Positions 1 through 64,000 of a stretch of DNA of 64,000 nt are shown here, piece after piece. The stretch lies in NCBI RefSeq assembly GCF_024204645.1, contig NZ_CP100351.1, positions 1,116,001 through 1,180,000 on the forward strand. Reading direction: 5' to 3'. How positions within the stretch are numbered: the stretch's first letter is position 1; the number at the start of each line of letters is the position of its first letter. The notes beneath the pieces are model-generated. The model made no database searches. It saw only the letters and a program-made list of their open reading frames with translations, and had not been told where the DNA came from. This DNA is from Desulfomicrobium sp. ZS1 (GTDB taxonomy: Bacteria; Desulfobacterota; Desulfovibrionia; Desulfovibrionales; Desulfomicrobiaceae). The translations under genes and the position numbers were made by a program.

Positions 1-39
1 GAGCGTTTGCGCTCCGACCGTGAACCAATCGACTATCAT
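1..39 (-). CDS. atpF: N-ATPase subunit b, N-terminal fragment (cut by window edge)
   Basis: Only the first 13 codons are inside the window. They read MIVDWFTVGAQTL, the start of an F0 subunit b, which normally opens with a short hydrophobic anchor beginning (M)xIDWFTVxAQ. It starts 4 nt after the atpE stop, as expected for the N-ATPase order atpDCQRBEFAG. Subunit b would form the peripheral stalk joining the membrane sector to F1. atpA and atpG should lie beyond the window edge. Identity rests on position plus the short N-terminal match. Confidence 0.8.
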   Translation of the reverse strand, partial: MIVDWFTVGAQTL

Positions 40-43
40 GGCA

Positions 44-325
44 TTACTTCCCCGCGACTTGGGCGATGGCGTAGTTCCAGAACGGGTTGGCAAAGATGAG
101 AATCATCGAGACCACGAAACAGTAAATGGCCGTGGATTCGATCATCGCCAGGCCCACGAACAAAGTCCGAGTGATGGTAGCGGAGGCATCAGGTTGCTGT
201 GCCAGAGATGTCAGCGCCGTCGCGACCGCTTTTCCTTCGGACAGTGCAGGCCCTATAGTGCCGAAACTGATTGTGATGCCGGCGATGACGATTGATGTCA
301 CTGCGATAATAGTCATGCTGTCCAT
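44..325 (-). CDS. atpE: N-ATPase rotor subunit c
   Basis: A 93-residue two-helix proteolipid that forms the membrane c-ring. The first helix is roughly residues 5-28 and the second 55-85. The ion-binding carboxylate lies in helix 2 within ESTAIY (about residues 63-68); this Glu-Ser-Thr-x-x-Tyr pattern is the one known from Na+-binding c subunits. In helix 1 the position that is Gln in Ilyobacter-type rings appears to be Glu (LSEGKA), as in many N-ATPases. The start is set by GGAGAACCT just before the ATG. The longer N-terminus compared with ordinary c subunits is usual for N-ATPases. Na+ use is inferred, not proven. Confidence 0.92.
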   Translation of the reverse strand: MDSMTIIAVTSIVIAGITISFGTIGPALSEGKAVATALTSLAQQPDASATITRTLFVGLAMIESTAIYCFVVSMILIFANPFWNYAIAQVAGK

Positions 326-356
326 AGGTTCTCCTCGTGTTGTCGGTGTTCATGCT

Positions 357-1052
357 TCACTGTTTTGCCTTAGGCTCAGGCCTGTGTTTGCGAACGCGTA
401 TGGCGGCCGCGATGTAAACCGCGGCGAGGATGCTGAAGATGTAAGCCTGCACCATGCCGGTGAGCAGCCCCAGCATGGTCATGACGATCGGAAAGAGGAA
501 GGGAGTGATCGTGATCAGGATAGCGATAATCATCGTCCCGCTCATCATGTTGCCGAACAGACGGACGGCCAGGGCCAGCGTGCGCGAGATTTCACTGATA
601 ATGTTAAAAGGCAGCATAATGAACGTCGGCTTCATATAGGACTTGAGGTAGTCGCCGAGCCCTTGTTCTTGGATACCGAAGAACGGCACGGCCACGAACA
701 CGCACAGCGCGAGCGCAACCGTGGTCGAAAGCGAACCGGTCGGCGGCTCGTAACCGGGAATGACGGTGCAGAGGCTGGCTACGGCGACAAAAAGGAAGAG
801 CGTGCCCAGAAAGTCGAGATATTTTTGCGGCTGAGGGAGGCCTATTTCTTCAATTTGTTTTTCGATGCCGGTGACGACGATTTCAAGAAGGTTCTGCCAG
901 TGGGAACGTGCCAGATCCGTGGAAAGTTTGCGCGTAATGATTTTTGAACCAATGGCCATTACGAGCATCAGCCCCCACGTGAATGCAATGGTGGCGTTGA
1001 GTTTGAGAAACCCGTATTCCCAAAATATGATCTCGTCGGGGCTAAGCCGCAT
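357..1052 (-). CDS. atpB: N-ATPase stator subunit a
   Basis: A 231-residue polytopic membrane protein that carries the ion half-channels beside the c-ring. The hallmark helix is visible as LALAVRLFGNMMSG (about residues 160-173), containing the essential stator Arg and the conserved Asn of subunit a. Five or six hydrophobic segments are apparent. The ATG overlaps the end of atpR by 11 nt, so the two are translationally coupled, and atpE follows 31 nt downstream. Length fits the family. The short charged C-terminal tail (RVRKHRPEPKAKQ) is unremarkable. Confidence 0.95.
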   Translation of the reverse strand: MRLSPDEIIFWEYGFLKLNATIAFTWGLMLVMAIGSKIITRKLSTDLARSHWQNLLEIVVTGIEKQIEEIGLPQPQKYLDFLGTLFLFVAVASLCTVIPGYEPPTGSLSTTVALALCVFVAVPFFGIQEQGLGDYLKSYMKPTFIMLPFNIISEISRTLALAVRLFGNMMSGTMIIAILITITPFLFPIVMTMLGLLTGMVQAYIFSILAAVYIAAAIRVRKHRPEPKAKQ

Positions 1053-1356
1053 GGCTTTCTTCCTGCGCCAAGCAAGCCGGCTTATGCACCGCTTGCGTGA
1101 GCCGCGTCACGATAAGGCGCGCAATGAGAAATCCAAGGAGGCAGACCAGCAGCCTCTCCCAATGACCGTCTGCGATAAAATGAAATGCTGTCAGGGTAAC
1201 GCTCATTCTCAGCAACAGACTGCCGCAGAACCAAAACGTCGGCCGTTTGGACGAAACGCCTTTCCGCACCGTCCACCAGAGCCCGCCGAAGAACAGCGCG
1301 CCGAGCAAAACGCCCGCCATCAACGCCAGGATCAGTGTCAAAGTTTCATTCATCAT
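1042..1356 (-). CDS. atpR: N-ATPase accessory membrane protein AtpR
   Basis: A 104-residue membrane protein with about three hydrophobic segments, located between atpQ and atpB where N-ATPase operons carry atpR. In this family AtpR is thought to help assemble the c-ring or act with AtpQ. The sequence has the GALFFGGLWWTV start and the basic LLLRMSVTL stretch around residue 50. It overlaps atpQ by 11 nt and atpB by 11 nt, so it is firmly part of the operon. Naming relies on size, topology and position; I see no catalytic motif. Confidence 0.85.
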   Translation of the reverse strand: MMNETLTLILALMAGVLLGALFFGGLWWTVRKGVSSKRPTFWFCGSLLLRMSVTLTAFHFIADGHWERLLVCLLGFLIARLIVTRLTQAVHKPACLAQEESHAA

Positions 1357-1676
1357 TGTCCTCCTGTTCCTTCCTCATTTCCCTGTCTTCTTTGGACACC
1401 CAATGCCAGGCATTAAAACAGCCGATTGCGAGCCCGGCCACGAGCAGTGCCAGTGTCCAAGAGTGGCTTCCCGGATGGTGGTGGTCCAGCCAGATGCCGA
1501 GCGCCGCGCCGAGCAGCGTTGGAATCACCACCGACCAGCCTATAAGCCCCATCATACCCAGGCCAAACCAGATGCCCGGCGTGGGGTTGCGTCGCGCCTT
1601 GAGCTTGCGCGCCGCCTTGGCGCCGACTTTTTGACTGAACGTGGTCCGGTCTTTCGTGTTTTTGAGTTCCGATCTT

Positions 1677-1684
<8 letters not shown>
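1346..1684 (-). CDS. atpQ: N-ATPase accessory protein AtpQ (AtpI-like)
   Basis: About 112 residues with a basic N-terminus (KVGAKAARKLKARR) and two transmembrane helices around residues 40-60 and 75-95, the second preceded by GIWLDHHHPG. This matches AtpQ, a relative of the F-ATPase assembly factor AtpI. I start it at the ATG at 1684 (MNERSE), which overlaps the atpC stop by 8 nt; a start five codons upstream at 1699 is also open. The gene sits between atpC and atpR as in other N-ATPase operons. Confidence 0.85.
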
Positions 1685-4910
<3,226 letters not shown>

Positions 4911-4926
4911 GAGTCAGATTCCACTT

Positions 4927-5135
4927 TTAGTTACGGATTTCCGGCATGTCCTGGCCGTGCTTGACGATGTAAAGTTTGTGTCCGAACAGTTTCTCCTGCA
5001 ACACCTGCTTCAGGTGGATTTCCCGCAGCACCCAGATGCGGCAGGCGGTTGACGATGTTTGTCTCAAGGTGGAAGCGGTTCAGAATGTTCAGTGTCGTCA
5101 TGTCGAATGTTGTGGTGATGGAATTACTGTTGTGT
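4927..5135 (-). pseudogene. Remnant of phosphoketolase C-terminus (frameshifted)
   Basis: The minus strand here encodes only the tail of a xylulose-5-phosphate/fructose-6-phosphate phosphoketolase. The first part reads TTTFDMTTLNILNRFHLE then NIVNRLPHLG, matching the family's TTPFDMxVLNxLDRFHL..xxIDRLP. After a frameshift near 5030 it continues LKQVLQEKLFGHKLYI and ends VKHGQDMPEIRN, matching the family's C-terminal HKxYIxxHGEDMPEIRxW. The rest of the ~800-residue enzyme is missing. It lies 17 nt upstream of DUF2254 on the same strand, so an intact phosphoketolase gene probably once headed this operon. Confidence 0.85.
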
Positions 5136-5149
5136 TTTGAGCATAAAAA

Positions 5150-5380
5150 GAGAGCCAGCGCTTAAAAAGATGGAAAAATATTTAAAAAATTATCATATAA
5201 CATATTTTTTTATATAGTAATGATGCAATGATATGAGCAAGAATCATTCCTTTGAATCGTAATGATTGTTTATAAGAATATGCTAAATTACTTATTAAAA
5301 TTTCTAACTGAGAATATTGTTCATTAAATCCGTCTACTTGGCCCATCATATGTTCTATATCCGCGATATATGACAGGGAA
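5150..5380. other. AT-rich island, no confident gene
   Basis: About 230 bases of markedly AT-rich sequence in an otherwise GC-rich neighbourhood, lying just upstream of the phosphoketolase remnant. A minus-strand frame from 5412 to 5182 could encode 76 residues (starting MAIVFHKLCHFSLSYIADIE). It has no Shine-Dalgarno sequence I trust and no family I recognise. The composition suggests imported or decayed DNA, possibly the scar of the event that removed most of the phosphoketolase gene. Confidence 0.35.
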
Positions 5381-5506
5381 AAGTGGCACAGTTTGTGGAA
5401 CACGATAGCCAAAAGGAACTCCGTGACAAATTTGGTCTCAACCGGGCCGGAATTTTTGCGGCCTTGCGCACCATGCTGCGCTCGCTCCGCAGGCCGACTC
5501 TCTGTA

Positions 5507-5542
5507 CGTTGAAAAGCCCGATTGATGCCGGGCTTTTCAACG
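5507..5542 (-). terminator. Strong hairpin downstream of uspA
   Basis: A perfect 14-bp inverted repeat: CGTTGAAAAGCCCG at 5507-5520 pairs with CGGGCTTTTCAACG at 5529-5542 across an 8-nt loop. It lies about 50 nt past the uspA stop. The U-run sits inside the 3' arm rather than after it, so it may work in both directions. Confidence 0.75.
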
Positions 5543-5589
5543 TGGAAACGTTTCTCGCTGGTGTCGCAAGGGCTGCGGACCGCTTGATT

Positions 5590-6012
5590 TTATTTCTTGA
5601 CCACCATGACCGAGCACGGGGCATGTGAAACAACCTTGCTTGAAACGCTGCCGATGAGGAAGCGTTCCACCGCTCCCGCGCCCTTGTTGCCGATGACGAT
5701 GAGGTCGATTCCGTTTTTCTCGGCATACTCGACTATGGCGTCGGCCGGGGACGGACTTTCCTGTGCGACGACGTTCACCTTGGCGTCGGCTGCTTTGGCC
5801 TGGTCCTTGATCCGTTGTACGGTTTCCTGGACACCTTGGCGAATTTTATCCAGAAAATTTCCCGAAAGTTCTCCAAGATACAGGTTGTTGAAAGGAGCAG
5901 TGGAAATGGTCAGGGCCGTGAGTTCCGCACCTTCCTTGGCCGCAATTTCCATTGCTTTCTTGAGCACCAGAGTTGCGTAGTTCGATTGATCAAGAGCCAC
6001 CAGAATCTTCAT
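5590..6012 (-). CDS. Universal stress protein, UspA family
   Basis: A 140-residue single-domain universal stress protein. It has the N-terminal strand MKILVALDQSNYA and the C-terminal nucleotide-binding signature GNKGAGAVERFLIGSVS (G-x2-G-x9-G-S), so it belongs to the ATP-binding class. These cytoplasmic proteins are induced under starvation or energy stress; the direct target is unknown. AAAGGAGGATGAAAG precedes the ATG. It is monocistronic, ending at the hairpin at 5507-5542. Its position near the N-ATPase may be coincidental. Confidence 0.93.
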   Translation of the reverse strand: MKILVALDQSNYATLVLKKAMEIAAKEGAELTALTISTAPFNNLYLGELSGNFLDKIRQGVQETVQRIKDQAKAADAKVNVVAQESPSPADAIVEYAEKNGIDLIVIGNKGAGAVERFLIGSVSSKVVSHAPCSVMVVKK

Positions 6013-6250
6013 TCTTTCATCCTCCTTTTATACAGGTTTCTTTTGGCCTCCATGCAAGGAAATACCACATCGTTTGTACCACGCGGGGAGAAGGGGGGCG
6101 CGGGTTGAACTGCCGAATGTTGAACAGGCGATGTTTATTGAAAACATAACTCTCCTGGCGATCTTTGGCAACGTTTGGGTAAAAATGAACCGCTTCGTAA
6201 TGATTGTTCAGGAAATCAGCGGACTGAGATGCATCGAGGCGGGCGGTAAA

Positions 6251-6287
6251 TGCGTAAAAGGCCCAGAAGATCCGGGCCTTTTGCGCA
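6251..6287 (-). terminator. Terminator of the pirin gene
   Basis: TGCGTAAAAGGCCC at 6251-6264 pairs with GGGCCTTTTGCGCA at 6274-6287, with a single mismatched position that becomes a wobble pair. On the minus strand the stem runs into TTTTACGCA directly after the pirin stop at 6289. Between here and uspA (6013-6250) I see only the uspA promoter region and no gene. Confidence 0.75.
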
Positions 6288-6288
6288 T

Positions 6289-7146
6289 TTAGAGGGGCTG
6301 GTTGATGGGGTGCTTGATGAAGGTCCCTTCGTGGTATTCCATGAAGGCCAGTTCGAGTTCGGCCTTGGTGTTCATGACGATGGGTCCGCGCCAGGCGATG
6401 GGTTCGCCCAAAGGGCGCCCGCTGATCAGCAGGAAGCGGATTCCTTCCGGGCCCGCCTCAATGGCCAGCGAGTCTCCGGGGCCGAAGAGGACCAGGTCGC
6501 GGTTAGTCACCGCTTGGCCCTCTACCCCGCCCGCGCCTTCGATGACGTAGATGAAGGCGGTGTGGTTGTCGGGCAGGGTGTGGGTGAACCCGATTTCGGC
6601 GGGGACGTCGCAATCCAGATACCTCGGCTGGATGACAATATCGTCCATGGGGCCGTGCACGCCGTGGACATGTCCGGCGATGACCTTGATCCGCGTGCCG
6701 TCGGCAAGAATCGTTTGTGGGATCTGCGCAGCTGTCAGTCCACGGTAGCGCGGGACCATCATTTTTTCGGCCGCCGGCAGATTGGCCCAGAGTTGAAAGC
6801 CGTGCATGGAACCGTTTGGGTCGCCCTTCGGCATCTCTTGATGGACAATGCCCGAGCCTGCGGTCATCCATTGCACGTCGCCGCTGGAGATGACACCCGT
6901 ATTGCCCAGACTATCGCCGTGCTGGATATCTCCTTTGATGACATAGGTGATGGTTTCGATGCCTCGGTGAGGATGCCAGGGGAAACCGCGTTTGAAATCC
7001 TCGGGTTTGTCGGACCTGAAATCGTCGAACAAAAGGAAGGGATCGAATTCAGGGGCCTCGTAATAGCCGAAAATCCGTCGCAGCTTCACGCCCGCTCCTT
7101 CGGTCACGGGCTCGCCCTTATATAAGGCCTTGATTGCTCGTCGCAT
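6289..7146 (-). CDS. Pirin family protein (bicupin)
   Basis: A 285-residue pirin-like bicupin. The N-terminal cupin carries the metal-site string FPWHPHRGIETITYV (about residues 55-69), which supplies the His/His/Glu ligands for a single Fe. The GNTGVISSGDVQWMTAGSGIVHQE segment (quoted in part) is the usual second half of that site. Bacterial pirins include quercetin dioxygenases and redox-responsive regulators, so the precise job is open. AGGAGCGACC precedes the ATG. It is read in the same direction as the small gene 78 nt upstream, and it ends at its own terminator. Confidence 0.9.
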   Translation of the reverse strand: MRRAIKALYKGEPVTEGAGVKLRRIFGYYEAPEFDPFLLFDDFRSDKPEDFKRGFPWHPHRGIETITYVIKGDIQHGDSLGNTGVISSGDVQWMTAGSGIVHQEMPKGDPNGSMHGFQLWANLPAAEKMMVPRYRGLTAAQIPQTILADGTRIKVIAGHVHGVHGPMDDIVIQPRYLDCDVPAEIGFTHTLPDNHTAFIYVIEGAGGVEGQAVTNRDLVLFGPGDSLAIEAGPEGIRFLLISGRPLGEPIAWRGPIVMNTKAELELAFMEYHEGTFIKHPINQPL

Positions 7147-7224
7147 GGTCGCTCCTGGTAATGGCGTGTCTGCTTGTCGCGCTGGTTCGAATAAACGTCT
7201 GGTTCGTACGGATTGTCATGAAGC

Positions 7225-7611
7225 TCAGTTTCTGCGTGGTCCTGGAACCTGGAATATTTTTTTTTCGGTCTTGTCTGGGTGCTTGGTGACCAGATATTTG
7301 TGTCTGTTCACCGCCCTTTCGGTCAAAAGCAGCATGATGTCCGGCAGGTCCGACTGGGCGTGCATGCGGTTGAATCCCTCGTCGTCCCGCAGTCTTTTAG
7401 TAACTTTATAGCCTTGCTTTTCTTTTGGATCGAGAACTACGTCCCCAGGTTGCACCTCGACCTGATCTCCGATCGCCCGGGTCAGGAAGTCAAAGATGGT
7501 GCGTTCGTAAAATTTTTTCACGTCTTCCGTAGACTCGGCCGCGTCGATCTGGCTGCGGTAATGCGGCTCCACCTCACGTTGCTGCGCTTTGAAAGACAAT
7601 TGTCGTGTCAT
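7225..7611 (-). CDS. Conserved-looking hypothetical protein
   Basis: About 128 residues, soluble and highly charged, with no signal peptide or membrane segment. The reading frame opens MTRQLSFKAQQREVE and contains DVVLDPKEKQGYKVTKR and a Lys/Arg-rich C-terminus. The ATG at 7611 is chosen because GGAGGTCAGC precedes it; a start four codons upstream would place the ribosome site inside the gene. I do not recognise a family. It could share a transcript with the pirin gene 78 nt downstream. Confidence 0.6.
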   Translation of the reverse strand: MTRQLSFKAQQREVEPHYRSQIDAAESTEDVKKFYERTIFDFLTRAIGDQVEVQPGDVVLDPKEKQGYKVTKRLRDDEGFNRMHAQSDLPDIMLLLTERAVNRHKYLVTKHPDKTEKKIFQVPGPRRN

Positions 7612-7954
7612 GCTGACCTCCATTGAAAAGTGAAAGAACCGGTTTAAAAAAGACTGCCTTAACCAGGTTCAAGCAAGGGTATTCGCAAAAAAGAGGAGGA
7701 TATTCGGGGAGCCTGTGCATGGTGGTGAAAATTCAATTTACTGGTTTACGCAAACCATAGCGCGCAGGAGAATATTTGGCAATGCCGGGCCGAAATGAGT
7801 TACAAGCTCTGCTCTTTCGGTTGGTTATGCCATTGGTATGCGGGGCCTGATCCACGAAGGACGACTCGCGGATCAGGCATTGTGTACTGGTTCGATGAGT
7901 GTCTCCGCCACAGTGGCGAATGAACGTCACGGGCGGTTGTCGATCTTCGTCCTG
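7612..7954. other. Intergenic stretch with one hairpin
   Basis: No gene is convincing in these ~340 bases. The clearest structure is GCCTGATCC at 7845-7853 pairing with GGATCAGGC at 7870-7878. It lies about 75 nt past the queF stop and could end the que transcript, although no U-run follows. The right part of the gap is the upstream region of the hypothetical gene starting at 7611. Confidence 0.5.
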
Positions 7955-8776
7955 TTATTGCCGTGGATCGCGCAGATTCGGCCAGGGACCGGGGCAGGTC
8001 GAGCGGACCGGGTTGATGTCCAGCCCGCCGCGTCGGGTGAAGCGTGCGCCGACTTCAAGCTCCAACGCGCCGCAGTGGCGATGGATGTCGGCATGGATTT
8101 TTTCCACGCAGGCTTCGTGGAAGCCCTGATGCTCCCGGTAGGAGACCAGATAGCGCAGCAGGCCGTCGCGCAGGATGCGCGGGCCGAAATAGGATATGCC
8201 AATCGTGGCCCAGTCCGGCTGGCCGGTCACCGGACAGCAGGAACGGAACAGGCGGGTGAAGAGGATTTCACGCGTCGGATCGGTTGTGGTCCGGAGCAGG
8301 GTCGGGTCCGGTTCATACGTGAATCCGGTCACGTCCGGATCGTCAATGCATGTTCCTATCGGCTCGGTCAGGGTGATGTCGGTGAACATGTCCGGGGTGA
8401 TGATGTGCACAGCCACGTCCGCCCCTGCGGCTCGCGAGAGGTCGCGCACCATGGTTTCGCGCAACGCGTCGGCGCCAGCCATGGAAGTCATGTTGAAGGA
8501 GTTGCAGTAGAGCTTCAGCGATTTTGACTCGATGAGGCTCGGCGAAGTCAACGGCACCCGCACCTCGGCTATGGCCACCTGCGGTTTGCCTGATTCGTTC
8601 AGCCACGAGAGCTCATAGATGTTCCAGATGTCCTCGCCATGACCAAAAGATTCCGCGCCTTCGATACCGGCCGCCCTGCGACCAAGGGCGCGAGGGATGG
8701 GGCAGAGCAGATCCGGATCGTAGCGCCGACTGTAGTTCACCTGCCTGCCAAGAACCATGCGGTCTGAATTGGACAT
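7955..8776 (-). CDS. queF: NADPH-dependent preQ0 reductase QueF, two-domain type
   Basis: A 273-residue enzyme that reduces 7-cyano-7-deazaguanine (preQ0) to preQ1 in queuosine synthesis. The long form is a fusion of two T-fold domains. The N-terminal half has YELSWLNESGKPQVAIAEV and LIESKSLKLYCNSFN, the family's Glu-Ser-Lys-Ser motif. The C-terminal half has the catalytic cysteine in FRSCCPVTGQPDW (about residue 188), where the thioimide forms. Last gene of the queD-E-C-F operon; 12 nt separate it from queC. Length matches the Escherichia coli type. Confidence 0.95.
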   Translation of the reverse strand: MSNSDRMVLGRQVNYSRRYDPDLLCPIPRALGRRAAGIEGAESFGHGEDIWNIYELSWLNESGKPQVAIAEVRVPLTSPSLIESKSLKLYCNSFNMTSMAGADALRETMVRDLSRAAGADVAVHIITPDMFTDITLTEPIGTCIDDPDVTGFTYEPDPTLLRTTTDPTREILFTRLFRSCCPVTGQPDWATIGISYFGPRILRDGLLRYLVSYREHQGFHEACVEKIHADIHRHCGALELEVGARFTRRGGLDINPVRSTCPGPWPNLRDPRQ

Positions 8777-8788
8777 TTTTTCTCTCCT

Positions 8789-9448
8789 TTATTTCAGGTA
8801 CAGCGTCGGGTCGAGCCCCTGGTCGTGGCGCAGGGCGAATTTGCGTTCGTCGCAGGCGCCGCAGACTCCGCAATGCCGTTCTCCACCCTTGTAGCAGGTC
8901 CAGGTGCGGGCGAAATCGACGCCCAGGGCACGACCGAGATCTCCGATTTCGCGCTTGTCCTTGGCGGCGAAAGGGAAGTCCACCCGCACCGCGTCGTCGG
9001 TGCCGAGTCTGGCCGCCCTGTCCATGGCTGCGTTGAATTCGGGGCGGCAGTCCGGGTAGATATGGTGATCTCCGGAATGCGAGCCGATGAGCACCCGCGC
9101 CGCCCCGATGGATTCGGCGTAACCTACGGCGATGGCGATGAGGATGCCGTTGCGGAACGGGACCACGGTGCTCTTCATCGAGTCCGCATCGTAGGCGCCC
9201 TCCGGGATGGCCATGCCCGATTGGAGCAGGGACGAAGCAAACAGTTCATTGATGAACGGCAGCCCGACCACCTTGTGCGCCACGCTCAGGCGCAGGCAGA
9301 TTTCGCGAGCCATGGGGAGTTCGCGATGATTGTGCTTGGAACCGTAGTCGAAGCTCAGCGCCGCGACGCGTTGCCCTTTGGAAAGCTCATGAGCCAGAAG
9401 CACGGCGGAATCCATGCCGCCGGAGAGAACGATAACAGCATCCATCAT
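8789..9448 (-). CDS. queC: 7-cyano-7-deazaguanine synthase QueC
   Basis: About 219 residues. QueC converts 7-carboxy-7-deazaguanine and ammonia to preQ0 using ATP. The PP-loop VLSGGMDSAVLL is at residues 6-17, and the C-terminal zinc site is visible as CYKGGERHCGVCGACDERK (Cys-x8-Cys-x2-Cys-x2-Cys). I start it at 9448 (MMDAVIV), with AAGAAAGGTGT just upstream. A longer frame reaching to 9517 only adds residues overlapping queE. The ATG overlaps the queE stop by 4 nt, giving tight coupling. Confidence 0.96.
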   Translation of the reverse strand: MMDAVIVLSGGMDSAVLLAHELSKGQRVAALSFDYGSKHNHRELPMAREICLRLSVAHKVVGLPFINELFASSLLQSGMAIPEGAYDADSMKSTVVPFRNGILIAIAVGYAESIGAARVLIGSHSGDHHIYPDCRPEFNAAMDRAARLGTDDAVRVDFPFAAKDKREIGDLGRALGVDFARTWTCYKGGERHCGVCGACDERKFALRHDQGLDPTLYLK

Positions 9449-10068
9449 ACACCTTTCTTGTCGTTGAAAGTCAGAATATGCAGGCGGGGAGAAAAGTTGA
9501 AGCCGTGGCGAACGCACAGTTCCCAGACAGGGGGCATGCGCCCTATCTGCTCCTGTCTGACGGCGCCAAGAGGCATGAGCCAGACCTTGGCCGGATCGAT
9601 TCCGTGGGCGCTGACTGCGGCGAGCACTGGGGTGATGTCCTCTTCAATCACAAACTTGAAGGCGTTCACTCTCGCAACAGCATCCGGATCAAGCACCGGC
9701 GCGTGGAGTGGTTTCGGCGAGCAGACCACAAAGCCGCCATGGCCCGCAGGGATGCCCGCCTTGCCGCTGGTTTCGTACTGCACTCTACGGCTGGAAGCGC
9801 CCAACGCGTGGGCCAAGCGGTCAAGTCCCGTGTTCCATTGCAGAAAAGGCTCCCCGCCGGTGATGACCACCAGAGCCTGCGGGTGTCGGGCAATTTCGTC
9901 TTCGACTTCCTTTACGCTCATGCGGCGGCCGCTGCCGAGGGCTTGCGGGGTGTCGCACCAGTCGCAGAAGGGCGGCACGCAGCCGGCGAGGCGGACAAAG
10001 ACCGCAGGCCTGCCGGCAAAAGGTCCTTCGCCTTGCAGCGAGGCGAATATTTCGGTCACTTCAAGCAT
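9445..10068 (-). CDS. queE: 7-carboxy-7-deazaguanine synthase QueE (radical SAM)
   Basis: About 207 residues. QueE rearranges 6-carboxytetrahydropterin to 7-carboxy-7-deazaguanine with a 4Fe-4S cluster and S-adenosylmethionine. The signature LQGEGPFAGRPAVFVRLAGC is followed by CVPPFCDWCDT, in which the spacing before CDWC is the short cluster motif variant seen in some QueE proteins. TGGEPFLQ is the SAM-binding GGEP motif. The start MLEVTEIFASLQGEG at 10068 overlaps the queD end by 8 nt; longer upstream reading would run through queD. Confidence 0.94.
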   Translation of the reverse strand: MLEVTEIFASLQGEGPFAGRPAVFVRLAGCVPPFCDWCDTPQALGSGRRMSVKEVEDEIARHPQALVVITGGEPFLQWNTGLDRLAHALGASSRRVQYETSGKAGIPAGHGGFVVCSPKPLHAPVLDPDAVARVNAFKFVIEEDITPVLAAVSAHGIDPAKVWLMPLGAVRQEQIGRMPPVWELCVRHGFNFSPRLHILTFNDKKGV

Positions 10069-10477
10069 GTTCGCCCCCGGATCGGGACCGGGTCGCCCAG
10101 GCTGCCGGGGTTTCGAACACCGTGACTTGCTGGAGCCTGAAACGGTCGGAAACCAGGGCACGGTCAAGGGTCGTGAAGATGTGCTCGGCCATATTCTCGG
10201 CCGTGGCCGGAAGATCGTGATATTCACGAAGATCGTTTAGGTCGGCATGATCGTAGCGGCTCAGGACCTCGCGCTGGACAATGTTTTTAAGTTCTCCGAA
10301 GTGCAGGATCATGCCCGTTTCATCGGGCCGTCCGGCGAGACAGACCTGTAAACGGTAGGTATGACCGTGAAGGCGGGCGCAGTCGCCGTAGATGCTTAGG
10401 TTTTCCGCGTCGGAGCGGTCGCGAAGATGCAGCCGGTGAGCCGCATGGAAGGAGAATTCTTTGGTGATAGTGAGCAT
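10061..10477 (-). CDS. queD: 6-carboxytetrahydropterin synthase QueD
   Basis: About 138 residues of the 6-pyruvoyltetrahydropterin synthase fold. QueD makes 6-carboxytetrahydropterin from dihydroneopterin triphosphate. The zinc ligands are FHAAHRL and CARLHGHTYRLQV; the downstream YDHADLND and PATAENMAEHIF strings are typical of the active site. I start it at 10477 (MLTITKEFSF), with ACAGGTGGC upstream. First gene of the que operon. I looked for a preQ1 riboswitch in the 10478-10736 divergent region and did not find the class I pattern. Confidence 0.95.
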   Translation of the reverse strand: MLTITKEFSFHAAHRLHLRDRSDAENLSIYGDCARLHGHTYRLQVCLAGRPDETGMILHFGELKNIVQREVLSRYDHADLNDLREYHDLPATAENMAEHIFTTLDRALVSDRFRLQQVTVFETPAAWATRSRSGGEHA

Positions 10478-10736
10478 AAGCCACCTGTGAGCCCGACAGT
10501 TTTGTGCCGGGGGTGAGGGAGAATTTCTAAAGCGGGTTGCCACTTGTCCGCTGCCTTAAAAAAAGGGCTGGTGAATGAAAACGGCTTGCGAGTCAAGTCG
10601 CGCGAAGGTCGGATCGAAGCTGTCCGTCTCGTTCACAGCCTCGGCTGGTTGCGCGAAAGTTAAAAAAAACATAGATAATAGCTGTGTCGGATTTCAGATA
10701 GATACGCTCAATTTCGCTTTAGCAAACGGATAAATT

Positions 10737-11153
10737 ATGGGAAATTCAGGAAGTTATACGTTTCTTGTTCTTTTTTTCGGGATATTCTTCTTTGCTTCAG
10801 GCATTGCTTCCGCAGGCGAGCATTTGCTGCATCCGCTGGAAGCGCAAAAACTGATTGAAGCGAACAAGGATAATCCAAAATTCCTCATTATTGATTTACG
10901 GTCGAAAAATGAATTTGATGATGGTCATATCGAAGGCGCAAAGCTGGTTCATTATTATGATACGAAATTTAAAAGAATTATCTCTCAATTGGATAGAGAT
11001 TCAAAAATTTTTCTTTATTGTCAAAAGGGCAGGCAAAGTCCGCTTGCTTTGAGGGCCATGGAGAAGCTGAGATTTTTAGATATGTATATTTTGGAAGGCG
11101 GATTTGACGAATGGGTCAATGCGGGGCTACCGACAGTGTATACTTCTTTTTGA
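10737..11153 (+). CDS. Exported rhodanese-like protein
   Basis: A 138-residue protein with a signal peptide of about 26 residues (hydrophobic core FLVLFFGIFFFASG, likely cleaved after ASA) and one rhodanese domain. The domain shows FLIIDLRSKNEFDDGHIEGA and a catalytic loop IFLYCQKGRQSPLA with the active cysteine near residue 100. It should act in the periplasm as a sulfurtransferase or sulfane-sulfur carrier; the partner is unknown. The gene is AT-rich compared with its neighbours, which may mean recent arrival. It has its own terminator. Confidence 0.88.
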   Translation: MGNSGSYTFLVLFFGIFFFASGIASAGEHLLHPLEAQKLIEANKDNPKFLIIDLRSKNEFDDGHIEGAKLVHYYDTKFKRIISQLDRDSKIFLYCQKGRQSPLALRAMEKLRFLDMYILEGGFDEWVNAGLPTVYTSF

Positions 11154-11200
11154 ATTGTGCATTTAACTATTTGAAAACATATATAAAAGTTTTGTTGTGT

Positions 11201-11243
11201 AAAAAATATCATCCCCTTGAATGAGGAGATGATATTTTTTTTT
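11201..11243 (+). terminator. Intrinsic terminator of the rhodanese gene
   Basis: AAAAAATATCATC at 11201-11213 pairs with GATGATATTTTTTTTT at 11228-11243, so the stem ends in a run of nine Ts. It is a standard rho-independent terminator 48 nt past the stop codon. Confidence 0.92.
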
Positions 11244-11266
11244 GCGGAAATCCTATTGCGGTCAGC

Positions 11267-11441
11267 GGTCCGTTGTCGCCATGGCCTTGAGGCCCGCCGG
11301 AACTCCTTCACCGGCCTCGTAGAGTTGAATCGTTGCGTGCAATGCGGAATACCCGGAACGGACATGGAGCAACGATTCAACAAACGATGCCTGGCTCAGT
11401 CAGACAGCCGACGAACCTCAAGACCATGACGACAACGGACC
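11267..11441 (-). repeat. Structured repeat family 1, copy A
   Basis: The outer stem arms are 11267-11292 and 11416-11441 (26 bp). The inner stem arms are 11324-11336 (GTTGAATCGTTGC) and 11369-11381 (13 bp, perfect), around a 32-nt apical loop. The unpaired segments carry the family consensus AACTCCTTCACCGGCCTCGT and CAAACGATGCCTGGCTCAGT. Two outer-stem positions are C-A on the plus strand and G-U on the minus strand, so I place the element on the minus strand. It could be a structured RNA or a small mobile palindromic element. Confidence 0.88.
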
Positions 11442-11506
11442 TTGAGGCGCTGAGCACGTTGTTTGGAAAACCTGAAAGCAAAACCTGAAACAGTATTTCG
11501 TTCAGC

Positions 11507-11681
11507 GGCCCGTTGTCGCCATGGCCTTGAGGCCCGCTGGAACTCCTTCGCCGGCCTCGTAGAGTTGAATCGTTGCGTGCAATGCGGAATACCCGGAACG
11601 GACATGGAGCAACGATTCAACAAACGATGCCTGGCTCAGTCAGACAGCCGACGAACCTCAAGACCATGACGACAACGGACC
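11507..11681 (-). repeat. Structured repeat family 1, copy B (tandem duplicate of A)
   Basis: Nearly identical to copy A and displaced by exactly 240 bp. The outer arms are 11507-11532 and 11656-11681. Flanking sequence after the element (CTTGAGGCGCTGAGC, then GTTTGGAAAACC) is duplicated too, so this is a segmental tandem duplication rather than two insertions. Three outer-stem positions are C-A on plus and G-U on minus. Confidence 0.88.
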
Positions 11682-11735
11682 TTGAGGCGCTGAGCGCGTT
11701 GTTTGGAAAACCTTAAAGCAAGACCTCGGCGCATC

Positions 11736-11778
11736 AGACAAGGATCCAACAAACGCGGTCTGGCTCAGTCAGAAAACG
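11736..11778 (-). repeat. Partial family 1 repeat at the end of the pseudouridine synthase gene
   Basis: ATCCAACAAACGCGGTCTGG followed by CTCAGTCAGA matches the 3' conserved part of family 1, with no complete stems visible. On the minus strand its TCTGACTGA supplies the last sense codons and the stop codon of the RluA-type gene, so the fragment has been absorbed into the reading frame. Confidence 0.6.
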
Positions 11779-12610
11779 TCAGGGGGAAAGGAAGATCCGG
11801 CACGGCCCATTGCTTGGGCGCGTTCGTGAACGGGCAGGTGAAAGCCAGGCTTCTGGCCACAAGCTGCAGTTCCTGCACCTGCTTGGTGCCGCGACCGTAG
11901 CGCGGGTCGCCCATGACGGGATGTCCCAGGCCGTACAGGTGGCGGCGGATCTGGTGTTTGCGGCCCGTGTCGATGCGGGCGAGGAGCAGGGTCATGTCGG
12001 AGGCGGGGTCGCTCTGGACTACATGAAATCGCGAACGCGCCTCTTTGCCGTCCAGGGGTTCGTTAACCTCGATGTCGGTCCAGTCCGGAATGCCGCGCAC
12101 GATGGCCGCATATTCCTTGATCACCGCGCCCTGACGAAAAAGTTCCCCCAGTTTGGCGGCTGCCTTGCCGTCGTGGGCCAGGAGCATGATCCCGCGTGCT
12201 TCGCGGTCCAGGCGGTGGACCGGGTGCAGCTCGTTTCTGGAGCCGAGCTTGGCCTGGGCCAGACGGGGCAGGGTGCAGTGGTCCGCGAAACGCGTGCCTT
12301 GGGATAGGACTGCGGCAGGCTTGTTCCAGACGGAATAGTGCTTGGCCTTGGCAATGAGTTCCGGCTGGGCCGGAACCAGGGCCAGCAGGGCGGGATCGTA
12401 ATTGATCTCCAGGCGCTCGCCGGGTTTTACTTCTGCGGAGGCCCGCCGCAGCCGGGACGTCGAGCGTCCGGGGCGGGACCACCACACGCCGCCCTTGGCC
12501 ATGCAGTCCTTGATGCGGGCTTTGGGCAGCCCGGTCAGGCGTGCCAGGGTGTCGCAGGCGGATGCGGCTTCTTCCACAGTGAAGGTGCTGGAAAATGAGT
12601 CGGCGTGCAT
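11765..12610 (-). CDS. RluA-type pseudouridine synthase
   Basis: About 281 residues. The catalytic motif HRLDREARGIMLLAHDG (Asp near residue 130) and the ISVxNKP-like YSVWNKPAAVLSQGT identify the RluA/RsuA superfamily, which isomerises uridine in rRNA or tRNA. The distal RxHQIRRH string (GRKHQIRRHLYGLGHPVMGD) is also present. The N-terminal ~85 residues look like an S4-type domain (CDTLARLTGLPKARIKDCMAKGG). The start at 12610 overlaps the cupin stop by 1 nt (TGATG). The target base is not deducible. The last three residues and the stop lie within a family 1 repeat fragment. Confidence 0.88.
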   Translation of the reverse strand: MHADSFSSTFTVEEAASACDTLARLTGLPKARIKDCMAKGGVWWSRPGRSTSRLRRASAEVKPGERLEINYDPALLALVPAQPELIAKAKHYSVWNKPAAVLSQGTRFADHCTLPRLAQAKLGSRNELHPVHRLDREARGIMLLAHDGKAAAKLGELFRQGAVIKEYAAIVRGIPDWTDIEVNEPLDGKEARSRFHVVQSDPASDMTLLLARIDTGRKHQIRRHLYGLGHPVMGDPRYGRGTKQVQELQLVARSLAFTCPFTNAPKQWAVPDLPFPLTFSD

Positions 12611-12957
12611 CAGTATGTTTTTCCCGTCGGTAGATAGGGCAGGTAATCCTTCCGCACGGGGGAGAATACCTCGATGGCCAGACAGGTTTCGTGGATGACC
12701 GCGCCGTGCTCGACTCCCGGGGCGATGCACCAGCTGTCGCCTGGGCCGAAATGGTGCTCCTGCGTGCCTATGGTCATGGTCATCCGCCCTGAGATCAGAT
12801 ATCCTGTCTGTTCGTGCATGTGCGAATGGACTGGGAGAAATGAGTGTTCTTTGAGTTCGAAACGGGCCATGAGGGTCTTCTCTCCATGGACCAGGGTGCT
12901 GACACTGATGCCCGGGATGAGTTCGTGCCAAGCGGTATCTTCGTTCTTAGTGATCAT
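12610..12957 (-). CDS. Small cupin domain protein
   Basis: A 115-residue single-cupin protein. HSHMHEQTGYLISGRM holds the His/His/Glu ligand set and FGPGDSWCIAPGVEHGA holds the second motif, including the last His. Such proteins bind a divalent metal and may be isomerases, dioxygenases or sensors; the substrate is unknown. The start at 12957 follows AAGGAGCACCCGT. A longer open frame on this strand runs upstream through trpB, but that part is a shadow. Coupled to the pseudouridine synthase gene by stop-start overlap. Confidence 0.85.
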   Translation of the reverse strand: MITKNEDTAWHELIPGISVSTLVHGEKTLMARFELKEHSFLPVHSHMHEQTGYLISGRMTMTIGTQEHHFGPGDSWCIAPGVEHGAVIHETCLAIEVFSPVRKDYLPYLPTGKTY

Positions 12958-13048
12958 ACGGGTGCTCCTTTGGTGCTCGTGACGCATGTGTGTATCCGAT
13001 CGATTATGGCTTGACAAACGTTCCGTGCGTGGGGCAGTGGTTTTCTTC

Positions 13049-13126
13049 ATGAAAACTACGGTCAGCAGCGTTTCCCTTCTTTGGTGGCGGCATGAAATAC
13101 ATGCCGTGGGATGCGTCTTGGCCTGA
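13049..13126 (+). CDS. trpL: trp leader peptide with tandem Trp codons
   Basis: A 25-codon frame starting MKTTVSSVSLLWW, with adjacent TGG TGG codons at 13082-13087 and a TGA at 13124-13126. It lies 162 nt upstream of trpB and just before a terminator hairpin, exactly where a ribosome-sensing attenuator needs it. No strong Shine-Dalgarno sequence is visible (GGGGCAGTGG is closest). Two Trp in a row are very unlikely by chance in so short a frame. Confidence 0.85.
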   Translation: MKTTVSSVSLLWWRHEIHAVGCVLA

Positions 13127-13188
13127 AATCCGTCAAAGGATAAGCAAAATACCAACCGCGGCAGTGCAGACTGACCGCGGTTTTTTTT
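13082..13188 (+). promoter_or_regulatory. Ribosome-mediated trp attenuator upstream of trpB
   Basis: Segment 1:2: CGGCATG at 13088-13094 pairs with CATGCCG at 13100-13106, directly after the Trp codons. Segment 3:4 (terminator): AACCGCGG at 13154-13161 pairs with CCGCGGTT at 13175-13182, followed by T8 (13181-13188). Segment 2:3 (antiterminator): GCCGTGG at 13103-13109 can pair with CCGCGGC at 13156-13162 with one G-U. A ribosome stalled on TGG TGG would cover segment 1, free segment 2 and prevent the terminator. All three alternative pairings are visible in the sequence; the mechanism is inferred from the classical enterobacterial model. Confidence 0.85.
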
Positions 13189-13212
13189 ATTCGAACTCCA
13201 AGGAGACTCCTC

Positions 13213-14421
13213 ATGACCATGCCCACAGCCGACGGTTTTTTTGGCACCTACGGTGGACAGTTCGTCCCCGAACCGATCAAGGACATTCTGAACGAATTGG
13301 CCGAGGCCTTTGAGCGCTACCGCAATGATCCGGATTTCATCAAGGAATACGAATATTACCAGAAGCAGTTCACCGGCCGTCCCAATCCGCTCTACTTTTG
13401 CGCCAACCTGACCAGCCGTTGCGGCGGGGCCAAGATCTATCTCAAACGCGAGGATCTGAACCATCTGGGCGCCCATAAGGTCAACAACACCATTGGTCAG
13501 ATTCTGCTGGCAAAACGTATGGGCAAAAAGAAGATCATCGCCGAGACCGGCGCAGGGCAGCACGGCGTGGCCACTGCGGCCACCGCCGCGCTCATGGGCA
13601 TGGAATGCACCATCCACATGGGCGCGGTGGATGTGGAGCGCCAGAAGCTCAACGTCTTTCGCATGCAGATGATGGGGGCCAAGGTCGTGCCCGCCGAGAG
13701 CGGCCAGAAGACCCTGAAGGAGGCCGTGGACGAGGCGCTCATGTCCTGGGTTCAGGATGCGGGGAATACTTACTATCTGCTCGGTTCCGCCGTGGGTCCG
13801 CATCCATATCCGATCATGGTGCGTGAATTCCAGTCCATCATCGGCCGGGAGGCCAAGGCTCAGATCCTGGAGGCCGAAGGGCGCCTGCCCGATTACTGCA
13901 TCGCCTGCGTGGGCGGCGGTTCCAACGCCATGGGACTTTTTTCCGAGTTCATCCCGCACCAGGAAGTGCGGCTTGTCGGCGTGGAACCCGCAGGCCGGGG
14001 ACTGGGCTACGGGGAGCACGCGGCTACGTTGTGTCTGGGCGAACCGGGGGTCATGCACGGCTTCAATTCATACATGCTCAAAGACGAAAAGGGCGAGCCC
14101 GCCGAGGTCTATTCCATCTCCGCCGGGCTCGATTACCCCAGCGTCGGTCCCGAACACGCCCACCTGAAGGACCTGGGCCGCGCCGAATACGTGCACGCCA
14201 GCGACAAGGAAGCTCTGGACGCCTTTTTCCTGCTTTCACGCACCGAAGGCATCATCCCGGCCCTGGAATCATCCCACGCCCTGGCCCATGCCCTGCGCAT
14301 CGCACCGACGCTTTCCGCGGACACGATCATCATTGTCAACCTGTCGGGACGCGGCGACAAGGATGTGGATCAGATCGAGCGCATGGTCGAAAGCGGCGAA
14401 ATCGTGCCTCCGGTCCTTTAG
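13213..14421 (+). CDS. trpB: Tryptophan synthase beta chain
   Basis: A 402-residue pyridoxal-phosphate enzyme that condenses indole with serine. The cofactor lysine is in [11 protein letters not shown] (about residue 90), the phosphate loop is GGGSNAMG, and the gate region [12 protein letters not shown] is canonical for TrpB type 1. Normal length, starting YGGQFVPE near residue 14. GGAG lies 7 nt before the ATG. No trpA or other trp gene adjoins it, so it is a stand-alone trpB under its own trp attenuator. It probably pairs with a TrpA encoded elsewhere. Confidence 0.97.
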
Positions 14422-14427
14422 AATACA

Positions 14428-14457
14428 ACGGCCCGGTCGATTACCCGACCGGGCCGT
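14428..14457 (+). terminator. Hairpin between convergent trpB and the MBL hydrolase gene
   Basis: ACGGCCCGGTCG pairs with CGACCGGGCCGT around a 6-nt loop. The stem is very stable but no T-run follows on either side, so it may serve both convergent genes. Confidence 0.7.
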
Positions 14458-14495
14458 AAGTCCATACATTCGCGCGGGAGTTCCCCGCCTGGTGC

Positions 14496-15188
14496 TCAGC
14501 CCACCAGCCCCATGGGCACGCCGACTTCGGCCTGGGTCAGGGTATCGGCCAGACCGAGTTTGTCCAGTTCCTTTCTGAAAGCATCGACGTTCTGTTCCAG
14601 GGCCGGGAAAGTGCCCCAGTGCATGGGCAAAACCTTCTTGCACCTGAGCATCATGGCCGCCAAGGCAGCCTGGGCCGGGTCCATGGTGAACACGCCGCCG
14701 ATGGGCAGAAGGGCCAGGTCGATCTTGTAGAGCTTGCCCCACAGGGCCATGGACGAGAAGACTCCCGTGTCCCCGGCGTGGTAGACCGTGTAGCCGTCCT
14801 CCAGACGGATGATGAAGCCCACGGGCACGCCCGACGCGCAGGAGTGGTGGGCCTGGGTCATGGTCACGCTGATGCCCTCATGGGTCACCGTGCCGCCGAT
14901 GTTGAAGCCGATGCCGTTTAATATCTGGCTGTCCGGCAGCCCCTTGGCCTTGAGCTTGGCGGCCAGTTCCACGATGCAGCCCAGGGTCGCGCCGGTGCGT
15001 TTGCAGATATCCAGCGCCTGGCCCACATGATCGTCGTGATCGTGGGTGACCAGGATCAGGTCGGCCTCGATGTTCGCCGCCGCGGCCTTGGCTGAAGGAT
15101 TGCCGTCGAACCAGGGATCGACGAGAATGGTTTTTTGATTGGATGTGATGGCGAAGGCCGAGTGGCCGTGCCAGGTCAGTGTGTTCAT
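14496..15188 (-). CDS. Metallo-beta-lactamase-fold hydrolase, UPF0173 type
   Basis: A 230-residue MBL-fold protein of the UPF0173 group. WHGHSAF opens the fold, and the zinc motif is THDHDDHVG (about residues 55-63). A further metal ligand is likely in [12 protein letters not shown] and in [11 protein letters not shown] near the C-terminus. The substrate is not known for this group. AAGGAGAAAAT precedes the ATG at 15188; longer reading to 15218 is possible but lacks a ribosome site. It lies 10 nt downstream of the hybrid kinase gene and may share its transcript. Confidence 0.9.
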
Positions 15189-15198
15189 ATTTTCTCCT

Positions 15199-17415
15199 TC
15201 AAGTGTGTTCGCCCGCAAGGGCGATGTGCAGTTCTTCGAGAATGTCGCCTGTTGTCAGCAGCAGGCTTTCGGCCTCCTGACGCAGGTTTTCGGGGCTCGC
15301 GCCAGCGCGGGCCGATTCCTCCACTTTTTTGGCCGCGAGGCCTTCCTCGGTCAAGCCCATATTCAGTAGCACGCCTTTTATGCCGTGGGCATGGTGCATG
15401 AGTTTGTCCGCTGCGGCGGCTTCCAGGCAATCTTTGAGGCCCTGTTCGTGCGTGGTCAGGGTCTCGGCCAAGCTGTGGATGAGCGGCATGGCTTCTTCGC
15501 GGTCAAGTTCGTACTGGGCGCTCAGCGCGGCCAGCATGCGTTCGACGTAGCCTCCGGTTGCGCCGGACGCCGGTGCCGCCTGCTGTCCGGGAAACGTCGG
15601 GATCGGATCTGATGGCGGTTTGGACAGGGCTTCGATTTTCTCCGGCGCGGGGGGAGAGTCGAGGGTGTCGCTGAAGCGGCTCAGCATCGCGTGCACTTCC
15701 TCCAGACGCAAGGGCTTGGTCAGGTAGCCGTCCATGCCGATGCCCAGACAGCGCTCCTTGTCTTCGAGCAGGGCGTGGGCGGTCATGGCCACTATGGGTG
15801 TGTAGGTGCCGTGTACCTTTTCGCGTACGGCCCTGATCAGAAAACTGTCATCCATGTCCGTGGGTGCGGGCAGGCCCTGTTCGCAGGCACGGATGATGCC
15901 CGTGGCCGTGAATCCGTCCATGACCGGCATTTGCAGGTCCATGAAAACGAGGTCGTAGGCGCGTCTGCTGATCATGGTCAGCACGTCCAGGCCGTCGCTG
16001 GCCTCGTGCACCGTGTGTCCCATCTTGCCGAGCAGCAGTCCGGCCAGCTCCCTGTTGGTGGACACGTCGTCGACCAGCAGGATTTCAAGCGGGCGCAGCC
16101 GGGGCAGACTTCGCTCCGTGGGTTGATTGTCCGGCAGGTGCAGACGCAGGCCGAAAACCTGGGCCAGGGCGCGCAGCAATTCGTCCTGGAGCAGGGGTTT
16201 GGTCAGCACGGCCTTGACCTGTCCCGCGCCGGAAGTGATCGACGTGTCGCCAAGCTGGGTCAGCACGATGCTCGGGAGCTCATGCAGGGCTCCGCCCGAA
16301 AGCATGAGTTCCATGCAGGCAAAATCGCCGAAATCCGTATCCATGATCGCAAGGTCGACGTTTTTGCCGTCATGGCCCATGCATTCCATGCAGTCCGCGT
16401 CCTCTGTGTCGAGGCCCCAGAAGGCGAGCAGCTCCCTGACGTGGGTCCGGATCAGGGGGTTGTTGGCCACGACCAGTACCGTGGCCGCGTGGTCGAAGAT
16501 CTGGGCATGGGCCGTGTCCGGTGCTGAAACTTGATCCATACGTGCGTGAAAGTCAAAAGTGCTGCCTTGTCCGGGAGTGCTCTGGACTAAGATGTCGCCG
16601 CCCATGAGTTGCACCAGCTTGCGCGAGATGGAAAGCCCAAGGCCCGTTCCGCCGTAAACGCGGGTGGATGAGCTGTCGACCTGGGTGAAGTCCTCGAAGA
16701 TGGTCCCGAGCTTGTCTGCGGGAATGCCGATGCCGGTGTCCTCGATGCGGAAGCGGACCACGCAGTCGCCGTCCTCTTTTGCCTCCACATGGCAGGAACA
16801 GCAGACATGGCCGGAGGGAGTGAACTTGAGCGCATTGCCAAGCAGGTTCATGAGTACCTGGCGCAGGCGGATGGGGTCGCCCTGCATTTGCCGGGGCATG
16901 TCCGGAGGCAGACGACAGATCAGTTCCAGCCCTTTTTCGGCGGCCGTGAGCCCGAGGGTGCTGACGGTCCTCTCGACCTCGGCGCGCAGGTCGAAGGGTC
17001 GTACTTCCAGCGCGAACTGTCCAGCCTCGATTTTGGAAAGATCAAGGACCCCGTTGATGAGATTGAGCAGGGACTCGGAGGCGTTCTTGACGATGGTCAG
17101 GGCGCGGTGCTGTTCCGGCGTGACCTTTGTGTTCAAGACGACGTCGGTCATGCCGATGATGGCGTTCATGGGGGTGCGGATTTCATGGCTGAAGTTGGCC
17201 AGAAATTGCGATTTCATCCGGCTTGCGGACTCGGCCTGCTGCTTGGCCCTGTCCAGTTCCGCGACCAGTTGCGTCAGTCCGGCCGCGTCTTCGTGCTGAA
17301 GGTTCAGGGCAAGGCCTCGTTCATCAAGACGGCTTTTGAGTTCACGAAGCTCTTTTCGGCACGCGCGGAGTTCAGATTCACGATCGTGTGCGCTGGATTT
17401 TTGGCGAATGCTCAT
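15199..17415 (-). CDS. Hybrid histidine kinase, HisKA-HATPase-REC-REC-HPt
   Basis: About 738 residues with no membrane segment or recognised input domain, only a ~70-residue N-terminal coiled coil. Order: HisKA with [18 protein letters not shown] (phospho-His near residue 93); HATPase with [18 protein letters not shown] and GTGLGLSIS; a receiver that looks degenerate (its start reads [11 protein letters not shown], without the acidic pair); a normal receiver ([10 protein letters not shown] and [11 protein letters not shown]); then HPt with [14 protein letters not shown]. It resembles BarA/ArcB-type phosphorelays but is cytosolic. I start it at 17415 (MSIRQKSS); upstream frame to 17607 is Pro/Arg-rich and unlikely. 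The target regulator is unknown. Confidence 0.92.
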
Positions 17416-17692
17416 GAAATTCGGGTTCCCCTTGATGGGTCGTTCGGGAGGTGCTTTGTCACGGGTGCGCCGCGAGATGGTTTTTTCAGGTACCAGAATT
17501 CGTGTCCGTGTCCAAGCGGCCCCTGCTTGCCGTTCCGGGAAGGGAGACTTGCCGGGTGCCGGAGCCTCCAGGAGAACGTGCGGCCGTGATGGTGAAAATA
17601 CTGGCATGGAATTGATTTTCTTTTTCTTCTTTCTTGGGTAGTGTCGGTGTTGTCAAATGCGGACGTTTTAAAATGATGGATGTTTGCCGGCC

Positions 17693-18340
17693 ATGAAGAG
17701 ATCAATCCGTTTTTTCTGTCTGATATGTATTCTTTTCGTATCCTGTCCACTGGGGCATCTTTTTGCCGCAGAGCATTCGGTGAGTGTCCACCGTGTCGTC
17801 GCAGGGGATAGCATCCGCCAGCTTTTGCTGAAATACGGCTGCATCACCTCCATGGGCGAGTACGCGAAGATCCGGGATGTTTTTGCGAGGCTCAATCCCG
17901 GAATTTCTCATTCCGCGCTCCTGGCTCCGGGAGGCGATGTCTCCGTGCCCGTGTTCGTGAAAAATTCGGGCACGACCTGTCTCTCTTTCGGGGAACAGCG
18001 CATCGTGCGCGTGGAATTCGAGACCCTGGCCTCTGCCGAGCGGGTGCGCATCTATCTGGATGGTCCCGTGCTGCCCGACGTTTTCACGTTGAAGACAGCC
18101 CTTCCGGTCCGGCTGGTGTGCGACTTCGATGGCGCCCTGCCCATGGCCGACCTGCCCAGAGAAATTCTCTGTCAGGGGCGCATGGTGCAGAAAATCAGAG
18201 TCGGGCACGAAGACAAACCGTTCAAGCGCGCCAGAATCGTGCTCGATGTCGTTGAACCCCTGATCGGTCGCATCGAGCAGGAATTTTTTGAACAGGAAAG
18301 CCTTTTTACGATAACGGTTTTTGAAGAGTCTCCTAAATGA
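17693..18340 (+). CDS. Exported protein with an AMIN-like domain
   Basis: About 215 residues. A signal peptide is clear (KRSIRFFCLICILFVSCPLGHLFA). The next ~60 residues (VHRVVAGDSIRQLLLKYG, FARLNPGI) look like a LysM-type module. The C-terminal half resembles the AMIN fold of periplasmic secretin and amidase partners (ERVRIYLDGPVLPDVF, LVCDFDGALP, VQKIRVGH). The likely site is the periplasm or cell wall. A TTG at 17684 is an alternative start; ATG at 17693 leaves a standard signal peptide. It lies divergent to the hybrid kinase and 67 nt upstream of cbiC. Confidence 0.6.
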   Translation: MKRSIRFFCLICILFVSCPLGHLFAAEHSVSVHRVVAGDSIRQLLLKYGCITSMGEYAKIRDVFARLNPGISHSALLAPGGDVSVPVFVKNSGTTCLSFGEQRIVRVEFETLASAERVRIYLDGPVLPDVFTLKTALPVRLVCDFDGALPMADLPREILCQGRMVQKIRVGHEDKPFKRARIVLDVVEPLIGRIEQEFFEQESLFTITVFEESPK

Positions 18341-18407
18341 GGTTTTGATTTCGCGCCGCGAAACCCATCGAGCATTTTGTCCGGCGCTTCTCCATAAGGA
18401 TAATCTC

Positions 18408-19049
18408 ATGTACGTCTCTGTCCCTCCCTTGGAGATAGAATCCCGCTCCCTGGCCATTATCGACGCAGAGGTCCCGGAACCTCGGCCTTTTACAGGGGAC
18501 CAGTGGGTTGTCGCCCGTCGTATGATTCACACCACTGCGGATTTCGATCTGCTCTCGCACATCCGCTTTCACCCTGACGCCATTGAGGCCGGCAAAAACG
18601 CATTACTGGCCGGAGCCGACATCGTGACCGACACCCGCATGGCCCTGTCCGGCATTCCGGTCCGGCGGCTTGAGCCGCTTGGGTGTCGCGTGCGATGCCT
18701 GATCGATGATCCCGCCGTGGCCAAAAGGGCTAAAAGCGAAGGCGTGACCCGCGCCTGGGCCGCAGTGGACGAAGCCATGGCGCATGGCGGGGCGGACATC
18801 TTTGTCATCGGCAATGCGCCAACGGCCCTCTATCGCCTCCTGGACTGGATGGAGCGCGGAGCCCGTCCGCCCAAACTCATCGTCGGCATGCCTGTCGGTT
18901 TTGTGAATGCGGCGGAATCCAAGGACCTGCTCCTGGCCCAGGACGCCATCCCCTACATCACCATCGCCGGGCGCAAGGGCGGCTCAAGCCTGGCGGCCTG
19001 CGTGATCAACGCCCTGCTCAAACTGGCGCGGGAGAAGTCGGGCGTCTGA
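18408..19049 (+). CDS. cbiC: Precorrin-8X / cobalt-precorrin-8 methylmutase
   Basis: A 213-residue enzyme that moves the C-11 methyl group to C-12 to give (cobalt-)hydrogenobyrinate during cobalamin synthesis. Characteristic strings are VVARRMIHTTADFDLL with its catalytic His, IVTDTRMALSGI, FVIGNAPTALYRLLD and GMPVGFVNAAESK. The full domain is present. ATAAGGATAATCTC precedes the ATG at 18408; earlier in-frame starts overlap the AMIN gene. No other cob genes adjoin. In an anaerobe the cobalt-early (Cbi) route is more likely, hence the symbol. Ends at a strong terminator. Confidence 0.93.
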   Translation: MYVSVPPLEIESRSLAIIDAEVPEPRPFTGDQWVVARRMIHTTADFDLLSHIRFHPDAIEAGKNALLAGADIVTDTRMALSGIPVRRLEPLGCRVRCLIDDPAVAKRAKSEGVTRAWAAVDEAMAHGGADIFVIGNAPTALYRLLDWMERGARPPKLIVGMPVGFVNAAESKDLLLAQDAIPYITIAGRKGGSSLAACVINALLKLAREKSGV

Positions 19050-19075
19050 GGCAAGATGGTCTGAGCATGACAAAC

Positions 19076-19112
19076 CAAAGCCCCCGCGTGATCGTTCATG
19101 CGGGGGCTTTTT
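19076..19112 (+). terminator. Terminator of cbiC
   Basis: AAAGCCCCCGC pairs with GCGGGGGCTTTTT around an 11-13 nt loop, 30 nt past the cbiC stop. Standard rho-independent form. Confidence 0.9.
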
Positions 19113-19158
19113 CGCGTCGAATTTGAAGAAGGGGAAGATTTTGCTTTTTGTGGAAAAC

Positions 19159-19333
19159 GGCCCGCTGTCGGCAGGGTCTTGAGACCCGTCGGAACTCCTT
19201 CTCCGGCCTCGTAGAGTTGAATCGTTGCGTGCCGGGCGGAAAATCCGGGTGATCCGTCAGGCAACGATTCAACAAACGATGCCTGGCTCAGTCAAACAGC
19301 CGACAGTTCTCAAGACCCTGCCGACAGCGGACC
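19159..19333 (-). repeat. Structured repeat family 1, copy C
   Basis: The outer arms are 19159-19184 and 19308-19333 (26 bp). Their lower part differs from copies A and B (CTGTCGGCAGGGTCTTGAGA versus TTGTCGCCATGGCCTTGAGG), yet pairing is kept on both sides. The inner arms 19216-19228 and 19261-19273 are the same 13-mer as in A. The single mismatch is C-A on plus and G-U on minus. Spacer lengths equal those of copy A (31, 32 and 34 nt). Confidence 0.88.
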
Positions 19334-19398
19334 TTGAGGTGCCGAGTAGGTGACGAGGAAAGGCAAATCCAAAATTGAGAACCTGAAACTTTAGTCTC

Positions 19399-19704
19399 CT
19401 AAACTTCTTCAACAATAGTCAGCTTCATGTCGAGCACGATATCCTTGATCCTGTCCTCGAATCCCCGCATGTGGCCTGAGCGCAGGTGGCTTTCCAGCGC
19501 TTTGCGGTTGGTCCATTTTTCCAGCACCGTGACCCGGTCCGGGTCGAGGGGCTGGAAATGCAGTCCCATGTCGACGTCCCGGGCCGGAAAATAATCGACG
19601 CAACCCGGTTCCTGGCGGACCAGAACGGCCAGATCGCGGAATTCCCGCAGGAAGACAGGAGCGGTGCCGGGTCTGAGGGTGACATGGGCCACGACATGGA
19701 TCAT
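19399..19704 (-). CDS. Antibiotic biosynthesis monooxygenase (ABM) family protein
   Basis: A 101-residue ferredoxin-like alpha/beta-barrel protein. MIHVVAHVTLRPG, VRQEPGCVDYF and VLEKWTNRKALESHLRSGHM are typical of the ABM/YgiN family, which includes quinol monooxygenases and heme-degrading enzymes. The substrate is not deducible. The start at 19704 overlaps the DUF3592 stop (ATGA); the longer open frame runs through that gene and is not real. Last of three coupled genes (HMA, DUF3592, ABM). Confidence 0.85.
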   Translation of the reverse strand: MIHVVAHVTLRPGTAPVFLREFRDLAVLVRQEPGCVDYFPARDVDMGLHFQPLDPDRVTVLEKWTNRKALESHLRSGHMRGFEDRIKDIVLDMKLTIVEEV

Positions 19705-20201
19705 TTGGCCCCCTTTGTCGCGCCGGCCCCGCTCAACAGATAGACGCCGAATATGACGGCCACGCTGCCGGTCAGGAAACAGAAAAGGCCGACCCCCGCC
19801 TTGAGCAGGAAGAGGGGCATGTAAAGGTTGCGGTAAAGCAGGGATTGCGCGGGATCGTCCGGATCGACCAGCGCGGCCACGGGTCGCTTTTCTTCCTGCG
19901 CGGCGCGCAGGGACAGGTGCAGGTCCGTTTGCGGACATTCATCGCCGATGCATGAGAATTGCCCCTCAAAGGCGCGTCCTTCGAATTCGTAGCGGTAGTC
20001 GACCAGGGTCTGGTTGCCCAGCGCCTGGTCCTCGCTGGAAAAATGATCCACGGAAACGAGTTCGACAGTGATCGGCGTCCATGATGCGGCGGCCTGATGG
20101 ACCAGGGCGCTTTGTCCGGCATCCAGCAGGAAGCGGGTGCCGAGGATGACAAAGGGGATGCCCAGCACGAGCAGAATCATTTTGCGCAAGGTTGAAAACA
20201 T
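19701..20201 (-). CDS. DUF3592 membrane protein
   Basis: A 166-residue protein with one N-terminal (residues 7-27) and one C-terminal (about 128-155) transmembrane helix and an extracytoplasmic beta-rich middle. Strings such as VDYRYEFEGRAFEG and ALVDPDDPAQSLLYR are hallmarks of DUF3592. Function is unknown. It sits 3 nt after the HMA gene and is coupled to the ABM gene by a 4-nt overlap. Confidence 0.8.
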   Translation of the reverse strand: MFSTLRKMILLVLGIPFVILGTRFLLDAGQSALVHQAAASWTPITVELVSVDHFSSEDQALGNQTLVDYRYEFEGRAFEGQFSCIGDECPQTDLHLSLRAAQEEKRPVAALVDPDDPAQSLLYRNLYMPLFLLKAGVGLFCFLTGSVAVIFGVYLLSGAGATKGAK

Positions 20202-20204
20202 GTA

Positions 20205-20405
20205 CTAATCCTGCGGGTCGAAGCCGATTTTGCGGATCGCTTCTTTGACCTGGTCGAGATTGACCTCGGGCGTGGCGTCGAAGCTGGCCTGGCCGGGGGT
20301 GAGGGTCACGGTGATGCCCGAGATACCGGGCGTTGCCTCAAGCAGCTTGGTCACGGAACCCGTGCAGTGGGCGCATGACATTCCTGAAATTTTGATAACT
20401 GGCAT
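20205..20405 (-). CDS. Heavy-metal-associated (HMA) domain protein, copper-chaperone-like
   Basis: A 66-residue free-standing HMA domain. The metal site GMSCAHCTGSV (Cys-x2-Cys at residues 10 and 13) binds Cu(I) or a similar soft metal in this family. It would carry metal in the cytosol to a P-type ATPase, but none is encoded nearby. AAGGAGGCCTCC precedes the ATG. First gene of the three-gene run toward the ABM protein. Confidence 0.9.
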   Translation of the reverse strand: MPVIKISGMSCAHCTGSVTKLLEATPGISGITVTLTPGQASFDATPEVNLDQVKEAIRKIGFDPQD

Positions 20406-20526
20406 GGAGGCCTCCTTTTTTTGCGATCATGGCCGAAAGAGTCGTGGAAGGCAACGCTTGCAGGCACTGGACAGGACGGTGCGTTTTGGGACAAGTGATA
20501 TGAAAAACATTTAACAAGGGCATACC

Positions 20527-21360
20527 ATGCTTTTTCGCAATTCGAAATTACGACTGAACCGCCGGAGCTTAAGCTCGTGCGTGGCGGATGAATATTGGAA
20601 ACGGTATCGCATCAAATTGAAAGACAAGGCCGCCGTGACGGGCATCGCAAAAGCCGGAGATCTTGTGGTGCGCACTCTGGACATGATCGGCGATCATATT
20701 GCGTCCGGAATCACGACTGATGCACTGAACACCCTGGTCCACGATTTCACTCTGGAACATGGGGCAGTGCCCGCGCCCCTGGGCTATCGGGGATTTCCGA
20801 AGAGTACGTGCGTATCCGTCAACGACGAGATATGTCACGGCATCCCCGGTCCGCGCGAGCTGCGCGAGGGCGACATCGTCAACGTCGACGTGACCAGCAT
20901 CAAGGACGGGTGGTTCGCCGACGCCAATCGCACGTTTTTCGTCGGCGAGGTTTCGGCCGAGGCCAGAAGGTTGGTGGACGTGACGGCGCAGTGTCTGGCC
21001 CGCGGCATCGCGGCCGTGCGACCAGGGGCGACCCTTGGCGACGTGGGCCATGCCGTGCAGAGCCATGCCGAGGCGGCCGGGTATTCCGTGGTGCGCGAAT
21101 TGGTCGGCCACGGAGTGGGGCACGCTTTTCACGAACAGCCCCAAGTCAACCACACCGGGCGTCCAGGCCTTGGCATCGTGCTCGTGCCGGGCATGGTCTT
21201 CACCATCGAGCCCATGATTAACCAGGGTGGTCTGGCCATCCGGCGACTCGATGACGACTGGACCGTTGTCACGGCTGACGGCTCCCTTTCGGCCCAGTTC
21301 GAGCAGACCTTGCTGGTTACCGAGAAAGGAGTGCGCAGTTTGACCCCGTATCCGCTCTGA
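20527..21360 (+). CDS. map: Methionine aminopeptidase, type I
   Basis: A 277-residue dinuclear metalloprotease that removes initiator Met from nascent proteins. The metal ligands are seen in NVDVTSIKDGWFADANRTF (two Asp), GHGVGHAFHEQP (His), MVFTIEPM (Glu) and SAQFEQTLLVT (Glu), and CVSVNDEICHGIPG is the substrate-side His. The first ~30 residues (Arg/Ser-rich, starting MLFRNSKLRLNRR) extend beyond the usual bacterial start. The real start could be further in, but no better ribosome site is seen. Monocistronic, closed by a terminator. Confidence 0.95.
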   Translation: MLFRNSKLRLNRRSLSSCVADEYWKRYRIKLKDKAAVTGIAKAGDLVVRTLDMIGDHIASGITTDALNTLVHDFTLEHGAVPAPLGYRGFPKSTCVSVNDEICHGIPGPRELREGDIVNVDVTSIKDGWFADANRTFFVGEVSAEARRLVDVTAQCLARGIAAVRPGATLGDVGHAVQSHAEAAGYSVVRELVGHGVGHAFHEQPQVNHTGRPGLGIVLVPGMVFTIEPMINQGGLAIRRLDDDWTVVTADGSLSAQFEQTLLVTEKGVRSLTPYPL

Positions 21361-21393
21361 GTTCACGTTATCTTCGGTAATACGAAAGGAAGA

Positions 21394-21434
21394 CCCGCGC
21401 TCACGGACATCTGTAAGCGCGGGCCTTTTTTTTT
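21394..21434 (+). terminator. Terminator of map
   Basis: CCCGCGC at 21394-21400 pairs with GCGCGGG at 21417-21423, followed by CC and a run of nine or more Ts. Immediately to the right, GGCCGGGAAG at 21440-21449 pairs with CTTCCCGGCC at 21454-21463 and probably closes the fdhAB transcript from the other side. Confidence 0.9.
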
Positions 21435-21488
21435 AGAGAGGCCGGGAAGCCGTCTTCCCGGCCGGCCGATGGAGGAGGGCCTTCTGGA

Positions 21489-22223
21489 CTAGGCCTTGCT
21501 TCTGGAAGTCGAGCCGAAGAGCTTGGCGAACATGGCCTTGCGGTCCATGAGCCCAGGCGTGGTGGCCGCGGCCACCGCAAAATCGTGAAACTTTTGCGGT
21601 GCCATCTGGTAGAGGTAGATGACCCTGGTCGAATCGGCGTCGCCCAACACCGCGTCAGGGAATTTCTTCTGCACCTCGGCCAGGCGTTTTTCAGCCAGGG
21701 CCAACATCTCGTCCCGATCTCCGAAGTTCATTGTTCCGGTCGGGCAGGCCTGCACGCAGGCAGGCTTGAGGCCATTCTGGACGCGGTCAAGGCACATGGT
21801 GCACTTGGTGATGACCTTGGTGGCCGGATCCTGACGCGGAATGTTGTAGGGGCAGGCTTCGCGGATTTCATCGAAATCAGGCAAATCCTTGGTTCTTTCA
21901 GTGAAGGTGACGGCACCGGTGACTTCGTCCTGCAGGATGGCCTGGTCGTCGTAGGCATCGGCGGTCATTTTGCAGGGGGGTTCGGTGCAATGCCGGCACT
22001 GTTCAGGAAAGAAGAGCCAGGCGGCCATGAAGCCCTGGTCGTCGGCAACTTCTTTCATGTGCACGGTTTTATAGGTGATGGCCGAAACATCCATGGGGTT
22101 CTGATGCGACCCATGGTTTTTGGTCTGCTCGGCCGGGAGCTTGTTCCACTGTTTGCATGCGATCTGACAACCGCGACAGGCCGTACATTTGGTCAGATCG
22201 ATGAAGAATGATTTTCCTGACAT
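21489..22223 (-). CDS. fdhB: Formate dehydrogenase iron-sulfur (beta) subunit
   Basis: A 244-residue ferredoxin-type subunit that passes electrons from the Mo/W site to periplasmic cytochromes. Four cysteine groups for four 4Fe-4S clusters are visible: CTACRGCQIACKQW, CRHCTEPPC, CPYNIPR with CTMC, and CVQACPTG. No signal peptide or membrane helix is present, so it is probably carried across the membrane with FdhA by the Tat system. It is shorter than membrane-anchored FdnH, fitting the soluble two-subunit FdhAB of Desulfovibrio types. No cytochrome or membrane gamma gene follows. Confidence 0.95.
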   Translation of the reverse strand: MSGKSFFIDLTKCTACRGCQIACKQWNKLPAEQTKNHGSHQNPMDVSAITYKTVHMKEVADDQGFMAAWLFFPEQCRHCTEPPCKMTADAYDDQAILQDEVTGAVTFTERTKDLPDFDEIREACPYNIPRQDPATKVITKCTMCLDRVQNGLKPACVQACPTGTMNFGDRDEMLALAEKRLAEVQKKFPDAVLGDADSTRVIYLYQMAPQKFHDFAVAAATTPGLMDRKAMFAKLFGSTSRSKA

Positions 22224-22232
22224 ATTGGCTCC

Positions 22233-25200
22233 TTACGCTTTCTTCACGTTGACCATGAAGGCCTTGCTTTCCGGAATGCCGGTGTTGGGATCGCCGACCG
22301 CCGGGGTGAGCAGGTTGGCCGCATCCCCGCCATCTTTGGGCCAGACCCATCCATAGTGCCATGGAATGCCGATCACATGAACCGGATTCCCCATGACATC
22401 GAAGGGTTTGAAGCGCTTGGTGACAATGGCGATGGCCCAGAGCTGCCCTCGCTGGTTCTCCAGAATGACCTTTTCGCCGTTCTTGATGCCTTTGAGTTCC
22501 GCCAGTTCTTCGCTCATTTCGCAAAACATCTGCGGCTGGGCTTCCGTCAGCCAGGGCAGCCAGCGGGTCAGTACGCCCGTCTGCCAGTGCTCGCTGACAC
22601 GGTAGGTCGTGCAGACGAACGGGAAGCGCGGGTCGCAAGTGCTGCGCTTGTGAGCGTCCTCGGCAAACATCATGGCCGTGGGGCTGTTGAGCTGCTTGGA
22701 GAAGGGATGCTCGGTGACCGGACATTCCAGGGGTTCGTAGTATTCGGGCAGCGGACCGTCGTTGAGGCCCGGGCCATAGATCTGTCCCACACCATGCTTC
22801 TGCATGATGAAGGGATGCTTGGCGCCTGCGTCTCCGCCGCCATCGACCACGTCGATGAGCCACTTTTTGTTTGCGGCGTCCCATGCCAGGACAGGCTTCT
22901 GCGGTGCCCAGGGTTTGCCGGCCATGTCGACGGAAGCTCTGTTGTAGATGATGCGGCGGTTGACCGGCCAGGACCAGGTCCATCCGGGGAAGAGACCGAT
23001 TTTGGCCTGTTCCGGAGTCTGGGTCTTGTCGCGGCGTTCGGACATGTTGCCCTTGTCGGTGTAGGAGGCGGTGTAGATCCAGTTGCCGGAGCAAGTCGAG
23101 CCGTCGGCCTGCAGCAGCACGAAGCTCGGGACCTGGCTGCCCGCTTTGTACACGGTTTCCTTGCCGTCAGCGCCCTTGATGGTCGTGTCTTTCAGGAAAT
23201 AGCCGTTGATGAGCCTAGCGACCTTGTGCGGATCGAAAACGTGTCCATCGCCCCAGTCGTCGACGTTGAGGTTGAGGATCGGATCGGGGAACGCGCCTTT
23301 TTCCTTCTTGTACAGTTCGCGGATTTTGAGCGCCAGTTCATAGATGATGTCGCCGTCGGGCTTGGACTCGCCCATGGGCTTGGGACCGGCGTAGCGCCAC
23401 TGCATCCAGCGGCCGGAGTTGGAGATGGAGCCTTGCTTTTCCACCGAGACGGCGCAGGGCAGGAAGAAGACTTCGGTCTTGATCTTCTTGGGATCAACGC
23501 CCGGGCCCTTCCAGAAGGAGCCGGTCTCGTTCTCGAACATGTTGACGTTGACCATCCAGTCCAGCTTGGACAGGGCTTCGCGGGTTTTGTTGGAGTCCGC
23601 GCCGCTGGCGGCAGGGTTCATGCCCCAGGCGAAGAAACCCTTGAATTGGTCTTTGAGCATCTTGTCGAAGAGCACCAGCCAGGAAGCGTTCTGTCCGACA
23701 TCGAGCTTGGGCATCCAGTTGTAGGCGGTGGACAGGTCGGCTTCCTTGTAGAAGGACTTGAGCAGGCTGGCCATGTACTTGGGTTTGTGCTGCCACCAGT
23801 TGACGCTCTTGGGGTCCTTGCTGGCCGGGGTGTTGGCCTTGTTGTAGTCTTCCAGGGTTGCCCAGTTGGCGCGCGGGGTGGCCATGTAGCCGGGAATGAT
23901 GTGGAAGAGCAGGGCCTGGTCGGTGGAACCCTGGACGTTGGATTCGCCGCGCAGCGCATTCACGCCGCCGCCGGCCACGCCCATGTTGCCCAGCAGCAGC
24001 TGGATGATGCTCATGGCGCGGATGTTCTGCACGCCGACGGTGTGCTGGGTCCAGCCCATGGCATACAGGATGGTACCGGATTTGTCCGCTTTACCCGTGG
24101 CTGTGTACGCCTTGTAGAAGGCCAGCAGTTTGTCTTCGGGAGAACCGGAGATGGAGGAAACTTTCTTGGAGTCGTAACGCTCGTAGTGTTTTTTTAGGAT
24201 CTGGTACACGCAGCGGGGATCCTTCAAGGTCATGTCCCGCTTGGGTACGCCGTTCTCGTCCATCTCGAAGTTCCAGGACTTTTTGTCGTAGGCGCGCTTG
24301 CCTTCGTCAAAGCCCGAGAACAGACCGTCCTTGAAGCTGAAATCCTTGGAAACGAGAAAAGAGGCGTTGGTGTAATGGAGGACATATTCCTTCTGGATCA
24401 GGTCGTTGTCCAGAATGTATTTGATCATGCCGCCCAGGACGCCGATATCGGAGCCTGAACGCAGGGGTACATACATGTCCGCTTTGGAGGAGGTGCGGGT
24501 GTAGCGCGGGTCGACGTGAATGACCGTCGCGCCTGCTTCCTGCGCCCTGGTGACCCATTTCCAACAGATGGGGTGGTTTTCGGCAGCGTTGCTGCCCATT
24601 ATTAAAATGCAATCACTGTTCTTGAAGTCGATCCAGTGGTTGGTCATCGCGCCGCGTCCGAACGACTCTGCCAGAGCCGCAACAGTTGCGCTGTGTCAAA
24701 TACGGGCCTGATGCTCTATGTATGTTAGCCCCAGACTGCGCAGGAAGGCCTGGTAGATCCAGCATTCCTCGTTGTCCATGGCCGCCGAGCCGATAGAGGC
24801 TAGGCCTTCGGTGCGGTTGACGACTTCGCCCTTGGCGTTCTTTTCGGTAAAGGATTCGTCACGGACTTTTTTGACGCGCTTGGCGATCTCCGTGATGGCC
24901 CAATCCCAGCTCTTTTCTTCCCACTTGTCGCTGCCGGGTGCACGGTACTGCACCTTGGTGATGCGCTGGGGATTTTCGGTCAGCTGGTAAATGGCCGAGC
25001 CTTTGGCGCACAGAGCGCCTTCGTTGATGGGATGATCCGGATCGCCTTCAATGTTGATGGCGCGTCCTGTTTTTTCGTCGGTGGTGACGATGAGTCCGCA
25101 GCCTACCGAACAATAGCAGCAAACCGAGGTGGTTTCCTTGCCTTTGCGCAAGCTCAAAAGCTGAGCATGGGCCTTGGTCGGCGCCAGGTCAAACCCGAGG

Positions 25201-25268
25201 CCCCCGAAGGCCGTGACCGCTGTCGCAGCGGCCGTGAGTTTGACGAATTCTCTTCTTCCCAGTTTCAT
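22233..25268 (-). CDS. fdhA: Formate dehydrogenase catalytic subunit, selenocysteine-containing, Tat-exported
   Basis: About 1011 residues if the in-frame TGA at 24698-24696 is read as selenocysteine (codon 191). Around it the protein reads HQARI-Sec-HSATVAALAESFGRGAM, the active-site context of FdnG-type enzymes. The N-terminus is a Tat signal (GRREFVKLTAAA, cut near AHA). Then comes a 4Fe-4S motif CCYCSVGCGLIV with a fourth Cys in NEGALC, then molybdopterin-binding domains (MGSNAAENHPICWKW, MGWTQHTVGVQ) and a C-terminal guanylate-binding domain. It oxidises formate or reduces CO2 with Mo or W bis-MGD. CAGGAGGAACTGC precedes the ATG. Gene callers will split it at the TGA. Confidence 0.96.
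24655..24698 (-). promoter_or_regulatory. UGA recoding site with probable bacterial SECIS hairpin
   Basis: On the minus strand the TGA is followed by CACAGCGCAACTGTTGCGG and then CTCTGGCAG. This aligns with the fdhF/fdnG recoding element (TGA, then CACGGCCC...GGTTGCAGG). CAGCGCAAC...GTTGCGGCTCTGG gives a stem-loop with the GU-containing apical segment that SelB needs, about 15-20 nt after the UGA. selA, selB, selC and selD are not in the window. Confidence 0.75.
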
Positions 25269-25594
25269 GCAGTTCCTCCTGACAATGTTTCTGGTGTTTA
25301 CCTACCACGAATTTCCCGGCCGAGGCGTAATTGCAGCCATCGGCCCGAAGGGAGAACGGAATCGAACCTTAGAGGGACCACGGGCCGGGTCACTCTGCTT
25401 CCAATTATCTTCACGCGGACGCGTCTGGCCAGAACCGGACGAAGGTCAAAACCAAGTCCGAAAAAGGGCAGCATGTACTGCGACCGGGAAGGTTCTGATT
25501 CCTGCGTGAAAGATGTGGATACTTTCGATGCGTTTTCCGATTTTTTCATGTTCATGCATATGCATGAAAAAAAGAAGCATGCGCAAGAAGATTC
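25269..25594. other. Upstream region of fdhA
   Basis: Holds the fdhA promoter and leader. CGGCCCG at 25341-25347 can pair with CGGGCCG at 25381-25387, enclosing a possible leader structure. A perfect 18-bp palindrome, TTCATGCATATGCATGAA, lies at 25551-25568, nested in TTTTTTCATG/CATGAAAAAA, near the end of the transposase-like gene. It could be a weak terminator or an operator. No gene is convincing on either strand and I could not assign -35/-10 or -24/-12 boxes. Confidence 0.45.
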
Positions 25595-26455
25595 TTAATC
25601 CTCAAAGTCCGGCACCATGGCGCAGAGATATTCGGCCAGGATGGAAAAAATATCATCGTTCTTGTGATTGTAGCGGAATTCCAATTCCTTGATGTAAAGC
25701 GGAAAGTTTCTGGGAGAGATGCCTTTCAAACGTCTGAACCAGTCCTTGGAGAAGGACCAGAATCCCTTGGAGGAATCTATGAACAGTCCCTTGTCGGCGT
25801 GGCGGATGTTGTAGATTGCAGATAGATGACTGCCACCGACCAGCAGCGCTGCATACTGTTTGAAGCGGTCTGTATATATGATCTTGCCCAGACTGGCGGT
25901 TTTTAGATGAAAGTTCATCTTGAAATGGATGATGCTGTCCCCGTCAAGTTCGGGAATGAGGTCGGCGAATACGTGGGGGCCTCGTTCCACGATGCCGAAT
26001 ACGGGCATGCGCGAGCCGTTTTTGCTGCTCATGTCCAGGTGGAATTTGCCGGATTTCGAGAAATCAAGTCCCTCGATGGAGCGGATGATCAGGCGTGCAT
26101 CCAGTGAGTGGGCCAGGATGGCCATGCGCAAGGTGGTCGCCGCCTTGTAGGCGGTGTTGTAGGTGATGCCGAGCTGTTCCGCCATGCGGCCCGTGGGCAC
26201 TTCCAGTTCGAAGAGTTTGATGAGGCGCAGCCATTGCTGGGCGGAAAGATTGCCGTTGTTTATGAAGCGCTGGCTGAAGTCGTGAAATGTGTACGAACAC
26301 CGGGAGCAACGCCGCTTGCCGTCTCGCAGGGAATAGAGTTTGCGGCTGCGGCATTTGGGGCAAAATCGTTGATGGTTTTTCCAGCAAAATTGCAACAAAA
26401 ATTTTTTTGCTGAATTTTCATTTTTTACAATATTTTCAAAAAGTTGAAAATTCAT
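25595..26455 (-). CDS. IS1595/ISXO2-like transposase relative, catalytic Glu apparently lost
   Basis: A 286-residue protein with the domain order of IS1595-family transposases. A zinc ribbon (FCPKCRSRKLYS...CSRCSYTF) comes first, then a helix-turn-helix (PTGRMAEQLGITYNTAYKA), then an RNase-H-like core (GLDFSKSGKFHLDMSS, YTDRFKQYAALL). In active members the last catalytic Glu lies in a (H)xNxxExFWS motif. Here the aligned string is IDSSKGFWSFSK, with Lys at the Glu position. I found no terminal inverted repeats or target duplications. It may be a dead insertion sequence or a domesticated DNA-binding protein sitting upstream of fdhA. Confidence 0.8.
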   Translation of the reverse strand: MNFQLFENIVKNENSAKKFLLQFCWKNHQRFCPKCRSRKLYSLRDGKRRCSRCSYTFHDFSQRFINNGNLSAQQWLRLIKLFELEVPTGRMAEQLGITYNTAYKAATTLRMAILAHSLDARLIIRSIEGLDFSKSGKFHLDMSSKNGSRMPVFGIVERGPHVFADLIPELDGDSIIHFKMNFHLKTASLGKIIYTDRFKQYAALLVGGSHLSAIYNIRHADKGLFIDSSKGFWSFSKDWFRRLKGISPRNFPLYIKELEFRYNHKNDDIFSILAEYLCAMVPDFED

Positions 26456-26715
26456 TTATGAAAAATCCTGTGCAAAATTGTGGGTAATAACGATTATGTG
26501 CTTTTTGACGGATATCTTATTTAGACAAGATATGTCTGGATTATATTCTGTCATAAAAGACATAATACCTCGTGACCATAAGGATGAAACTCATGGTTTT
26601 GCACAGAATACAGCCGTTACTCCGCGAGAGCAAGCCTCGGAGTTTCAGTGGCGCATGCTGTTTTTTTTAGCTAATCAAGATCAGAGCATATAACGATTTC
26701 TCCAAGGAGGCTGAT
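26456..26715. promoter_or_regulatory. AT-rich upstream region with several inverted repeats
   Basis: Lies between the divergent transposase-like gene and the sensory cluster. CTGTGCAAAA at 26468-26477 is an exact inverted partner of TTTTGCACAG at 26597-26606. Between them, AGACA-AGATA-TGTCT and TGTC-ATAAAA-GACA form small palindromes. This arrangement suggests operator sites for the plus-strand operon, but no regulator can be named. Confidence 0.45.
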
Positions 26716-27942
26716 GTGCGCGGAGGATTGCGGATTCTTCTTTTAGCGTTGTGCGCGATGTGGCTGGCGTCCTGCCAGGATGCGGAGGTCCAGATTCCTC
26801 TCGCCCCGGTAGATCTCGGCGTGACCGATACCGAAGTCATCTTCGGGTCTTCTCTGGCTTTGCAGGGGCACGCCGGATATCTGGGGCAGGAAACGCTGCG
26901 CGGAGCAATGAGTTATTTGCAGCATGTCAACGAACAAGGCGGAGTGCATGGACGGACAATACGTGTCATCACCCGCGATGATTCCTACGATCCGCCGAAA
27001 TGTCTGGACAACACCCAGCGTTTTCTCATCGAGGATCAGGTCTTTGGGCTTTTCTGCTACGTGGGTACCCCGACCACGGTTAAAATCTTGCCTTTGGTGG
27101 AAGAGGCGCAGGTTCCGCTGCTGGGCATGTTCACCGGGGCCAATGCGCTGCGCGAACCCTTCATGCCTTACCTTATTAATGTGCGCGCTTCGTACTATCA
27201 GGAAACCAACGCCGCGGTGGAGCATCTGGTGCAGGATCTCAAACTGACCCGCATCGCGGTCTTCTACCAATACGACGCCTTTGGCTTCGACGGTCTGACC
27301 GGTACGGAACTGGCGCTCAAACGGTTTGGACTGGAGCCCGTGGCCAGAGGAAGCTATGTACGCGGCACGCATGACATCAGCGAGGGTCTGCAGCGTATCC
27401 GTGAATCCGGGGCCGAGGCCGTGGTCATGATCGGCACGTCGGACCCATGCGCGAACTTCATCCGCAAATCTCTTGAAAATGATTACGCCCCTATTTTCTA
27501 CATGGTCTCCTTTGTGGGCGCCAAGGAGTTGTCGCGCAACCTCTTGCAGTCCGAAACGAGACGTGTGGACGTGATCATGTCCCAGGTAGTGCCCCCACCC
27601 TTGAGTCGCGACGGCACTGTGGCTGAAAGCGCCAAGGAATTCGCCCAGTTGCTGGAGAAGTATTATCCTGGAGAGGAGCCAAACTTCGTTGGGTTCGAGG
27701 GGTATATCAACGCCAAGGTTCTCGTGGAGGGACTCCGGCGGGCCGGACGGGATTTGAGCCGCAAATCCTTTTTGGAGGCCATCACCTCCATGACGGATTT
27801 TTCTCTGGGCGGTGATGTCGGGCTGACTTTCGGTCCTTTGGACCATCAGGGCATGGACAAGGTCTACTTCACCCGCCTGCGTGAAGGTCGGTTCATACTC
27901 CTTGATGATTGGGCGCAGCTTGTCAGGGAGGGACACAGATGA
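26716..27942 (+). CDS. LivK-like periplasmic binding lipoprotein, sensory type
   Basis: A 408-residue type I periplasmic binding protein. It starts with GTG after CCAAGGAGGCTGAT. The signal peptide LLLALCAMWLASC ends in a lipobox, so the protein is probably lipid-anchored in the periplasm. TEVIFGSSLALQGHAGYLGQ and GVHGRTIRVITRDDSYDPPK are typical of branched-chain amino acid or amide receptors. No permease or ATPase genes follow. Instead its stop overlaps the start of a histidine kinase (ATGA), so it most likely presents a ligand to that kinase rather than to a transporter. The ligand is unknown. Confidence 0.88.
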   Translation: MRGGLRILLLALCAMWLASCQDAEVQIPLAPVDLGVTDTEVIFGSSLALQGHAGYLGQETLRGAMSYLQHVNEQGGVHGRTIRVITRDDSYDPPKCLDNTQRFLIEDQVFGLFCYVGTPTTVKILPLVEEAQVPLLGMFTGANALREPFMPYLINVRASYYQETNAAVEHLVQDLKLTRIAVFYQYDAFGFDGLTGTELALKRFGLEPVARGSYVRGTHDISEGLQRIRESGAEAVVMIGTSDPCANFIRKSLENDYAPIFYMVSFVGAKELSRNLLQSETRRVDVIMSQVVPPPLSRDGTVAESAKEFAQLLEKYYPGEEPNFVGFEGYINAKVLVEGLRRAGRDLSRKSFLEAITSMTDFSLGGDVGLTFGPLDHQGMDKVYFTRLREGRFILLDDWAQLVREGHR

Positions 27943-29993
27943 AGCCGTACGCACGCATCTCACTCAAAAACAAGATATTCGCCTCCATTCTGGCCGTCAT
28001 CCTCATCATCAGCGTGACCATTGCGCTCCTGGCCCGCTGGATTCTCATCTCCGGACTGACCAAGGAACTGGAGTTGCGCGGCGTGGCCGTGGCCCACTCC
28101 ATCGCCGAACGCGGCGGCGGGTTCGTGCTCGACAAGAACTATTCGGAACTTTTGAGCCTGCTCTTCGAGGAAGCGCGTTTGCGGGAACGCCAGCACATGA
28201 TCAACTACATCTTTGTGCTCGACCGCAGCGAACAGGTTCTTTCCCACACCTTCACGGTGCCTTTTCCCGGCCCCTTAAGTACCGCCAATCCGGTGCTCGA
28301 GGGGAACATGCACAGCGTGCGTCTGGTCGGGGTGGGCGATCAGACCTCCTACGACATCGCGGTCTCCATGAATGAGGGCCTGTACCACATCGGCACGGTG
28401 CATGTGGGCCTGAGCAAGGAGCATATCGACAAGCTCGTGTCCAAGCTCAGATTCATGTTCCTGGGTTTCATATCGGCGGTCATCATTATCATCTTTTATG
28501 TCAGTCATCGCATTTCGCGCTACATAACCAGCCCGATTTCACGCCTGACGAACATTTCAGATGAACTCAGCCGGGGAAATTTCGATGTGCATCTGGATCT
28601 TGGCGAGGACCTGGACTGGGCGGTGACCAACTGCCCGGCCTACAAGGACACCAACATGCCCTGCTGGCATTTTGATGAACAGGGGCGTAAATCCCTCAAA
28701 TCAAAAGGCAAGACCGGCCAGGTCTGTTCGACCTGTCTCTTTTATCGCAAGCGGGAGGGTGACGAGGTCATCCAGCTCGCCGACTCGTTCATGAGCATGG
28801 TCTGGTCCATCCGTCTCTACCGCAAGCGTCTGCAGGAATCGGAGATGAAGTACCGCTCCCTCTTTGACTCCGGCCCCGACCCCATTTTTGTCGTGGACTG
28901 CAACACGGACCGGATACTCGACGCCAATCCCAGGGCCGAGGAGTTGTACGAGTATTCCAAGGGCGAACTGCTGGGTGTGTCTTTCATGGTGTTGGGACAC
29001 GACCAGTTCCGGGAATGCCTGAACTCTCTCAATGAGGCGCAGACGAACAGCGGCTGCGTCTATTATCCGAAGGTGCTGCACTACAAAAAGGGCGAGCGGC
29101 CGTTTTACGTCAACATGCACGCCTGTCCCATCAGTTACGGGGGCACCCACGCCATGATCGTGGCCGTGACCGACATCACCGAGATGATGGAGAAGGATGC
29201 GCAGCTCGTGCAGGCGGCCAAGATGAAGACCCTGGGCGAGATGAGCGCGGGCATCGCCCACGAGATCAATCAGCCCCTGAACGCCATCAAGATGGGCAGC
29301 GAGTATCTGAATCTGCTCATCGAGCAGAACCGGCAGGTGACCGAAACCCAGATCCGGGACATGGCCACGGAAATCAGCCAGCAGGTGGACCGGGCCACGG
29401 ACATTATCAACAACCTGCGCGCCTTCGGCAAGAAGTCCGGACTGGTCATGGAGCGGGTGGACATGAACGAGCCCATCCGCGGGGTGCTGTCCATCATCGG
29501 CCGCCAGTTTTCCATTCAGCGCATCACCATCCGCTTGGAGCTGGCCGAGGGTTTGCCGTACATCAAAGGACACAATAACCGGCTCCAGCAGGTTTTTTTC
29601 AACCTGCTCAACAACGCCCGTGACGCCATCCAGGAAAAGATGGAAAATGAGCCCGGCATGTGGGGTGACATCCTGGTGCGCACCTATGCACAGGACGGCC
29701 GCGTTTTTGCGTCCTTTGCAGATAATGGCCCTGGCATAGCCGATTCGGTCCGCAACAAGATCTTCGAGCCTTTTTTCACCACCAAGCAGACCGGCAAAGG
29801 CATGGGGCTCGGCCTCGCCATAACATATGGCATTGTTCGGGATTATGGCGGAATCATTACTATTGACAGCCAGCCGGGTCAGGGGACAACGTTTATCTTA
29901 AGTTTCCCGAGCGTCGAAAGCCATCAGGCGCTTGAGCATAACGCAAGCCGAGTGGACGAGAACCCGGCACAACCAAGCGAGATATCCCAATGA
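27939..29993 (+). CDS. Membrane sensor histidine kinase with HAMP, four-Cys segment and PAS
   Basis: A 684-residue kinase. TM1 is at residues ~13-35, a periplasmic sensor at ~36-165 and TM2 at ~168-190. HAMP follows ([19 protein letters not shown]). A cysteine segment at ~231-266 has [15 protein letters not shown] and CSTCLFY. PAS is at ~300-410 and HisKA has [16 protein letters not shown] (His near 445). HATPase has [16 protein letters not shown] and [10 protein letters not shown]. The CPAY...CW...CxxC pattern recurs in deltaproteobacterial HAMP proteins and may bind metal or sense redox state. Overlaps the binding-protein gene and the regulator gene by 4 nt each. Confidence 0.92.
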
Positions 29994-30703
29994 CGCAAGA
30001 AAAAATCCTGGTCATCGATGATGAGAAGGCAACGCTCAAAATGTTTCGGCTTTTTCTGGATGTGTACGGATTTGACATTTTCACGGCAGAATCCGGGGAA
30101 GAGGGGCTGGACGTTTTCGACAGGGAAAAACCCGATATCGTCCTGACCGACATCAAGATGCCCGGCATGGATGGGATTGAGGTCCTGCAACAGATCAAGA
30201 AGCGTTCGCCCGCCACGGAGGTCATCGTCATCACCGGGCATGGCGACATGGATCTGGCCATTCAGGCCCTCAATCTGGACGCTGCCGATTTTATCAACAA
30301 GCCCATCCAGCGCCAGAGCCTTGAACAGGGTCTGTCCCGGGCCAGGGAGCGGCTCAAGCTGGCCAAGAGCCGTCAGAACGAGGTCAGCGTCAGCCGGCAG
30401 GGCCGGGCGCTGGTCATTGAAATCCAGGGCAGCGTCAGTTCCCATAGCGAACCGTATCTGCGCGAAGCCTACGCCAAGGCCCAGGAGGCCAAGGTTCAGC
30501 GCATCGTGCTGCATTTCGATCCCAACACCTCAGTAAACGGGGCCGGTATCGCCATTTTGACCCAGCTTGTGCTGGAGAGCGAAAAGGACGGTATCGAGAT
30601 TGTCATGGCCGGTCTTTCCGAAAATTTCCGCAAGGTTTTCGGCATAGTGGGCTTGACGCGCATGATTCAGATTTTTGATAGTCTGGATCAAGCCTGCGCC
30701 TAG
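29990..30703 (+). CDS. Response regulator with REC and STAS-like output domain
   Basis: A 237-residue regulator. The receiver (residues 1-120) is complete: VIDDEKAT, LTDIKMPGMDG with the phospho-Asp near residue 54, VITGHG and the Lys of INKPIQ. The output (about 135-237) looks like a STAS domain (LVIEIQGSVSS, RIVLHFDPNTSVNGAGIAIL) and not a DNA-binding domain. The phosphorylatable Ser of classical STAS (DSSG) is replaced by NGAG, so control should come from the receiver only. It probably acts by protein contact. Coupled to the kinase by ATGA. Confidence 0.85.
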   Translation: MTQEKILVIDDEKATLKMFRLFLDVYGFDIFTAESGEEGLDVFDREKPDIVLTDIKMPGMDGIEVLQQIKKRSPATEVIVITGHGDMDLAIQALNLDAADFINKPIQRQSLEQGLSRARERLKLAKSRQNEVSVSRQGRALVIEIQGSVSSHSEPYLREAYAKAQEAKVQRIVLHFDPNTSVNGAGIAILTQLVLESEKDGIEIVMAGLSENFRKVFGIVGLTRMIQIFDSLDQACA

Positions 30704-30736
30704 GCATTTTTTTCGGCCTAGGGCCAAGGAGTTTTC

Positions 30737-31279
30737 ATGATAGGTTTTATCCGAATCGCATTTTGTCTTTTTCTTTTCTTTACGGCCCAGCCCGTTCTGG
30801 CCGCGCCGCCCGCCACGGGCGACACCATACCCGAACTGATTTTACCCGTCCCCTTCGATCCGGCCGGGCAGGAGATGCTTGGTCTACAGGGGAAATCGAC
30901 CTTTACCCTTGCGGATCTTGACGCCGAACTCATTTTTATCGAGATCATCGGCGTGTATTGTCCGCAATGCGTGAAGCAGTCGCCGGGTTTCAAGACGCTT
31001 TTCAACAGGCTCGGCAAGGGCAAGCTCAAAGGGCGGGTAGCCATGTTCGGCTTGGCCGCCGGCGGGACGGACGCCGAGGTCAAGCAGTTGCTGACTACGG
31101 GGCAGTACCTGTTTCCTGTCTTGAGCGATCCCGACTACGTGGCCCACAAAGTGCTGGGCGAACCGCTTACGCCCTACACCATCGTCTGCCGGCCGGACGG
31201 AACAGTGGTTTACGACCACCTAGGAGTGGTTCAGGACATTGACGCGCTGTATCAACTGATCAAGACACTGCTCGACTGA
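30737..31279 (+). CDS. Exported TlpA/MauD-like thioredoxin-fold protein
   Basis: A 180-residue redoxin with a signal peptide (IRIAFCLFLFFTAQPVLAA). The active site is IGVYCPQCVKQSPGF, a Cys-Pro-Gln-Cys motif at about residues 74-77, followed by the cis-Pro region TPYTIVCRPDG. It likely handles thiols or disulfides in the periplasm. Together with the MauE/DoxX protein two genes on, it resembles the MauD/MauE pair of methylamine dehydrogenase maturation, but this is inference. It lies 33 nt after the regulator gene. Confidence 0.85.
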   Translation: MIGFIRIAFCLFLFFTAQPVLAAPPATGDTIPELILPVPFDPAGQEMLGLQGKSTFTLADLDAELIFIEIIGVYCPQCVKQSPGFKTLFNRLGKGKLKGRVAMFGLAAGGTDAEVKQLLTTGQYLFPVLSDPDYVAHKVLGEPLTPYTIVCRPDGTVVYDHLGVVQDIDALYQLIKTLLD

Positions 31280-31293
31280 CCGCGGAGCGGGAG

Positions 31294-32907
31294 ATGACGG
31301 CTCAAATCGATAGCGATGCCGATCGCGCCAGATACCAGTTTCAGATTTTGTTCGAAACGGCTTCGGAGCTGAGCGGGGCGCGTTATCCGCACAAGATCCT
31401 GGAGGCCTTTTTGCTCTCGGCCCAGGGAGGGGTGGGGGCCAGGGGCGGTTTTGCGGCTATTCTGGGGCAGAGCGAATTTCAGCTCATGACCCGCTCCAGC
31501 CTCTCCAAAAGCCTTACTCCGGAGTATGCGAAGGTGCTGCGCGAGCATCTGGACGCCCTGGGCGAGGAGCGGAAAACCTCTTTTTTTGTGCCTTCGCTGC
31601 AGGGCGAACTCTGCCCCGGAAAATGCGAACTGCTCCTGGTCTGTCCTCTCGATGACGGCCAGGATGGCGTGCTCGGTCTGGAAGAGAGCCTCGCCGGGCG
31701 TCCCTACGACGAGAATGACAAACAGCTCGTCGCGGGTCTGGGCACGCTTTTTCAGCTCAGCCTCAGGTTTTCGCTCTATGCCACTCGTGTCGAACTGCTC
31801 AACGCCGAATTGACCAAGCAAAATGATACCCTTGATCGCCAGATTTATCATCTGAGCGCCCTGCGCGACCTTTCCGGAGAAATCTTGCGCGTGGACATGG
31901 CCGAGGTCATGTCCACGTTTCTGCTGACCCTGCTCGGGCACTTCGCCCGTCCCCAGGGGCTTCTTCTGTTGCATGATCGCGCATCGGGGCAAATCCATGA
32001 AATTTCCAGCGGCCTGAAAGCAAAGCCCGGCCTTGGCGAGCGGGACGTGGAGAGGCTTTTTTTTCTGTGTCTGGCCGGAGTCCGCGAGAAGCATCTGCAG
32101 CCTCTGCAGGTCGAGCCTGTCGAAGACATGGGCGGGCTGGCGGAGGTTGCGCTGGGTTTTGCGCCTGACCGGGGCTATCTTTTCATGCTGCGCGAGAATC
32201 TGTACGGAGTGCTGCTGTTGGGGCAGAGTCTGGGCACGACGGTTTCCGCCGAGGATGGTCTTCTGCAGGCTTTTGTTTCCCAGGGGGTCCTGCACCTCAA
32301 GAATGCCGACTCTTTCAGGACCATCATGTCGCTGAACGATGACCTGGCCAGGCAAAACGAAGAGCTGCGCCGCACCATCAACGAGTTGACGCAGGCCAAG
32401 GATCACATCAGCATGCTTGAGGCCGCGGGCAGACGAATCGCCGGCATCGTGCACAGCAAGGCCGAGAGTCTGACCCGTGTGCGTCTGGTCGATTTCTTCC
32501 TTATCATCGTGTTAAGCCTCGGCCTGGCGCTCGCGTTCAACCAGCAGAATCCGCGCGGGATTGTCCTCATCGAGCCACCCGGCCCCGAAATTCCATTCGT
32601 CACTCTGGACGAGGCTCTGGAGCTCATCGCAAAAGAGGATGCGCTTCTTGTCGATGCCCGCCCGCGTGAGTTCTATGAGCGCGAACATGCGCAAAAAGCC
32701 GTCAACGTTCCGGCGCAGCTTTTTGATCTGGTCTACATGATGCAGATGACCGCCGAGGACCCTGAACGGCCCATCGTGGTCTTCGGACGCAGCGTGAGCC
32801 GCCGCTACGATCGGATCGTGGCCACGAAATTTCTGGGCAGGGACCATGAGCGGGTCTATATCATTAAAGATGTCCCGCCCTTGGCCCTGGACGGAGGCGC
32901 GCAATGA
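31294..32907 (+). CDS. GAF-GAF-coiled coil-TM-rhodanese protein
   Basis: A 537-residue protein of unusual design. Two GAF-like domains span about residues 15-160 and 195-345 (LLLVCPLDDGQDGVLGLEE, LYGVLLLGQSLGTTVS). A coiled coil follows at about 345-390 (LNDDLARQNEELRRTINEL). One membrane helix lies at ~398-416 (FFLIIVLSLGLALAF), then a rhodanese-like domain at ~430-530 (LLVDARPREFYEREHAQKAVNVP). The catalytic loop reads IVVFGRSVSRRYD, with no cysteine where CxxGxRS would be, so the domain probably binds rather than transfers sulfur. If the N-terminus is cytosolic, the rhodanese lies in the periplasm. Coupled to the next gene by a 4-nt overlap. Confidence 0.75.
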   Translation: MTAQIDSDADRARYQFQILFETASELSGARYPHKILEAFLLSAQGGVGARGGFAAILGQSEFQLMTRSSLSKSLTPEYAKVLREHLDALGEERKTSFFVPSLQGELCPGKCELLLVCPLDDGQDGVLGLEESLAGRPYDENDKQLVAGLGTLFQLSLRFSLYATRVELLNAELTKQNDTLDRQIYHLSALRDLSGEILRVDMAEVMSTFLLTLLGHFARPQGLLLLHDRASGQIHEISSGLKAKPGLGERDVERLFFLCLAGVREKHLQPLQVEPVEDMGGLAEVALGFAPDRGYLFMLRENLYGVLLLGQSLGTTVSAEDGLLQAFVSQGVLHLKNADSFRTIMSLNDDLARQNEELRRTINELTQAKDHISMLEAAGRRIAGIVHSKAESLTRVRLVDFFLIIVLSLGLALAFNQQNPRGIVLIEPPGPEIPFVTLDEALELIAKEDALLVDARPREFYEREHAQKAVNVPAQLFDLVYMMQMTAEDPERPIVVFGRSVSRRYDRIVATKFLGRDHERVYIIKDVPPLALDGGAQ

Positions 32908-33383
32908 TTTCACGCTTGAAGGTTCTTCTGACCCACCCTGTCCTTGCCCTGCTCCTGCGCCTCTATCTGGCCGGGGTTTTCATCTATGCCAGCCTGCACA
33001 AAATCAATTTTCCGGCCGAATTCGCGGACAACATCGCCGGTTATCTCATTGTTCCGTATTGGCTCATTAATCCTTTGGCCGTGTTCATGCCCTGGCTGGA
33101 GCTTGTTTGCGGGCTCTTTCTTCTGGCCGGTGTGAGGGTGCGGGGGGCGAGTCTGCTCATCGGCGCAATGCTGGCCATGTTCACCGTGGCGGTACTGGTG
33201 GCTCTGATTCAGGATACGCCCATCGGTTGCGGTTGTTTCCAGAGCGTGGGCGAGCCCATCTCCTGGTGGACGGTGCTGAGAGATCTGGCCTGGCTGGCCA
33301 TGGCCGCGCATATTTATTTTTATGACCGACTGGTTCATTTGGACCGGCTCTTCATGGTCAAACCGGAGGAACTTGGGCTGTGA
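32904..33383 (+). CDS. MauE/DoxX-type redox-associated membrane protein
   Basis: A 159-residue protein with four predicted transmembrane helices. LRLYLAGVFIYASLHKINFP is the typical first helix of the DoxX/MauE family, and the GCGCF motif near residue 110 (TPIGCGCFQSVGEP) provides vicinal cysteines that may exchange disulfides. MauE works with MauD in methylamine dehydrogenase maturation; DoxX relatives are linked to sulfur chemistry. It overlaps both neighbours by 4 nt. The context suggests electron or disulfide flow to the TlpA-like protein. Confidence 0.82.
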   Translation: MISRLKVLLTHPVLALLLRLYLAGVFIYASLHKINFPAEFADNIAGYLIVPYWLINPLAVFMPWLELVCGLFLLAGVRVRGASLLIGAMLAMFTVAVLVALIQDTPIGCGCFQSVGEPISWWTVLRDLAWLAMAAHIYFYDRLVHLDRLFMVKPEELGL

Positions 33384-33694
33384 TGAAAATACTGCCTTTT
33401 CTGATGCTGCTGCTTTGCCTGTCCTGCTCCTCCCGGCCTGATCTTGCCGGGCGCTACGAGGCCTCGCATACAGGACCCAGCGGGCCGGTGAACGCGGTCA
33501 TGACTCTTGCCGAGGATGGCAGCGGAAAATGGGAGATCGAGGGCGAGGTGCTGCCTTTTTCCTGGTTCGTGCGCGCCGGAGCAATCAACGTGCACACCCG
33601 TGACGGCGCGGTGGTCGAAGGCGTGCTTGAAGGCGACACTATGCGTCTGGACGTGCCGGGGGTTGGAAAGCTTGATTTCGTGCGCGGGAAATAG
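33380..33694 (+). CDS. Small lipoprotein
   Basis: A 104-residue protein with a signal peptide ending in a lipobox (LLLCLSC), followed by a short beta-rich domain (GRYEASHTGPSGPV, MTLAEDGSGKWEIEG). It should be anchored in the inner or outer membrane facing the periplasm. I do not recognise a family. Last gene of the seven-gene cluster and coupled to the MauE/DoxX gene. Confidence 0.75.
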   Translation: MMKILPFLMLLLCLSCSSRPDLAGRYEASHTGPSGPVNAVMTLAEDGSGKWEIEGEVLPFSWFVRAGAINVHTRDGAVVEGVLEGDTMRLDVPGVGKLDFVRGK

Positions 33695-33700
33695 GTTTTT

Positions 33701-34270
33701 TCAGCGGCCCTGCAGCTGCTTCAGGTCGGCGGGGTAGTTGACGTTGAAGAAATGGCGTCGCTCGTCTTCAGTGTAGATCAGCGTATGGCGCAGTTCGGCC
33801 GGGATGAGACGGCTGAGCTTGAAGATTCCCCTGGCCACGCCATCCTCCAGCAAGGGCAGGGACTTGGGTTCGTAGATCGCGACCAGGTTTTCGATGAATC
33901 CCGAATCCTTGAGCTGCCAGGTCGTCAGTACGCAATCGTGTGGACGTTTTTCGCGGGCGTCCATGAGCCTTTCGATGATGCTGTCCTCCATGAAAGGCAG
34001 GTCGCAGGCGAGGACGAAAATCGGTTTTTCAAATTTTCGCAGCGCCGTGATGATCCCTCCGGCGGGACCTATGCGTTCCGTCTCGTCGGTGATCACAGGC
34101 CAGGGGCCGTCCGCGTCGGGGGTATGCCGGCAGGAGAGATAGACTTGGTCGACGTGGCGCTCAAGCAGCGTGGCCGTGCGTGTGAGCAGGGTCTGCCCTT
34201 CGTGCACGACACGGGTTTTGTCCTGTCCGAGCCGGGATGATTTTCCTCCTGCAAGCACCAATCCGATCAT
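33701..34270 (-). CDS. mobA: Molybdenum cofactor guanylyltransferase
   Basis: About 189 residues. MobA attaches GMP to molybdopterin to give the MGD form needed by formate dehydrogenase. The nucleotide-binding start MIGLVLAGGKSSRLGQDK is intact, with GPAGGIITAL and the Asp of VLACDLPFM for Mg/GTP. The start at 34270 is chosen because this motif must lie at the extreme N-terminus; the open frame upstream is low-complexity repeat sequence. It converges with the sensory cluster, 6 nt from its end. Confidence 0.93.
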   Translation of the reverse strand: MIGLVLAGGKSSRLGQDKTRVVHEGQTLLTRTATLLERHVDQVYLSCRHTPDADGPWPVITDETERIGPAGGIITALRKFEKPIFVLACDLPFMEDSIIERLMDAREKRPHDCVLTTWQLKDSGFIENLVAIYEPKSLPLLEDGVARGIFKLSRLIPAELRHTLIYTEDERRHFFNVNYPADLKQLQGR

Positions 34271-34349
34271 GATTTTCCCTGTGCCGTGATCAGTCGCCGG
34301 GTGGCGGTGGGCGCGGCTTTTTTTTGGTTTTTTGCCTAAAGCCAAGTCA

Positions 34350-34400
34350 GGAATACGGCTATACAAGGGCGGCCGTGTTCCGGTTCGATTCGGGCCGGGG
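34350..34400. repeat. Duplicated 5' arm beside family 1 copy D
   Basis: GGGCGGCCGTGTTCCGGTTC and the following GATTCGGGCCGGGG repeat, with a few changes, the 5' arm of copy D 58 nt downstream (GGGCGGCCGCGTTCCGGGTC, GGTCCGGGCCGGGG). It may be a relic of an extra element copy or of slippage on the long stem. Confidence 0.6.
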
Positions 34401-34424
34401 ATATAGGCTTGAGCCTGGGCGGCC

Positions 34425-34600
34425 GCGTTCCGGGTCGGTCCGGGCCGGGGCCGCCAAAACTCCTTCTCCGGCCCCGTACTGTTTTCCCGTCGCTGCTGTC
34501 GAACAACAGGCTGCGCTCCGGGCGAAACGCGACGGGAAAACAAACGATTCCTGGCTCAGTCAGACAGTTGCCGCCCCCGGCCCGGACCGACCCGGAACGC
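34425..34600 (-). repeat. Structured repeat family 1, copy D (divergent stems)
   Basis: The outer arms are 34425-34450 and 34575-34600, a perfect 26-bp stem beginning GCGTTCCGGGTCGG, unrelated in sequence to copies A-C. The inner arms are 34481-34493 (GTTTTCCCGTCGC) and 34529-34541, perfect over 13 bp and again different from A-C. The unpaired parts keep the consensus: AACTCCTTCTCCGGCCCCGT and CAAACGATTCCTGGCTCAGT. This compensatory change in both stems is the main evidence for selected secondary structure. Confidence 0.9.
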
Positions 34601-34760
34601 TGGGACCGAGCGTTGGCCTGGGCAAGGCAGAAGCGGGATTCTTTAAAGTTCGCACTTTTCACATCCGCCTCAGAGTCATTCTCGCGAACGTGTGCCCAGC
34701 ATGGGTAGGCGAGAAACCATCCTCTTCCAAACAGATCCAGGACCACGCTTGAGGTGCAAG

Positions 34761-34784
34761 TCATTCCCGCGAAGGCGGGAATCC
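34761..34784. repeat. Short palindromic repeat of the ATTCCCGC/GCGGGAAT type
   Basis: ATTCCCGC at 34763-34770 pairs with GCGGGAAT at 34775-34782 with a GAAG loop, inside TCATTCCCGCGAAGGCGGGA. This motif is a common dispersed palindrome in many Proteobacteria. Only one copy is in the window. The sequence between copy D and this site (34601-34760) shows a small AACGCT/AGCGTT hairpin and no gene. Confidence 0.65.
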
Positions 34785-34839
34785 ATCCCTAAGTTACGGG
34801 TGAAAAGAATCGTTCCTGTCTCGAAACGGCCCTCCTGCT

Positions 34840-35724
34840 CTAAAATCCCCAGGCCGAGAGGGTCGGGCGTTTGTATTTCTTTTCCCGCGCCGCCACGTCA
34901 AGGCTGAGGGATTCCAAGTCATCCACCAGGGGCAGTGTTCTGCGATCCAGATTTCTAAAATCCGTGAGCTTGATGTACATATTGCAGGTTTTGCAGGCGT
35001 TGATGCGCACTCCGGGCTCTTCATCGGATTCATAATATTCGAGCTTGGTCATGTCCTTTTCCAGACAGAAGGGGCACTGCAGCCGGGGCGCGTGATATTC
35101 CGCGTGGCAGAATCCGCAGATATTGTATCTGAATCCTTCCTTTTCACGCAAATCCGACATGATCGGCAGGCTCCCGCACAGGGGGCAGTGTCCATGTTCC
35201 CAGGACTTCGAAAGATCGGTCCGGGCCTCTAGTGCGATGGCGGCTCGTTCCAGGGACGGGGTCATGGCCGCCTGCACGAGCATGGGCAGGATGCGCGGCG
35301 CGGAAGGAGTGGCGGCGGTCCAGGTAGAGAAAAAACCTTCGTCGCCATTCAGATGCGCCTGCATGGCCAGGTCCAGATCCAGGGATTTGTCCGCGATGGC
35401 TGCGGTTATTGCCGTCGCGGCTTCGCCGAGGGCCGGGTTGACCGATTTTGCCAGCTCCAGAAATTCGTTGAAAAGTTCAAGGCTCTGAACTTTATCAAAG
35501 GGAAAATTGGCTCTTTCGAGCAGAGGCGCGCCCTGGCTGTGCTGGAGCGGATCGACGATTTTCTGTGTCGCGGCGGCGGGAACCTGGGCCATGTCCCGGG
35601 CTTCAAGCTGGCGAGTGTAGATTTTTTCAACTAGTCCGATCAGTTCTACGGGCAAAAAGCCGCGTTTTCTGCACGAATCGATTTTCTTGGCAAGCAATTC
35701 CTGGGCTTTTACAGCTTCGATCAT
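34840..35724 (-). CDS. fdhE: Formate dehydrogenase accessory protein FdhE
   Basis: A 294-residue cytoplasmic protein needed to mature formate dehydrogenases. Its C-terminal half carries four CxxC pairs (CPLCG, CGFC, CPFC, CKTC) forming two rubredoxin-like metal sites, and the N-terminal half is helical. I start it at 35724 (MIEAVK) because GGAGAATGCCC spaces well to that ATG; the ATG two codons earlier is too close to the ribosome site. Its presence beside mobA and moeA fits service to the FdhAB enzyme encoded at 21-25 kb. Confidence 0.92.
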   Translation of the reverse strand: MIEAVKAQELLAKKIDSCRKRGFLPVELIGLVEKIYTRQLEARDMAQVPAAATQKIVDPLQHSQGAPLLERANFPFDKVQSLELFNEFLELAKSVNPALGEAATAITAAIADKSLDLDLAMQAHLNGDEGFFSTWTAATPSAPRILPMLVQAAMTPSLERAAIALEARTDLSKSWEHGHCPLCGSLPIMSDLREKEGFRYNICGFCHAEYHAPRLQCPFCLEKDMTKLEYYESDEEPGVRINACKTCNMYIKLTDFRNLDRRTLPLVDDLESLSLDVAAREKKYKRPTLSAWGF

Positions 35725-35886
35725 GGGCATTCTCCATTGGTGAAGAGCGAGGTGTGAATCCGGGCCGGAACCGTTCCTAACGTGTCTTTTGACACATCAC
35801 AATGCTTGTTTTGTATCTGGCTTTGATTTAGCAAAATATGTGTTTGAATTTTAATCACATCATCCTCATCATAGGAGGAGGAATCC

Positions 35887-36300
35887 ATGACCGAGTCCAA
35901 AGTTGAGGGCACCTTGACCTTGCGTTTGCATGTCTGGTTCGAACGGGACGAGAAAATTTTTCTGGGCATCGGGCGTGCTCTTTTGCTTGAGAAAATCGAG
36001 GAGTGCGGGTCGCTCAGGCAGGCGGCCACGGACATGAAGATGTCTTACCGGGCGGCCTGGGGAAAGCTCAAAGCCGCCGAGGAGAGCATCGGCAAGCCTC
36101 TGGTGCAGAAGATCAAAGGCAAGGGGCAGCGCTATGAGCTTACCCCCGTTGGGCGTCAGCTTGCCCTGCAGTTTCTGCAGTTGCAAAGCGACATCGAGAC
36201 TTACGCCAAGGGTAAAGCCCAAGATATTTTTGGCGAAGAAGTGCAGTATTACGCCGACGCGTATCCGGAAACCAAACTCTCATCATTTAAGGCGGATTAG
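35887..36300 (+). CDS. ModE N-terminal-type transcriptional regulator
   Basis: A 137-residue protein with the winged-helix domain of ModE/LysR-like molybdate regulators: LRLHVWFERDEKIFLGIGRA, IEECGSLRQAATDMKMSYR, AAWGKLKAAEE and YELTPVGRQL. Full ModE is about 260 residues and ends in molybdate-binding MOP domains; these are absent, so any molybdate sensing must work differently. AGGAGGAGGAATCC precedes the ATG. It lies 2 nt upstream of moeA and probably controls this Moco operon and possibly fdhE, which diverges from it. Confidence 0.87.
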   Translation: MTESKVEGTLTLRLHVWFERDEKIFLGIGRALLLEKIEECGSLRQAATDMKMSYRAAWGKLKAAEESIGKPLVQKIKGKGQRYELTPVGRQLALQFLQLQSDIETYAKGKAQDIFGEEVQYYADAYPETKLSSFKAD

Positions 36301-36302
36301 GA

Positions 36303-37541
36303 ATGGATCATGGTTTTTTCCGGGTGATTAGTCCGGCCCGGTTTTGTGAATTGCTGCGCGGTGTTGCGCCCGTGGACTCCGAAATCTGTCCCTTGGAGGA
36401 CTGTCTGGGCCGCGTCCTGGCTGAGGACATTCTGTCCGCCGAAGACATCCCCGCCCTGAATCGCTCCTGCATGGACGGTTACGCCGTGCGTGCGGCAGAT
36501 ACTTTTGGCGCGAGCGAAGGCAATCCCGCCTACGTGGAGCTTGCCCGCAGCGCGGCCATCGATGAAATCGTCAGCCGCCCTCTGAACTCCGGGGAATGCA
36601 TGGGCATCGCCACCGGCGGGAGCCTGCCGCCCGGCGCGGACGCCGTGATCATGGTCGAGCATACCCAGATGCTTGGGGATACGACCGTTGAGATCCGCAA
36701 GACCGTGACCCCCGGCGAAAATGTCATGCTGCGGGGCGAGGATGTGGCTCAGGGGCAGGTGGCCGTGCCTGCCGGTCGGCGTCTGCGTCCGCAGGATGTG
36801 GGGCTCATGGCCGCTATCGGCTGCCTTTCGGCAAAAGTTTTTCGTCAGCCCCGGTGCGGCATTGTCTCTACGGGCGACGAACTGGTTCCTGTCGACCGCT
36901 CGCCCAGACCCGGGCAAATCCGGGACGTCAACTCCCACACCCTGGCCTGCATGGCCCGGCAGGCGGGGGCCCTGGCCTGTGCTCACGGGTTGGTCCCCGA
37001 TGTGCGCGAAGCACTGCGGGAGGCCCTGGCCCAAAGTCTGGAAAAGAATGATGTGGTCTTCATCTCCGGCGGCAGCTCCATCGGGACGCGGGATCTGACC
37101 ATAGACGTCCTGGAATCCTTTGCGGACAGCGAAATTCTGGCCCACGGCGTGTCCATCAGTCCCGGCAAGCCGACCATTCTTGCCCGCGTCGGGGGCAAGC
37201 CGGTGCTTGGGCTCCCCGGTCAGGTCACTTCCGCCCAGATCGTCATGCTGGTCTTTGGGCAGCCGCTTCTGGTGCATCTGGGGGGCGATGCGGGAGCCTT
37301 CGATCCTGGACGCATGATCATGCGTCCGGCCAAGCTCGGGACAAATCTGTCCTCCAAACCCGGCCGCGAAGATTATGTGCGGGTGCGGCTTGAAGAGCGG
37401 GACGGGGAGTGCGTGGCCATGCCCCGGCTCGGCAAGTCGGGGCTGCTGCGGACCATGCTTGATGCCGACGGGCTGGTGCGGCTGCCTGCCTCCCTGGAAG
37501 GCATGAGGGCCGGGCAGGACGTGGATGTCTGGATATTCTAA
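36303..37541 (+). CDS. moeA: Molybdopterin molybdotransferase MoeA
   Basis: A 412-residue enzyme that inserts molybdate into adenylylated molybdopterin. Family strings in order: LNRSCMDGYAVRA, ATGGSLPPGADAVIMVEHT, CGIVSTGDELVPV, FISGGSSIGTRDL, ISPGKPTILARVGGKPVLGLPG, then a C-terminal MoeA domain IV. Length is normal. Second gene of the ModE-like/moeA/moeA2 run, 14 nt before the fusion gene. Confidence 0.95.
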   Translation: MDHGFFRVISPARFCELLRGVAPVDSEICPLEDCLGRVLAEDILSAEDIPALNRSCMDGYAVRAADTFGASEGNPAYVELARSAAIDEIVSRPLNSGECMGIATGGSLPPGADAVIMVEHTQMLGDTTVEIRKTVTPGENVMLRGEDVAQGQVAVPAGRRLRPQDVGLMAAIGCLSAKVFRQPRCGIVSTGDELVPVDRSPRPGQIRDVNSHTLACMARQAGALACAHGLVPDVREALREALAQSLEKNDVVFISGGSSIGTRDLTIDVLESFADSEILAHGVSISPGKPTILARVGGKPVLGLPGQVTSAQIVMLVFGQPLLVHLGGDAGAFDPGRMIMRPAKLGTNLSSKPGREDYVRVRLEERDGECVAMPRLGKSGLLRTMLDADGLVRLPASLEGMRAGQDVDVWIF

Positions 37542-37555
37542 CCTGTGAAAGAACA

Positions 37556-39490
37556 ATGAAAAAAAGAAATATATACTTAAAGACGTTGCCTGTCTCTGAA
37601 GCCCTGCGGCTGACCATGGAAGCCCTTGACCGGGACCGGCTGGTCGGTCGGGAAACAATCCCCTCGCACCAGGCCTGCGGCCGGGTCACGGCGCAGGCGG
37701 TGTACGCGGTGTGCTCCTCCCCGACGTTTCACAGCGCGGCCATGGACGGCTACGCACTCAAAGCCGAGTCCACCTTTGCCGCCCGCGAAGGACGACCCGT
37801 GCGGCTGCTCAAGGGCAGCCAGTGCGCAGCCGTGAACACGGGGCATCCTCTGCCCGAGGGCATGGACGGGGTGCTTATGATCGAGAAGGCCGTGCGCGAC
37901 ACCGATGACGCCATCGAGCTTGAAACCCCGGTCTTTCCCATGCAGCACGTGCGGCGCATCGGCGAGGACATCGTGGCCACGGAGCTGCTTCTGCCGCAGA
38001 ACAGGCAGCTGTCCCCCTACGATGTGGGCGGGCTGCTCAGCGCCGGCATCTGGGAGGTGCCGGTCTGGGAGCAGCTGCGCATGGCATTCATCCCCACCGG
38101 CGACGAGGTCCTCGATTTCACCACGCGCCCAAGCCCTCGTCCGGGCCAGGTCATTGAAAGCAATTCCCAGGTTTTCGCAGGGTTGGCGGCCGCCCAGGGG
38201 TGTCTTTTCACCCGCGTCGATCCGGTTCCGGACAACGAGGAGGCCCTGACCGCGGCGGTGCGCGAGGCCGTGAACGGCCCCAACCATGTGATCGTCATCG
38301 GGGCCGGGTCTTCGGCCGGTTCTAAGGATTTTTCCCGCTCCATCATCGAGGGCCTTGGGCAGGTGCTGGTGCATGGGATCGATCTCATGCCCGGCAAGCC
38401 GTCCATTCTGGGCGTGGCGGGCGGCAAGCTGATCGTCGGCGCGCCGGGGTATCCGGTCTCGGCGGTGGTCTGCTTCGAAGAACTGCTCATTCCGCTTTTG
38501 TCCTGGTTGTCCCGTAAAACGCCGCCTGTCCGTCCGATTGCAACGGTGGAGCTGTCCCGCAAGGTGCCCTCCAAGCTTGGCACCGAAGAGCTGGTCCGTC
38601 TGGCCATCGGCCGGGTCGGAGAAAAGCTGGTGGCCACGCCCCTCGGGCGCGGAGCGGGTATGCTGACGACCCTCATCCGCGCTCAGGGCGTGACCCGCAT
38701 CCCGGTTGACAGCGAGGGGGCCGAGGCCGCCTCCATGGTCCGGGCCGAGCTGCTTGTCCCGGAAGCGGAGCTGGATCAGACCCTGGTCGTGGTCGGCAGC
38801 CACGACAACATCCTCGACGTGCTTGGCAACGAGCTGATGGGCCTGCCCCGGCCGGTGCGTATCGCCTCCAGTCATGTGGGTTCCATGGGCGGCCTCACGG
38901 CCCTTAAAAACCGTTCGGCGCTTATGGCCGGAACTCATCTTTTCGACGAGGACAGTGGGGATTTCAATTTTCCCTTTTTCCGCAAGTACCTGCCCGGCCT
39001 CGACGTGGCCTGCGTCAATCTGGCCATCCGTCATCAGGGGCTCATCGTGGCCAAGGGCAATCCCCTGGGCATCATCGGAGTCGAGGATCTTGTCCGGCCC
39101 GAAGTGCGTTTCATCAACCGTCAGCGCGGCGCCGGGACGCGCATTCTGCTTGACTACCACCTGCGGCAGGCCGGGATTGGGCCGGAGCAGGTGAACGGGT
39201 ACGAGAAGGAGGAGTTCACGCACATGGCCGTGGCCGTCAACGTGCTGACTGGAACGGCCTCCTGTGGATTGGGTATTTTCGCAGCCGCGAACGCCCTGGG
39301 GCTTGATTTCGTACCCCTGGCCAGGGAACGCTACGATTTGGCGTTTTTGCCGGAACTTGCGGACTGGAAGATCGAAACGGCGCTGGGACTGATCCGCTCG
39401 CAGGCCTTCAAGGAACGTATCGAAAAGCTGGGCGGCTACGAGACCGCCCTCACCGGCCGCATCATGGAACCGGGCCAGGGGCTGGGGTAG
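37556..39490 (+). CDS. MoeA fused to a PBP-like substrate-binding domain
   Basis: A 644-residue two-part protein. Residues 1 to ~410 are a second MoeA (FHSAAMDGYALKA, AFIPTGDEVLDF, IGAGSSAGSKDFSRS, MPGKPSILGVAGGKLIVGAPG). Residues ~420-640 are a periplasmic-binding-protein-like fold (VVVGSHDNILDVLGNEL, ASSHVGSMGGLTALKNRS, FINRQRGAGTRILLDYHLRQ), but without a signal peptide, so it is cytosolic. The fusion is known in anaerobes with many Mo/W enzymes. The added domain may bind molybdate or tungstate and choose the metal, which is inference. Confidence 0.9.
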   Translation: MKKRNIYLKTLPVSEALRLTMEALDRDRLVGRETIPSHQACGRVTAQAVYAVCSSPTFHSAAMDGYALKAESTFAAREGRPVRLLKGSQCAAVNTGHPLPEGMDGVLMIEKAVRDTDDAIELETPVFPMQHVRRIGEDIVATELLLPQNRQLSPYDVGGLLSAGIWEVPVWEQLRMAFIPTGDEVLDFTTRPSPRPGQVIESNSQVFAGLAAAQGCLFTRVDPVPDNEEALTAAVREAVNGPNHVIVIGAGSSAGSKDFSRSIIEGLGQVLVHGIDLMPGKPSILGVAGGKLIVGAPGYPVSAVVCFEELLIPLLSWLSRKTPPVRPIATVELSRKVPSKLGTEELVRLAIGRVGEKLVATPLGRGAGMLTTLIRAQGVTRIPVDSEGAEAASMVRAELLVPEAELDQTLVVVGSHDNILDVLGNELMGLPRPVRIASSHVGSMGGLTALKNRSALMAGTHLFDEDSGDFNFPFFRKYLPGLDVACVNLAIRHQGLIVAKGNPLGIIGVEDLVRPEVRFINRQRGAGTRILLDYHLRQAGIGPEQVNGYEKEEFTHMAVAVNVLTGTASCGLGIFAAANALGLDFVPLARERYDLAFLPELADWKIETALGLIRSQAFKERIEKLGGYETALTGRIMEPGQGLG

Positions 39491-39615
39491 CAGGCTGTCC
39501 CAAAACGGCGATCTGCTTTGTCACTGCAGAAAATCCAGACCCTCACGTATATCAGAATACGCTTCGGGCCTGGATTTTCTTTGTTCCTCGCATCTCACCA
39601 TTTTGGAACAGCCTG
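39491..39615. repeat. Structured repeat family 2, copy 1
   Basis: The outer stem is CAGGCTGTCCCAAAA (39491-39505) with TTTTGGAACAGCCTG (39601-39615), one C-A position. The inner stem is AGAAAATCCAG with CTGGATTTTCT. The apical core CCCTCACGTATATCAGAATA continues CGCTTCGGG. It directly follows the moeA-fusion stop and may also end that transcript. Its partner copy is at 54953-55080. Confidence 0.82.
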
Positions 39616-39699
39616 ACAGTCGTTTTTTGAACAATAAGCTAAACCCTTCTTTTTCCTTGACGCTGGAAAGTGGTTGAAGTAGCTGCATGATCCTCGCAG

Positions 39700-39775
39700 G
39701 CGGGAGTAGCTCAATGGCTAGAGCATCAGCCTTCCAAGCTGAGGGTTGCGGGTTCGAGTCCCGTTTCCCGCTCCA
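39700..39775 (+). tRNA. tRNA-Gly (anticodon TCC)
   Basis: 76 nt with encoded CCA. The acceptor GCGGGAG pairs with TTCCCGC. The anticodon arm TCAGC-CTTCCAA-GCTGA gives anticodon TCC. The T-loop GGTTCGAGTCC and the discriminator T are normal for glycine. Confidence 0.97.
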
Positions 39776-39784
39776 CGAGAAAAT

Positions 39785-39859
<75 letters not shown>

Positions 39860-39864
39860 TCAAT

Positions 39865-39939
<75 letters not shown>

Positions 39940-39946
39940 GATTTTT

Positions 39947-39975
39947 AGGCCGGTCCCTGACCGGCCTTTATTTTG
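39947..39975 (+). terminator. Terminator of the tRNA operon
   Basis: AGGCCGG pairs with CCGGCCT around TCCCTGA, followed by TTATTTT. It lies 7 nt after the last tRNA. Confidence 0.9.
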
Positions 39976-40002
39976 CCTAAAATATGCTCGAAGGGGCAAA
40001 AA

Positions 40003-40024
40003 AAAGCTCCCGAAAGGGAGCTTT
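40003..40024 (-). terminator. Terminator of the small minus-strand gene
   Basis: On the minus strand AAAGCTCCC pairs with GGGAGCTTT around a 4-nt loop, followed by a run of Ts. It lies 22 nt past the stop of the 69-residue gene, which supports that gene being real. Confidence 0.9.
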
Positions 40025-40045
40025 GAAGTGTCGAATGCAAGAAAA

Positions 40046-40255
40046 TTATATCTCGCCCATGGAGTGGCGCAATCTGAGTTCGTTCAGGATGGCGTTCTCG
40101 TAGTGCATTGATGGCGGTTCTTCGTGTTCCGCTGGTTCGAGATAGCGGTCGAGCATCTGACTTTCTTCCCAGAAATCGAGCAACTCGTCGTTGCCGAGGA
40201 TCTTGAGCTGGTCTTCCAGGGTGAAAGGATCCTCGTTGGGAAGGAATCGTGCCAT
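40046..40255 (-). CDS. Small conserved-looking acidic protein
   Basis: 69 residues starting MARFLPNEDPFTLEDQ, acidic and helical, with no signal peptide or known motif. AAGGAGCAGTTC precedes the ATG at 40255 and a strong terminator follows, so expression is well supported. The open frame extends upstream to 40456 but without a ribosome site. I do not recognise the family or function. Confidence 0.7.
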   Translation of the reverse strand: MARFLPNEDPFTLEDQLKILGNDELLDFWEESQMLDRYLEPAEHEEPPSMHYENAILNELRLRHSMGEI

Positions 40256-40471
40256 GAACTGCTCCTTGGGAGTGAGTGGTGAACGGTTACGTACGTGTTG
40301 ACCATTACGCACCCGTTTCAGACCTGTCCACCAAAATGTCCGGCCTTGGCAGACTGTTTTTGCCGGAGCTTTTGCCCTGCGTGCACGTGCTTGACCTTGC
40401 CGCTCTTTTGGGCAACGGAAAATGACTTGGCGTGGATAGGTGACGCATCTGCTCATACGTATTAAAGGCTC

Positions 40472-40502
40472 AAAGCCGCTCCTTACCGGGGGCGGCTTTT
40501 CC
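40472..40502 (+). terminator. Hairpin upstream of mfd
   Basis: AAAGCCGC at 40472-40479 (with C71) pairs with GCGGCTTT at 40492-40499, then TCCCC. It lies about 35 nt before the mfd start in its leader. It may be a leftover terminator or an attenuator. The rest of 40256-40533 holds promoter sequence only. Confidence 0.6.
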
Positions 40503-40533
40503 CCGTTCCTTTTAACTTCAGACCGGTCGAAAC

Positions 40534-43500
40534 GTGATCATCCCCCAAGCCTTGCAGAAGTTCATCGACGGATCAGAGCGTCAAACCAGAATCTTCAAAA
40601 GCGGTCCCGCTTCGCAGATGTTTCTGGCCCAGGCGTTGATTGAAAAGGGCCACAATGTCGTGCTGGTGCTGCCGCCGAGCGCGGATCTGCCCCTGTACGA
40701 TTCCCTGGCGCGTCTCTTTTCGCCTGCGGACAGAAACCTTTCTTTTTGGGAGCGGCGCTGGCTGCGTTTTCCCCATTATTCAGTGGAGGACCCACGCCGT
40801 TCTCCCTGGCCGGAACGTTGGCGGATCCTTTTTGCCCTGGCGCAGAAAAAGCGGGGACGCGGCGTGCTCCTGCCGCTTGAAAATCTGATCCAGAAATGGC
40901 CGCACCCCGAGTTGCTGCAGCGGGAGCATCTGAATCTGTCGGAAGGCGAGGAGATTTCCCAGGAGGATCTCCTGGAGACTCTGGTCAACTGGGGGTATGC
41001 ACGCGTTTCCATGGTCACCGCCGTGGGTGAGACGTCCCTGCGCGGCGACATCATGGATATTTTCTGTCCCGGCTACGACCATCCGCTGCGACTGGAATTT
41101 TTCGGCGACACCCTGGAGCGCATCCGGCTTTTTGAACCCATGTCCCAGCGGTCCCGCGCTGAACTCAAATCCCTGACAATTCTGCCCGTGGCCGGATGCA
41201 TAGGCGCCGATACCTATAAGGAAGAAGCCCGGAGCATGTTCGACGGATGGTTGCGGCTGGGTGAGATTTCAAAGCCTGCGCGCGCGGCGCTTGAAAAGGA
41301 GCTGCTGCAGGTCCATCCGCATCTGCCGCCGAGCATGTACTACCCTCGGACCGTCGGCCTGGATGCCTGGCTTCCCGAAGGGAGCGTCTTCATCATGGCC
41401 GAGGCCCAGGATTTGCGGACCAAGCTCGACGAGACAAGCTGGGCCTGGCAGAATTATTTTCGCGACGACGAGCGGCAGTGGCCTCGGCACGGCCTGATCC
41501 AGACCCCGGGCGACGTGCGCAAGACCTGGGAGGACAGTCGGCAGATTCTCTGCGAGAGTCTGGTTATGGGGGTACGCGAAGAAGGGTTGGACTTGCCCGA
41601 AGAGGGGGTAAGTTCGTTCGAGGAACTTTTCTGGACCCCGGAAAGCCGCTCCCGGCCATGGCGGGCGCTGATGCAGGAACTTGCCGTCTGGCGCAGAACC
41701 TACGCCCAGACCATTTTCTGTTTTCATACCGAGCAGTCCCGTAAAAAATTTCTGCAGCTCGCGGCCCAGGACGACCATGTGCTCAAAACCGAGTACGACG
41801 CCCAAGGCAAGGGAATCTTCGCCCTGGTCGGGTCTTTGGGACATGGCATGCGCCTGCCTTGGGCCGAAATCCAGATTTTGCCCGAGTCCGTGCTCCAGCC
41901 GGGGGCTCCCAAGGCGCAGCGCAGCGCGGGCAAGGCATTCAAGGGCCTCGATGCCTTTGACGAGCTGGAAAGCGGGGACCTGCTGGTTCATCGCGATTAT
42001 GGCCTGTGCCGCTTTGGCGGTTTGCATCGCATCAAGTTCGGGGATGTCGCCAACGATTACCTGTTGCTGCAGTACGACGGTGAGGACCGGCTCTATCTGC
42101 CGGTGGACCGCCTGGGGCAGGTGCAGCGTTACAAGGGGCCCGACGGCGCGGCCCCGGCTCTGGACCGTCTGGGCAGCGCGGCCTGGAGCAAGGCCCGCGA
42201 GCGCACTCGCCAGTCCATCGCCAAGATCGCGCGCGACCTGGTCGAGATGTACGCCTTCCGCAAGATCGCCAAGGGTTTTCAGTACAATCCCATCTCCGAG
42301 CTGTACTGGGAATTCGAGGCCAGTTTCGGCTTTGAGGAGACGCGCGATCAGGAAAAGGCCATTGCCGATGTTCTGGCCGACATGGAAAAGCCCGAGCCCA
42401 TGGACCGGCTGGTCTGCGGCGACGTGGGCTTCGGCAAGACCGAGGTGGCCCTGCGCGCGGCTTTCAGGGCGGTCCTGGACGGCAAGCAGGTGGCCCTCTT
42501 GTGCCCGACCACCGTTCTGGCCGAACAGCATTTCCAGACCTTCCGGCAGCGCATGGAGCCGTTCTCCATCACCGTGGGGCTCCTGAGCCGCTTTGTGCCT
42601 GCCGCCGGACAAAAACGGACCCTTGAAGCCGCGCGGCGCGGCCAGGTGGACGTCCTCATCGGCACCCACCGCATGCTCTCCAAGGACGTGGAGTTCGCCA
42701 ATCTGGCCCTTTTGATCCTCGACGAAGAGCAGCGGTTCGGCGTCAAGCACAAGGAGCGCATCAAGAAAATGCGTTCGACCATCGATGTCCTGACCCTGAC
42801 CGCTACGCCCATCCCGCGCACCTTGCAGCTCTCCCTGTCCGGGATCCGAGGCTTAAGCGTCATCGAGACTCCGCCGCGCGACCGCAAGCCGGTGGAGACC
42901 TCATTGCTGGAACGCGATCCGGCCCAGCTCAAGGCCATCTTGGAGCGTGAGCTGGCCCGGGGCGGCCAGGTTTTTTGGGTCTACAACCGGGTGCAGGGCC
43001 TGGAGCGGGTGGTGGAGTTCGTGTCCTCCCTGGTTCCCGGCGCGCGGGTCGGCATGGGACATGGCCAGATGAAGGCCCACGATCTGGAAGAAACCATGCA
43101 CAAGTTCTGGCATGGCGAGCTCGACGTGCTGGTCTGCACGGCCATCATCGAGTCGGGCCTGGACTTTCCCCGCGCCAACACCCTCATCGTCGATCAGGCC
43201 CAGCTCTTCGGGCTCGGTCAGCTGTACCAGCTGCGCGGCCGGGTGGGGCGCTCCAGCGAGCAGGCCTATGCCTATTTCATCATCCCCGACCTGGACCGCC
43301 TGCAGGAAACCTCGCGCAAGCGCCTCAAGATCATCCTCGACATGGATTATCTGGGCGCGGGCTTCAAGGTGGCCATGGAGGACCTGCGCCTGCGCGGAGC
43401 CGGCAATATCCTCGGCGAGGCCCAGTCCGGGACCATCGGCAAGGTCGGCCTCGACCTCTTTTTGGAAATGCTTGAGGAAGAAGTGACCAGATTGCGCGGC

Positions 43501-43974
43501 GGAAAGGTCGAAACGGAGATCGAGCCGGAGCTCAATCTTGGCTTCCAGGCCCTCATCCCCGAAGAGTACGTGGCCGACGGCAAGGAACGCCTGCATTATT
43601 ACAAGGCCCTGTCCTCCTGTCACGATGAGGGGGCCATCGTCGAAATCGTGGACGACATGCGCGACCGCTTCGGCTCTCTGCCCGAGGCGCTGAAGACCTT
43701 TGTGGCCGTGCTCATGATCAAGATCGACGCCCGCAGGCTGGGCGCGGTGCGGGTGGACCTGTTCGAAGACCGGGCTCTTATCCACTGGGACGAAACCCGG
43801 CACAATGTCGACCTTTCCAAGCTCATGGGCTGGGTGGGCGAAAATGCCGCCTGCGCCCGGATTCTGCCACCGGCCAAGCTGGAACTGCGCCTGCCTGCCG
43901 CGGCCTCGCCGACCCATGCTATGCATGCGTTGAAAGACCAGCTGCTGGTGCTCAGAGAGCGGATCAAGCTGTGA
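40534..43974 (+). CDS. mfd: Transcription-repair coupling factor Mfd
   Basis: A 1146-residue DNA translocase that removes stalled RNA polymerase and recruits UvrA. The N-terminal UvrB-like region is at 1-~330. The RNA polymerase interaction domain follows at ~470-560 (GDLLVHRDYGLCRFGG). The RecG-like helicase comes next, with Walker A CGDVGFGKTEVALRAA near residue 630, Walker B LLILDEEQRFGVKHKE and motif VI RGRVGRSSEQAYAYF. The C-terminal D7 domain is at ~1000-1146. Start codon is GTG with no clear ribosome site. It heads a housekeeping run through surA, rodZ and recO. Confidence 0.96.
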   Translation: MIIPQALQKFIDGSERQTRIFKSGPASQMFLAQALIEKGHNVVLVLPPSADLPLYDSLARLFSPADRNLSFWERRWLRFPHYSVEDPRRSPWPERWRILFALAQKKRGRGVLLPLENLIQKWPHPELLQREHLNLSEGEEISQEDLLETLVNWGYARVSMVTAVGETSLRGDIMDIFCPGYDHPLRLEFFGDTLERIRLFEPMSQRSRAELKSLTILPVAGCIGADTYKEEARSMFDGWLRLGEISKPARAALEKELLQVHPHLPPSMYYPRTVGLDAWLPEGSVFIMAEAQDLRTKLDETSWAWQNYFRDDERQWPRHGLIQTPGDVRKTWEDSRQILCESLVMGVREEGLDLPEEGVSSFEELFWTPESRSRPWRALMQELAVWRRTYAQTIFCFHTEQSRKKFLQLAAQDDHVLKTEYDAQGKGIFALVGSLGHGMRLPWAEIQILPESVLQPGAPKAQRSAGKAFKGLDAFDELESGDLLVHRDYGLCRFGGLHRIKFGDVANDYLLLQYDGEDRLYLPVDRLGQVQRYKGPDGAAPALDRLGSAAWSKARERTRQSIAKIARDLVEMYAFRKIAKGFQYNPISELYWEFEASFGFEETRDQEKAIADVLADMEKPEPMDRLVCGDVGFGKTEVALRAAFRAVLDGKQVALLCPTTVLAEQHFQTFRQRMEPFSITVGLLSRFVPAAGQKRTLEAARRGQVDVLIGTHRMLSKDVEFANLALLILDEEQRFGVKHKERIKKMRSTIDVLTLTATPIPRTLQLSLSGIRGLSVIETPPRDRKPVETSLLERDPAQLKAILERELARGGQVFWVYNRVQGLERVVEFVSSLVPGARVGMGHGQMKAHDLEETMHKFWHGELDVLVCTAIIESGLDFPRANTLIVDQAQLFGLGQLYQLRGRVGRSSEQAYAYFIIPDLDRLQETSRKRLKIILDMDYLGAGFKVAMEDLRLRGAGNILGEAQSGTIGKVGLDLFLEMLEEEVTRLRGGKVETEIEPELNLGFQALIPEEYVADGKERLHYYKALSSCHDEGAIVEIVDDMRDRFGSLPEALKTFVAVLMIKIDARRLGAVRVDLFEDRALIHWDETRHNVDLSKLMGWVGENAACARILPPAKLELRLPAAASPTHAMHALKDQLLVLRERIKL

Positions 43975-44165
43975 CGTGCCTCGCCGGGAGCGTCCCAAGT
44001 TTGAACTGGACTCGGTCTGCGCTGAAGGGTAGTACCTTGTGCGCATTGTCAACTTCGTCGCAAGCTGCCAAGTGGTTACCGGGATGCTGGATTTGCCTGC
44101 TCCGGAATATGTCATGCGGGGCAAATGGTCTTGCGATGTTCCTTAAAAAAAATGAGACCTGATTT

Positions 44166-45083
44166 ATGAAAAAATACGGTGTTCGTGCTGTTTTGACGTT
44201 TTCCCTTTTCTTTGTTCTCGCAGGCCTTGGACAGGCTGCGCAGTTGGTCGATCGCATCGTGGCCGTGGTCAACGGCGAGATCATCACTTTTCAGGACCTG
44301 CAGCAGCAGATTCGCCTGAGCGTGGGCCAGACTCCTGATCCCGCCACAGCCGAAAAAATTGCCCCGCAGGTGCTCGACGGCATGATCGACGATGTCATCC
44401 TGCGTCAGGAGGCCCAGCGGCTCAAAATCGAGGTCTCCGATTCCGAGGTGGAAAATGAAATTCGCCAGTTCAAGGCTCGTCGCCGTTTGAGCGAAGAGGA
44501 TTTCGAACGCACGCTGCGTCTTCAGGGCCTGACCCCGGAACAATTCAAGGAACGCAGCCGCGAAGACATCACCAAGCACAAGATGCTCGGCTACATGGTG
44601 CGGCGCAAGGTCGTGGTCACCCAGGAAGAGATTGACGCGTATATGGAGCAGAACCGCTCTGAATTGACCACTGAGCGCATCGTGGATGTGCAGATGCTCG
44701 TGCTTGTGGATGAGGAACGCGCTAATTCCCTCTGGAAGTCCTTGAGCGCGGGGGAGGTCAGCCTGGAGGAGGCGGTGGAGCGTTATTCCGTCGGTCCCAA
44801 GGCCGAAAATGGAGTCATGCGCGATGTGAGCTGGCGGGAATTGGCCGAGCCCTGGCGTGATGGCCTGCGGAATTTGAGCGCGGGCGAGCTGAGCAAACCT
44901 TTTCTGGTCCAGGACAAATGGGTCATCCTGAAGCTGCTGGACCGTCGGGACGGCGTGCGTCAGGAAGATGCCGCCGTGGAAGAAGAGGTGCGGGAGGCGA
45001 TTTTGCGTCCCAAACTCGAAGAGCGCTTCAAGGAATACATGAATGGATTGCGCAGCAAGGCCATCATCCAGAAGAAGCTTTAA
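44166..45083 (+). CDS. SurA-like periplasmic peptidyl-prolyl isomerase
   Basis: A 305-residue parvulin-type chaperone. A signal peptide (VLTFSLFFVLAGLGQA) is followed by the SurA N-terminal domain (VDRIVAVVNGEIITFQDLQQQI) and one PpiC domain (about 165-270: ERIVDVQMLVLVDEE, VERYSVGPKAENGVMRDVSW). E. coli SurA has two such domains; this short form is common outside enterics. Its role is folding of outer membrane proteins. The 190 nt after mfd show no gene. Confidence 0.85.
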   Translation: MKKYGVRAVLTFSLFFVLAGLGQAAQLVDRIVAVVNGEIITFQDLQQQIRLSVGQTPDPATAEKIAPQVLDGMIDDVILRQEAQRLKIEVSDSEVENEIRQFKARRRLSEEDFERTLRLQGLTPEQFKERSREDITKHKMLGYMVRRKVVVTQEEIDAYMEQNRSELTTERIVDVQMLVLVDEERANSLWKSLSAGEVSLEEAVERYSVGPKAENGVMRDVSWRELAEPWRDGLRNLSAGELSKPFLVQDKWVILKLLDRRDGVRQEDAAVEEEVREAILRPKLEERFKEYMNGLRSKAIIQKKL

Positions 45084-45122
45084 TTCTGCGTTTCGACAAA
45101 CCATCCATGGAGTTTCCAGCAT

Positions 45123-46034
45123 ATGGATTTGATTGAGATCGGAACCGCGTTGCGCGAAGGCCGCGAACAGAAGGGGCTGACAGTCGAGGCGGTCGAAGAG
45201 AAGACCAAGATAGCCCCTTCCGTCATTATCGCGCTGGAAGAAGGCAACAGCGCTCGATTTCCTCATGCAGTCTATGCCCGGGGGTTTGTGCGGAGCTATG
45301 CCCTGCTGCTGGGCCTGGATGCGCAGGAGTTGTGCGCTCATTTCAGCCGTGAATATCCTGTGCCCAAGGATACCGACCAGCCTGATTCCCATGCGCCCCA
45401 GATTCACGTCAAAATGCACGATTCAGGCAATGTCGTGGTCACCGTGCGCATTGTCGCGATTCTTGGCATCTTGATCCTCGGAGCCCTCGGCTGGTATGTT
45501 TTCGATCAGTATCGTTCAAAGGCCCCCGTGGCTCCCGCCCCGGCGGAAGAGCAGACGGCGCCTGTCGTCCCTCCGGCGGAAGTCCTGCCGTCCGGTTCTC
45601 TGCCTGCCCCATTGACCCAGATGCAGGAAGTGGCGGCCACGCCGGCAGAACAACCCGCGGCGAACATGACCGCGAGCAACGCCTCTGAAGAAGCGCTGAA
45701 CGCGACCGTCCCGGAACAGGCCCCGGTTGCCGCGCCGGCAGCGGTGGTCGCAGCGGAACCGGCCGCCCGGCCGGAAACGGTCACTGCACCCGCGCTATCC
45801 GCCGGGGAGCGTACCATGCGTATCGTAGCCCATTCCGCGAGTTGGCTGCAGGCACGACCCGACGACAGGGTTCTGGATTATTTTTTGCGCAAGGGCGAAA
45901 CGACCACCATCACCTTCAGCACGTCCCTGAGCATCAAGTTCGGCAATGCGGGCGGGGTCAAGCTTGAACTCGATGGCCAGCCCTATCCTTTCGAGGGAAC
46001 TCTCGGCGAGGTCAAGACCCTGGTCGTGGAGTAG
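45123..46034 (+). CDS. RodZ-like protein (HTH, TM, DUF4115)
   Basis: A 303-residue bitopic protein. An N-terminal helix-turn-helix at ~1-75 (LREGREQKGLTVEAVEEKTK, ALEEGNSARFPHAVYARGFV) is followed by a membrane helix at ~108-128 (IVAILGILILGALGWYVF). A Pro/Ala-rich linker covers ~135-220, then a C-terminal beta domain of the DUF4115 type (WLQARPDDRVLDYFLRKGE). RodZ links MreB to the membrane to keep cell shape. Position after surA and before recO fits the Desulfovibrio-type arrangement. Confidence 0.87.
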   Translation: MDLIEIGTALREGREQKGLTVEAVEEKTKIAPSVIIALEEGNSARFPHAVYARGFVRSYALLLGLDAQELCAHFSREYPVPKDTDQPDSHAPQIHVKMHDSGNVVVTVRIVAILGILILGALGWYVFDQYRSKAPVAPAPAEEQTAPVVPPAEVLPSGSLPAPLTQMQEVAATPAEQPAANMTASNASEEALNATVPEQAPVAAPAAVVAAEPAARPETVTAPALSAGERTMRIVAHSASWLQARPDDRVLDYFLRKGETTTITFSTSLSIKFGNAGGVKLELDGQPYPFEGTLGEVKTLVVE

Positions 46035-46064
46035 GCGCGGCAGGCGCGGGTCCGGGGATGCCAC

Positions 46065-46808
46065 ATGGAATTTTCTGAGAAGGTCCTGGTGCTGCGGGTG
46101 GGCACTTTTCGAGAAGCGGACTGCTGGGTCCGTTTTTTTTCTCCCACTCACGGCCTCCTGACCGCATTTGCCTTTGGAGGACGCCGTAGCCGCAAGCGTT
46201 TCTGCGGCTGTCTGGACCAGCTCAGTCTGGTCCATTTTCGTGTCAGCCAGGGTAGGCAAGAGTATTTGTGCCTGCAGGAAGGCACGCTCATCAACGGCTT
46301 TGGGGAGCTGAAACGCGATCTCAAAAAGCTCGGCATGGTCAGCAACTGCGTGCGTTTTTTCGAATCCCTGCCATTTACTCCCGACGGGTATGCCCCGGCT
46401 CACGAGCTGCTACTGGAGACTCTGGAGGCCCTGGACGAGGAGCGGCCGGGGTCATGGTTCATCCCGCTCATGTTCCGCGCCAAGATGGCCTTCTCCCAGG
46501 GCTATCAGCCGGATCTGGAGCGGTGCCGGCAGTGCGGCGGGCCTCTTGACGCCCATCACCGCGCCGTGTTCGCCGTGCAGGAGGGCGGGCTGTACTGCCT
46601 GCGCTGTCCTTCCGGCGGCGGAACCAAAATTTCCACTTCCCGCGAAACCCTGAGCCTGCTTTTGCGCCTGGCCCGCTCCGGCCCCAAGGAATGGGCGGAC
46701 TGGGTGCCTTCGGCCCGGGTGCGGGAGGAATGCGTCCATCTGGTGGACGCCTTTGTTCAATGTCATCTTGGCCTGACCTGCGAAGGCAACCGCTTCGTGC
46801 GGAGCTGA
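46065..46808 (+). CDS. recO: DNA repair protein RecO
   Basis: A 247-residue protein with the RecO N-terminal OB fold (VLVLRVGTFREADCWVRFFSPTHGL, FAFGGRRSRKRF) and a C-terminal helical domain with a zinc finger (CRQCGG and CLRC). RecO loads RecA onto SSB-coated DNA with RecR. Length is typical. It lies 30 nt after rodZ and 30 nt before glyQ. Confidence 0.9.
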   Translation: MEFSEKVLVLRVGTFREADCWVRFFSPTHGLLTAFAFGGRRSRKRFCGCLDQLSLVHFRVSQGRQEYLCLQEGTLINGFGELKRDLKKLGMVSNCVRFFESLPFTPDGYAPAHELLLETLEALDEERPGSWFIPLMFRAKMAFSQGYQPDLERCRQCGGPLDAHHRAVFAVQEGGLYCLRCPSGGGTKISTSRETLSLLLRLARSGPKEWADWVPSARVREECVHLVDAFVQCHLGLTCEGNRFVRS

Positions 46809-46838
46809 GCGGGATGGATCCCTTTTAAGGAGCTGTGC

Positions 46839-47708
46839 ATGAATTTTCAGGACGTGATTACCAACCTGCAGCGTTTCTGGGCCGATCAGGGCTGTGTGCT
46901 GCAGTTTCCATACGATATGGAAGTCGGGGCGGGAACGTTCAACCCGTCCACTTTTCTGCGGGTGCTCGGGCCAGAGCCATGGAAGGTGGCCTATCCCGAA
47001 TCCACGCGCAGGCCTACGGACGGGCGCTACGGCGAGAATCCGAACCGTCTGCAGCACTATTTCCAGTTTCAGGTCATTCTGAAACCGTCCCCGGCCAATG
47101 TCCTGGAACTGTACCTGGACAGCCTTGGCGTTCTTGGCATCGACAAGCACGTCCATGATATCCGCTTTGTCGAGGACGATTGGGAGAGCCCGACGCTTGG
47201 TGCCTGGGGCCTGGGCTGGGAAGTGTGGCTGAACGGCATGGAAGTCACGCAGTTCACCTATTTTCAGCAGGTCGGCGGCATCAATCTGGAGCCCATCAGC
47301 TGCGAGATTACCTACGGCGTGGAGCGGCTGTGCATGTATCTGCAGGAAAAGGAGTCGGTCTACGACCTGGCCTGGAACGACCACGTGACCTACGGACAGG
47401 TCTATCACCAGGCCGAGGTGGAGCACTCCAAGTACAATTTCGACCACTCCGACCAGGACATGCTGCTGGGGTTCTTCAACTCCTGCGAGGCCGAGAGCGC
47501 GAAGCTATGCGAAGCCGGCCTGCCTTGGCCCGCCTATGATTTCTGTCTGAAATGCTCCCACACCTTCAACCTGCTGGATGCGCGCGGCGCGATCTCCATC
47601 ACGGAGCGGGCCAAGTACATCGCGCGGGTGCGGGCCCTGGCGTCGAACGTGGCCAGACTTTACGTGGAGCAGCGCGAGGCGATGGGGCATCCGCTCCTGA
47701 AATCCTAA
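46839..47708 (+). CDS. glyQ: Glycyl-tRNA synthetase alpha subunit
   Basis: A 289-residue class II synthetase subunit. Strings such as [26 protein letters not shown] (quoted in part: [14 protein letters not shown]), [15 protein letters not shown] and [14 protein letters not shown] are nearly invariant in GlyQ. It carries the aminoacylation site and works as an alpha2beta2 enzyme with GlyS. AAGGAGCTGTGC precedes the ATG. It charges the two tRNA-Gly species seen at 39.7-39.9 kb. Confidence 0.97.
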
Positions 47709-47748
47709 CCGTCCCCCCTTTTTTCGGGGTTTTAGATAGGGAGTTTTT

Positions 47749-49830
47749 ATGAGGCATTTTGTTCTTGAAATCGGCGTGGAGGAAATGCCGGCGCGTTTCC
47801 TGCCCCTGCTGGACCGCGAACTGGCGGATCGTTTTTCAGCCCTGCTTATCGAAGCGGGCCTAGCGTATGGCCGTGTCGCCACGGCCTCCACCCCCCGGCG
47901 GCTGGTGGTGGATATCACCGGCCTGTCCGCTGTGCAAAAGACCGAGGAGATCGTCGTGTCCGGGCCCCCGGCGCGTATAGCCTTCGATGCGGACGGCAAT
48001 CCGACCAAGGCGGGTCTGGGCTTCGCCAAGTCCCAGAACGTTGAGTTCGATCAGATCTACGTCGAAAAGACGGACAAGGGCGAGTATCTGGCTCTCAAGA
48101 AAACCGTGGGCGGGCGCACGGCCGGTGAGATTCTGGCCGAAACCTGCATGGCGATCCTGCCGAACCTCACTTTTCCCAAGAAAATGCAGTGGATGGGCAA
48201 GGAATGCACTTTCGGGCGCCCGGTGCGCTGGATTCTGGCCATGCTTGACGACCAGATCGTGCCCTTCGCCTTTGCCGGACTGACCGCATCCAACCAGACC
48301 CGTGGTCACCGGGTCATGGGTCCCGGCCCGTTCACTGTGCCCCATGCCGACGAATACGCCCGGATTCTGAACGATCAGGGCAAGGTCATTCTGCATGCGG
48401 CCGACCGCAAGCAGGCGATCAGGGCCGAAGGCGACCGGCTGGCGGCCGAGGTGGGCGGCAGCGTGGAGTGGCTTGAATCCCTGCTCGATCAGGTCGCCAA
48501 TCTGGTCGAAACCCCGCGCGCCATGCTTGGCGGATTTCATGAGAAATTTTTGGAACTGCCCGCCGAAGTGCTGCTGACCAGCATGGAGACGCACCAGAAG
48601 AGCTTTGGCCTGCGCGGCGCGGACGGAAAGCTGCTGCCGTACTTCCTGACCGCCGCCAATATCGAGTCCCGCGAACCGGCTTTGGTGCGCAAGGGCTGGG
48701 AGAGGGTGCTGCGCGCCCGTCTGGAGGACGCCCGCTTTTTCTGGGAATCCGACTGCGCCGCGACCTTCGATCATTGGCTGGACAAGCTGGACAAGGTCAT
48801 TTTCATCGGTCCGCTTGGCACCATGGGCGACAAGACGCGCAGGCTCGAAAAGCTGGCCGCCTTCATCGCCTCCCGTGTCGCGCCGGAGCTTGGCGAGTCC
48901 ATGGCTCGCGCCGGTCGGCTCTCCAAGGCCGATCTGGTTTCGGAGATGGTCTACGAGTTCGACGACCTGCAGGGCAAGATGGGCGGCATTTACGCCCGGC
49001 GCCAGGGCGAGAGCCAGACAGTGGCCGAGGCTCTCTATGAGCAGTACCTGCCCGCCGGACAGGATTCGCCCCTGCCTTCGAGCAAGGCCGGAGCCATCCT
49101 GTCCCTGGCCGACAAACTCGACAACCTGGCGGGCTGTTTCGGCCTCGGCATGATGCCCACCGGCGCGGCCGATCCCTACGCCTTGCGCCGCAACGCCCTT
49201 GGCGTGTGCCGCATCATTCTGGAAATGGGACTGCAGGTCGACATCGAAGTCCTGCTGCGCGAGGCACAGAAAGGCTATGCGGGCGTGATTTGGAAGTTCG
49301 GCGAGGACGAAGCCCTGGAAAAACTCATGGATTTCTTCGGGCAACGCCTGCGCGCCTACTGGAACGGGCAGGGCATCCCGACCCTGGTCATCGAGGCGGC
49401 CATGGCTCCCGGTTTTGCGGACATTCATGATACCTGGCTGCGGGTTCGCGCCTTGGCGGAATTCAGTCGCGAGGATGATTTTGAGGCTTCGGTTCTGACC
49501 TTCAAGCGTGCGGCCAACATTATCCGCAAGCAGGCCGATCAGGATCTTTCGGGCGCAGTGCGCGAAGATCTTCTTGAGGTCGATGCGGAAAAATCGTTTT
49601 GGGCCACCTTGCAGGGGATCGAGCCTGTCTGGGCAGATTTGGCGGCTACGGCCGACTATGCGCAGATGTTGTCTCGCCTGCGGGTGCTGCGTCCGGCCGT
49701 TGACGGATTCTTCGACGGGGTCATGGTCATGTGCGACGACCTTGCGTTGCGCACAAATCGCTTGAATTTGCTGTATCGGTTGGTCAACACCCTGGGGCGT
49801 GTTGCCGATTTTGGGAAATTTCAGGTCTAG
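47749..49830 (+). CDS. glyS: Glycyl-tRNA synthetase beta subunit
   Basis: A 693-residue subunit that binds tRNA and completes the bacterial alpha2beta2 enzyme. EIGVEEMPARFLPLL is the standard start; KKMQWMGKECTFGRPVRW, PRAMLGGFHEKFLELP and RLEDARFFWESD are typical. A C-terminal anticodon-binding domain is present. It lies 40 nt downstream of glyQ. Confidence 0.97.
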   Translation: MRHFVLEIGVEEMPARFLPLLDRELADRFSALLIEAGLAYGRVATASTPRRLVVDITGLSAVQKTEEIVVSGPPARIAFDADGNPTKAGLGFAKSQNVEFDQIYVEKTDKGEYLALKKTVGGRTAGEILAETCMAILPNLTFPKKMQWMGKECTFGRPVRWILAMLDDQIVPFAFAGLTASNQTRGHRVMGPGPFTVPHADEYARILNDQGKVILHAADRKQAIRAEGDRLAAEVGGSVEWLESLLDQVANLVETPRAMLGGFHEKFLELPAEVLLTSMETHQKSFGLRGADGKLLPYFLTAANIESREPALVRKGWERVLRARLEDARFFWESDCAATFDHWLDKLDKVIFIGPLGTMGDKTRRLEKLAAFIASRVAPELGESMARAGRLSKADLVSEMVYEFDDLQGKMGGIYARRQGESQTVAEALYEQYLPAGQDSPLPSSKAGAILSLADKLDNLAGCFGLGMMPTGAADPYALRRNALGVCRIILEMGLQVDIEVLLREAQKGYAGVIWKFGEDEALEKLMDFFGQRLRAYWNGQGIPTLVIEAAMAPGFADIHDTWLRVRALAEFSREDDFEASVLTFKRAANIIRKQADQDLSGAVREDLLEVDAEKSFWATLQGIEPVWADLAATADYAQMLSRLRVLRPAVDGFFDGVMVMCDDLALRTNRLNLLYRLVNTLGRVADFGKFQV

Positions 49831-49939
49831 ACCGTCTCAAGACTTGACAGCGCCAGGCCGCTTCGGCTAATGACGCCGGATTGCAGAGGCATCTTGATGC
49901 TGATAGAAACACGCGTTTAATTTGAGAAGGAGTTATATT

Positions 49940-50200
49940 TTGGCTAATCACAAGTCTGCCCTGAAGAGACACCGCCAGAGCCTGAAGGCTCGCGAGCGCA
50001 ACAGAATGATGAAGACCCGGGTGAAGAACGCCACAAAGGCTTTGCACGCCGCCATTGAGTCCCACGATAATGAAGCCGTCGCAAACGCCCTGAAGAACGT
50101 CACCTCCATTCTGGACAAGGCCGCGAGCAAGAAGATTGTTCACTGGCGCACCGCAGCCAGAAAGATTTCCAGGCTCTCCGTGGCCTCGAACAAAATCTAG
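49940..50200 (+). CDS. rpsT: 30S ribosomal protein S20
   Basis: An 86-residue Lys/Arg-rich helical protein binding 16S rRNA. ANHKSALKRHRQSLKARERN and the C-terminal KIVHWRTAARKISRL are typical of S20. The gene starts with TTG, placed by AAGGAGTTATATT just before it and by the conserved second residue Ala. Non-ATG starts are a known feature of rpsT and help its autoregulation. The frame to 49922 lacks a ribosome site. Ends at a strong terminator. Confidence 0.95.
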   Translation: MANHKSALKRHRQSLKARERNRMMKTRVKNATKALHAAIESHDNEAVANALKNVTSILDKAASKKIVHWRTAARKISRLSVASNKI

Positions 50201-50226
50201 TCACTCTACGCCTTCAATTGAGTCAA

Positions 50227-50260
50227 AAAAGCCCGTCATGATGCTGCATGATGGGCTTTT
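50227..50260 (+). terminator. Terminator of rpsT
   Basis: AAAAGCCCGTCAT at 50227-50239 pairs with ATGATGGGCTTTT at 50248-50260. It lies 27 nt past the stop codon. Confidence 0.9.
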
Positions 50261-50320
50261 GTATTTCTGGGAAGAGAATAGGTTTTATAGGAACCATGAG
50301 ACCTATCAAAAGCCCAAGAA

Positions 50321-50349
50321 TTGACACTGCCGTGCGATCGGGTTATCGA
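50321..50349 (+). promoter_or_regulatory. Probable sigma-70 promoter for livJ
   Basis: TTGACA at 50321-50326, a 17-nt spacer, then TATCGA at 50344-50349. It lies 57 nt upstream of the livJ start. The -35 box is a perfect match and the -10 box matches at the key first positions. Confidence 0.55.
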
Positions 50350-50405
50350 TTATCGTTCAACAGCCCTTTTCTTTGTTTTTTTCTTCAAAATTTCCGGAGG
50401 TTTCC

Positions 50406-51545
50406 ATGAACGCGGCAAAATGTGTCGTTGCTCTTGTCGCCTATCTGCTGACTTGCGTGCCGGCTTTTGCGGCCGATGCCATCAAGATCGGCGCCATTCT
50501 TTCCGTGACCGGCCCGGCGTCCTTCCTGGGCGAACCCGAGAAAAACACGCTGATCATGCTTCAGGATCAGCTTAATGCCGCCGGCGGAGTAGGTGGGCAG
50601 CAGGTTGAGGTCATTGTTTACGACGATGAATCCGACGTGAACAAATGCGTCATGGCAGCCAAGAAGCTCCTTGATCAGGACCAGGTCGCCGTGGTCATCG
50701 GACCCAGCATTTCCGGCAACACCCTGGCCATCTCCAAGTTCTTTTCCTCCGCCGAGGTGCCGCTTGTTTCCTGCGCCGCCGCCGAGAAGATCGTGCGTCC
50801 CGTAGATCCCTGGGTGTTCAATACGCCGCAGCTGGATCGCCATGCCGTGACCAAGATTCTTTTGGACGCGAGGGCCAAGGGGTATTCACGGCTCGCCATC
50901 CTAACCGTGTCCGACGGCTACGGTCAGGCCGGACGCGGCGTGCTGAAGGAGCTCATCCCTGCTGGGGGGTTCGAGCTTGCCGCCGATGAGGTCTATGGAC
51001 CCAAGGATACGGACATGACCGCGCAGTTGACCAAGATCAAGGGCGCCGGCGCGGACGCCATCATTTGCTGGGGCACAAATCCCGGCCCGGCGGTGGTCGC
51101 TCGCAACCGGGTGCAGCTCGGGCTGGACATACCGCTGTACATGAGCCACGGGGTGGCTTCGAACAAGTTCATCGAGCTTGCCGGAGATGCCGCCGAAGGG
51201 CTGGTTCTGCCCGCCGGCCGGCTGGTGGCCGTGGACCAGGTGCCGGCCGATCATCCCCAGAAGGCGGTGCTGGAAGCGTATGTTGCGGGTTACACCAAAA
51301 CCTACGGCACCCAGATTTCCTCTTTCGGCGGCTATGCCCACGATGCCTTCGCTCTGGTCATGGAAGCCATCGCCAAGGGTGGTTCCGCAAAATCCGCCGA
51401 TATCCGCGACAATCTGGAAAAGATTTCAGGCTTTGCGGGCACCTCGGGCGTTTACACCTATTCGCCCGAGAATCATAACGGCCTCGACGAGTCCGCTTTC
51501 ATCATGGTCACCATCGAAAATGGCGGCTGGAAGGTCGCGAACTAA
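50406..51545 (+). CDS. livJ: Branched-chain/aromatic amino-acid ABC transporter substrate-binding protein
   Basis: About 379 residues. A signal peptide (CVVALVAYLLTCVPAFAA) is followed by a type I periplasmic binding fold (IKIGAILSVTGPASFLGEPEKN, VEVIVYDDESDVNKC). No lipobox Cys is present at the cut site, so it is soluble in the periplasm. I start it at 50406 because GGAGGTTTCC precedes that ATG. It feeds the LivHMGF complex. A hairpin after the gene probably keeps its expression above that of the membrane genes. The paaK gene at the far end hints that aromatic acids or amino acids are the cargo. Confidence 0.92.
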   Translation: MNAAKCVVALVAYLLTCVPAFAADAIKIGAILSVTGPASFLGEPEKNTLIMLQDQLNAAGGVGGQQVEVIVYDDESDVNKCVMAAKKLLDQDQVAVVIGPSISGNTLAISKFFSSAEVPLVSCAAAEKIVRPVDPWVFNTPQLDRHAVTKILLDARAKGYSRLAILTVSDGYGQAGRGVLKELIPAGGFELAADEVYGPKDTDMTAQLTKIKGAGADAIICWGTNPGPAVVARNRVQLGLDIPLYMSHGVASNKFIELAGDAAEGLVLPAGRLVAVDQVPADHPQKAVLEAYVAGYTKTYGTQISSFGGYAHDAFALVMEAIAKGGSAKSADIRDNLEKISGFAGTSGVYTYSPENHNGLDESAFIMVTIENGGWKVAN

Positions 51546-51560
51546 AACGCATAAATGATC

Positions 51561-51596
51561 AAAAAGCCGGTGGGATTCACGTCCGCCGGCTTTTTT
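51561..51596 (+). terminator. Intercistronic hairpin between livJ and livH
   Basis: AAAAAGCCGG at 51561-51570 pairs with GCCGGCTTTTTT at 51585-51596. It lies directly after livJ and 12 nt before livH. It is likely a partial terminator giving more binding protein than permease. Confidence 0.85.
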
Positions 51597-51607
51597 CATG
51601 TGAGAAA

Positions 51608-52489
51608 ATGGATCCATCCAGTCTGCTGCAATATCTGATCACGGGGCTCACGCTGGGCAGCACCTACGGGCTGACCGCCCTGGGGTTCACCATCATCTTC
51701 AACACCACTGGCGTGATCAATTTCGCCCAAGGTGAATTTGTCATGCTCGGCGGGATGATGAGCGTCTACTTCATGCACTCTCTGGGCTTGGGCGAGCCTG
51801 CGGCCGTGGTGCTGGCCGTCCTTGGGGCGACCATGGCCGGTGCCCTGGTGGAACGGCTGGCCATCCGTCCGGTGCGGGACTGTCCGGCCATCAACCTGGT
51901 CATCATCACCATCGGAGTTTCCATCCTCATTCGCGGTCTGGCCATGCTGCTGTGGGGCAAGGACACGCATGTCCTGGAACCTTTCTCCGGCAATCAACCG
52001 ATCATGGTCCTGGGCGCGGCCATCATGCCGCAGGCCATCTGGGTTTTGGCCATAAGCCTTTTTCTGCTCGGAGCCTTGAAGCTGTTCTTTTCCGGTACCA
52101 TTCACGGCAAGGCCATGCTGGCCTGTTCGTATGATTCCAAGGCCGCTTCCCTGGTCGGCATCGGCGTGCAGCGCATGGTCCTTTTTTCCTTCATGATCTC
52201 CGCCCTGGTCGGAGCGGTGGGCGGCGTGATCTTGGCCCCCATCACCATGACCTCCTACGATGTCGGCATCATGCTTGGCCTCAAGGGTTTCGCGGCCTGC
52301 ATTCTGGGCGGGCTCGGCAATCCGTTCGGGGCCGCGGCAGGTGGCGTGATCCTTGGCGTGCTGGAATCCCTTGGCGCTGGGTTTGTCTCTTCGGCCTACA
52401 AGGACGCACTGGCTTTCGTCATTCTGCTGATCCTTCTTTTCGTCAAACCCTCCGGGCTGTTCGGCCTCAAAGACTCCAAAAGGGTGTGA
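51608..52489 (+). CDS. livH: Branched-chain amino-acid ABC permease LivH
   Basis: A 293-residue integral membrane protein with about eight hydrophobic segments. LTLGSTYGLTALGFTIIFNTTGVINFAQGEFVMLGG (quoted in part: GVINFAQGEFVMLGG) is the family hallmark, and GLKGFAACILGGLGNPFGA is the ATPase-contact loop. Pairs with LivM. Its stop is 1 nt from the livM GTG. Confidence 0.95.
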   Translation: MDPSSLLQYLITGLTLGSTYGLTALGFTIIFNTTGVINFAQGEFVMLGGMMSVYFMHSLGLGEPAAVVLAVLGATMAGALVERLAIRPVRDCPAINLVIITIGVSILIRGLAMLLWGKDTHVLEPFSGNQPIMVLGAAIMPQAIWVLAISLFLLGALKLFFSGTIHGKAMLACSYDSKAASLVGIGVQRMVLFSFMISALVGAVGGVILAPITMTSYDVGIMLGLKGFAACILGGLGNPFGAAAGGVILGVLESLGAGFVSSAYKDALAFVILLILLFVKPSGLFGLKDSKRV

Positions 52490-52490
52490 A

Positions 52491-53456
52491 GTGTCATATC
52501 GCAAGGACATGATCTGGCTGGTGGCCTTTTTCGGGGTGCTCATGCTGGCTCCGACGCTGCTGCCCAACAACTACTACCTGACCATCCTCATTCTGGGTTG
52601 TCTGCACGCCATGAACGCCGTGGGGCTGTGCCTGCTGGTCGGGCATGCCGGACAGATCTCCCTGGGACATGCCGGGTTTTATGGGCTTGGCGCATACACG
52701 ACCTCCTATCTGAGCACCACGGTGGGGCTTTCGGTCGGCCTGTCCATGCTGGCGGGTGTGGGCCTGACCGCGATCGTCGCCGTTCTGGTCGGTCTGCCTT
52801 CGCTCAAGCTCAAAGGGCATTATCTGGCCATGGCTACGCTGGGATTCGGCATCATCCTGTCCATTCTCTTTACCGAAACCGTGGACATCACCGGCGGCCC
52901 GTCGGGGTTCGTGGGTATTCCGCGTTTGTCCCTCTTCGGCTGGGAGCTGCGCAAGGACGTGACGCTTTTTCGCTTCGTGGCCGTGATTCTGTGCCTTTTC
53001 GTCTGGCTGTCCTTCAATCTGCTGCACAGTCGTGTCGGCCGGGCGCTTCGTGCCCTGCACACCTCCGAGCGGGCGGCCGAGGCCATGGGCGTGGACATCG
53101 CCAATTACAAGCTTTTGGTCTTTGTGCTGTCCGCCGCCTTTTCGGGTTTTGCCGGAGTCCTCTACGCCCATTACCTGACCTTTATCGCGCCGTCGTCTTT
53201 TGGTTTCATGTTCTCCGTGGAGCTTATCGTCATGGTGGTTCTGGGCGGCATGGTCAGCGTGCCGGGGGCCATTGTCGGAGCCTTTTTCGTCACCGTGCTG
53301 CCGGAATTTCTGCGCGCTTTCGAGAATATCGAGGTCCTGCTCTTCGGGGCCATTCTGGTGCTGTGCATGATGTTTTTGCCCGACGGCATGGCCGGGGGCT
53401 GGAACAGGCTGTGGGCCTGGGGCAAGGCACGGCTTTCGGGGGCTGTTCATGGATAG
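52491..53456 (+). CDS. livM: Branched-chain amino-acid ABC permease LivM
   Basis: A 321-residue permease starting with GTG directly after livH. VGHAGQISLGHAGFYGLGAY and GRALRALHTSERAAEAMGVD (the EAA-like loop contacting the ATPases) are characteristic. About nine membrane segments. Overlaps livG by 8 nt. Confidence 0.95.
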   Translation: MSYRKDMIWLVAFFGVLMLAPTLLPNNYYLTILILGCLHAMNAVGLCLLVGHAGQISLGHAGFYGLGAYTTSYLSTTVGLSVGLSMLAGVGLTAIVAVLVGLPSLKLKGHYLAMATLGFGIILSILFTETVDITGGPSGFVGIPRLSLFGWELRKDVTLFRFVAVILCLFVWLSFNLLHSRVGRALRALHTSERAAEAMGVDIANYKLLVFVLSAAFSGFAGVLYAHYLTFIAPSSFGFMFSVELIVMVVLGGMVSVPGAIVGAFFVTVLPEFLRAFENIEVLLFGAILVLCMMFLPDGMAGGWNRLWAWGKARLSGAVHG

Positions 53457-54222
53457 CGTGATTCTCGGCTGCAGCGGAGCCTCCGTGCGTTTCGGCGGGG
53501 TGCAGGCCCTGGCCGATATCCATTTCGAGGCATTGCGTGGAGATATCACGGCCATCATCGGCCCCAACGGAGCGGGCAAGACCACGCTCCTCAACGTTAT
53601 CTCTGGCATGGTCACGCCGAGCCACGGGACCCTGACCTTCGAAGGCCGCGACATCACAACCCTGCCGGCGCACAAGCGGGCCTGGGGCGGGATGGTGCGC
53701 ACCTTTCAGAATCTGGAGATTTTTTCCAACATGACTGTGCTTGAAAATGTGACCATGGGCTGTCACGGGCGATTGTCCCTTCCGGCCTGGCACAGCCTCC
53801 TGCGCACACCGAAATCCAGGCGCCTGGAGAATGAGGTCCGCCGCGAAGCCTTTGAAGCGCTTGAGTTCGTGGGCATGGCCGATCTGGCGCAGGCCACGGC
53901 CAAGGATCTGGCCTTCGGCAAACAGCGTCTGCTCGAACTGGCGCGGGCCCTGGCTGCACGGCCAAAGCTCCTGCTGCTGGACGAGCCGGCGGCCGGACTC
54001 AACATCGCCGAGACGCAGCTTCTGGCCGACCTGATCCTGCGCATCCGCGACACCTACAACTTGTCCGTCATCCTGGTCGAGCACGACATGGAGCTGGTCA
54101 TGCGCATCAGCGACGCCATTCTGGTGCTGTGCTTCGGGCAGACCATCAGCCGCGGTACTCCGGCGCAGGTCCAGAAAGACCCCAAGGTCATCGCCGCGTA
54201 CCTGGGCGGGGACGAGGACTGA
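53449..54222 (+). CDS. livG: ABC transporter ATPase LivG
   Basis: A 257-residue ATPase. Walker A is GPNGAGKTTLLN, the Q-loop is VRTFQNLEIF, the signature is degenerate (DLAFGKQRLLELARAL), Walker B is LLLLDEPAAGLN and the switch His is in VEHDM. The extended segment after the Q-loop (MGCHGRLSLPAWHSLL) is typical of LivG. Coupled to livM by overlap. Confidence 0.95.
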   Translation: MDSVILGCSGASVRFGGVQALADIHFEALRGDITAIIGPNGAGKTTLLNVISGMVTPSHGTLTFEGRDITTLPAHKRAWGGMVRTFQNLEIFSNMTVLENVTMGCHGRLSLPAWHSLLRTPKSRRLENEVRREAFEALEFVGMADLAQATAKDLAFGKQRLLELARALAARPKLLLLDEPAAGLNIAETQLLADLILRIRDTYNLSVILVEHDMELVMRISDAILVLCFGQTISRGTPAQVQKDPKVIAAYLGGDED

Positions 54223-54224
54223 TC

Positions 54225-54965
54225 ATGCAGCCCACCCTTCTTTCACTCAAGAATATGGATGTTTTCTACGGCCGCATTCACGCCGTGCGCCGGGCCACCC
54301 TGCACGTGCGCCAGGGCGAGATCGTGGCGCTCATTGGCGGCAACGGCGCGGGCAAGACCACCATGCTCTGCACCATCTCCGGTCTGATTCGGCCCGGGCA
54401 GGGCAGCATTCTTTTCGAGGACACGGATCTGGTGCATCGCAGCCCGGAGCAGATCGTGCGTGCCGGCATCTCCCATGTGCCTGAGGGGCGGCTGGTGTTC
54501 AGCCCCCTGTCCGTGGAAGACAACCTGCGCCTCGGGGCCTACACGCGATCACGGTTCCGGCAGCGGGCAAGCATCGCCGAGGATCTGGAGACCATGTTCG
54601 CCATGTTTCCGGTGCTGCGCGAACGCCGCACTCAGGCCGCAGGGACCTTGTCCGGCGGGGAACAGCAGATGCTGGCCATCGGCCGGGCGCTCATGGCAAG
54701 ACCCCGGCTTCTCCTGCTCGACGAGCCGGGCATGGGGCTTGCCCCACTGGTGGTCAAGGACATTTTCCGGCATATCGTGGAGCTGCGGGACCGCCTCGGC
54801 CTGACCGTGCTCTTGGTGGAGCAGAACGCCCGCAGCGCGCTCAAAATCGCCGACCGGGGCTATGTGCTGGAAAACGGGCGCGTCATCCTGCAGGGCACGG
54901 CCGACGAACTGCTGGCCAACCGCGACGTCCAAAGGGCGTATCTTGGTCGGGAGCTGGACGCTTGA
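54225..54965 (+). CDS. livF: ABC transporter ATPase LivF
   Basis: A 246-residue ATPase. Walker A is GGNGAGKTTMLC, the signature is LSGGEQQMLAIGRALM, Walker B is LLLLDEPGMGLAP and the switch is LVEQNARSAL. The start at 54225 lies 2 nt after the livG stop; an upstream open frame overlaps livG and is not used. Its last codons and stop (GCTGGACGCTTGA) form part of the outer stem of family 2 repeat copy 2. Confidence 0.95.
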   Translation: MQPTLLSLKNMDVFYGRIHAVRRATLHVRQGEIVALIGGNGAGKTTMLCTISGLIRPGQGSILFEDTDLVHRSPEQIVRAGISHVPEGRLVFSPLSVEDNLRLGAYTRSRFRQRASIAEDLETMFAMFPVLRERRTQAAGTLSGGEQQMLAIGRALMARPRLLLLDEPGMGLAPLVVKDIFRHIVELRDRLGLTVLLVEQNARSALKIADRGYVLENGRVILQGTADELLANRDVQRAYLGRELDA

Positions 54966-55080
54966 AAAGGCCCGATTGCTGCGTTGCTGCGAAAAAAAAC
55001 AGGCCCTCACGTATGTCGCGATACGCTACGGCCCTGTTTTTTTCTTGCGCCTTGCACTCGAACCTTTTCAAGCGTCCAGC
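54953..55080. repeat. Structured repeat family 2, copy 2
   Basis: The outer stem GCTGGACGCTTGAAAAGG (54953-54970) pairs perfectly over 18 bp with 55063-55080. The inner A/T arms AAAAAAACAGG and CCTGTTTTTTT flank the core CCCTCACGTATGTCGCGATA, which continues CGCTACGG and matches copy 1. The 5' arm lies inside livF, across its stop codon. It probably also terminates the liv transcript. Confidence 0.82.
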
Positions 55081-55124
55081 GCATGATCCTGAAATTTAAG
55101 GGGTTATAGGGGGGAGGACATAAG

Positions 55125-56411
55125 ATGTACTGGCAAAGCGAATATGAATGCATGGAGCGTGGCGAGCTTGAGCTTTTGCAACTGGAGCGATTGCAGGCCA
55201 CCCTGAACCGCGTGGCCCGCAATGTGCCGCTGTACCGCAAGCGTTTCGCGGATCTGGGCATCGACCCCTATGACGTGCAGTCCCTGGAGGACGTGAAGCG
55301 TCTGCCTTTCACCACCAAGGACGACCTGCGCCGGAACTATCCCTACGGCCTTTTCGCCGTGCCCCTGCGCGATGTCGTGCGCATGCAGGCTTCCACCGGC
55401 ACCACGGGCAAGCCTACGGTGGTGGGGTACACTTCCGGCGACGTGCGCCGCTGGTCCGAGCTTGCTGCGCGCATCCTCACGGCAGGCGGGGTGACCAAGG
55501 ACGACGCCGTGCAGATCGCCTTCAACTACGGCCTTTTTACCGGCGCTTTCGGCGTGCATTCCGGCGCGGAACTCATCGGCGCGTCGGTCATTCCCAGCTC
55601 CGGAGGCGATCCGCGTCGCCAGATTTCCATCATGCAGGACTACCGCACCACGGCCCTGGTCTGCACCCCGAGCTATGCCCTGCACTTGGCCGACACGCTC
55701 GATGAGATGAACATCAATAAGACCGCGCTCAGCCTGCGCTTCGGCCTGTTCGGCTCCGAACCCTGGACCGAGGAGACGCGCCAGGAGATCGAGGAGCGCC
55801 TGGGTATCCTGGCCACGGACAACTACGGCCTGAGCGAAATTACCGGCGTGGCCGGGGAATGCCTGGAACGGGCCGGTCTGCATATCAACGAGGACCATTT
55901 CCTGGCCGAGATCGTGGACCCGCAGACCGGAGAGGTCCTGCCTGCCGGAGTCAAGGGCGAGCTGGTGCTGACCACCCTGACCAAGGAAGCCTTCCCCCTG
56001 ATCCGGTTCCGCACCGGAGACCTGACCACGCTCATCGACGCCCCGTGCGCCTGCGGCCGCACGCTCAGGCGCATGACCCGCATTCCCGGCCGCAGCGACG
56101 ACATGCTCATCATCCACGGCGTGAACGTTTTCCCGGCCCAGATAGAGGCGGTCATCTCCGGCACTGGACTGACCGATCCCCATTACCAGATCGTGCTGGA
56201 CCGGGTCGGGCACATGGATCTGGCCACCATCATGCTCGAAGCCCCGGAATCCTTCTGCACGGACTCCATCAAGATATCTCAGCGCATTGTCGAAAACGTG
56301 CGTATCCGCCTGCAGACGGAGCTGGGCGTGGCTTTTGAGGTCCGGCTGGTGGAACCGAGGACCATCGAGAGAAACAACGGGGGCAGGATCGTGGATCGTC
56401 GCAAGATGTGA
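55125..56411 (+). CDS. paaK: Phenylacetate-CoA ligase
   Basis: A 428-residue AMP-forming ligase of the PaaK family, which activates phenylacetate or related aryl acids with CoA and ATP. ASTGTTGKPTVVGYT is the phosphate-binding loop, NYGLSEITGVAGEC is the adenine-site A5 motif, and IRFRTGDLTTL with GRSDDMLIIHGVNVFP are the A7/A8 hinge. GGGGAGGACATAAG precedes the ATG. Next to the liv genes it suggests uptake and fermentation of aromatic amino acids via aryl-pyruvates; no indolepyruvate oxidoreductase genes are visible here. Confidence 0.94.
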   Translation: MYWQSEYECMERGELELLQLERLQATLNRVARNVPLYRKRFADLGIDPYDVQSLEDVKRLPFTTKDDLRRNYPYGLFAVPLRDVVRMQASTGTTGKPTVVGYTSGDVRRWSELAARILTAGGVTKDDAVQIAFNYGLFTGAFGVHSGAELIGASVIPSSGGDPRRQISIMQDYRTTALVCTPSYALHLADTLDEMNINKTALSLRFGLFGSEPWTEETRQEIEERLGILATDNYGLSEITGVAGECLERAGLHINEDHFLAEIVDPQTGEVLPAGVKGELVLTTLTKEAFPLIRFRTGDLTTLIDAPCACGRTLRRMTRIPGRSDDMLIIHGVNVFPAQIEAVISGTGLTDPHYQIVLDRVGHMDLATIMLEAPESFCTDSIKISQRIVENVRIRLQTELGVAFEVRLVEPRTIERNNGGRIVDRRKM

Positions 56412-56476
56412 CCGTAGCGAAAATCTCACCGAAAAAGCTTCCGGTCGGTCTGTAAGCCATTCACGATTATGTCGAT

Positions 56477-56508
56477 AAGTTAGGGCGGCTTAACTTTCTG
56501 TTTTTTTT
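56477..56508 (+). terminator. Probable terminator of paaK
   Basis: AAGTTA at 56477-56482 pairs with TAACTT at 56491-56496, then TCTG and eight Ts. The stem is short but the T-run is strong. The rest of 56412-56634 holds no gene. Confidence 0.65.
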
Positions 56509-56634
56509 AAGTATTTTTTGAATATTGTGAGGGACTCGTTCAGCAAAGGAGCATTTTGCTTCGTGAACCCCGGGGTGTTCTGAGCCCTTAAGAGTTTCTG
56601 GTAACGATATCGTACTGTTTAGGATTCGGATACT

Positions 56635-57450
56635 ATGAAAAGTGATATCACCATCTTCGAAGAAGCGAAAATTCGACGTGTTTACGATGAAAAGACAGAA
56701 ATCTGGTTCTTTTCAGTGGTAGACATTATCAGAGTGCTTACCGACAGCCCCGACCCTGGTGCTTACTGGCGGAAGATGAAGCAGCGTCTCAAAGCTGAAG
56801 GAAGTGAAGCCGTGACAAATTGTCACGGGTTGAAACTGACAGCCGAAGACGGCAAGCAGCGGTTGACTGACGTGGCCGACGCAGAAACGCTTTTGCGTCT
56901 GGTTCAGTCCGTTCCCAGCCCGAAAGCGGAGCCGATAAAGTTATGGCTCGCCAAGGTTGGCTATGAGCGCATGCAGGAAATGGCTGACCCGGAAATTGCC
57001 CTGAATCGTTCCCGCGACTTATGGCAAAAACATGGTCGGTCTGAAAAGTGGATTGAGCAGCGCATGCTCGGGCATGAAACGCGAAACAAGCTGACAGATT
57101 ACTGGAAAGATCACGACATCAAGGACGGCCAAGAATATGCCATTCTGACGAATATTATTCACCAGGAGTGGTCTGATTTGAGCGTGAAACAGCATAAGAC
57201 TCTGAAGAGGCTCAAGTCGCAAAATCTTCGTGATCACATGACTGAAGCCGAACTCATTTTCACCGCCCTTGCCGAACTCTCTACCCGTCAGATTGCGGAA
57301 AGCATGAACGCGACCGGCCTTGAAGAAAACAAGGTTGCAGGGAAGCATGGTGGCGGTATCGCGCGGCAAGCCAGAAAAGAACTGGAAGAAAAAACGGGGC
57401 GTAACGTCATCAGCAGCGAAAGCGGACTTATGCCCGGTATTGAAGAATAG
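56635..57450 (+). CDS. BRO-N domain protein (phage antirepressor-like)
   Basis: A 271-residue protein. The N-terminal ~110 residues are a BRO-N domain (IRRVYDEKTEIWFFSVVDIIRVLTDS, quoted in part: EIWFFSVVDIIRVLTDS; then DVADAETLLRLVQSVPSPKA). A helical C-terminal half with IEQRMLGHETRNKLTDYW is seen in chromosomal DinD/BRO-like proteins. BRO-N domains bind DNA and are common in phage antirepressors. No integrase or phage genes are nearby and the gene is less GC-rich than its neighbours, so it looks like an isolated acquisition. Confidence 0.85.
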   Translation: MKSDITIFEEAKIRRVYDEKTEIWFFSVVDIIRVLTDSPDPGAYWRKMKQRLKAEGSEAVTNCHGLKLTAEDGKQRLTDVADAETLLRLVQSVPSPKAEPIKLWLAKVGYERMQEMADPEIALNRSRDLWQKHGRSEKWIEQRMLGHETRNKLTDYWKDHDIKDGQEYAILTNIIHQEWSDLSVKQHKTLKRLKSQNLRDHMTEAELIFTALAELSTRQIAESMNATGLEENKVAGKHGGGIARQARKELEEKTGRNVISSESGLMPGIEE

Positions 57451-57640
57451 CCGGTTGAGATTCAGAAAGCGCACATTCCCAAGCCCGGCGCAGGCCTTTT
57501 CCAGTCCGGTTCGCCCTGCCCCAAAGCCGCAGAAGACAAAATCGATGTCCGCTCCATGTTCGGTGCAGATTCGAGCGGCGTTCGAGAGGATCGGTCATCG
57601 ACCGGCGTAAGATGTAGAGCATTCTTTGTTCCGAAAACAA
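57451..57640. other. Unassigned stretch after the BRO-N gene
   Basis: GC-rich sequence that keeps open frames on both strands but has no start with a ribosome site. It may be a decayed gene end brought in with the BRO-N gene. I do not recognise any translated product. Confidence 0.3.
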
Positions 57641-57641
57641 C

Positions 57642-57669
57642 ACGCCCCTGGCCGCTTGGTCTGGGGCGT
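57642..57669 (-). terminator. Terminator of the polysaccharide cluster
   Basis: On the minus strand AACGCCCC pairs with GGGGCGT across a 14-nt loop, then GTTGTTTT. It lies about 40 nt past the stop of the WecG-type gene, closing the minus-strand operon. Confidence 0.75.
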
Positions 57670-57708
57670 TTGTGCGTGGAGACGACTGGCGAAGATGCGC
57701 GAAATCAG

Positions 57709-58464
57709 TCAGGCCCTGTCCTGTTTCCCGAGTCCAAGCAGTTCAAGAATGCTCAAGATCACGAAGCGTGGATTGTGAAGAAGGTGGCGCTTCCATAGCC
57801 GACGCGGTTCCACGCACAGGCGGAACAGCCATTCCAGGCCACGCTCCTGCATCCATGACGGAGCCTGCGGGATCGCTCCGGCATGGAAATCAAAGGCCGC
57901 GCCCACACCGAGCATCACGGCCTGTACGCGGCCCTTGTGCTGGTGCATCCATCGTTCCTGCTTGGGGCAGCCAAGGCCCACAAAGAGAATGCGAGCGCCG
58001 GAGGCGTTGATGTCCCGGACCACGGCCTCGTCCTCATCCCGGGTCTGGTTACGAAAGGGCGGGCTGCAGGCATAGACGATGTCGAGGCCGGGAAATCTCC
58101 GCCGAAACGTTGTGATCATTGCGGCCAGAACCTCAGCAGACGCGCCGTAAAAGCCCACCGGGACCTCTTGCATGGCGGCGGCTTCCAGCACCCGCAGCGT
58201 CAGGGTCGGCCCGTAGACCCTGTCTTTCACGTCATGTCCGAGTAATTTCAAAATCCAGACCAGCGGCATGCCGTCCGGCGCGACCAGGTCGGCGATATTG
58301 ACCGCTGCCTGATAGGCGGGATCGTCGAACGCCTCCATGACCACATGCACGTTGGCCAGGCAGACAGTTCGGCTTTCAGCTCTGGCAGCCCAACCAAGGA
58401 TCAGGGCGGTGGTGTAGTGGTAGGTGGTGGGGTGGATGGTGGTGCCGAGGATGTTGGGGTGCAT
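57709..58464 (-). CDS. WecG/TagA/CpsF-family glycosyltransferase
   Basis: About 251 residues of glycosyltransferase family 26. These enzymes add ManNAc(A) or a related sugar to an undecaprenyl-linked acceptor. Hallmarks: TVCLANVHVVMEA, LVAPDGMPLVWILKLLG, RVYGPTLTLRVLE, FVGLGCPKQERWMHQH and MLGVGAAFDFHAG. ATG at 58464 is preferred over a TTG three codons upstream because GAGGATTGGAACCC spaces well. Last gene of the surface polysaccharide cluster, 12 nt after the GT4 gene. Confidence 0.92.
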   Translation of the reverse strand: MHPNILGTTIHPTTYHYTTALILGWAARAESRTVCLANVHVVMEAFDDPAYQAAVNIADLVAPDGMPLVWILKLLGHDVKDRVYGPTLTLRVLEAAAMQEVPVGFYGASAEVLAAMITTFRRRFPGLDIVYACSPPFRNQTRDEDEAVVRDINASGARILFVGLGCPKQERWMHQHKGRVQAVMLGVGAAFDFHAGAIPQAPSWMQERGLEWLFRLCVEPRRLWKRHLLHNPRFVILSILELLGLGKQDRA

Positions 58465-58476
58465 GGGTTCCAATCC

Positions 58477-59646
58477 TCAGCGCTTGCGATGGTTTGCGAT
58501 GGCCTGTGCATAAATCTTCATCAGCATCCCATAATTCCGTTCTGCCGTGTACTTGGCTTCGTATTCGCGTCTGGCTTCTTTACGCATGTGGGCAAGCTCC
58601 GTCGGATGACAGAGGAGCCAGTCAACCTTGGCCGCCAGGTCGGATGGATCGCTGGGGCGGAAATGAAGGCCGGTGCGGCCGTTGTCGGTTATCTCCCCGA
58701 CCGCACCAATGTTCGCGGCCAGTACGGGCGTGCCCATGGCAAAGGCCTCCATGGCCACACGTCCGAAGGTTTCGTAACACAATGACGGAAAAACCAGAAA
58801 GGTCGCTTCTGCCATCAGGGTAGAGACCTCTTCCGGGTTCTTGGAGCCGAGGTACTCTACTTCCTGCGTATTCTTGGCAATCCGCTCCACGTAGGTCCGC
58901 AATGGCCCGTCCCCGATCACTTTGAGGCGCACTTTCCGCCCCGGCAAACTCCAGGCTGCAAGGAGAGTGTCGATCCCCTTCTCTGCGGAGAGTCGTCCCA
59001 CGAAGAGAGCGTATCCACCACGTCCATCTCCACAAACCGGATCGCGATGCACAAAGTTGGGTTTCACGCTCACCTTCTCCGAGGGAAAACCCGCCTCTAG
59101 GAATTTTTGACGGGCAAATTCAGTGAGAGCTATGTAGCCATCAACGTGACACCATGTGCCCAAGCTCCGATGAAGGGCAAGCATCCCCGCCACGACAGTG
59201 CTTGCAGCACGACTATTCCGGTAGCATCCGTGGATCGCCCCGCGCCAGGGAAGACGTCCCAAACACTGCGCACAAGGTTGGCCGCCTTGGAAGAAGAGGC
59301 CATTCACACACAAGAGGCGATAGTTGCGTAGGGACATTACCACCGGTACCCCTTCAGCCTTGGCGGCGTGAAGGACTCCGGGGGAAGCAAGGGGAAAGGT
59401 GTTGTGTATGTGCACAAGGCGGGGACGGTGCTTTTGGATTGCCGCTCGTGTGTGTTGATAGGCTTTCTGGTTCCAGATCGTGCTCCCAGCCTGACGCCAA
59501 ACTGCCATACTTTCCAAGTTCCGGTTATGAAAGATCAGGGTATGAACCTCATGACCCCGTTCTCGAAGAAGAGCCGTTTCGGAGATAAAGCTTTGATCTT
59601 CGCCGCCGGGTTGCCGATAATGGGTGTGGAGAGTGAGGACTTTCAT
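58477..59646 (-). CDS. Glycosyltransferase family 4
   Basis: A 389-residue GT-B enzyme. LTLHTHYRQPGGEDQSF is the N-terminal donor-lobe start. GYALFVGRLSAEKGIDTLLAAW and the E-x7-E-like motif (PSLCYETFGRVAMEAFAMGTPVLA, quoted in part: YETFGRVAMEAFAMGTPV) are characteristic. It probably adds a hexose to the growing repeat unit. The start at 59646 overlaps the stop of the ligase-like gene (ATGA). Confidence 0.92.
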   Translation of the reverse strand: MKVLTLHTHYRQPGGEDQSFISETALLRERGHEVHTLIFHNRNLESMAVWRQAGSTIWNQKAYQHTRAAIQKHRPRLVHIHNTFPLASPGVLHAAKAEGVPVVMSLRNYRLLCVNGLFFQGGQPCAQCLGRLPWRGAIHGCYRNSRAASTVVAGMLALHRSLGTWCHVDGYIALTEFARQKFLEAGFPSEKVSVKPNFVHRDPVCGDGRGGYALFVGRLSAEKGIDTLLAAWSLPGRKVRLKVIGDGPLRTYVERIAKNTQEVEYLGSKNPEEVSTLMAEATFLVFPSLCYETFGRVAMEAFAMGTPVLAANIGAVGEITDNGRTGLHFRPSDPSDLAAKVDWLLCHPTELAHMRKEARREYEAKYTAERNYGMLMKIYAQAIANHRKR

Positions 59647-61031
59647 CGCGAAATGCAAAACCGCTTTGAGTTGGCTGGGCGAACATCCGGATTCACCTTA
59701 ATGGGGCAATGCACGTGTGAGTTTTTGGTCACGGTTTGCTGGTTGATCAAGCCGAGTGCCAATCCAACTACCGACCAGAACCAGATTCCGCCCATCGGGC
59801 CTTCAAGGTAAACATCGAAGGTCGCGTTGATCATGGCTGCTCCCAAAAAGGTCAACACCCAGATGCAAAGGCCCGCTTGGAAGTCATCGCCGAGACTTTT
59901 CCATTTTTTATGTCGCTTCCATAGCCTAGAAAGGAGTGTCAGGAGAAAGAGTATCCAGAGAACAAAACCGGGCACTCCCATGCGCGCGAGAATGGTCAAA
60001 TGTCCGTTGTGAGGACTGCGTAAGGATCTGTCAGCCGTAACCTGAAATCCATCGTCGTCGGCGAGGTTGATCCCAAACCCTTTACCGGTCCAGAAATACT
60101 CCCCGTCGAAAGTGTACGCGATGATCGAGTTCCACCACTCCAGGCGCCAATGCTTGGTTCCGGTTCCACCAAAATTGTCGACATCGGTGAATATGCTTTG
60201 AATGTTGGTGGATAGTTGTTCGACGCTGATTGCGCGATCTCCGCGTCTGTATTCTGGAAGCACCTTGTTTGCTGCGCTGAAAGCGCCCAGCATGACAAAC
60301 AAGCCAAGAGCAAGTCCCAATACAGCCACGCGTTTCAGGCGGGCACAGTAGGTGACAAAGACGCTTGCAATAAGCAGAGCAAGAAACCCTCCACGATTGA
60401 TGGATGCAGCGACAACGAAACTGGCGAGCCAGCAGGGAAGTGTTATCCACGCAGAAAGCAAAGGTGTGGTGTTTCGCGATGCTGGGATTATGATAAGCAA
60501 AAAAGCCAAAATACCAGCGAGTTGGACGCCAACATCTCCTCCCTTGAAAACAATGATCGGCACCCCGCCTTCAGGCCCCCATGGCCATCGCGCAAGTGTG
60601 TCGCCCATCAAAATATAAATTAGAAACGCTATAGGAATCCATGCGACAAACCATCTCATGGTCATGCCGTACCATGATACGATGGCATGCAATGGCAAGC
60701 TCTGGCGAACGAGGTGAGCTACCGCCAAGGCGATTAAACCCCACGCCCAGATCACGCTGTCGCGAAGTGTGTCTATCCCATAAGTCTCAATAAAGGGGAT
60801 GGTTCGCGCTGCTCCCCAAATCATGAACAATGTAAGGAGCGCGACTGCAGGGTCCTTGATTAGCCGAAACCAGCGCGGACGCAAAATAAGGACGGTAACT
60901 GCTGTAGTGAAAGTCAAGCTGTCTATATAAAATGGGGTAATGCCAATGTAGGCGAATCCTTTGTTTCCATAGGCGTAACCAAGGAGCGTAAAGCTCAATA
61001 TACTTAGAAAAAAGTTATCGACTAGTCTCAT
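59643..61031 (-). CDS. O-antigen ligase / Wzy-like polymerase
   Basis: A 462-residue membrane protein with about ten to twelve hydrophobic segments and a large periplasmic loop near residues 255-345. The loop ends SPHNGHLTILARMGVPGF, whose Arg/His-rich form is typical of the O-antigen ligase (Wzy_C) family. It would polymerise or ligate lipid-linked oligosaccharides in the periplasm; WaaL and Wzy cannot be told apart by eye. Base composition is lower in GC than the flanking genes, as is common for such loci. Confidence 0.85.
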   Translation of the reverse strand: MRLVDNFFLSILSFTLLGYAYGNKGFAYIGITPFYIDSLTFTTAVTVLILRPRWFRLIKDPAVALLTLFMIWGAARTIPFIETYGIDTLRDSVIWAWGLIALAVAHLVRQSLPLHAIVSWYGMTMRWFVAWIPIAFLIYILMGDTLARWPWGPEGGVPIIVFKGGDVGVQLAGILAFLLIIIPASRNTTPLLSAWITLPCWLASFVVAASINRGGFLALLIASVFVTYCARLKRVAVLGLALGLFVMLGAFSAANKVLPEYRRGDRAISVEQLSTNIQSIFTDVDNFGGTGTKHWRLEWWNSIIAYTFDGEYFWTGKGFGINLADDDGFQVTADRSLRSPHNGHLTILARMGVPGFVLWILFLLTLLSRLWKRHKKWKSLGDDFQAGLCIWVLTFLGAAMINATFDVYLEGPMGGIWFWSVVGLALGLINQQTVTKNSHVHCPIKVNPDVRPANSKRFCISR

Positions 61032-61132
61032 ATGTGCATTAATTGCAGAGCGATTAACTTCGTTGTTAACATTAAAACCGTTGTGTATAGCATATTTTTA
61101 TCATATTTTGATTGTTTTCTTTAAATTATGAT

Positions 61133-62398
61133 TTATATAATATTTAAAATAACAGCTTTTCGATAAAAATAAAAAACTGCTAGCGTATTGACAAGCAGAA
61201 GTGTCAGTGCTGATCCGCAAAGACTGTATCTCAACACTAATGGGATTCCCAAAATGATAGTCAATACGGAAATAAGTCCATATGACTGGGCCACAATCTT
61301 TTGTTTCTCAATCACGCGGAGGGCGGAACTTATTGTCGAAATTGTTGCTACTAAAACCGGCAACAAGCCGAGCCAACAAATCCAGTCTGTAGTTTCTAAG
61401 TATTTGTCTCTATATATCCATTTCAATAGGTGTGATCCAAAAGTAACGAGCAAGAACCAATACGATATTGCGAAGGCCGTAAACGCCGCAAGGCTGGCCA
61501 AGATAAATTGTCTGAGCTTGCCTTGAGCCAAGGCCCGCACCATTCCGGGTACGAGAAGTTGGCCCAGGGCTCCGTTAACGTGGAGGATGGGCATCAGCAG
61601 GTTCATGAGCGCCTTGAAACGCGCGGCGGCCTCAAAGCCATGAAATGCGGGCAGGATGAGATAGAAAATATTTCCCGGCACCCAGGAAAAAATTCCCGCC
61701 AGCAGTGCCCAGCGTCCGTAGTGCCAATGCAGGTTGTACACTTTCTCTGCATCCATGACTTGCTCGGTTTCTGTATTCATGCGCCATCGGATACTTTCCG
61801 CCGAAACGAGGCTGGCCACGGCCATGGCCAGGAGCGCGGTGAAGGTGTTGAGTGTGTTCGTGCGTAAAAAGAAGAACGTCTGGGTCAGGTAGAGGAGGAG
61901 GTAAAGCCCTCCGCCCAAGGCGGCCAGGCGTGGTTTCAGAAGCACGTATGCCCCTCGGCGCACAAGCCATAAATACAGCACGGTTGGGGCCGCGAGGGAG
62001 AGTCCAAGGAAGCTCAGCGCGATTTCCCGTGCTCCGCAGGCCCAAAATCCCAGATGCAGCACGAGAAAGAAAAGACATGCAGCGCCTCCGAAACGCCAGT
62101 GGTAGCGCAGGAGGACCTGCTGATAGGCGGCGAAGTCCTCGCGGAAGCGTCCCGAGCCGTAGACAATCATGGGTTCGGTCCAGAGTCCCGTATGCACGGT
62201 GCCGAGCAGCAGGAAGATTGCATAGGCCAGGGAAAAGGCCCCGTAAGCTGCCGGCTCCAGCCAGCGGGCCAGGAGAATGCTGACCAGAAAATTGGCTCCG
62301 GCAAAGAGGGCCTGATCGATAACGGCCCAAAAGCCTCGTCCTGCCCAATTTCGAAGGGAAGCACATGTTTCATGCTGTTGTATTAGAGATTTACGCAA
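61133..62398 (-). CDS. Wzx-like flippase / polysaccharide export protein
   Basis: A 421-residue membrane protein of the MATE/MOP flippase superfamily, with about twelve helices (WAVIDQALFAGANFLVSILLARWLEP is the usual first helix, quoted in part: ALFAGANFLVSILLARWLEP). It would flip lipid-linked repeat units across the inner membrane. The best in-frame start is TTG at 62398, without a clear ribosome site, so the start is uncertain. The 3' third is AT-rich compared with the 5' part. Confidence 0.85.
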   Translation of the reverse strand: MRKSLIQQHETCASLRNWAGRGFWAVIDQALFAGANFLVSILLARWLEPAAYGAFSLAYAIFLLLGTVHTGLWTEPMIVYGSGRFREDFAAYQQVLLRYHWRFGGAACLFFLVLHLGFWACGAREIALSFLGLSLAAPTVLYLWLVRRGAYVLLKPRLAALGGGLYLLLYLTQTFFFLRTNTLNTFTALLAMAVASLVSAESIRWRMNTETEQVMDAEKVYNLHWHYGRWALLAGIFSWVPGNIFYLILPAFHGFEAAARFKALMNLLMPILHVNGALGQLLVPGMVRALAQGKLRQFILASLAAFTAFAISYWFLLVTFGSHLLKWIYRDKYLETTDWICWLGLLPVLVATISTISSALRVIEKQKIVAQSYGLISVLTIILGIPLVLRYSLCGSALTLLLVNTLAVFYFYRKAVILNII

Positions 62399-62554
62399 AA
62401 TTGATCTGGGTTCGATGCATGGTTGTTAATTGATATGCTGGAGACATGTTGCGTCTGAATCTGGCTATCTGAATTGCTGCATCGTTTATTGGATAATTCA
62501 TGGAATACTTTATGCTGCATGAGTCAGGAAAAATATATTGTCGGGGCGATGTGT

Positions 62555-63937
62555 TTAGTACGCATTTGTGTTCATAAATCCACGCCATATAGTCATCCAC
62601 AAGATCCAGATATCAAAGGACAAAGTCCAGTTTTCGATGTAATGGAGATCGTGAAGCATGCGTTGCTCCATCTTTTCGATCGTATCCGTTTCGCCCCGCC
62701 AGCCGTTGATCTGAGCCCAGCCGGTGATGCCGGGTTTGATCTTCAGACGCCATATGTAGCCGGGCAGGAGTCTGCGAAAGCTCTCGTTCTGGGCCACGGG
62801 GTGCGGCCTGGGGCCGACCAGGCTCATGCTGCCGTCCAGCACGTTGAATAGTTGCGGCAGTTCGTCCAAGGAGGTGCGGCGAAGCACGGCTCCGAAGGGC
62901 GTGACCCGGCAGTCGTTTTTGACCGCCTGCCTGAATTCGCGGCTGTCCTCCGTCACGCGCATGGTTCTGAATTTCCAGACCCGGATTTCCTCTCCATCCA
63001 GGCCATGTCGCCACTGCCGGAAAAAAACCGGCCCAGGCGAGGTGAGCTTGATGACCAGGGCGATGAGCAGCATCAGCGGGCTGGCGACAATGAGGGCCAG
63101 GGTTCCGAGGAGCAGGTCTTCAGCGCGTTTGAGAATTATCTTGCGTTCCGACATGGGCGATGCGGAGAGGGCGATGACGGGTGTCCCGCCGACCTGGAAG
63201 GCGTTCAGATTCATGAGCTCAAACGTGAAGATGTCCGGGATGATGTAGATGTTGGCAGGACTCTTGAGGAATTGCCCGAGAACAAAGTGCATGCGTTCTT
63301 CGGCGCGAAGGGGCAGGGCGACGAAGACCATGGGGACGCGATGTTCGTTGACGTAGCGCACCGCCTGAGCGCAACGCTCCAGAACCGGAACGCCTCCGCA
63401 CATGCCGCCGATTTTGGCCGGGTCGTCGTCGAAGGCGGCTACGGGCTTGATTCCAAGTTCCGGATAGGCGTTTATGGTCTGGACCCACTGCCGGGCCAGA
63501 TCGCCCGCGCCGATCAGCACGGCGTGGCGTTGGTTGCGCCCCTGGCGGCGGTGGACGCGCAGCAGCGCCCGGATGCTCCAGCGTGAACCCAGCAGCATGG
63601 CCGCGCCGATGACGATCCAGAGCCCGATCTGCAATCGAGAAAAGGCGGCCGTGGACTTGAGCGCCCAGGATATGAGCACCAGACAGAGGAACGTCAGGAT
63701 CCAGGCGCCAAGAACGCGGCGGGCCTCGATGATGAAGGGGCGCAGGCGCAATTCGCCGTAGGCTCCGGTCAGCTCTGCGGCAAAGGAGTACACGATGGCG
63801 CCAAGCAGGGCGCTGATGGCGAGACTGGCGGGATCGCCAATGGGGTGGATTTGATGGGCCAGGAGCATGCCGCCGGCAATCGCCAGGATTTCTGCGATAC
63901 GGGTCAGTGTGGAAATGCCCGGTGAAATATTTGCCAT
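62555..63937 (-). CDS. Undecaprenyl-phosphate sugar phosphotransferase (WcaJ/WbaP type)
   Basis: About 460 residues. The N-terminal half has four or five membrane helices and a CoA-binding-like domain (HAVLIGAGDLARQWVQTINAYPELG, quoted in part: AVLIGAGDLARQW). The C-terminal half is the bacterial sugar transferase domain: KRAEDLLLGTLALIVASPLM, VWKFRTM, LRRTSLDELPQLFNVLDG and SLVGPRPHPV. It loads the first sugar-phosphate onto undecaprenyl phosphate and so starts this surface polysaccharide. I start it at 63937 (MANISPG), with AAGGACCTGGA upstream, rather than at 63988, which has no ribosome site. Confidence 0.95.
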   Translation of the reverse strand: MANISPGISTLTRIAEILAIAGGMLLAHQIHPIGDPASLAISALLGAIVYSFAAELTGAYGELRLRPFIIEARRVLGAWILTFLCLVLISWALKSTAAFSRLQIGLWIVIGAAMLLGSRWSIRALLRVHRRQGRNQRHAVLIGAGDLARQWVQTINAYPELGIKPVAAFDDDPAKIGGMCGGVPVLERCAQAVRYVNEHRVPMVFVALPLRAEERMHFVLGQFLKSPANIYIIPDIFTFELMNLNAFQVGGTPVIALSASPMSERKIILKRAEDLLLGTLALIVASPLMLLIALVIKLTSPGPVFFRQWRHGLDGEEIRVWKFRTMRVTEDSREFRQAVKNDCRVTPFGAVLRRTSLDELPQLFNVLDGSMSLVGPRPHPVAQNESFRRLLPGYIWRLKIKPGITGWAQINGWRGETDTIEKMEQRMLHDLHYIENWTLSFDIWILWMTIWRGFMNTNAY

Positions 63938-64000
63938 TCCAGGTCCTTGATATTGCTTTTCAAACCATGCATGAATGTCAACGATCATGATGCGAACGTA

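What the first reader, a model, noticed from the sequence alone, without database searches (positions are those of the whole stretch)
26716..33694. Seven-gene sensing and thiol-redox cluster without a named counterpart
A LivK-like lipoprotein, a membrane kinase, a REC-STAS regulator, a TlpA-like thioredoxin, a GAF-GAF-TM-rhodanese protein, a MauE/DoxX protein and a lipoprotein are packed with ATGA overlaps at several joints. Binding protein plus kinase gives ligand input, the STAS output acts by protein contact, and the rest looks like a periplasmic disulfide/sulfur module (MauD/MauE-like pair plus rhodanese). I infer a system that senses a small molecule and adjusts membrane thiol or sulfur chemistry.
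Basis: partly seen in the sequence, partly recalled or inferred. Interest (0 to 1): 0.72.

Follow-up and report, generated by a model that had tools for sequence, protein, structure and literature searches.

The report
Formate dehydrogenase sensing and thiol-relay locus
Beside the CO2-reducing enzyme formate dehydrogenase of a sulfate-reducing bacterium lies a conserved set of seven genes that looks like a sensor plus a membrane thiol relay, and it may be what switches that enzyme on and off through its known regulatory disulfide bond.

Summary
The seven genes are real and conserved: all seven in order in 38 of 50 loci of the order, core P3-P7 in 45 of 50. They are two modules. P1-P2-P3 (LivK-like lipoprotein, Cache kinase with four conserved Cys, REC-STAS) is linked to the periplasmic formate dehydrogenase FdhAB: 82 of 112 assessable REC-STAS hits lie within 12 kb of fdhA. 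P4-P7 looks like a thiol relay: periplasmic thioredoxin (CxxC 49/49), MauE (CxC 48/48), lipoprotein, and P5, whose GAF-like pair is joined by one TM helix to a rhodanese fold without catalytic Cys (0 of 48). Outside the order a cNMP-binding domain replaces the GAF pair; in three loci MauE is fused on. In G092 the locus is split and P4-P6-P7 stay beside fdhAB. P4-like thioredoxins also recur beside fdhA in P5-less genomes (15 of 51 hits). D. vulgaris FdhAB is switched by disulfide C845-C872; both Cys are conserved here. Proposal: a sensor-gated relay sets that switch. Linkage is shown, the client inferred; sulfur transfer is not supported.

The parts
26716..27942 (+). P1: LivK-like (Peripla_BP_6) lipoprotein; lipobox Cys20 in 38 of 40, Cys96 and Cys245 in 39 of 40 orthologues
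27939..29993 (+). P2: membrane histidine kinase, sCache-HAMP-four-Cys segment-PAS-HisKA-HATPase; the four Cys in 40-41 of 43 (HAMP match is below its curated cut-off)
29990..30703 (+). P3: REC-STAS response regulator
30737..31279 (+). P4: thioredoxin-like (TlpA/ResA type), N-terminal signal read by eye, CPQC; CxxC in 49 of 49
31294..32907 (+). P5: two GAF-like domains, one TM helix (about residues 396-414), rhodanese fold without catalytic Cys
32904..33383 (+). P6: MauE/DoxX membrane protein, CGC motif (Cys109, Cys111 in 48 of 48)
33380..33694 (+). P7: small lipoprotein without a Pfam or NCBIfam match, lipobox Cys in 47 of 47
22233..25268 (-). FdhA, catalytic subunit of formate dehydrogenase, in-frame TGA (Sec) codon 191; C849/C878 align with C845/C872 of the PDB chain
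21489..22223 (-). FdhB, iron-sulfur subunit
25595..26455 (-). IS1595-transposase-derived protein, 330 bases upstream of fdhA; kept in synteny
34840..35730 (-). FdhE, formate dehydrogenase accessory protein

Best explanation
The seven genes are a formate-dehydrogenase-linked control locus of two cooperating modules. (i) P1-P2-P3: the lipoprotein P1 binds a small periplasmic ligand and feeds the Cache kinase P2, which phosphorylates REC-STAS P3; P3 has no DNA-binding domain and should act by protein contact. (ii) P4-P7: the membrane protein MauE (P6, CGC motif) passes thiol redox equivalents to the periplasmic thioredoxin P4. P5 gates this relay: cytoplasmic GAF-like domains sense a signal (P3 or a small molecule) and one TM helix carries it to a Cys-less periplasmic rhodanese fold that sits on MauE; P7 is an accessory lipoprotein. 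The most likely client is the neighbouring periplasmic FdhAB, whose allosteric disulfide must be reduced for activity and, when formed, protects from O2. Shown: gene content, conservation, linkage, motifs, domain swap, fusion. Inferred: ligand, P3-P5 contact, topology, direction of electron flow, FdhAB as client.
For: Conservation in order, 38 of 50 full and 45 of 50 core. FdhA and/or FdhB within about 10 kb in 35 of 50 loci, in five arrangements (8 of the 35 are the window and its genus). REC-STAS within 12 kb of fdhA for 82 of 112 assessable hits; about 1 expected by my arithmetic. In 20 P5-less genomes P1-P2-P3 lie by fdhAB in 9. In G092 P1-P2-P3-P5 lie about 200 kb away, and P4-P6-P7 alone sit divergently beside the IS1595-like gene and fdhAB. 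A P4-like thioredoxin search: 23 of 78 hits within 12 kb of a listed fdhA, 7 genera; 15 of the 51 hits in P5-less genomes; less than 1 expected by my arithmetic. Directly after fdhB in L125 and L128. In L051 and L078 P3-P7, fdhA, fdhB, P1, P2 and a second P3 run in one direction. CxxC 49/49, CxC 48/48, rhodanese Cys 0/48. Input swap GAF pair to cNMP-binding, and fusion to MauE. P5 N-in by charge count in 45 of 46. Switch cysteines present in 27 of 27 single-copy FdhA of P5 loci with visible residues; in D. vulgaris reducing C845-C872 activates, with DTT in vitro.
Against: FdhA is far commoner (207 of 247 genomes) than the module (50 genomes by its MauE type), and 18 of 20 P5-less FdhA loci also have the Cys pair, so the module is not needed for a switchable FdhAB and the pair does not predict the module. 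In 15 of 50 P5 loci no FdhAB was seen in the flank; contig ends explain at most 5. In G080, G085 and G087 a second REC-STAS gene lies by fdhA while P3-P7 lie elsewhere. Outside the order no FdhA was found near any of 20 P5 relatives, including L161-L164 which carry all seven genes (several flanks are short). In L052 the FdhA nearer to the cluster lacks the pair; the farther copy has it. 55 of the 78 thioredoxin hits were not shown to be near fdhA (the FdhA list was cut). No structure could be predicted. No expression or biochemical data.
Confidence: 0.48

Rival explanations
1. P4-P7 is a general periplasmic thiol relay (for example for metalloenzyme maturation or envelope redox control), and only P1-P2-P3 is functionally tied to FdhAB; the two sit together because both answer the same growth condition.
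For: P4-P7 relatives with a cNMP-binding input, and four full seven-gene sets, occur without FdhA in the fetched flank in other families. P3-P7 without P1-P2 occur in L034, L044, L046, L050, L074, L076, L077 with no FdhAB in the flank; in three of those genomes (G080, G085, G087) another REC-STAS gene is by fdhA.
Against: In G092 it is P4-P6-P7 that stay beside fdhAB; P4-like thioredoxins are themselves linked to fdhA in P5-less genomes; P3-P7 sit directly before fdhAB in L051 and L078.
Confidence: 0.3
2. The thiol module serves assembly rather than switching of FdhAB: it keeps cysteines of FdhA or FdhB reduced for cofactor or iron-sulfur site formation.
For: Linkage to FdhAB and, in part of the loci, to FdhE and MobA.
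Against: Such enzymes are recalled to be assembled in the cytoplasm before Tat export; most FdhA-bearing genomes of the sample lack the P5 module.
Confidence: 0.12
3. A sulfur or polysulfide sensing and detoxifying module.
For: Rhodanese fold; thiol proteins; host related to sulfate reducers (titles; physiology recalled).
Against: No Cys in 48 of 48 rhodanese loops; a Cys-bearing TM-rhodanese/MauE pair exists separately in the same genome.
Confidence: 0.05

Closest known systems
MauD/MauE thiol pair of methylamine dehydrogenase maturation (recalled)
   Same: MauE family membrane protein (PF07291 4.9e-27) in one cluster with a thioredoxin-like protein
   Different: Here with a sensor-TM-Cys-less rhodanese protein, a lipoprotein and a two-component system, and linked to formate dehydrogenase
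TM-rhodanese + MauE gene pair of Desulfovibrionales (found here, e.g. G000:C1:2498031-2499232)
   Same: Rhodanese behind an N-terminal TM helix, MauE directly downstream
   Different: Keeps Cys in the rhodanese loop (8 of 8 looked at; YCDG in 6, YCSS in 2) and has no GAF or cNMP domain in front
D. vulgaris FdhAB with allosteric disulfide switch
   Same: FdhA of this locus has Sec, the Met405 equivalent and both switch cysteines
   Different: No cellular partner for the switch was named in the passages I read
ResA/TlpA periplasmic thioredoxins
   Same: P4 matches ResA structures weakly (6e-5), signal sequence, CxxC
   Different: Linked to formate dehydrogenase; a link to cytochrome c maturation was not sought
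Binding-protein-dependent sensor kinases such as TorT/TorS (recalled)
   Same: Periplasmic binding protein gene beside a membrane kinase gene
   Different: P1 is a LivK-type lipoprotein; the regulator is REC-STAS, without a DNA-binding domain

Membership tests
MauE family | Match to the MauE model above its curated cut-off | tested here: met
   P6 95.2 bits against 27
MauE family | Conserved CxC motif | tested here: met
   C109 and C111 in 48 of 48; that the motif marks the family is recalled
MauD/MauE methylamine system | Methylamine dehydrogenase structural genes in the same genome or cluster | not tested
   No search made
Rhodanese sulfurtransferase | Catalytic Cys in the active-site loop | tested here: not met
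   0 of 48 orthologues with the loop visible
GAF domain protein | Match to a GAF model | tested here: inconclusive
   None for P5 itself; GAF_3 in 5 of 38 orthologues; DevS GAF E 0.003
TlpA/ResA thioredoxin | CxxC, export signal, match to a thioredoxin-type model above cut-off | tested here: inconclusive
   CxxC 49 of 49; signal read by eye; Redoxin 25.2 against 26.6 bits; the relative in L167 passes
Two-component system | HisKA and HATPase in P2, receiver domain with conserved Asp in P3 | tested here: met
   (TDIKMP conserved)
STAS anti-sigma-factor antagonist (SpoIIAA/RsbV) | Phosphorylatable Ser in the STAS domain and a partner anti-sigma kinase | tested here: inconclusive
   PDB matches TM1442 2e-5 and SpoIIAA 6e-4; orthologues read S.NGAG against a recalled DSSG; no partner sought
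FdhAB with allosteric redox switch | Sec site, Met405 and Cys845/Cys872 equivalents in FdhA | tested here: met
   residue numbers from passages of PMC11134731 and PMC11323313

The most novel reading that the evidence does not exclude
A new kind of transmembrane signalling: a cytoplasmic sensor domain (GAF pair or cyclic-nucleotide binding) acts through one TM helix and a dead rhodanese fold on a MauE thiol relay, so that a cytoplasmic signal sets the redox state of a periplasmic thioredoxin and, in Desulfovibrionales, the on/off disulfide of the CO2-reducing formate dehydrogenase.
Probability: 0.3. Interest if true: 0.88.

Novelty: new variant of a known kind. Interest (0 to 1): 0.72.

Why it matters
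FdhAB of Desulfovibrio is a much-studied CO2-reducing enzyme. Its disulfide switch is known and DTT is used to turn it on in vitro, but the passages I read name no cellular partner. This locus gives candidate genes: a periplasmic thioredoxin, a MauE protein and a sensor. The genus whose FdhA is nearest to the D. vulgaris chain (L123) carries a simpler set (P4-like thioredoxin, IS1595-derived gene, fdhAB, and divergent P1-P2-P3), so the question becomes testable by gene deletion. More widely, the sensor-TM-Cys-less-rhodanese plus MauE design would be a way to control envelope thiol chemistry from the cytoplasm.

Tried and rejected
Sulfur-transfer role: rejected because the rhodanese loop has no Cys. 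A transcription terminator between P3 and P4: one candidate hairpin, but terminator-like sites are no commoner than in shuffles (8 found, 8.5 expected) and the fold is no better than shuffles (z -0.8); no claim. A rule 'module present = Cys pair present': rejected, since 18 of 20 P5-less FdhA loci have the pair. Among other, Cys-type FdhA copies 10 of 20 have it, and 8 of the 13 from P5-module genomes; the pair goes with the Sec type as much as with the module. Literature, listings only, open-licence PMC: 0 papers; 17 papers, 12 listed; 34 papers, 12 listed; no listed title describes such a system, but papers not held or not listed may. PMC4215793 (12 of 16 places shown), PMC10102598 (2 places) and PMC3431258 were read by passages only; these genes were not mentioned there. 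The 2024 switch paper itself is not held.
Full report
What is there. The window lies in a single-contig genome of 3.87 Mb. Of three named contigs with a relative of P5, two are titled Desulfomicrobium sp. (72-73% identity) and one Proteobacteria bacterium (86%). The seven ORFs are confirmed. P1 is a LivK-type lipoprotein (Peripla_BP_6 1.6e-53), P2 a Cache-PAS histidine kinase, P3 REC-STAS, P4 thioredoxin-like with CPQC. P5 ends in a rhodanese fold, P6 is MauE (4.9e-27), P7 matches nothing in Pfam or NCBIfam. P2 starts at 27939, giving ATGA joints at P1/P2, P2/P3 and P5/P6, and a four-base overlap at P6/P7 if P7 uses GTG.

Conservation. A search with P5 over 247 genomes of the order hit 73, some only by a short rhodanese; the cluster's own MauE type (E <= 1e-45) is in 50. 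I fetched 49 neighbourhoods with P5; with the window that makes 50 loci. All seven genes stand in order on one strand in 38 of 50, the core P3-P7 in 45 of 50. The overlaps are kept too: P5/P6 by exactly 4 bases in 41 of 48, P1/P2 in 19 of 40, P6/P7 in 25 of 47. Four contigs from other families of the phylum (L161-L164) carry all seven; in L162 the P7 match lies in a long ORF overlapping P6, in L164 P1 is cut by the contig end.

Two modules. P1-P2 are absent beside P3-P7 in L034, L044, L050, L074, L076, lie on the other side of fdhAB in L051 and L078, and only a distant kinase hit is seen in L046 and L077. Conversely, in 20 genomes chosen for lacking P5 (L113-L132), P1-P2-P3 stand by fdhAB without P5-P7 in 9 (L115, L116, L118, L119, L123-L127). 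In G092, P1-P2-P3-P5 lie together (L079) and about 200 kb away P4, P6 and P7 stand alone, divergent from the IS1595-like gene, fdhA and fdhB.

Link to formate dehydrogenase. I asked which ORFs of the window between 5 and 60 kb recur near the cluster in the 36 loci of other taxonomic families. Apart from the cluster, antisense shadows and two broad families (a hybrid kinase 24, a LivK-type protein 29) these are fdhA (22), fdhB (19), the IS1595-like gene (19), fdhE (10), mobA (5), the moeA-like gene at 37556 (5), trpB (5, all one genus), and two ORFs that I did not identify (5590-6012, 5 loci; 53449-54222, 5 loci). FdhA and/or FdhB lie within about 10 kb in 35 of 50 loci (my count; 8 of the 35 are the window and its genus; L040 and L066 show FdhB only). 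Of the 15 without, five (L059, L068, L077, L081, L082) are on short or broken contigs; the other ten are L034, L035, L044, L046, L049, L050, L053, L074, L076, L079. There are five arrangements: fdhAB divergent upstream; convergent downstream; co-directional upstream (L038, L043); co-directional downstream (L048); and in L051 and L078 P3-P7, fdhA, fdhB, P1, P2 and a second P3 in one direction. The STAS part of P3 gave 142 hits in 132 of 247 genomes. For genomes with FdhA rows printed, 82 of 112 hits lie within 12 kb of a close FdhA: 40 of 54 in P5 genomes, 42 of 58 in others, over 17 genera. One lies at 12-20 kb, 9 at more than 20 kb, 20 on another contig. The other 30 hits could not be judged because the FdhA list was cut. 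With about 1.2 listed FdhA copies per genome of some 3.8 Mb, about one is expected by chance (my arithmetic; related genomes are not independent).

Thiol module. P4 keeps CxxC in 49 of 49, P6 CxC in 48 of 48, P7 the lipobox Cys in 47 of 47, and P2 four Cys after HAMP in 40-41 of 43. The surprise is P5: its rhodanese loop reads like VYGR..SR.YD, with no Cys in 48 of 48 orthologues where it is visible; L064 and L081 do not show it. A separate pair, TM-rhodanese plus MauE (L133-L140), has Cys in that loop in 8 of 8 (YCDG in 6, YCSS in 2). So P5/P6 look like a derived, regulatory version. P5's two N-terminal halves are a tandem repeat, GAF-like by weak evidence. P5 comes out N-in in 45 of 46 by counting K and R on the two sides of the most hydrophobic stretch, which would put the rhodanese in the periplasm with P4. 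In other families of the phylum the GAF pair is replaced by a cNMP-binding domain (E 5e-24, 1e-25 and 7e-26 in the three proteins tested), on the same TM and Cys-less rhodanese. In L176, L177 and L179 that protein is one chain with MauE; Pfam was run on the L176 protein only. A swapped input and a fusion at the output suggest a regulator that acts on MauE. I infer that P5 gates P6.

The client. FdhA here has Sec191 and residues C849 and C878 that align with C845 and C872 of PDB chain 9qm0_A (same molecule name and near-equal score to 6sdr, which PMC11134731 gives as D. vulgaris FdhAB). In that enzyme the disulfide C845-C872 holds a protected low-activity state and its reduction activates it; DTT is used in vitro (passages of PMC11134731, PMC13397495, PMC11323313). 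I saw no named cellular reductant in those passages. P4-like thioredoxins are tied to FdhAB even without P5. In the 20 P5-less genomes P4 finds 19 places in 16 genomes; against the coordinates are near fdhA (G126, G170, G202, G205, G206) and 2 beside the REC-STAS gene (G093, G109). A search with the L123 thioredoxin gives 78 hits in 65 of 247 genomes; 23 lie within 12 kb of a listed fdhA, in 7 genera; 15 of these are among the 51 hits in P5-less genomes. All ten extra thioredoxins that I read out have CxxC; they stand upstream of the IS1595-like gene and fdhA (L036, L065, L069, L071, L073, L123, and L117 with fdhA 5.9 kb on) or downstream of fdhB (L125 and L128 directly, L126 1.4 kb on). L123 is from the genus whose FdhA is nearest to the PDB chain (83% over 299 residues).

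Against the client idea. FdhA is in 207 of 247 genomes, the module in 50. Of 20 P5-less FdhA loci 18 have the Cys pair; L115 and L116 do not. In P5 loci all 27 single-copy FdhA with visible residues have it, but in L052 the nearer of two FdhA lacks it. Other, Cys-type copies have it in 10 of 20. So the pair does not predict the module. In G080, G085 and G087 a second REC-STAS gene is by fdhA while P3-P7 are elsewhere; in G085 a P4-like gene lies between that REC-STAS gene and fdhA. P5 relatives outside the order have no FdhA in the fetched flank, L161-L164 included. A reading that fits all of this is a general sensor-gated thiol relay recruited to the FdhAB locus in Desulfovibrionales; hence 0.48, not more.

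Ligand and output. P1's best solved relative is annotated a probable leucine/isoleucine/valine-binding protein (4kv7 1.1e-53); this does not fix the ligand. Formate or another small carboxylate is a guess from context. P3's STAS matches TM1442 and SpoIIAA weakly; orthologues read S.NGAG where SpoIIAA is recalled to have a phosphorylated Ser. P3 probably docks a partner, and since it stays with P4-P7 when P1-P2 are gone, P5 is the first candidate (inference).

Verdict. The key additions are the tie to FdhAB and the Cys-less, input-swapped P5.

Noticed in passing
window 25595-26455 (-): IS1595-type transposase relative kept in synteny: found in 41 of 70 loci, 108-532 bases upstream of fdhA on the same strand in 36 of 41; Zn-ribbon Cys conserved, the third acidic residue of the (recalled) DDE motif not seen. 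In 143 of 247 genomes, 1-3 copies. Looks like a domesticated regulator of fdhAB.
   Followed up: partly
G081:C34:106037-107247, G148:C7:136748-137964: The IS1595-derived gene lies right beside the REC-STAS gene where no listed fdhA is on the contig (comparison).
   Followed up: no
L203 (G092:C2:1465000-1484900), 5143-11604: P4, P6 and P7 without P5 stand divergently beside the IS1595-like gene and fdhAB; P1-P2-P3-P5 are about 200 kb away.
   Followed up: yes
L176, L177, L179: Single proteins cNMP-binding - TM - Cys-less rhodanese - MauE (480, 479 and 502 aa) with a P7 gene next to them.
   Followed up: partly
L178:9048 (415 aa): A P5-type GAF-like domain seems fused to a nucleotide-cyclase-like domain (read by eye, no family search); hints at a cyclic-nucleotide link with the cNMP version of P5.
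   Followed up: no
window P2, residues 232-266 of P0002: Four conserved Cys (CPAY...PCWH...C..C) between HAMP and PAS; possible metal, Fe-S or thiol sensor.
   Followed up: no
G000:C1:2498031-2499232 (L133): Second TM-rhodanese/MauE pair in the same genome with Cys in the rhodanese loop.
   Followed up: partly
G000:C1:2224416-2227448 (L181): Second FdhA in the same genome, Cys in place of Sec, 80% identical, with the switch Cys pair.
   Followed up: partly
L036, L065, L069, L071, L073: A second P4-like thioredoxin (CPPC) sits upstream of the IS1595-like gene and fdhA, in addition to the cluster's own P4.
   Followed up: yes
window 50373-51545 (+): Another LivK-type periplasmic binding protein (Peripla_BP_6 4e-51).
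   Followed up: no
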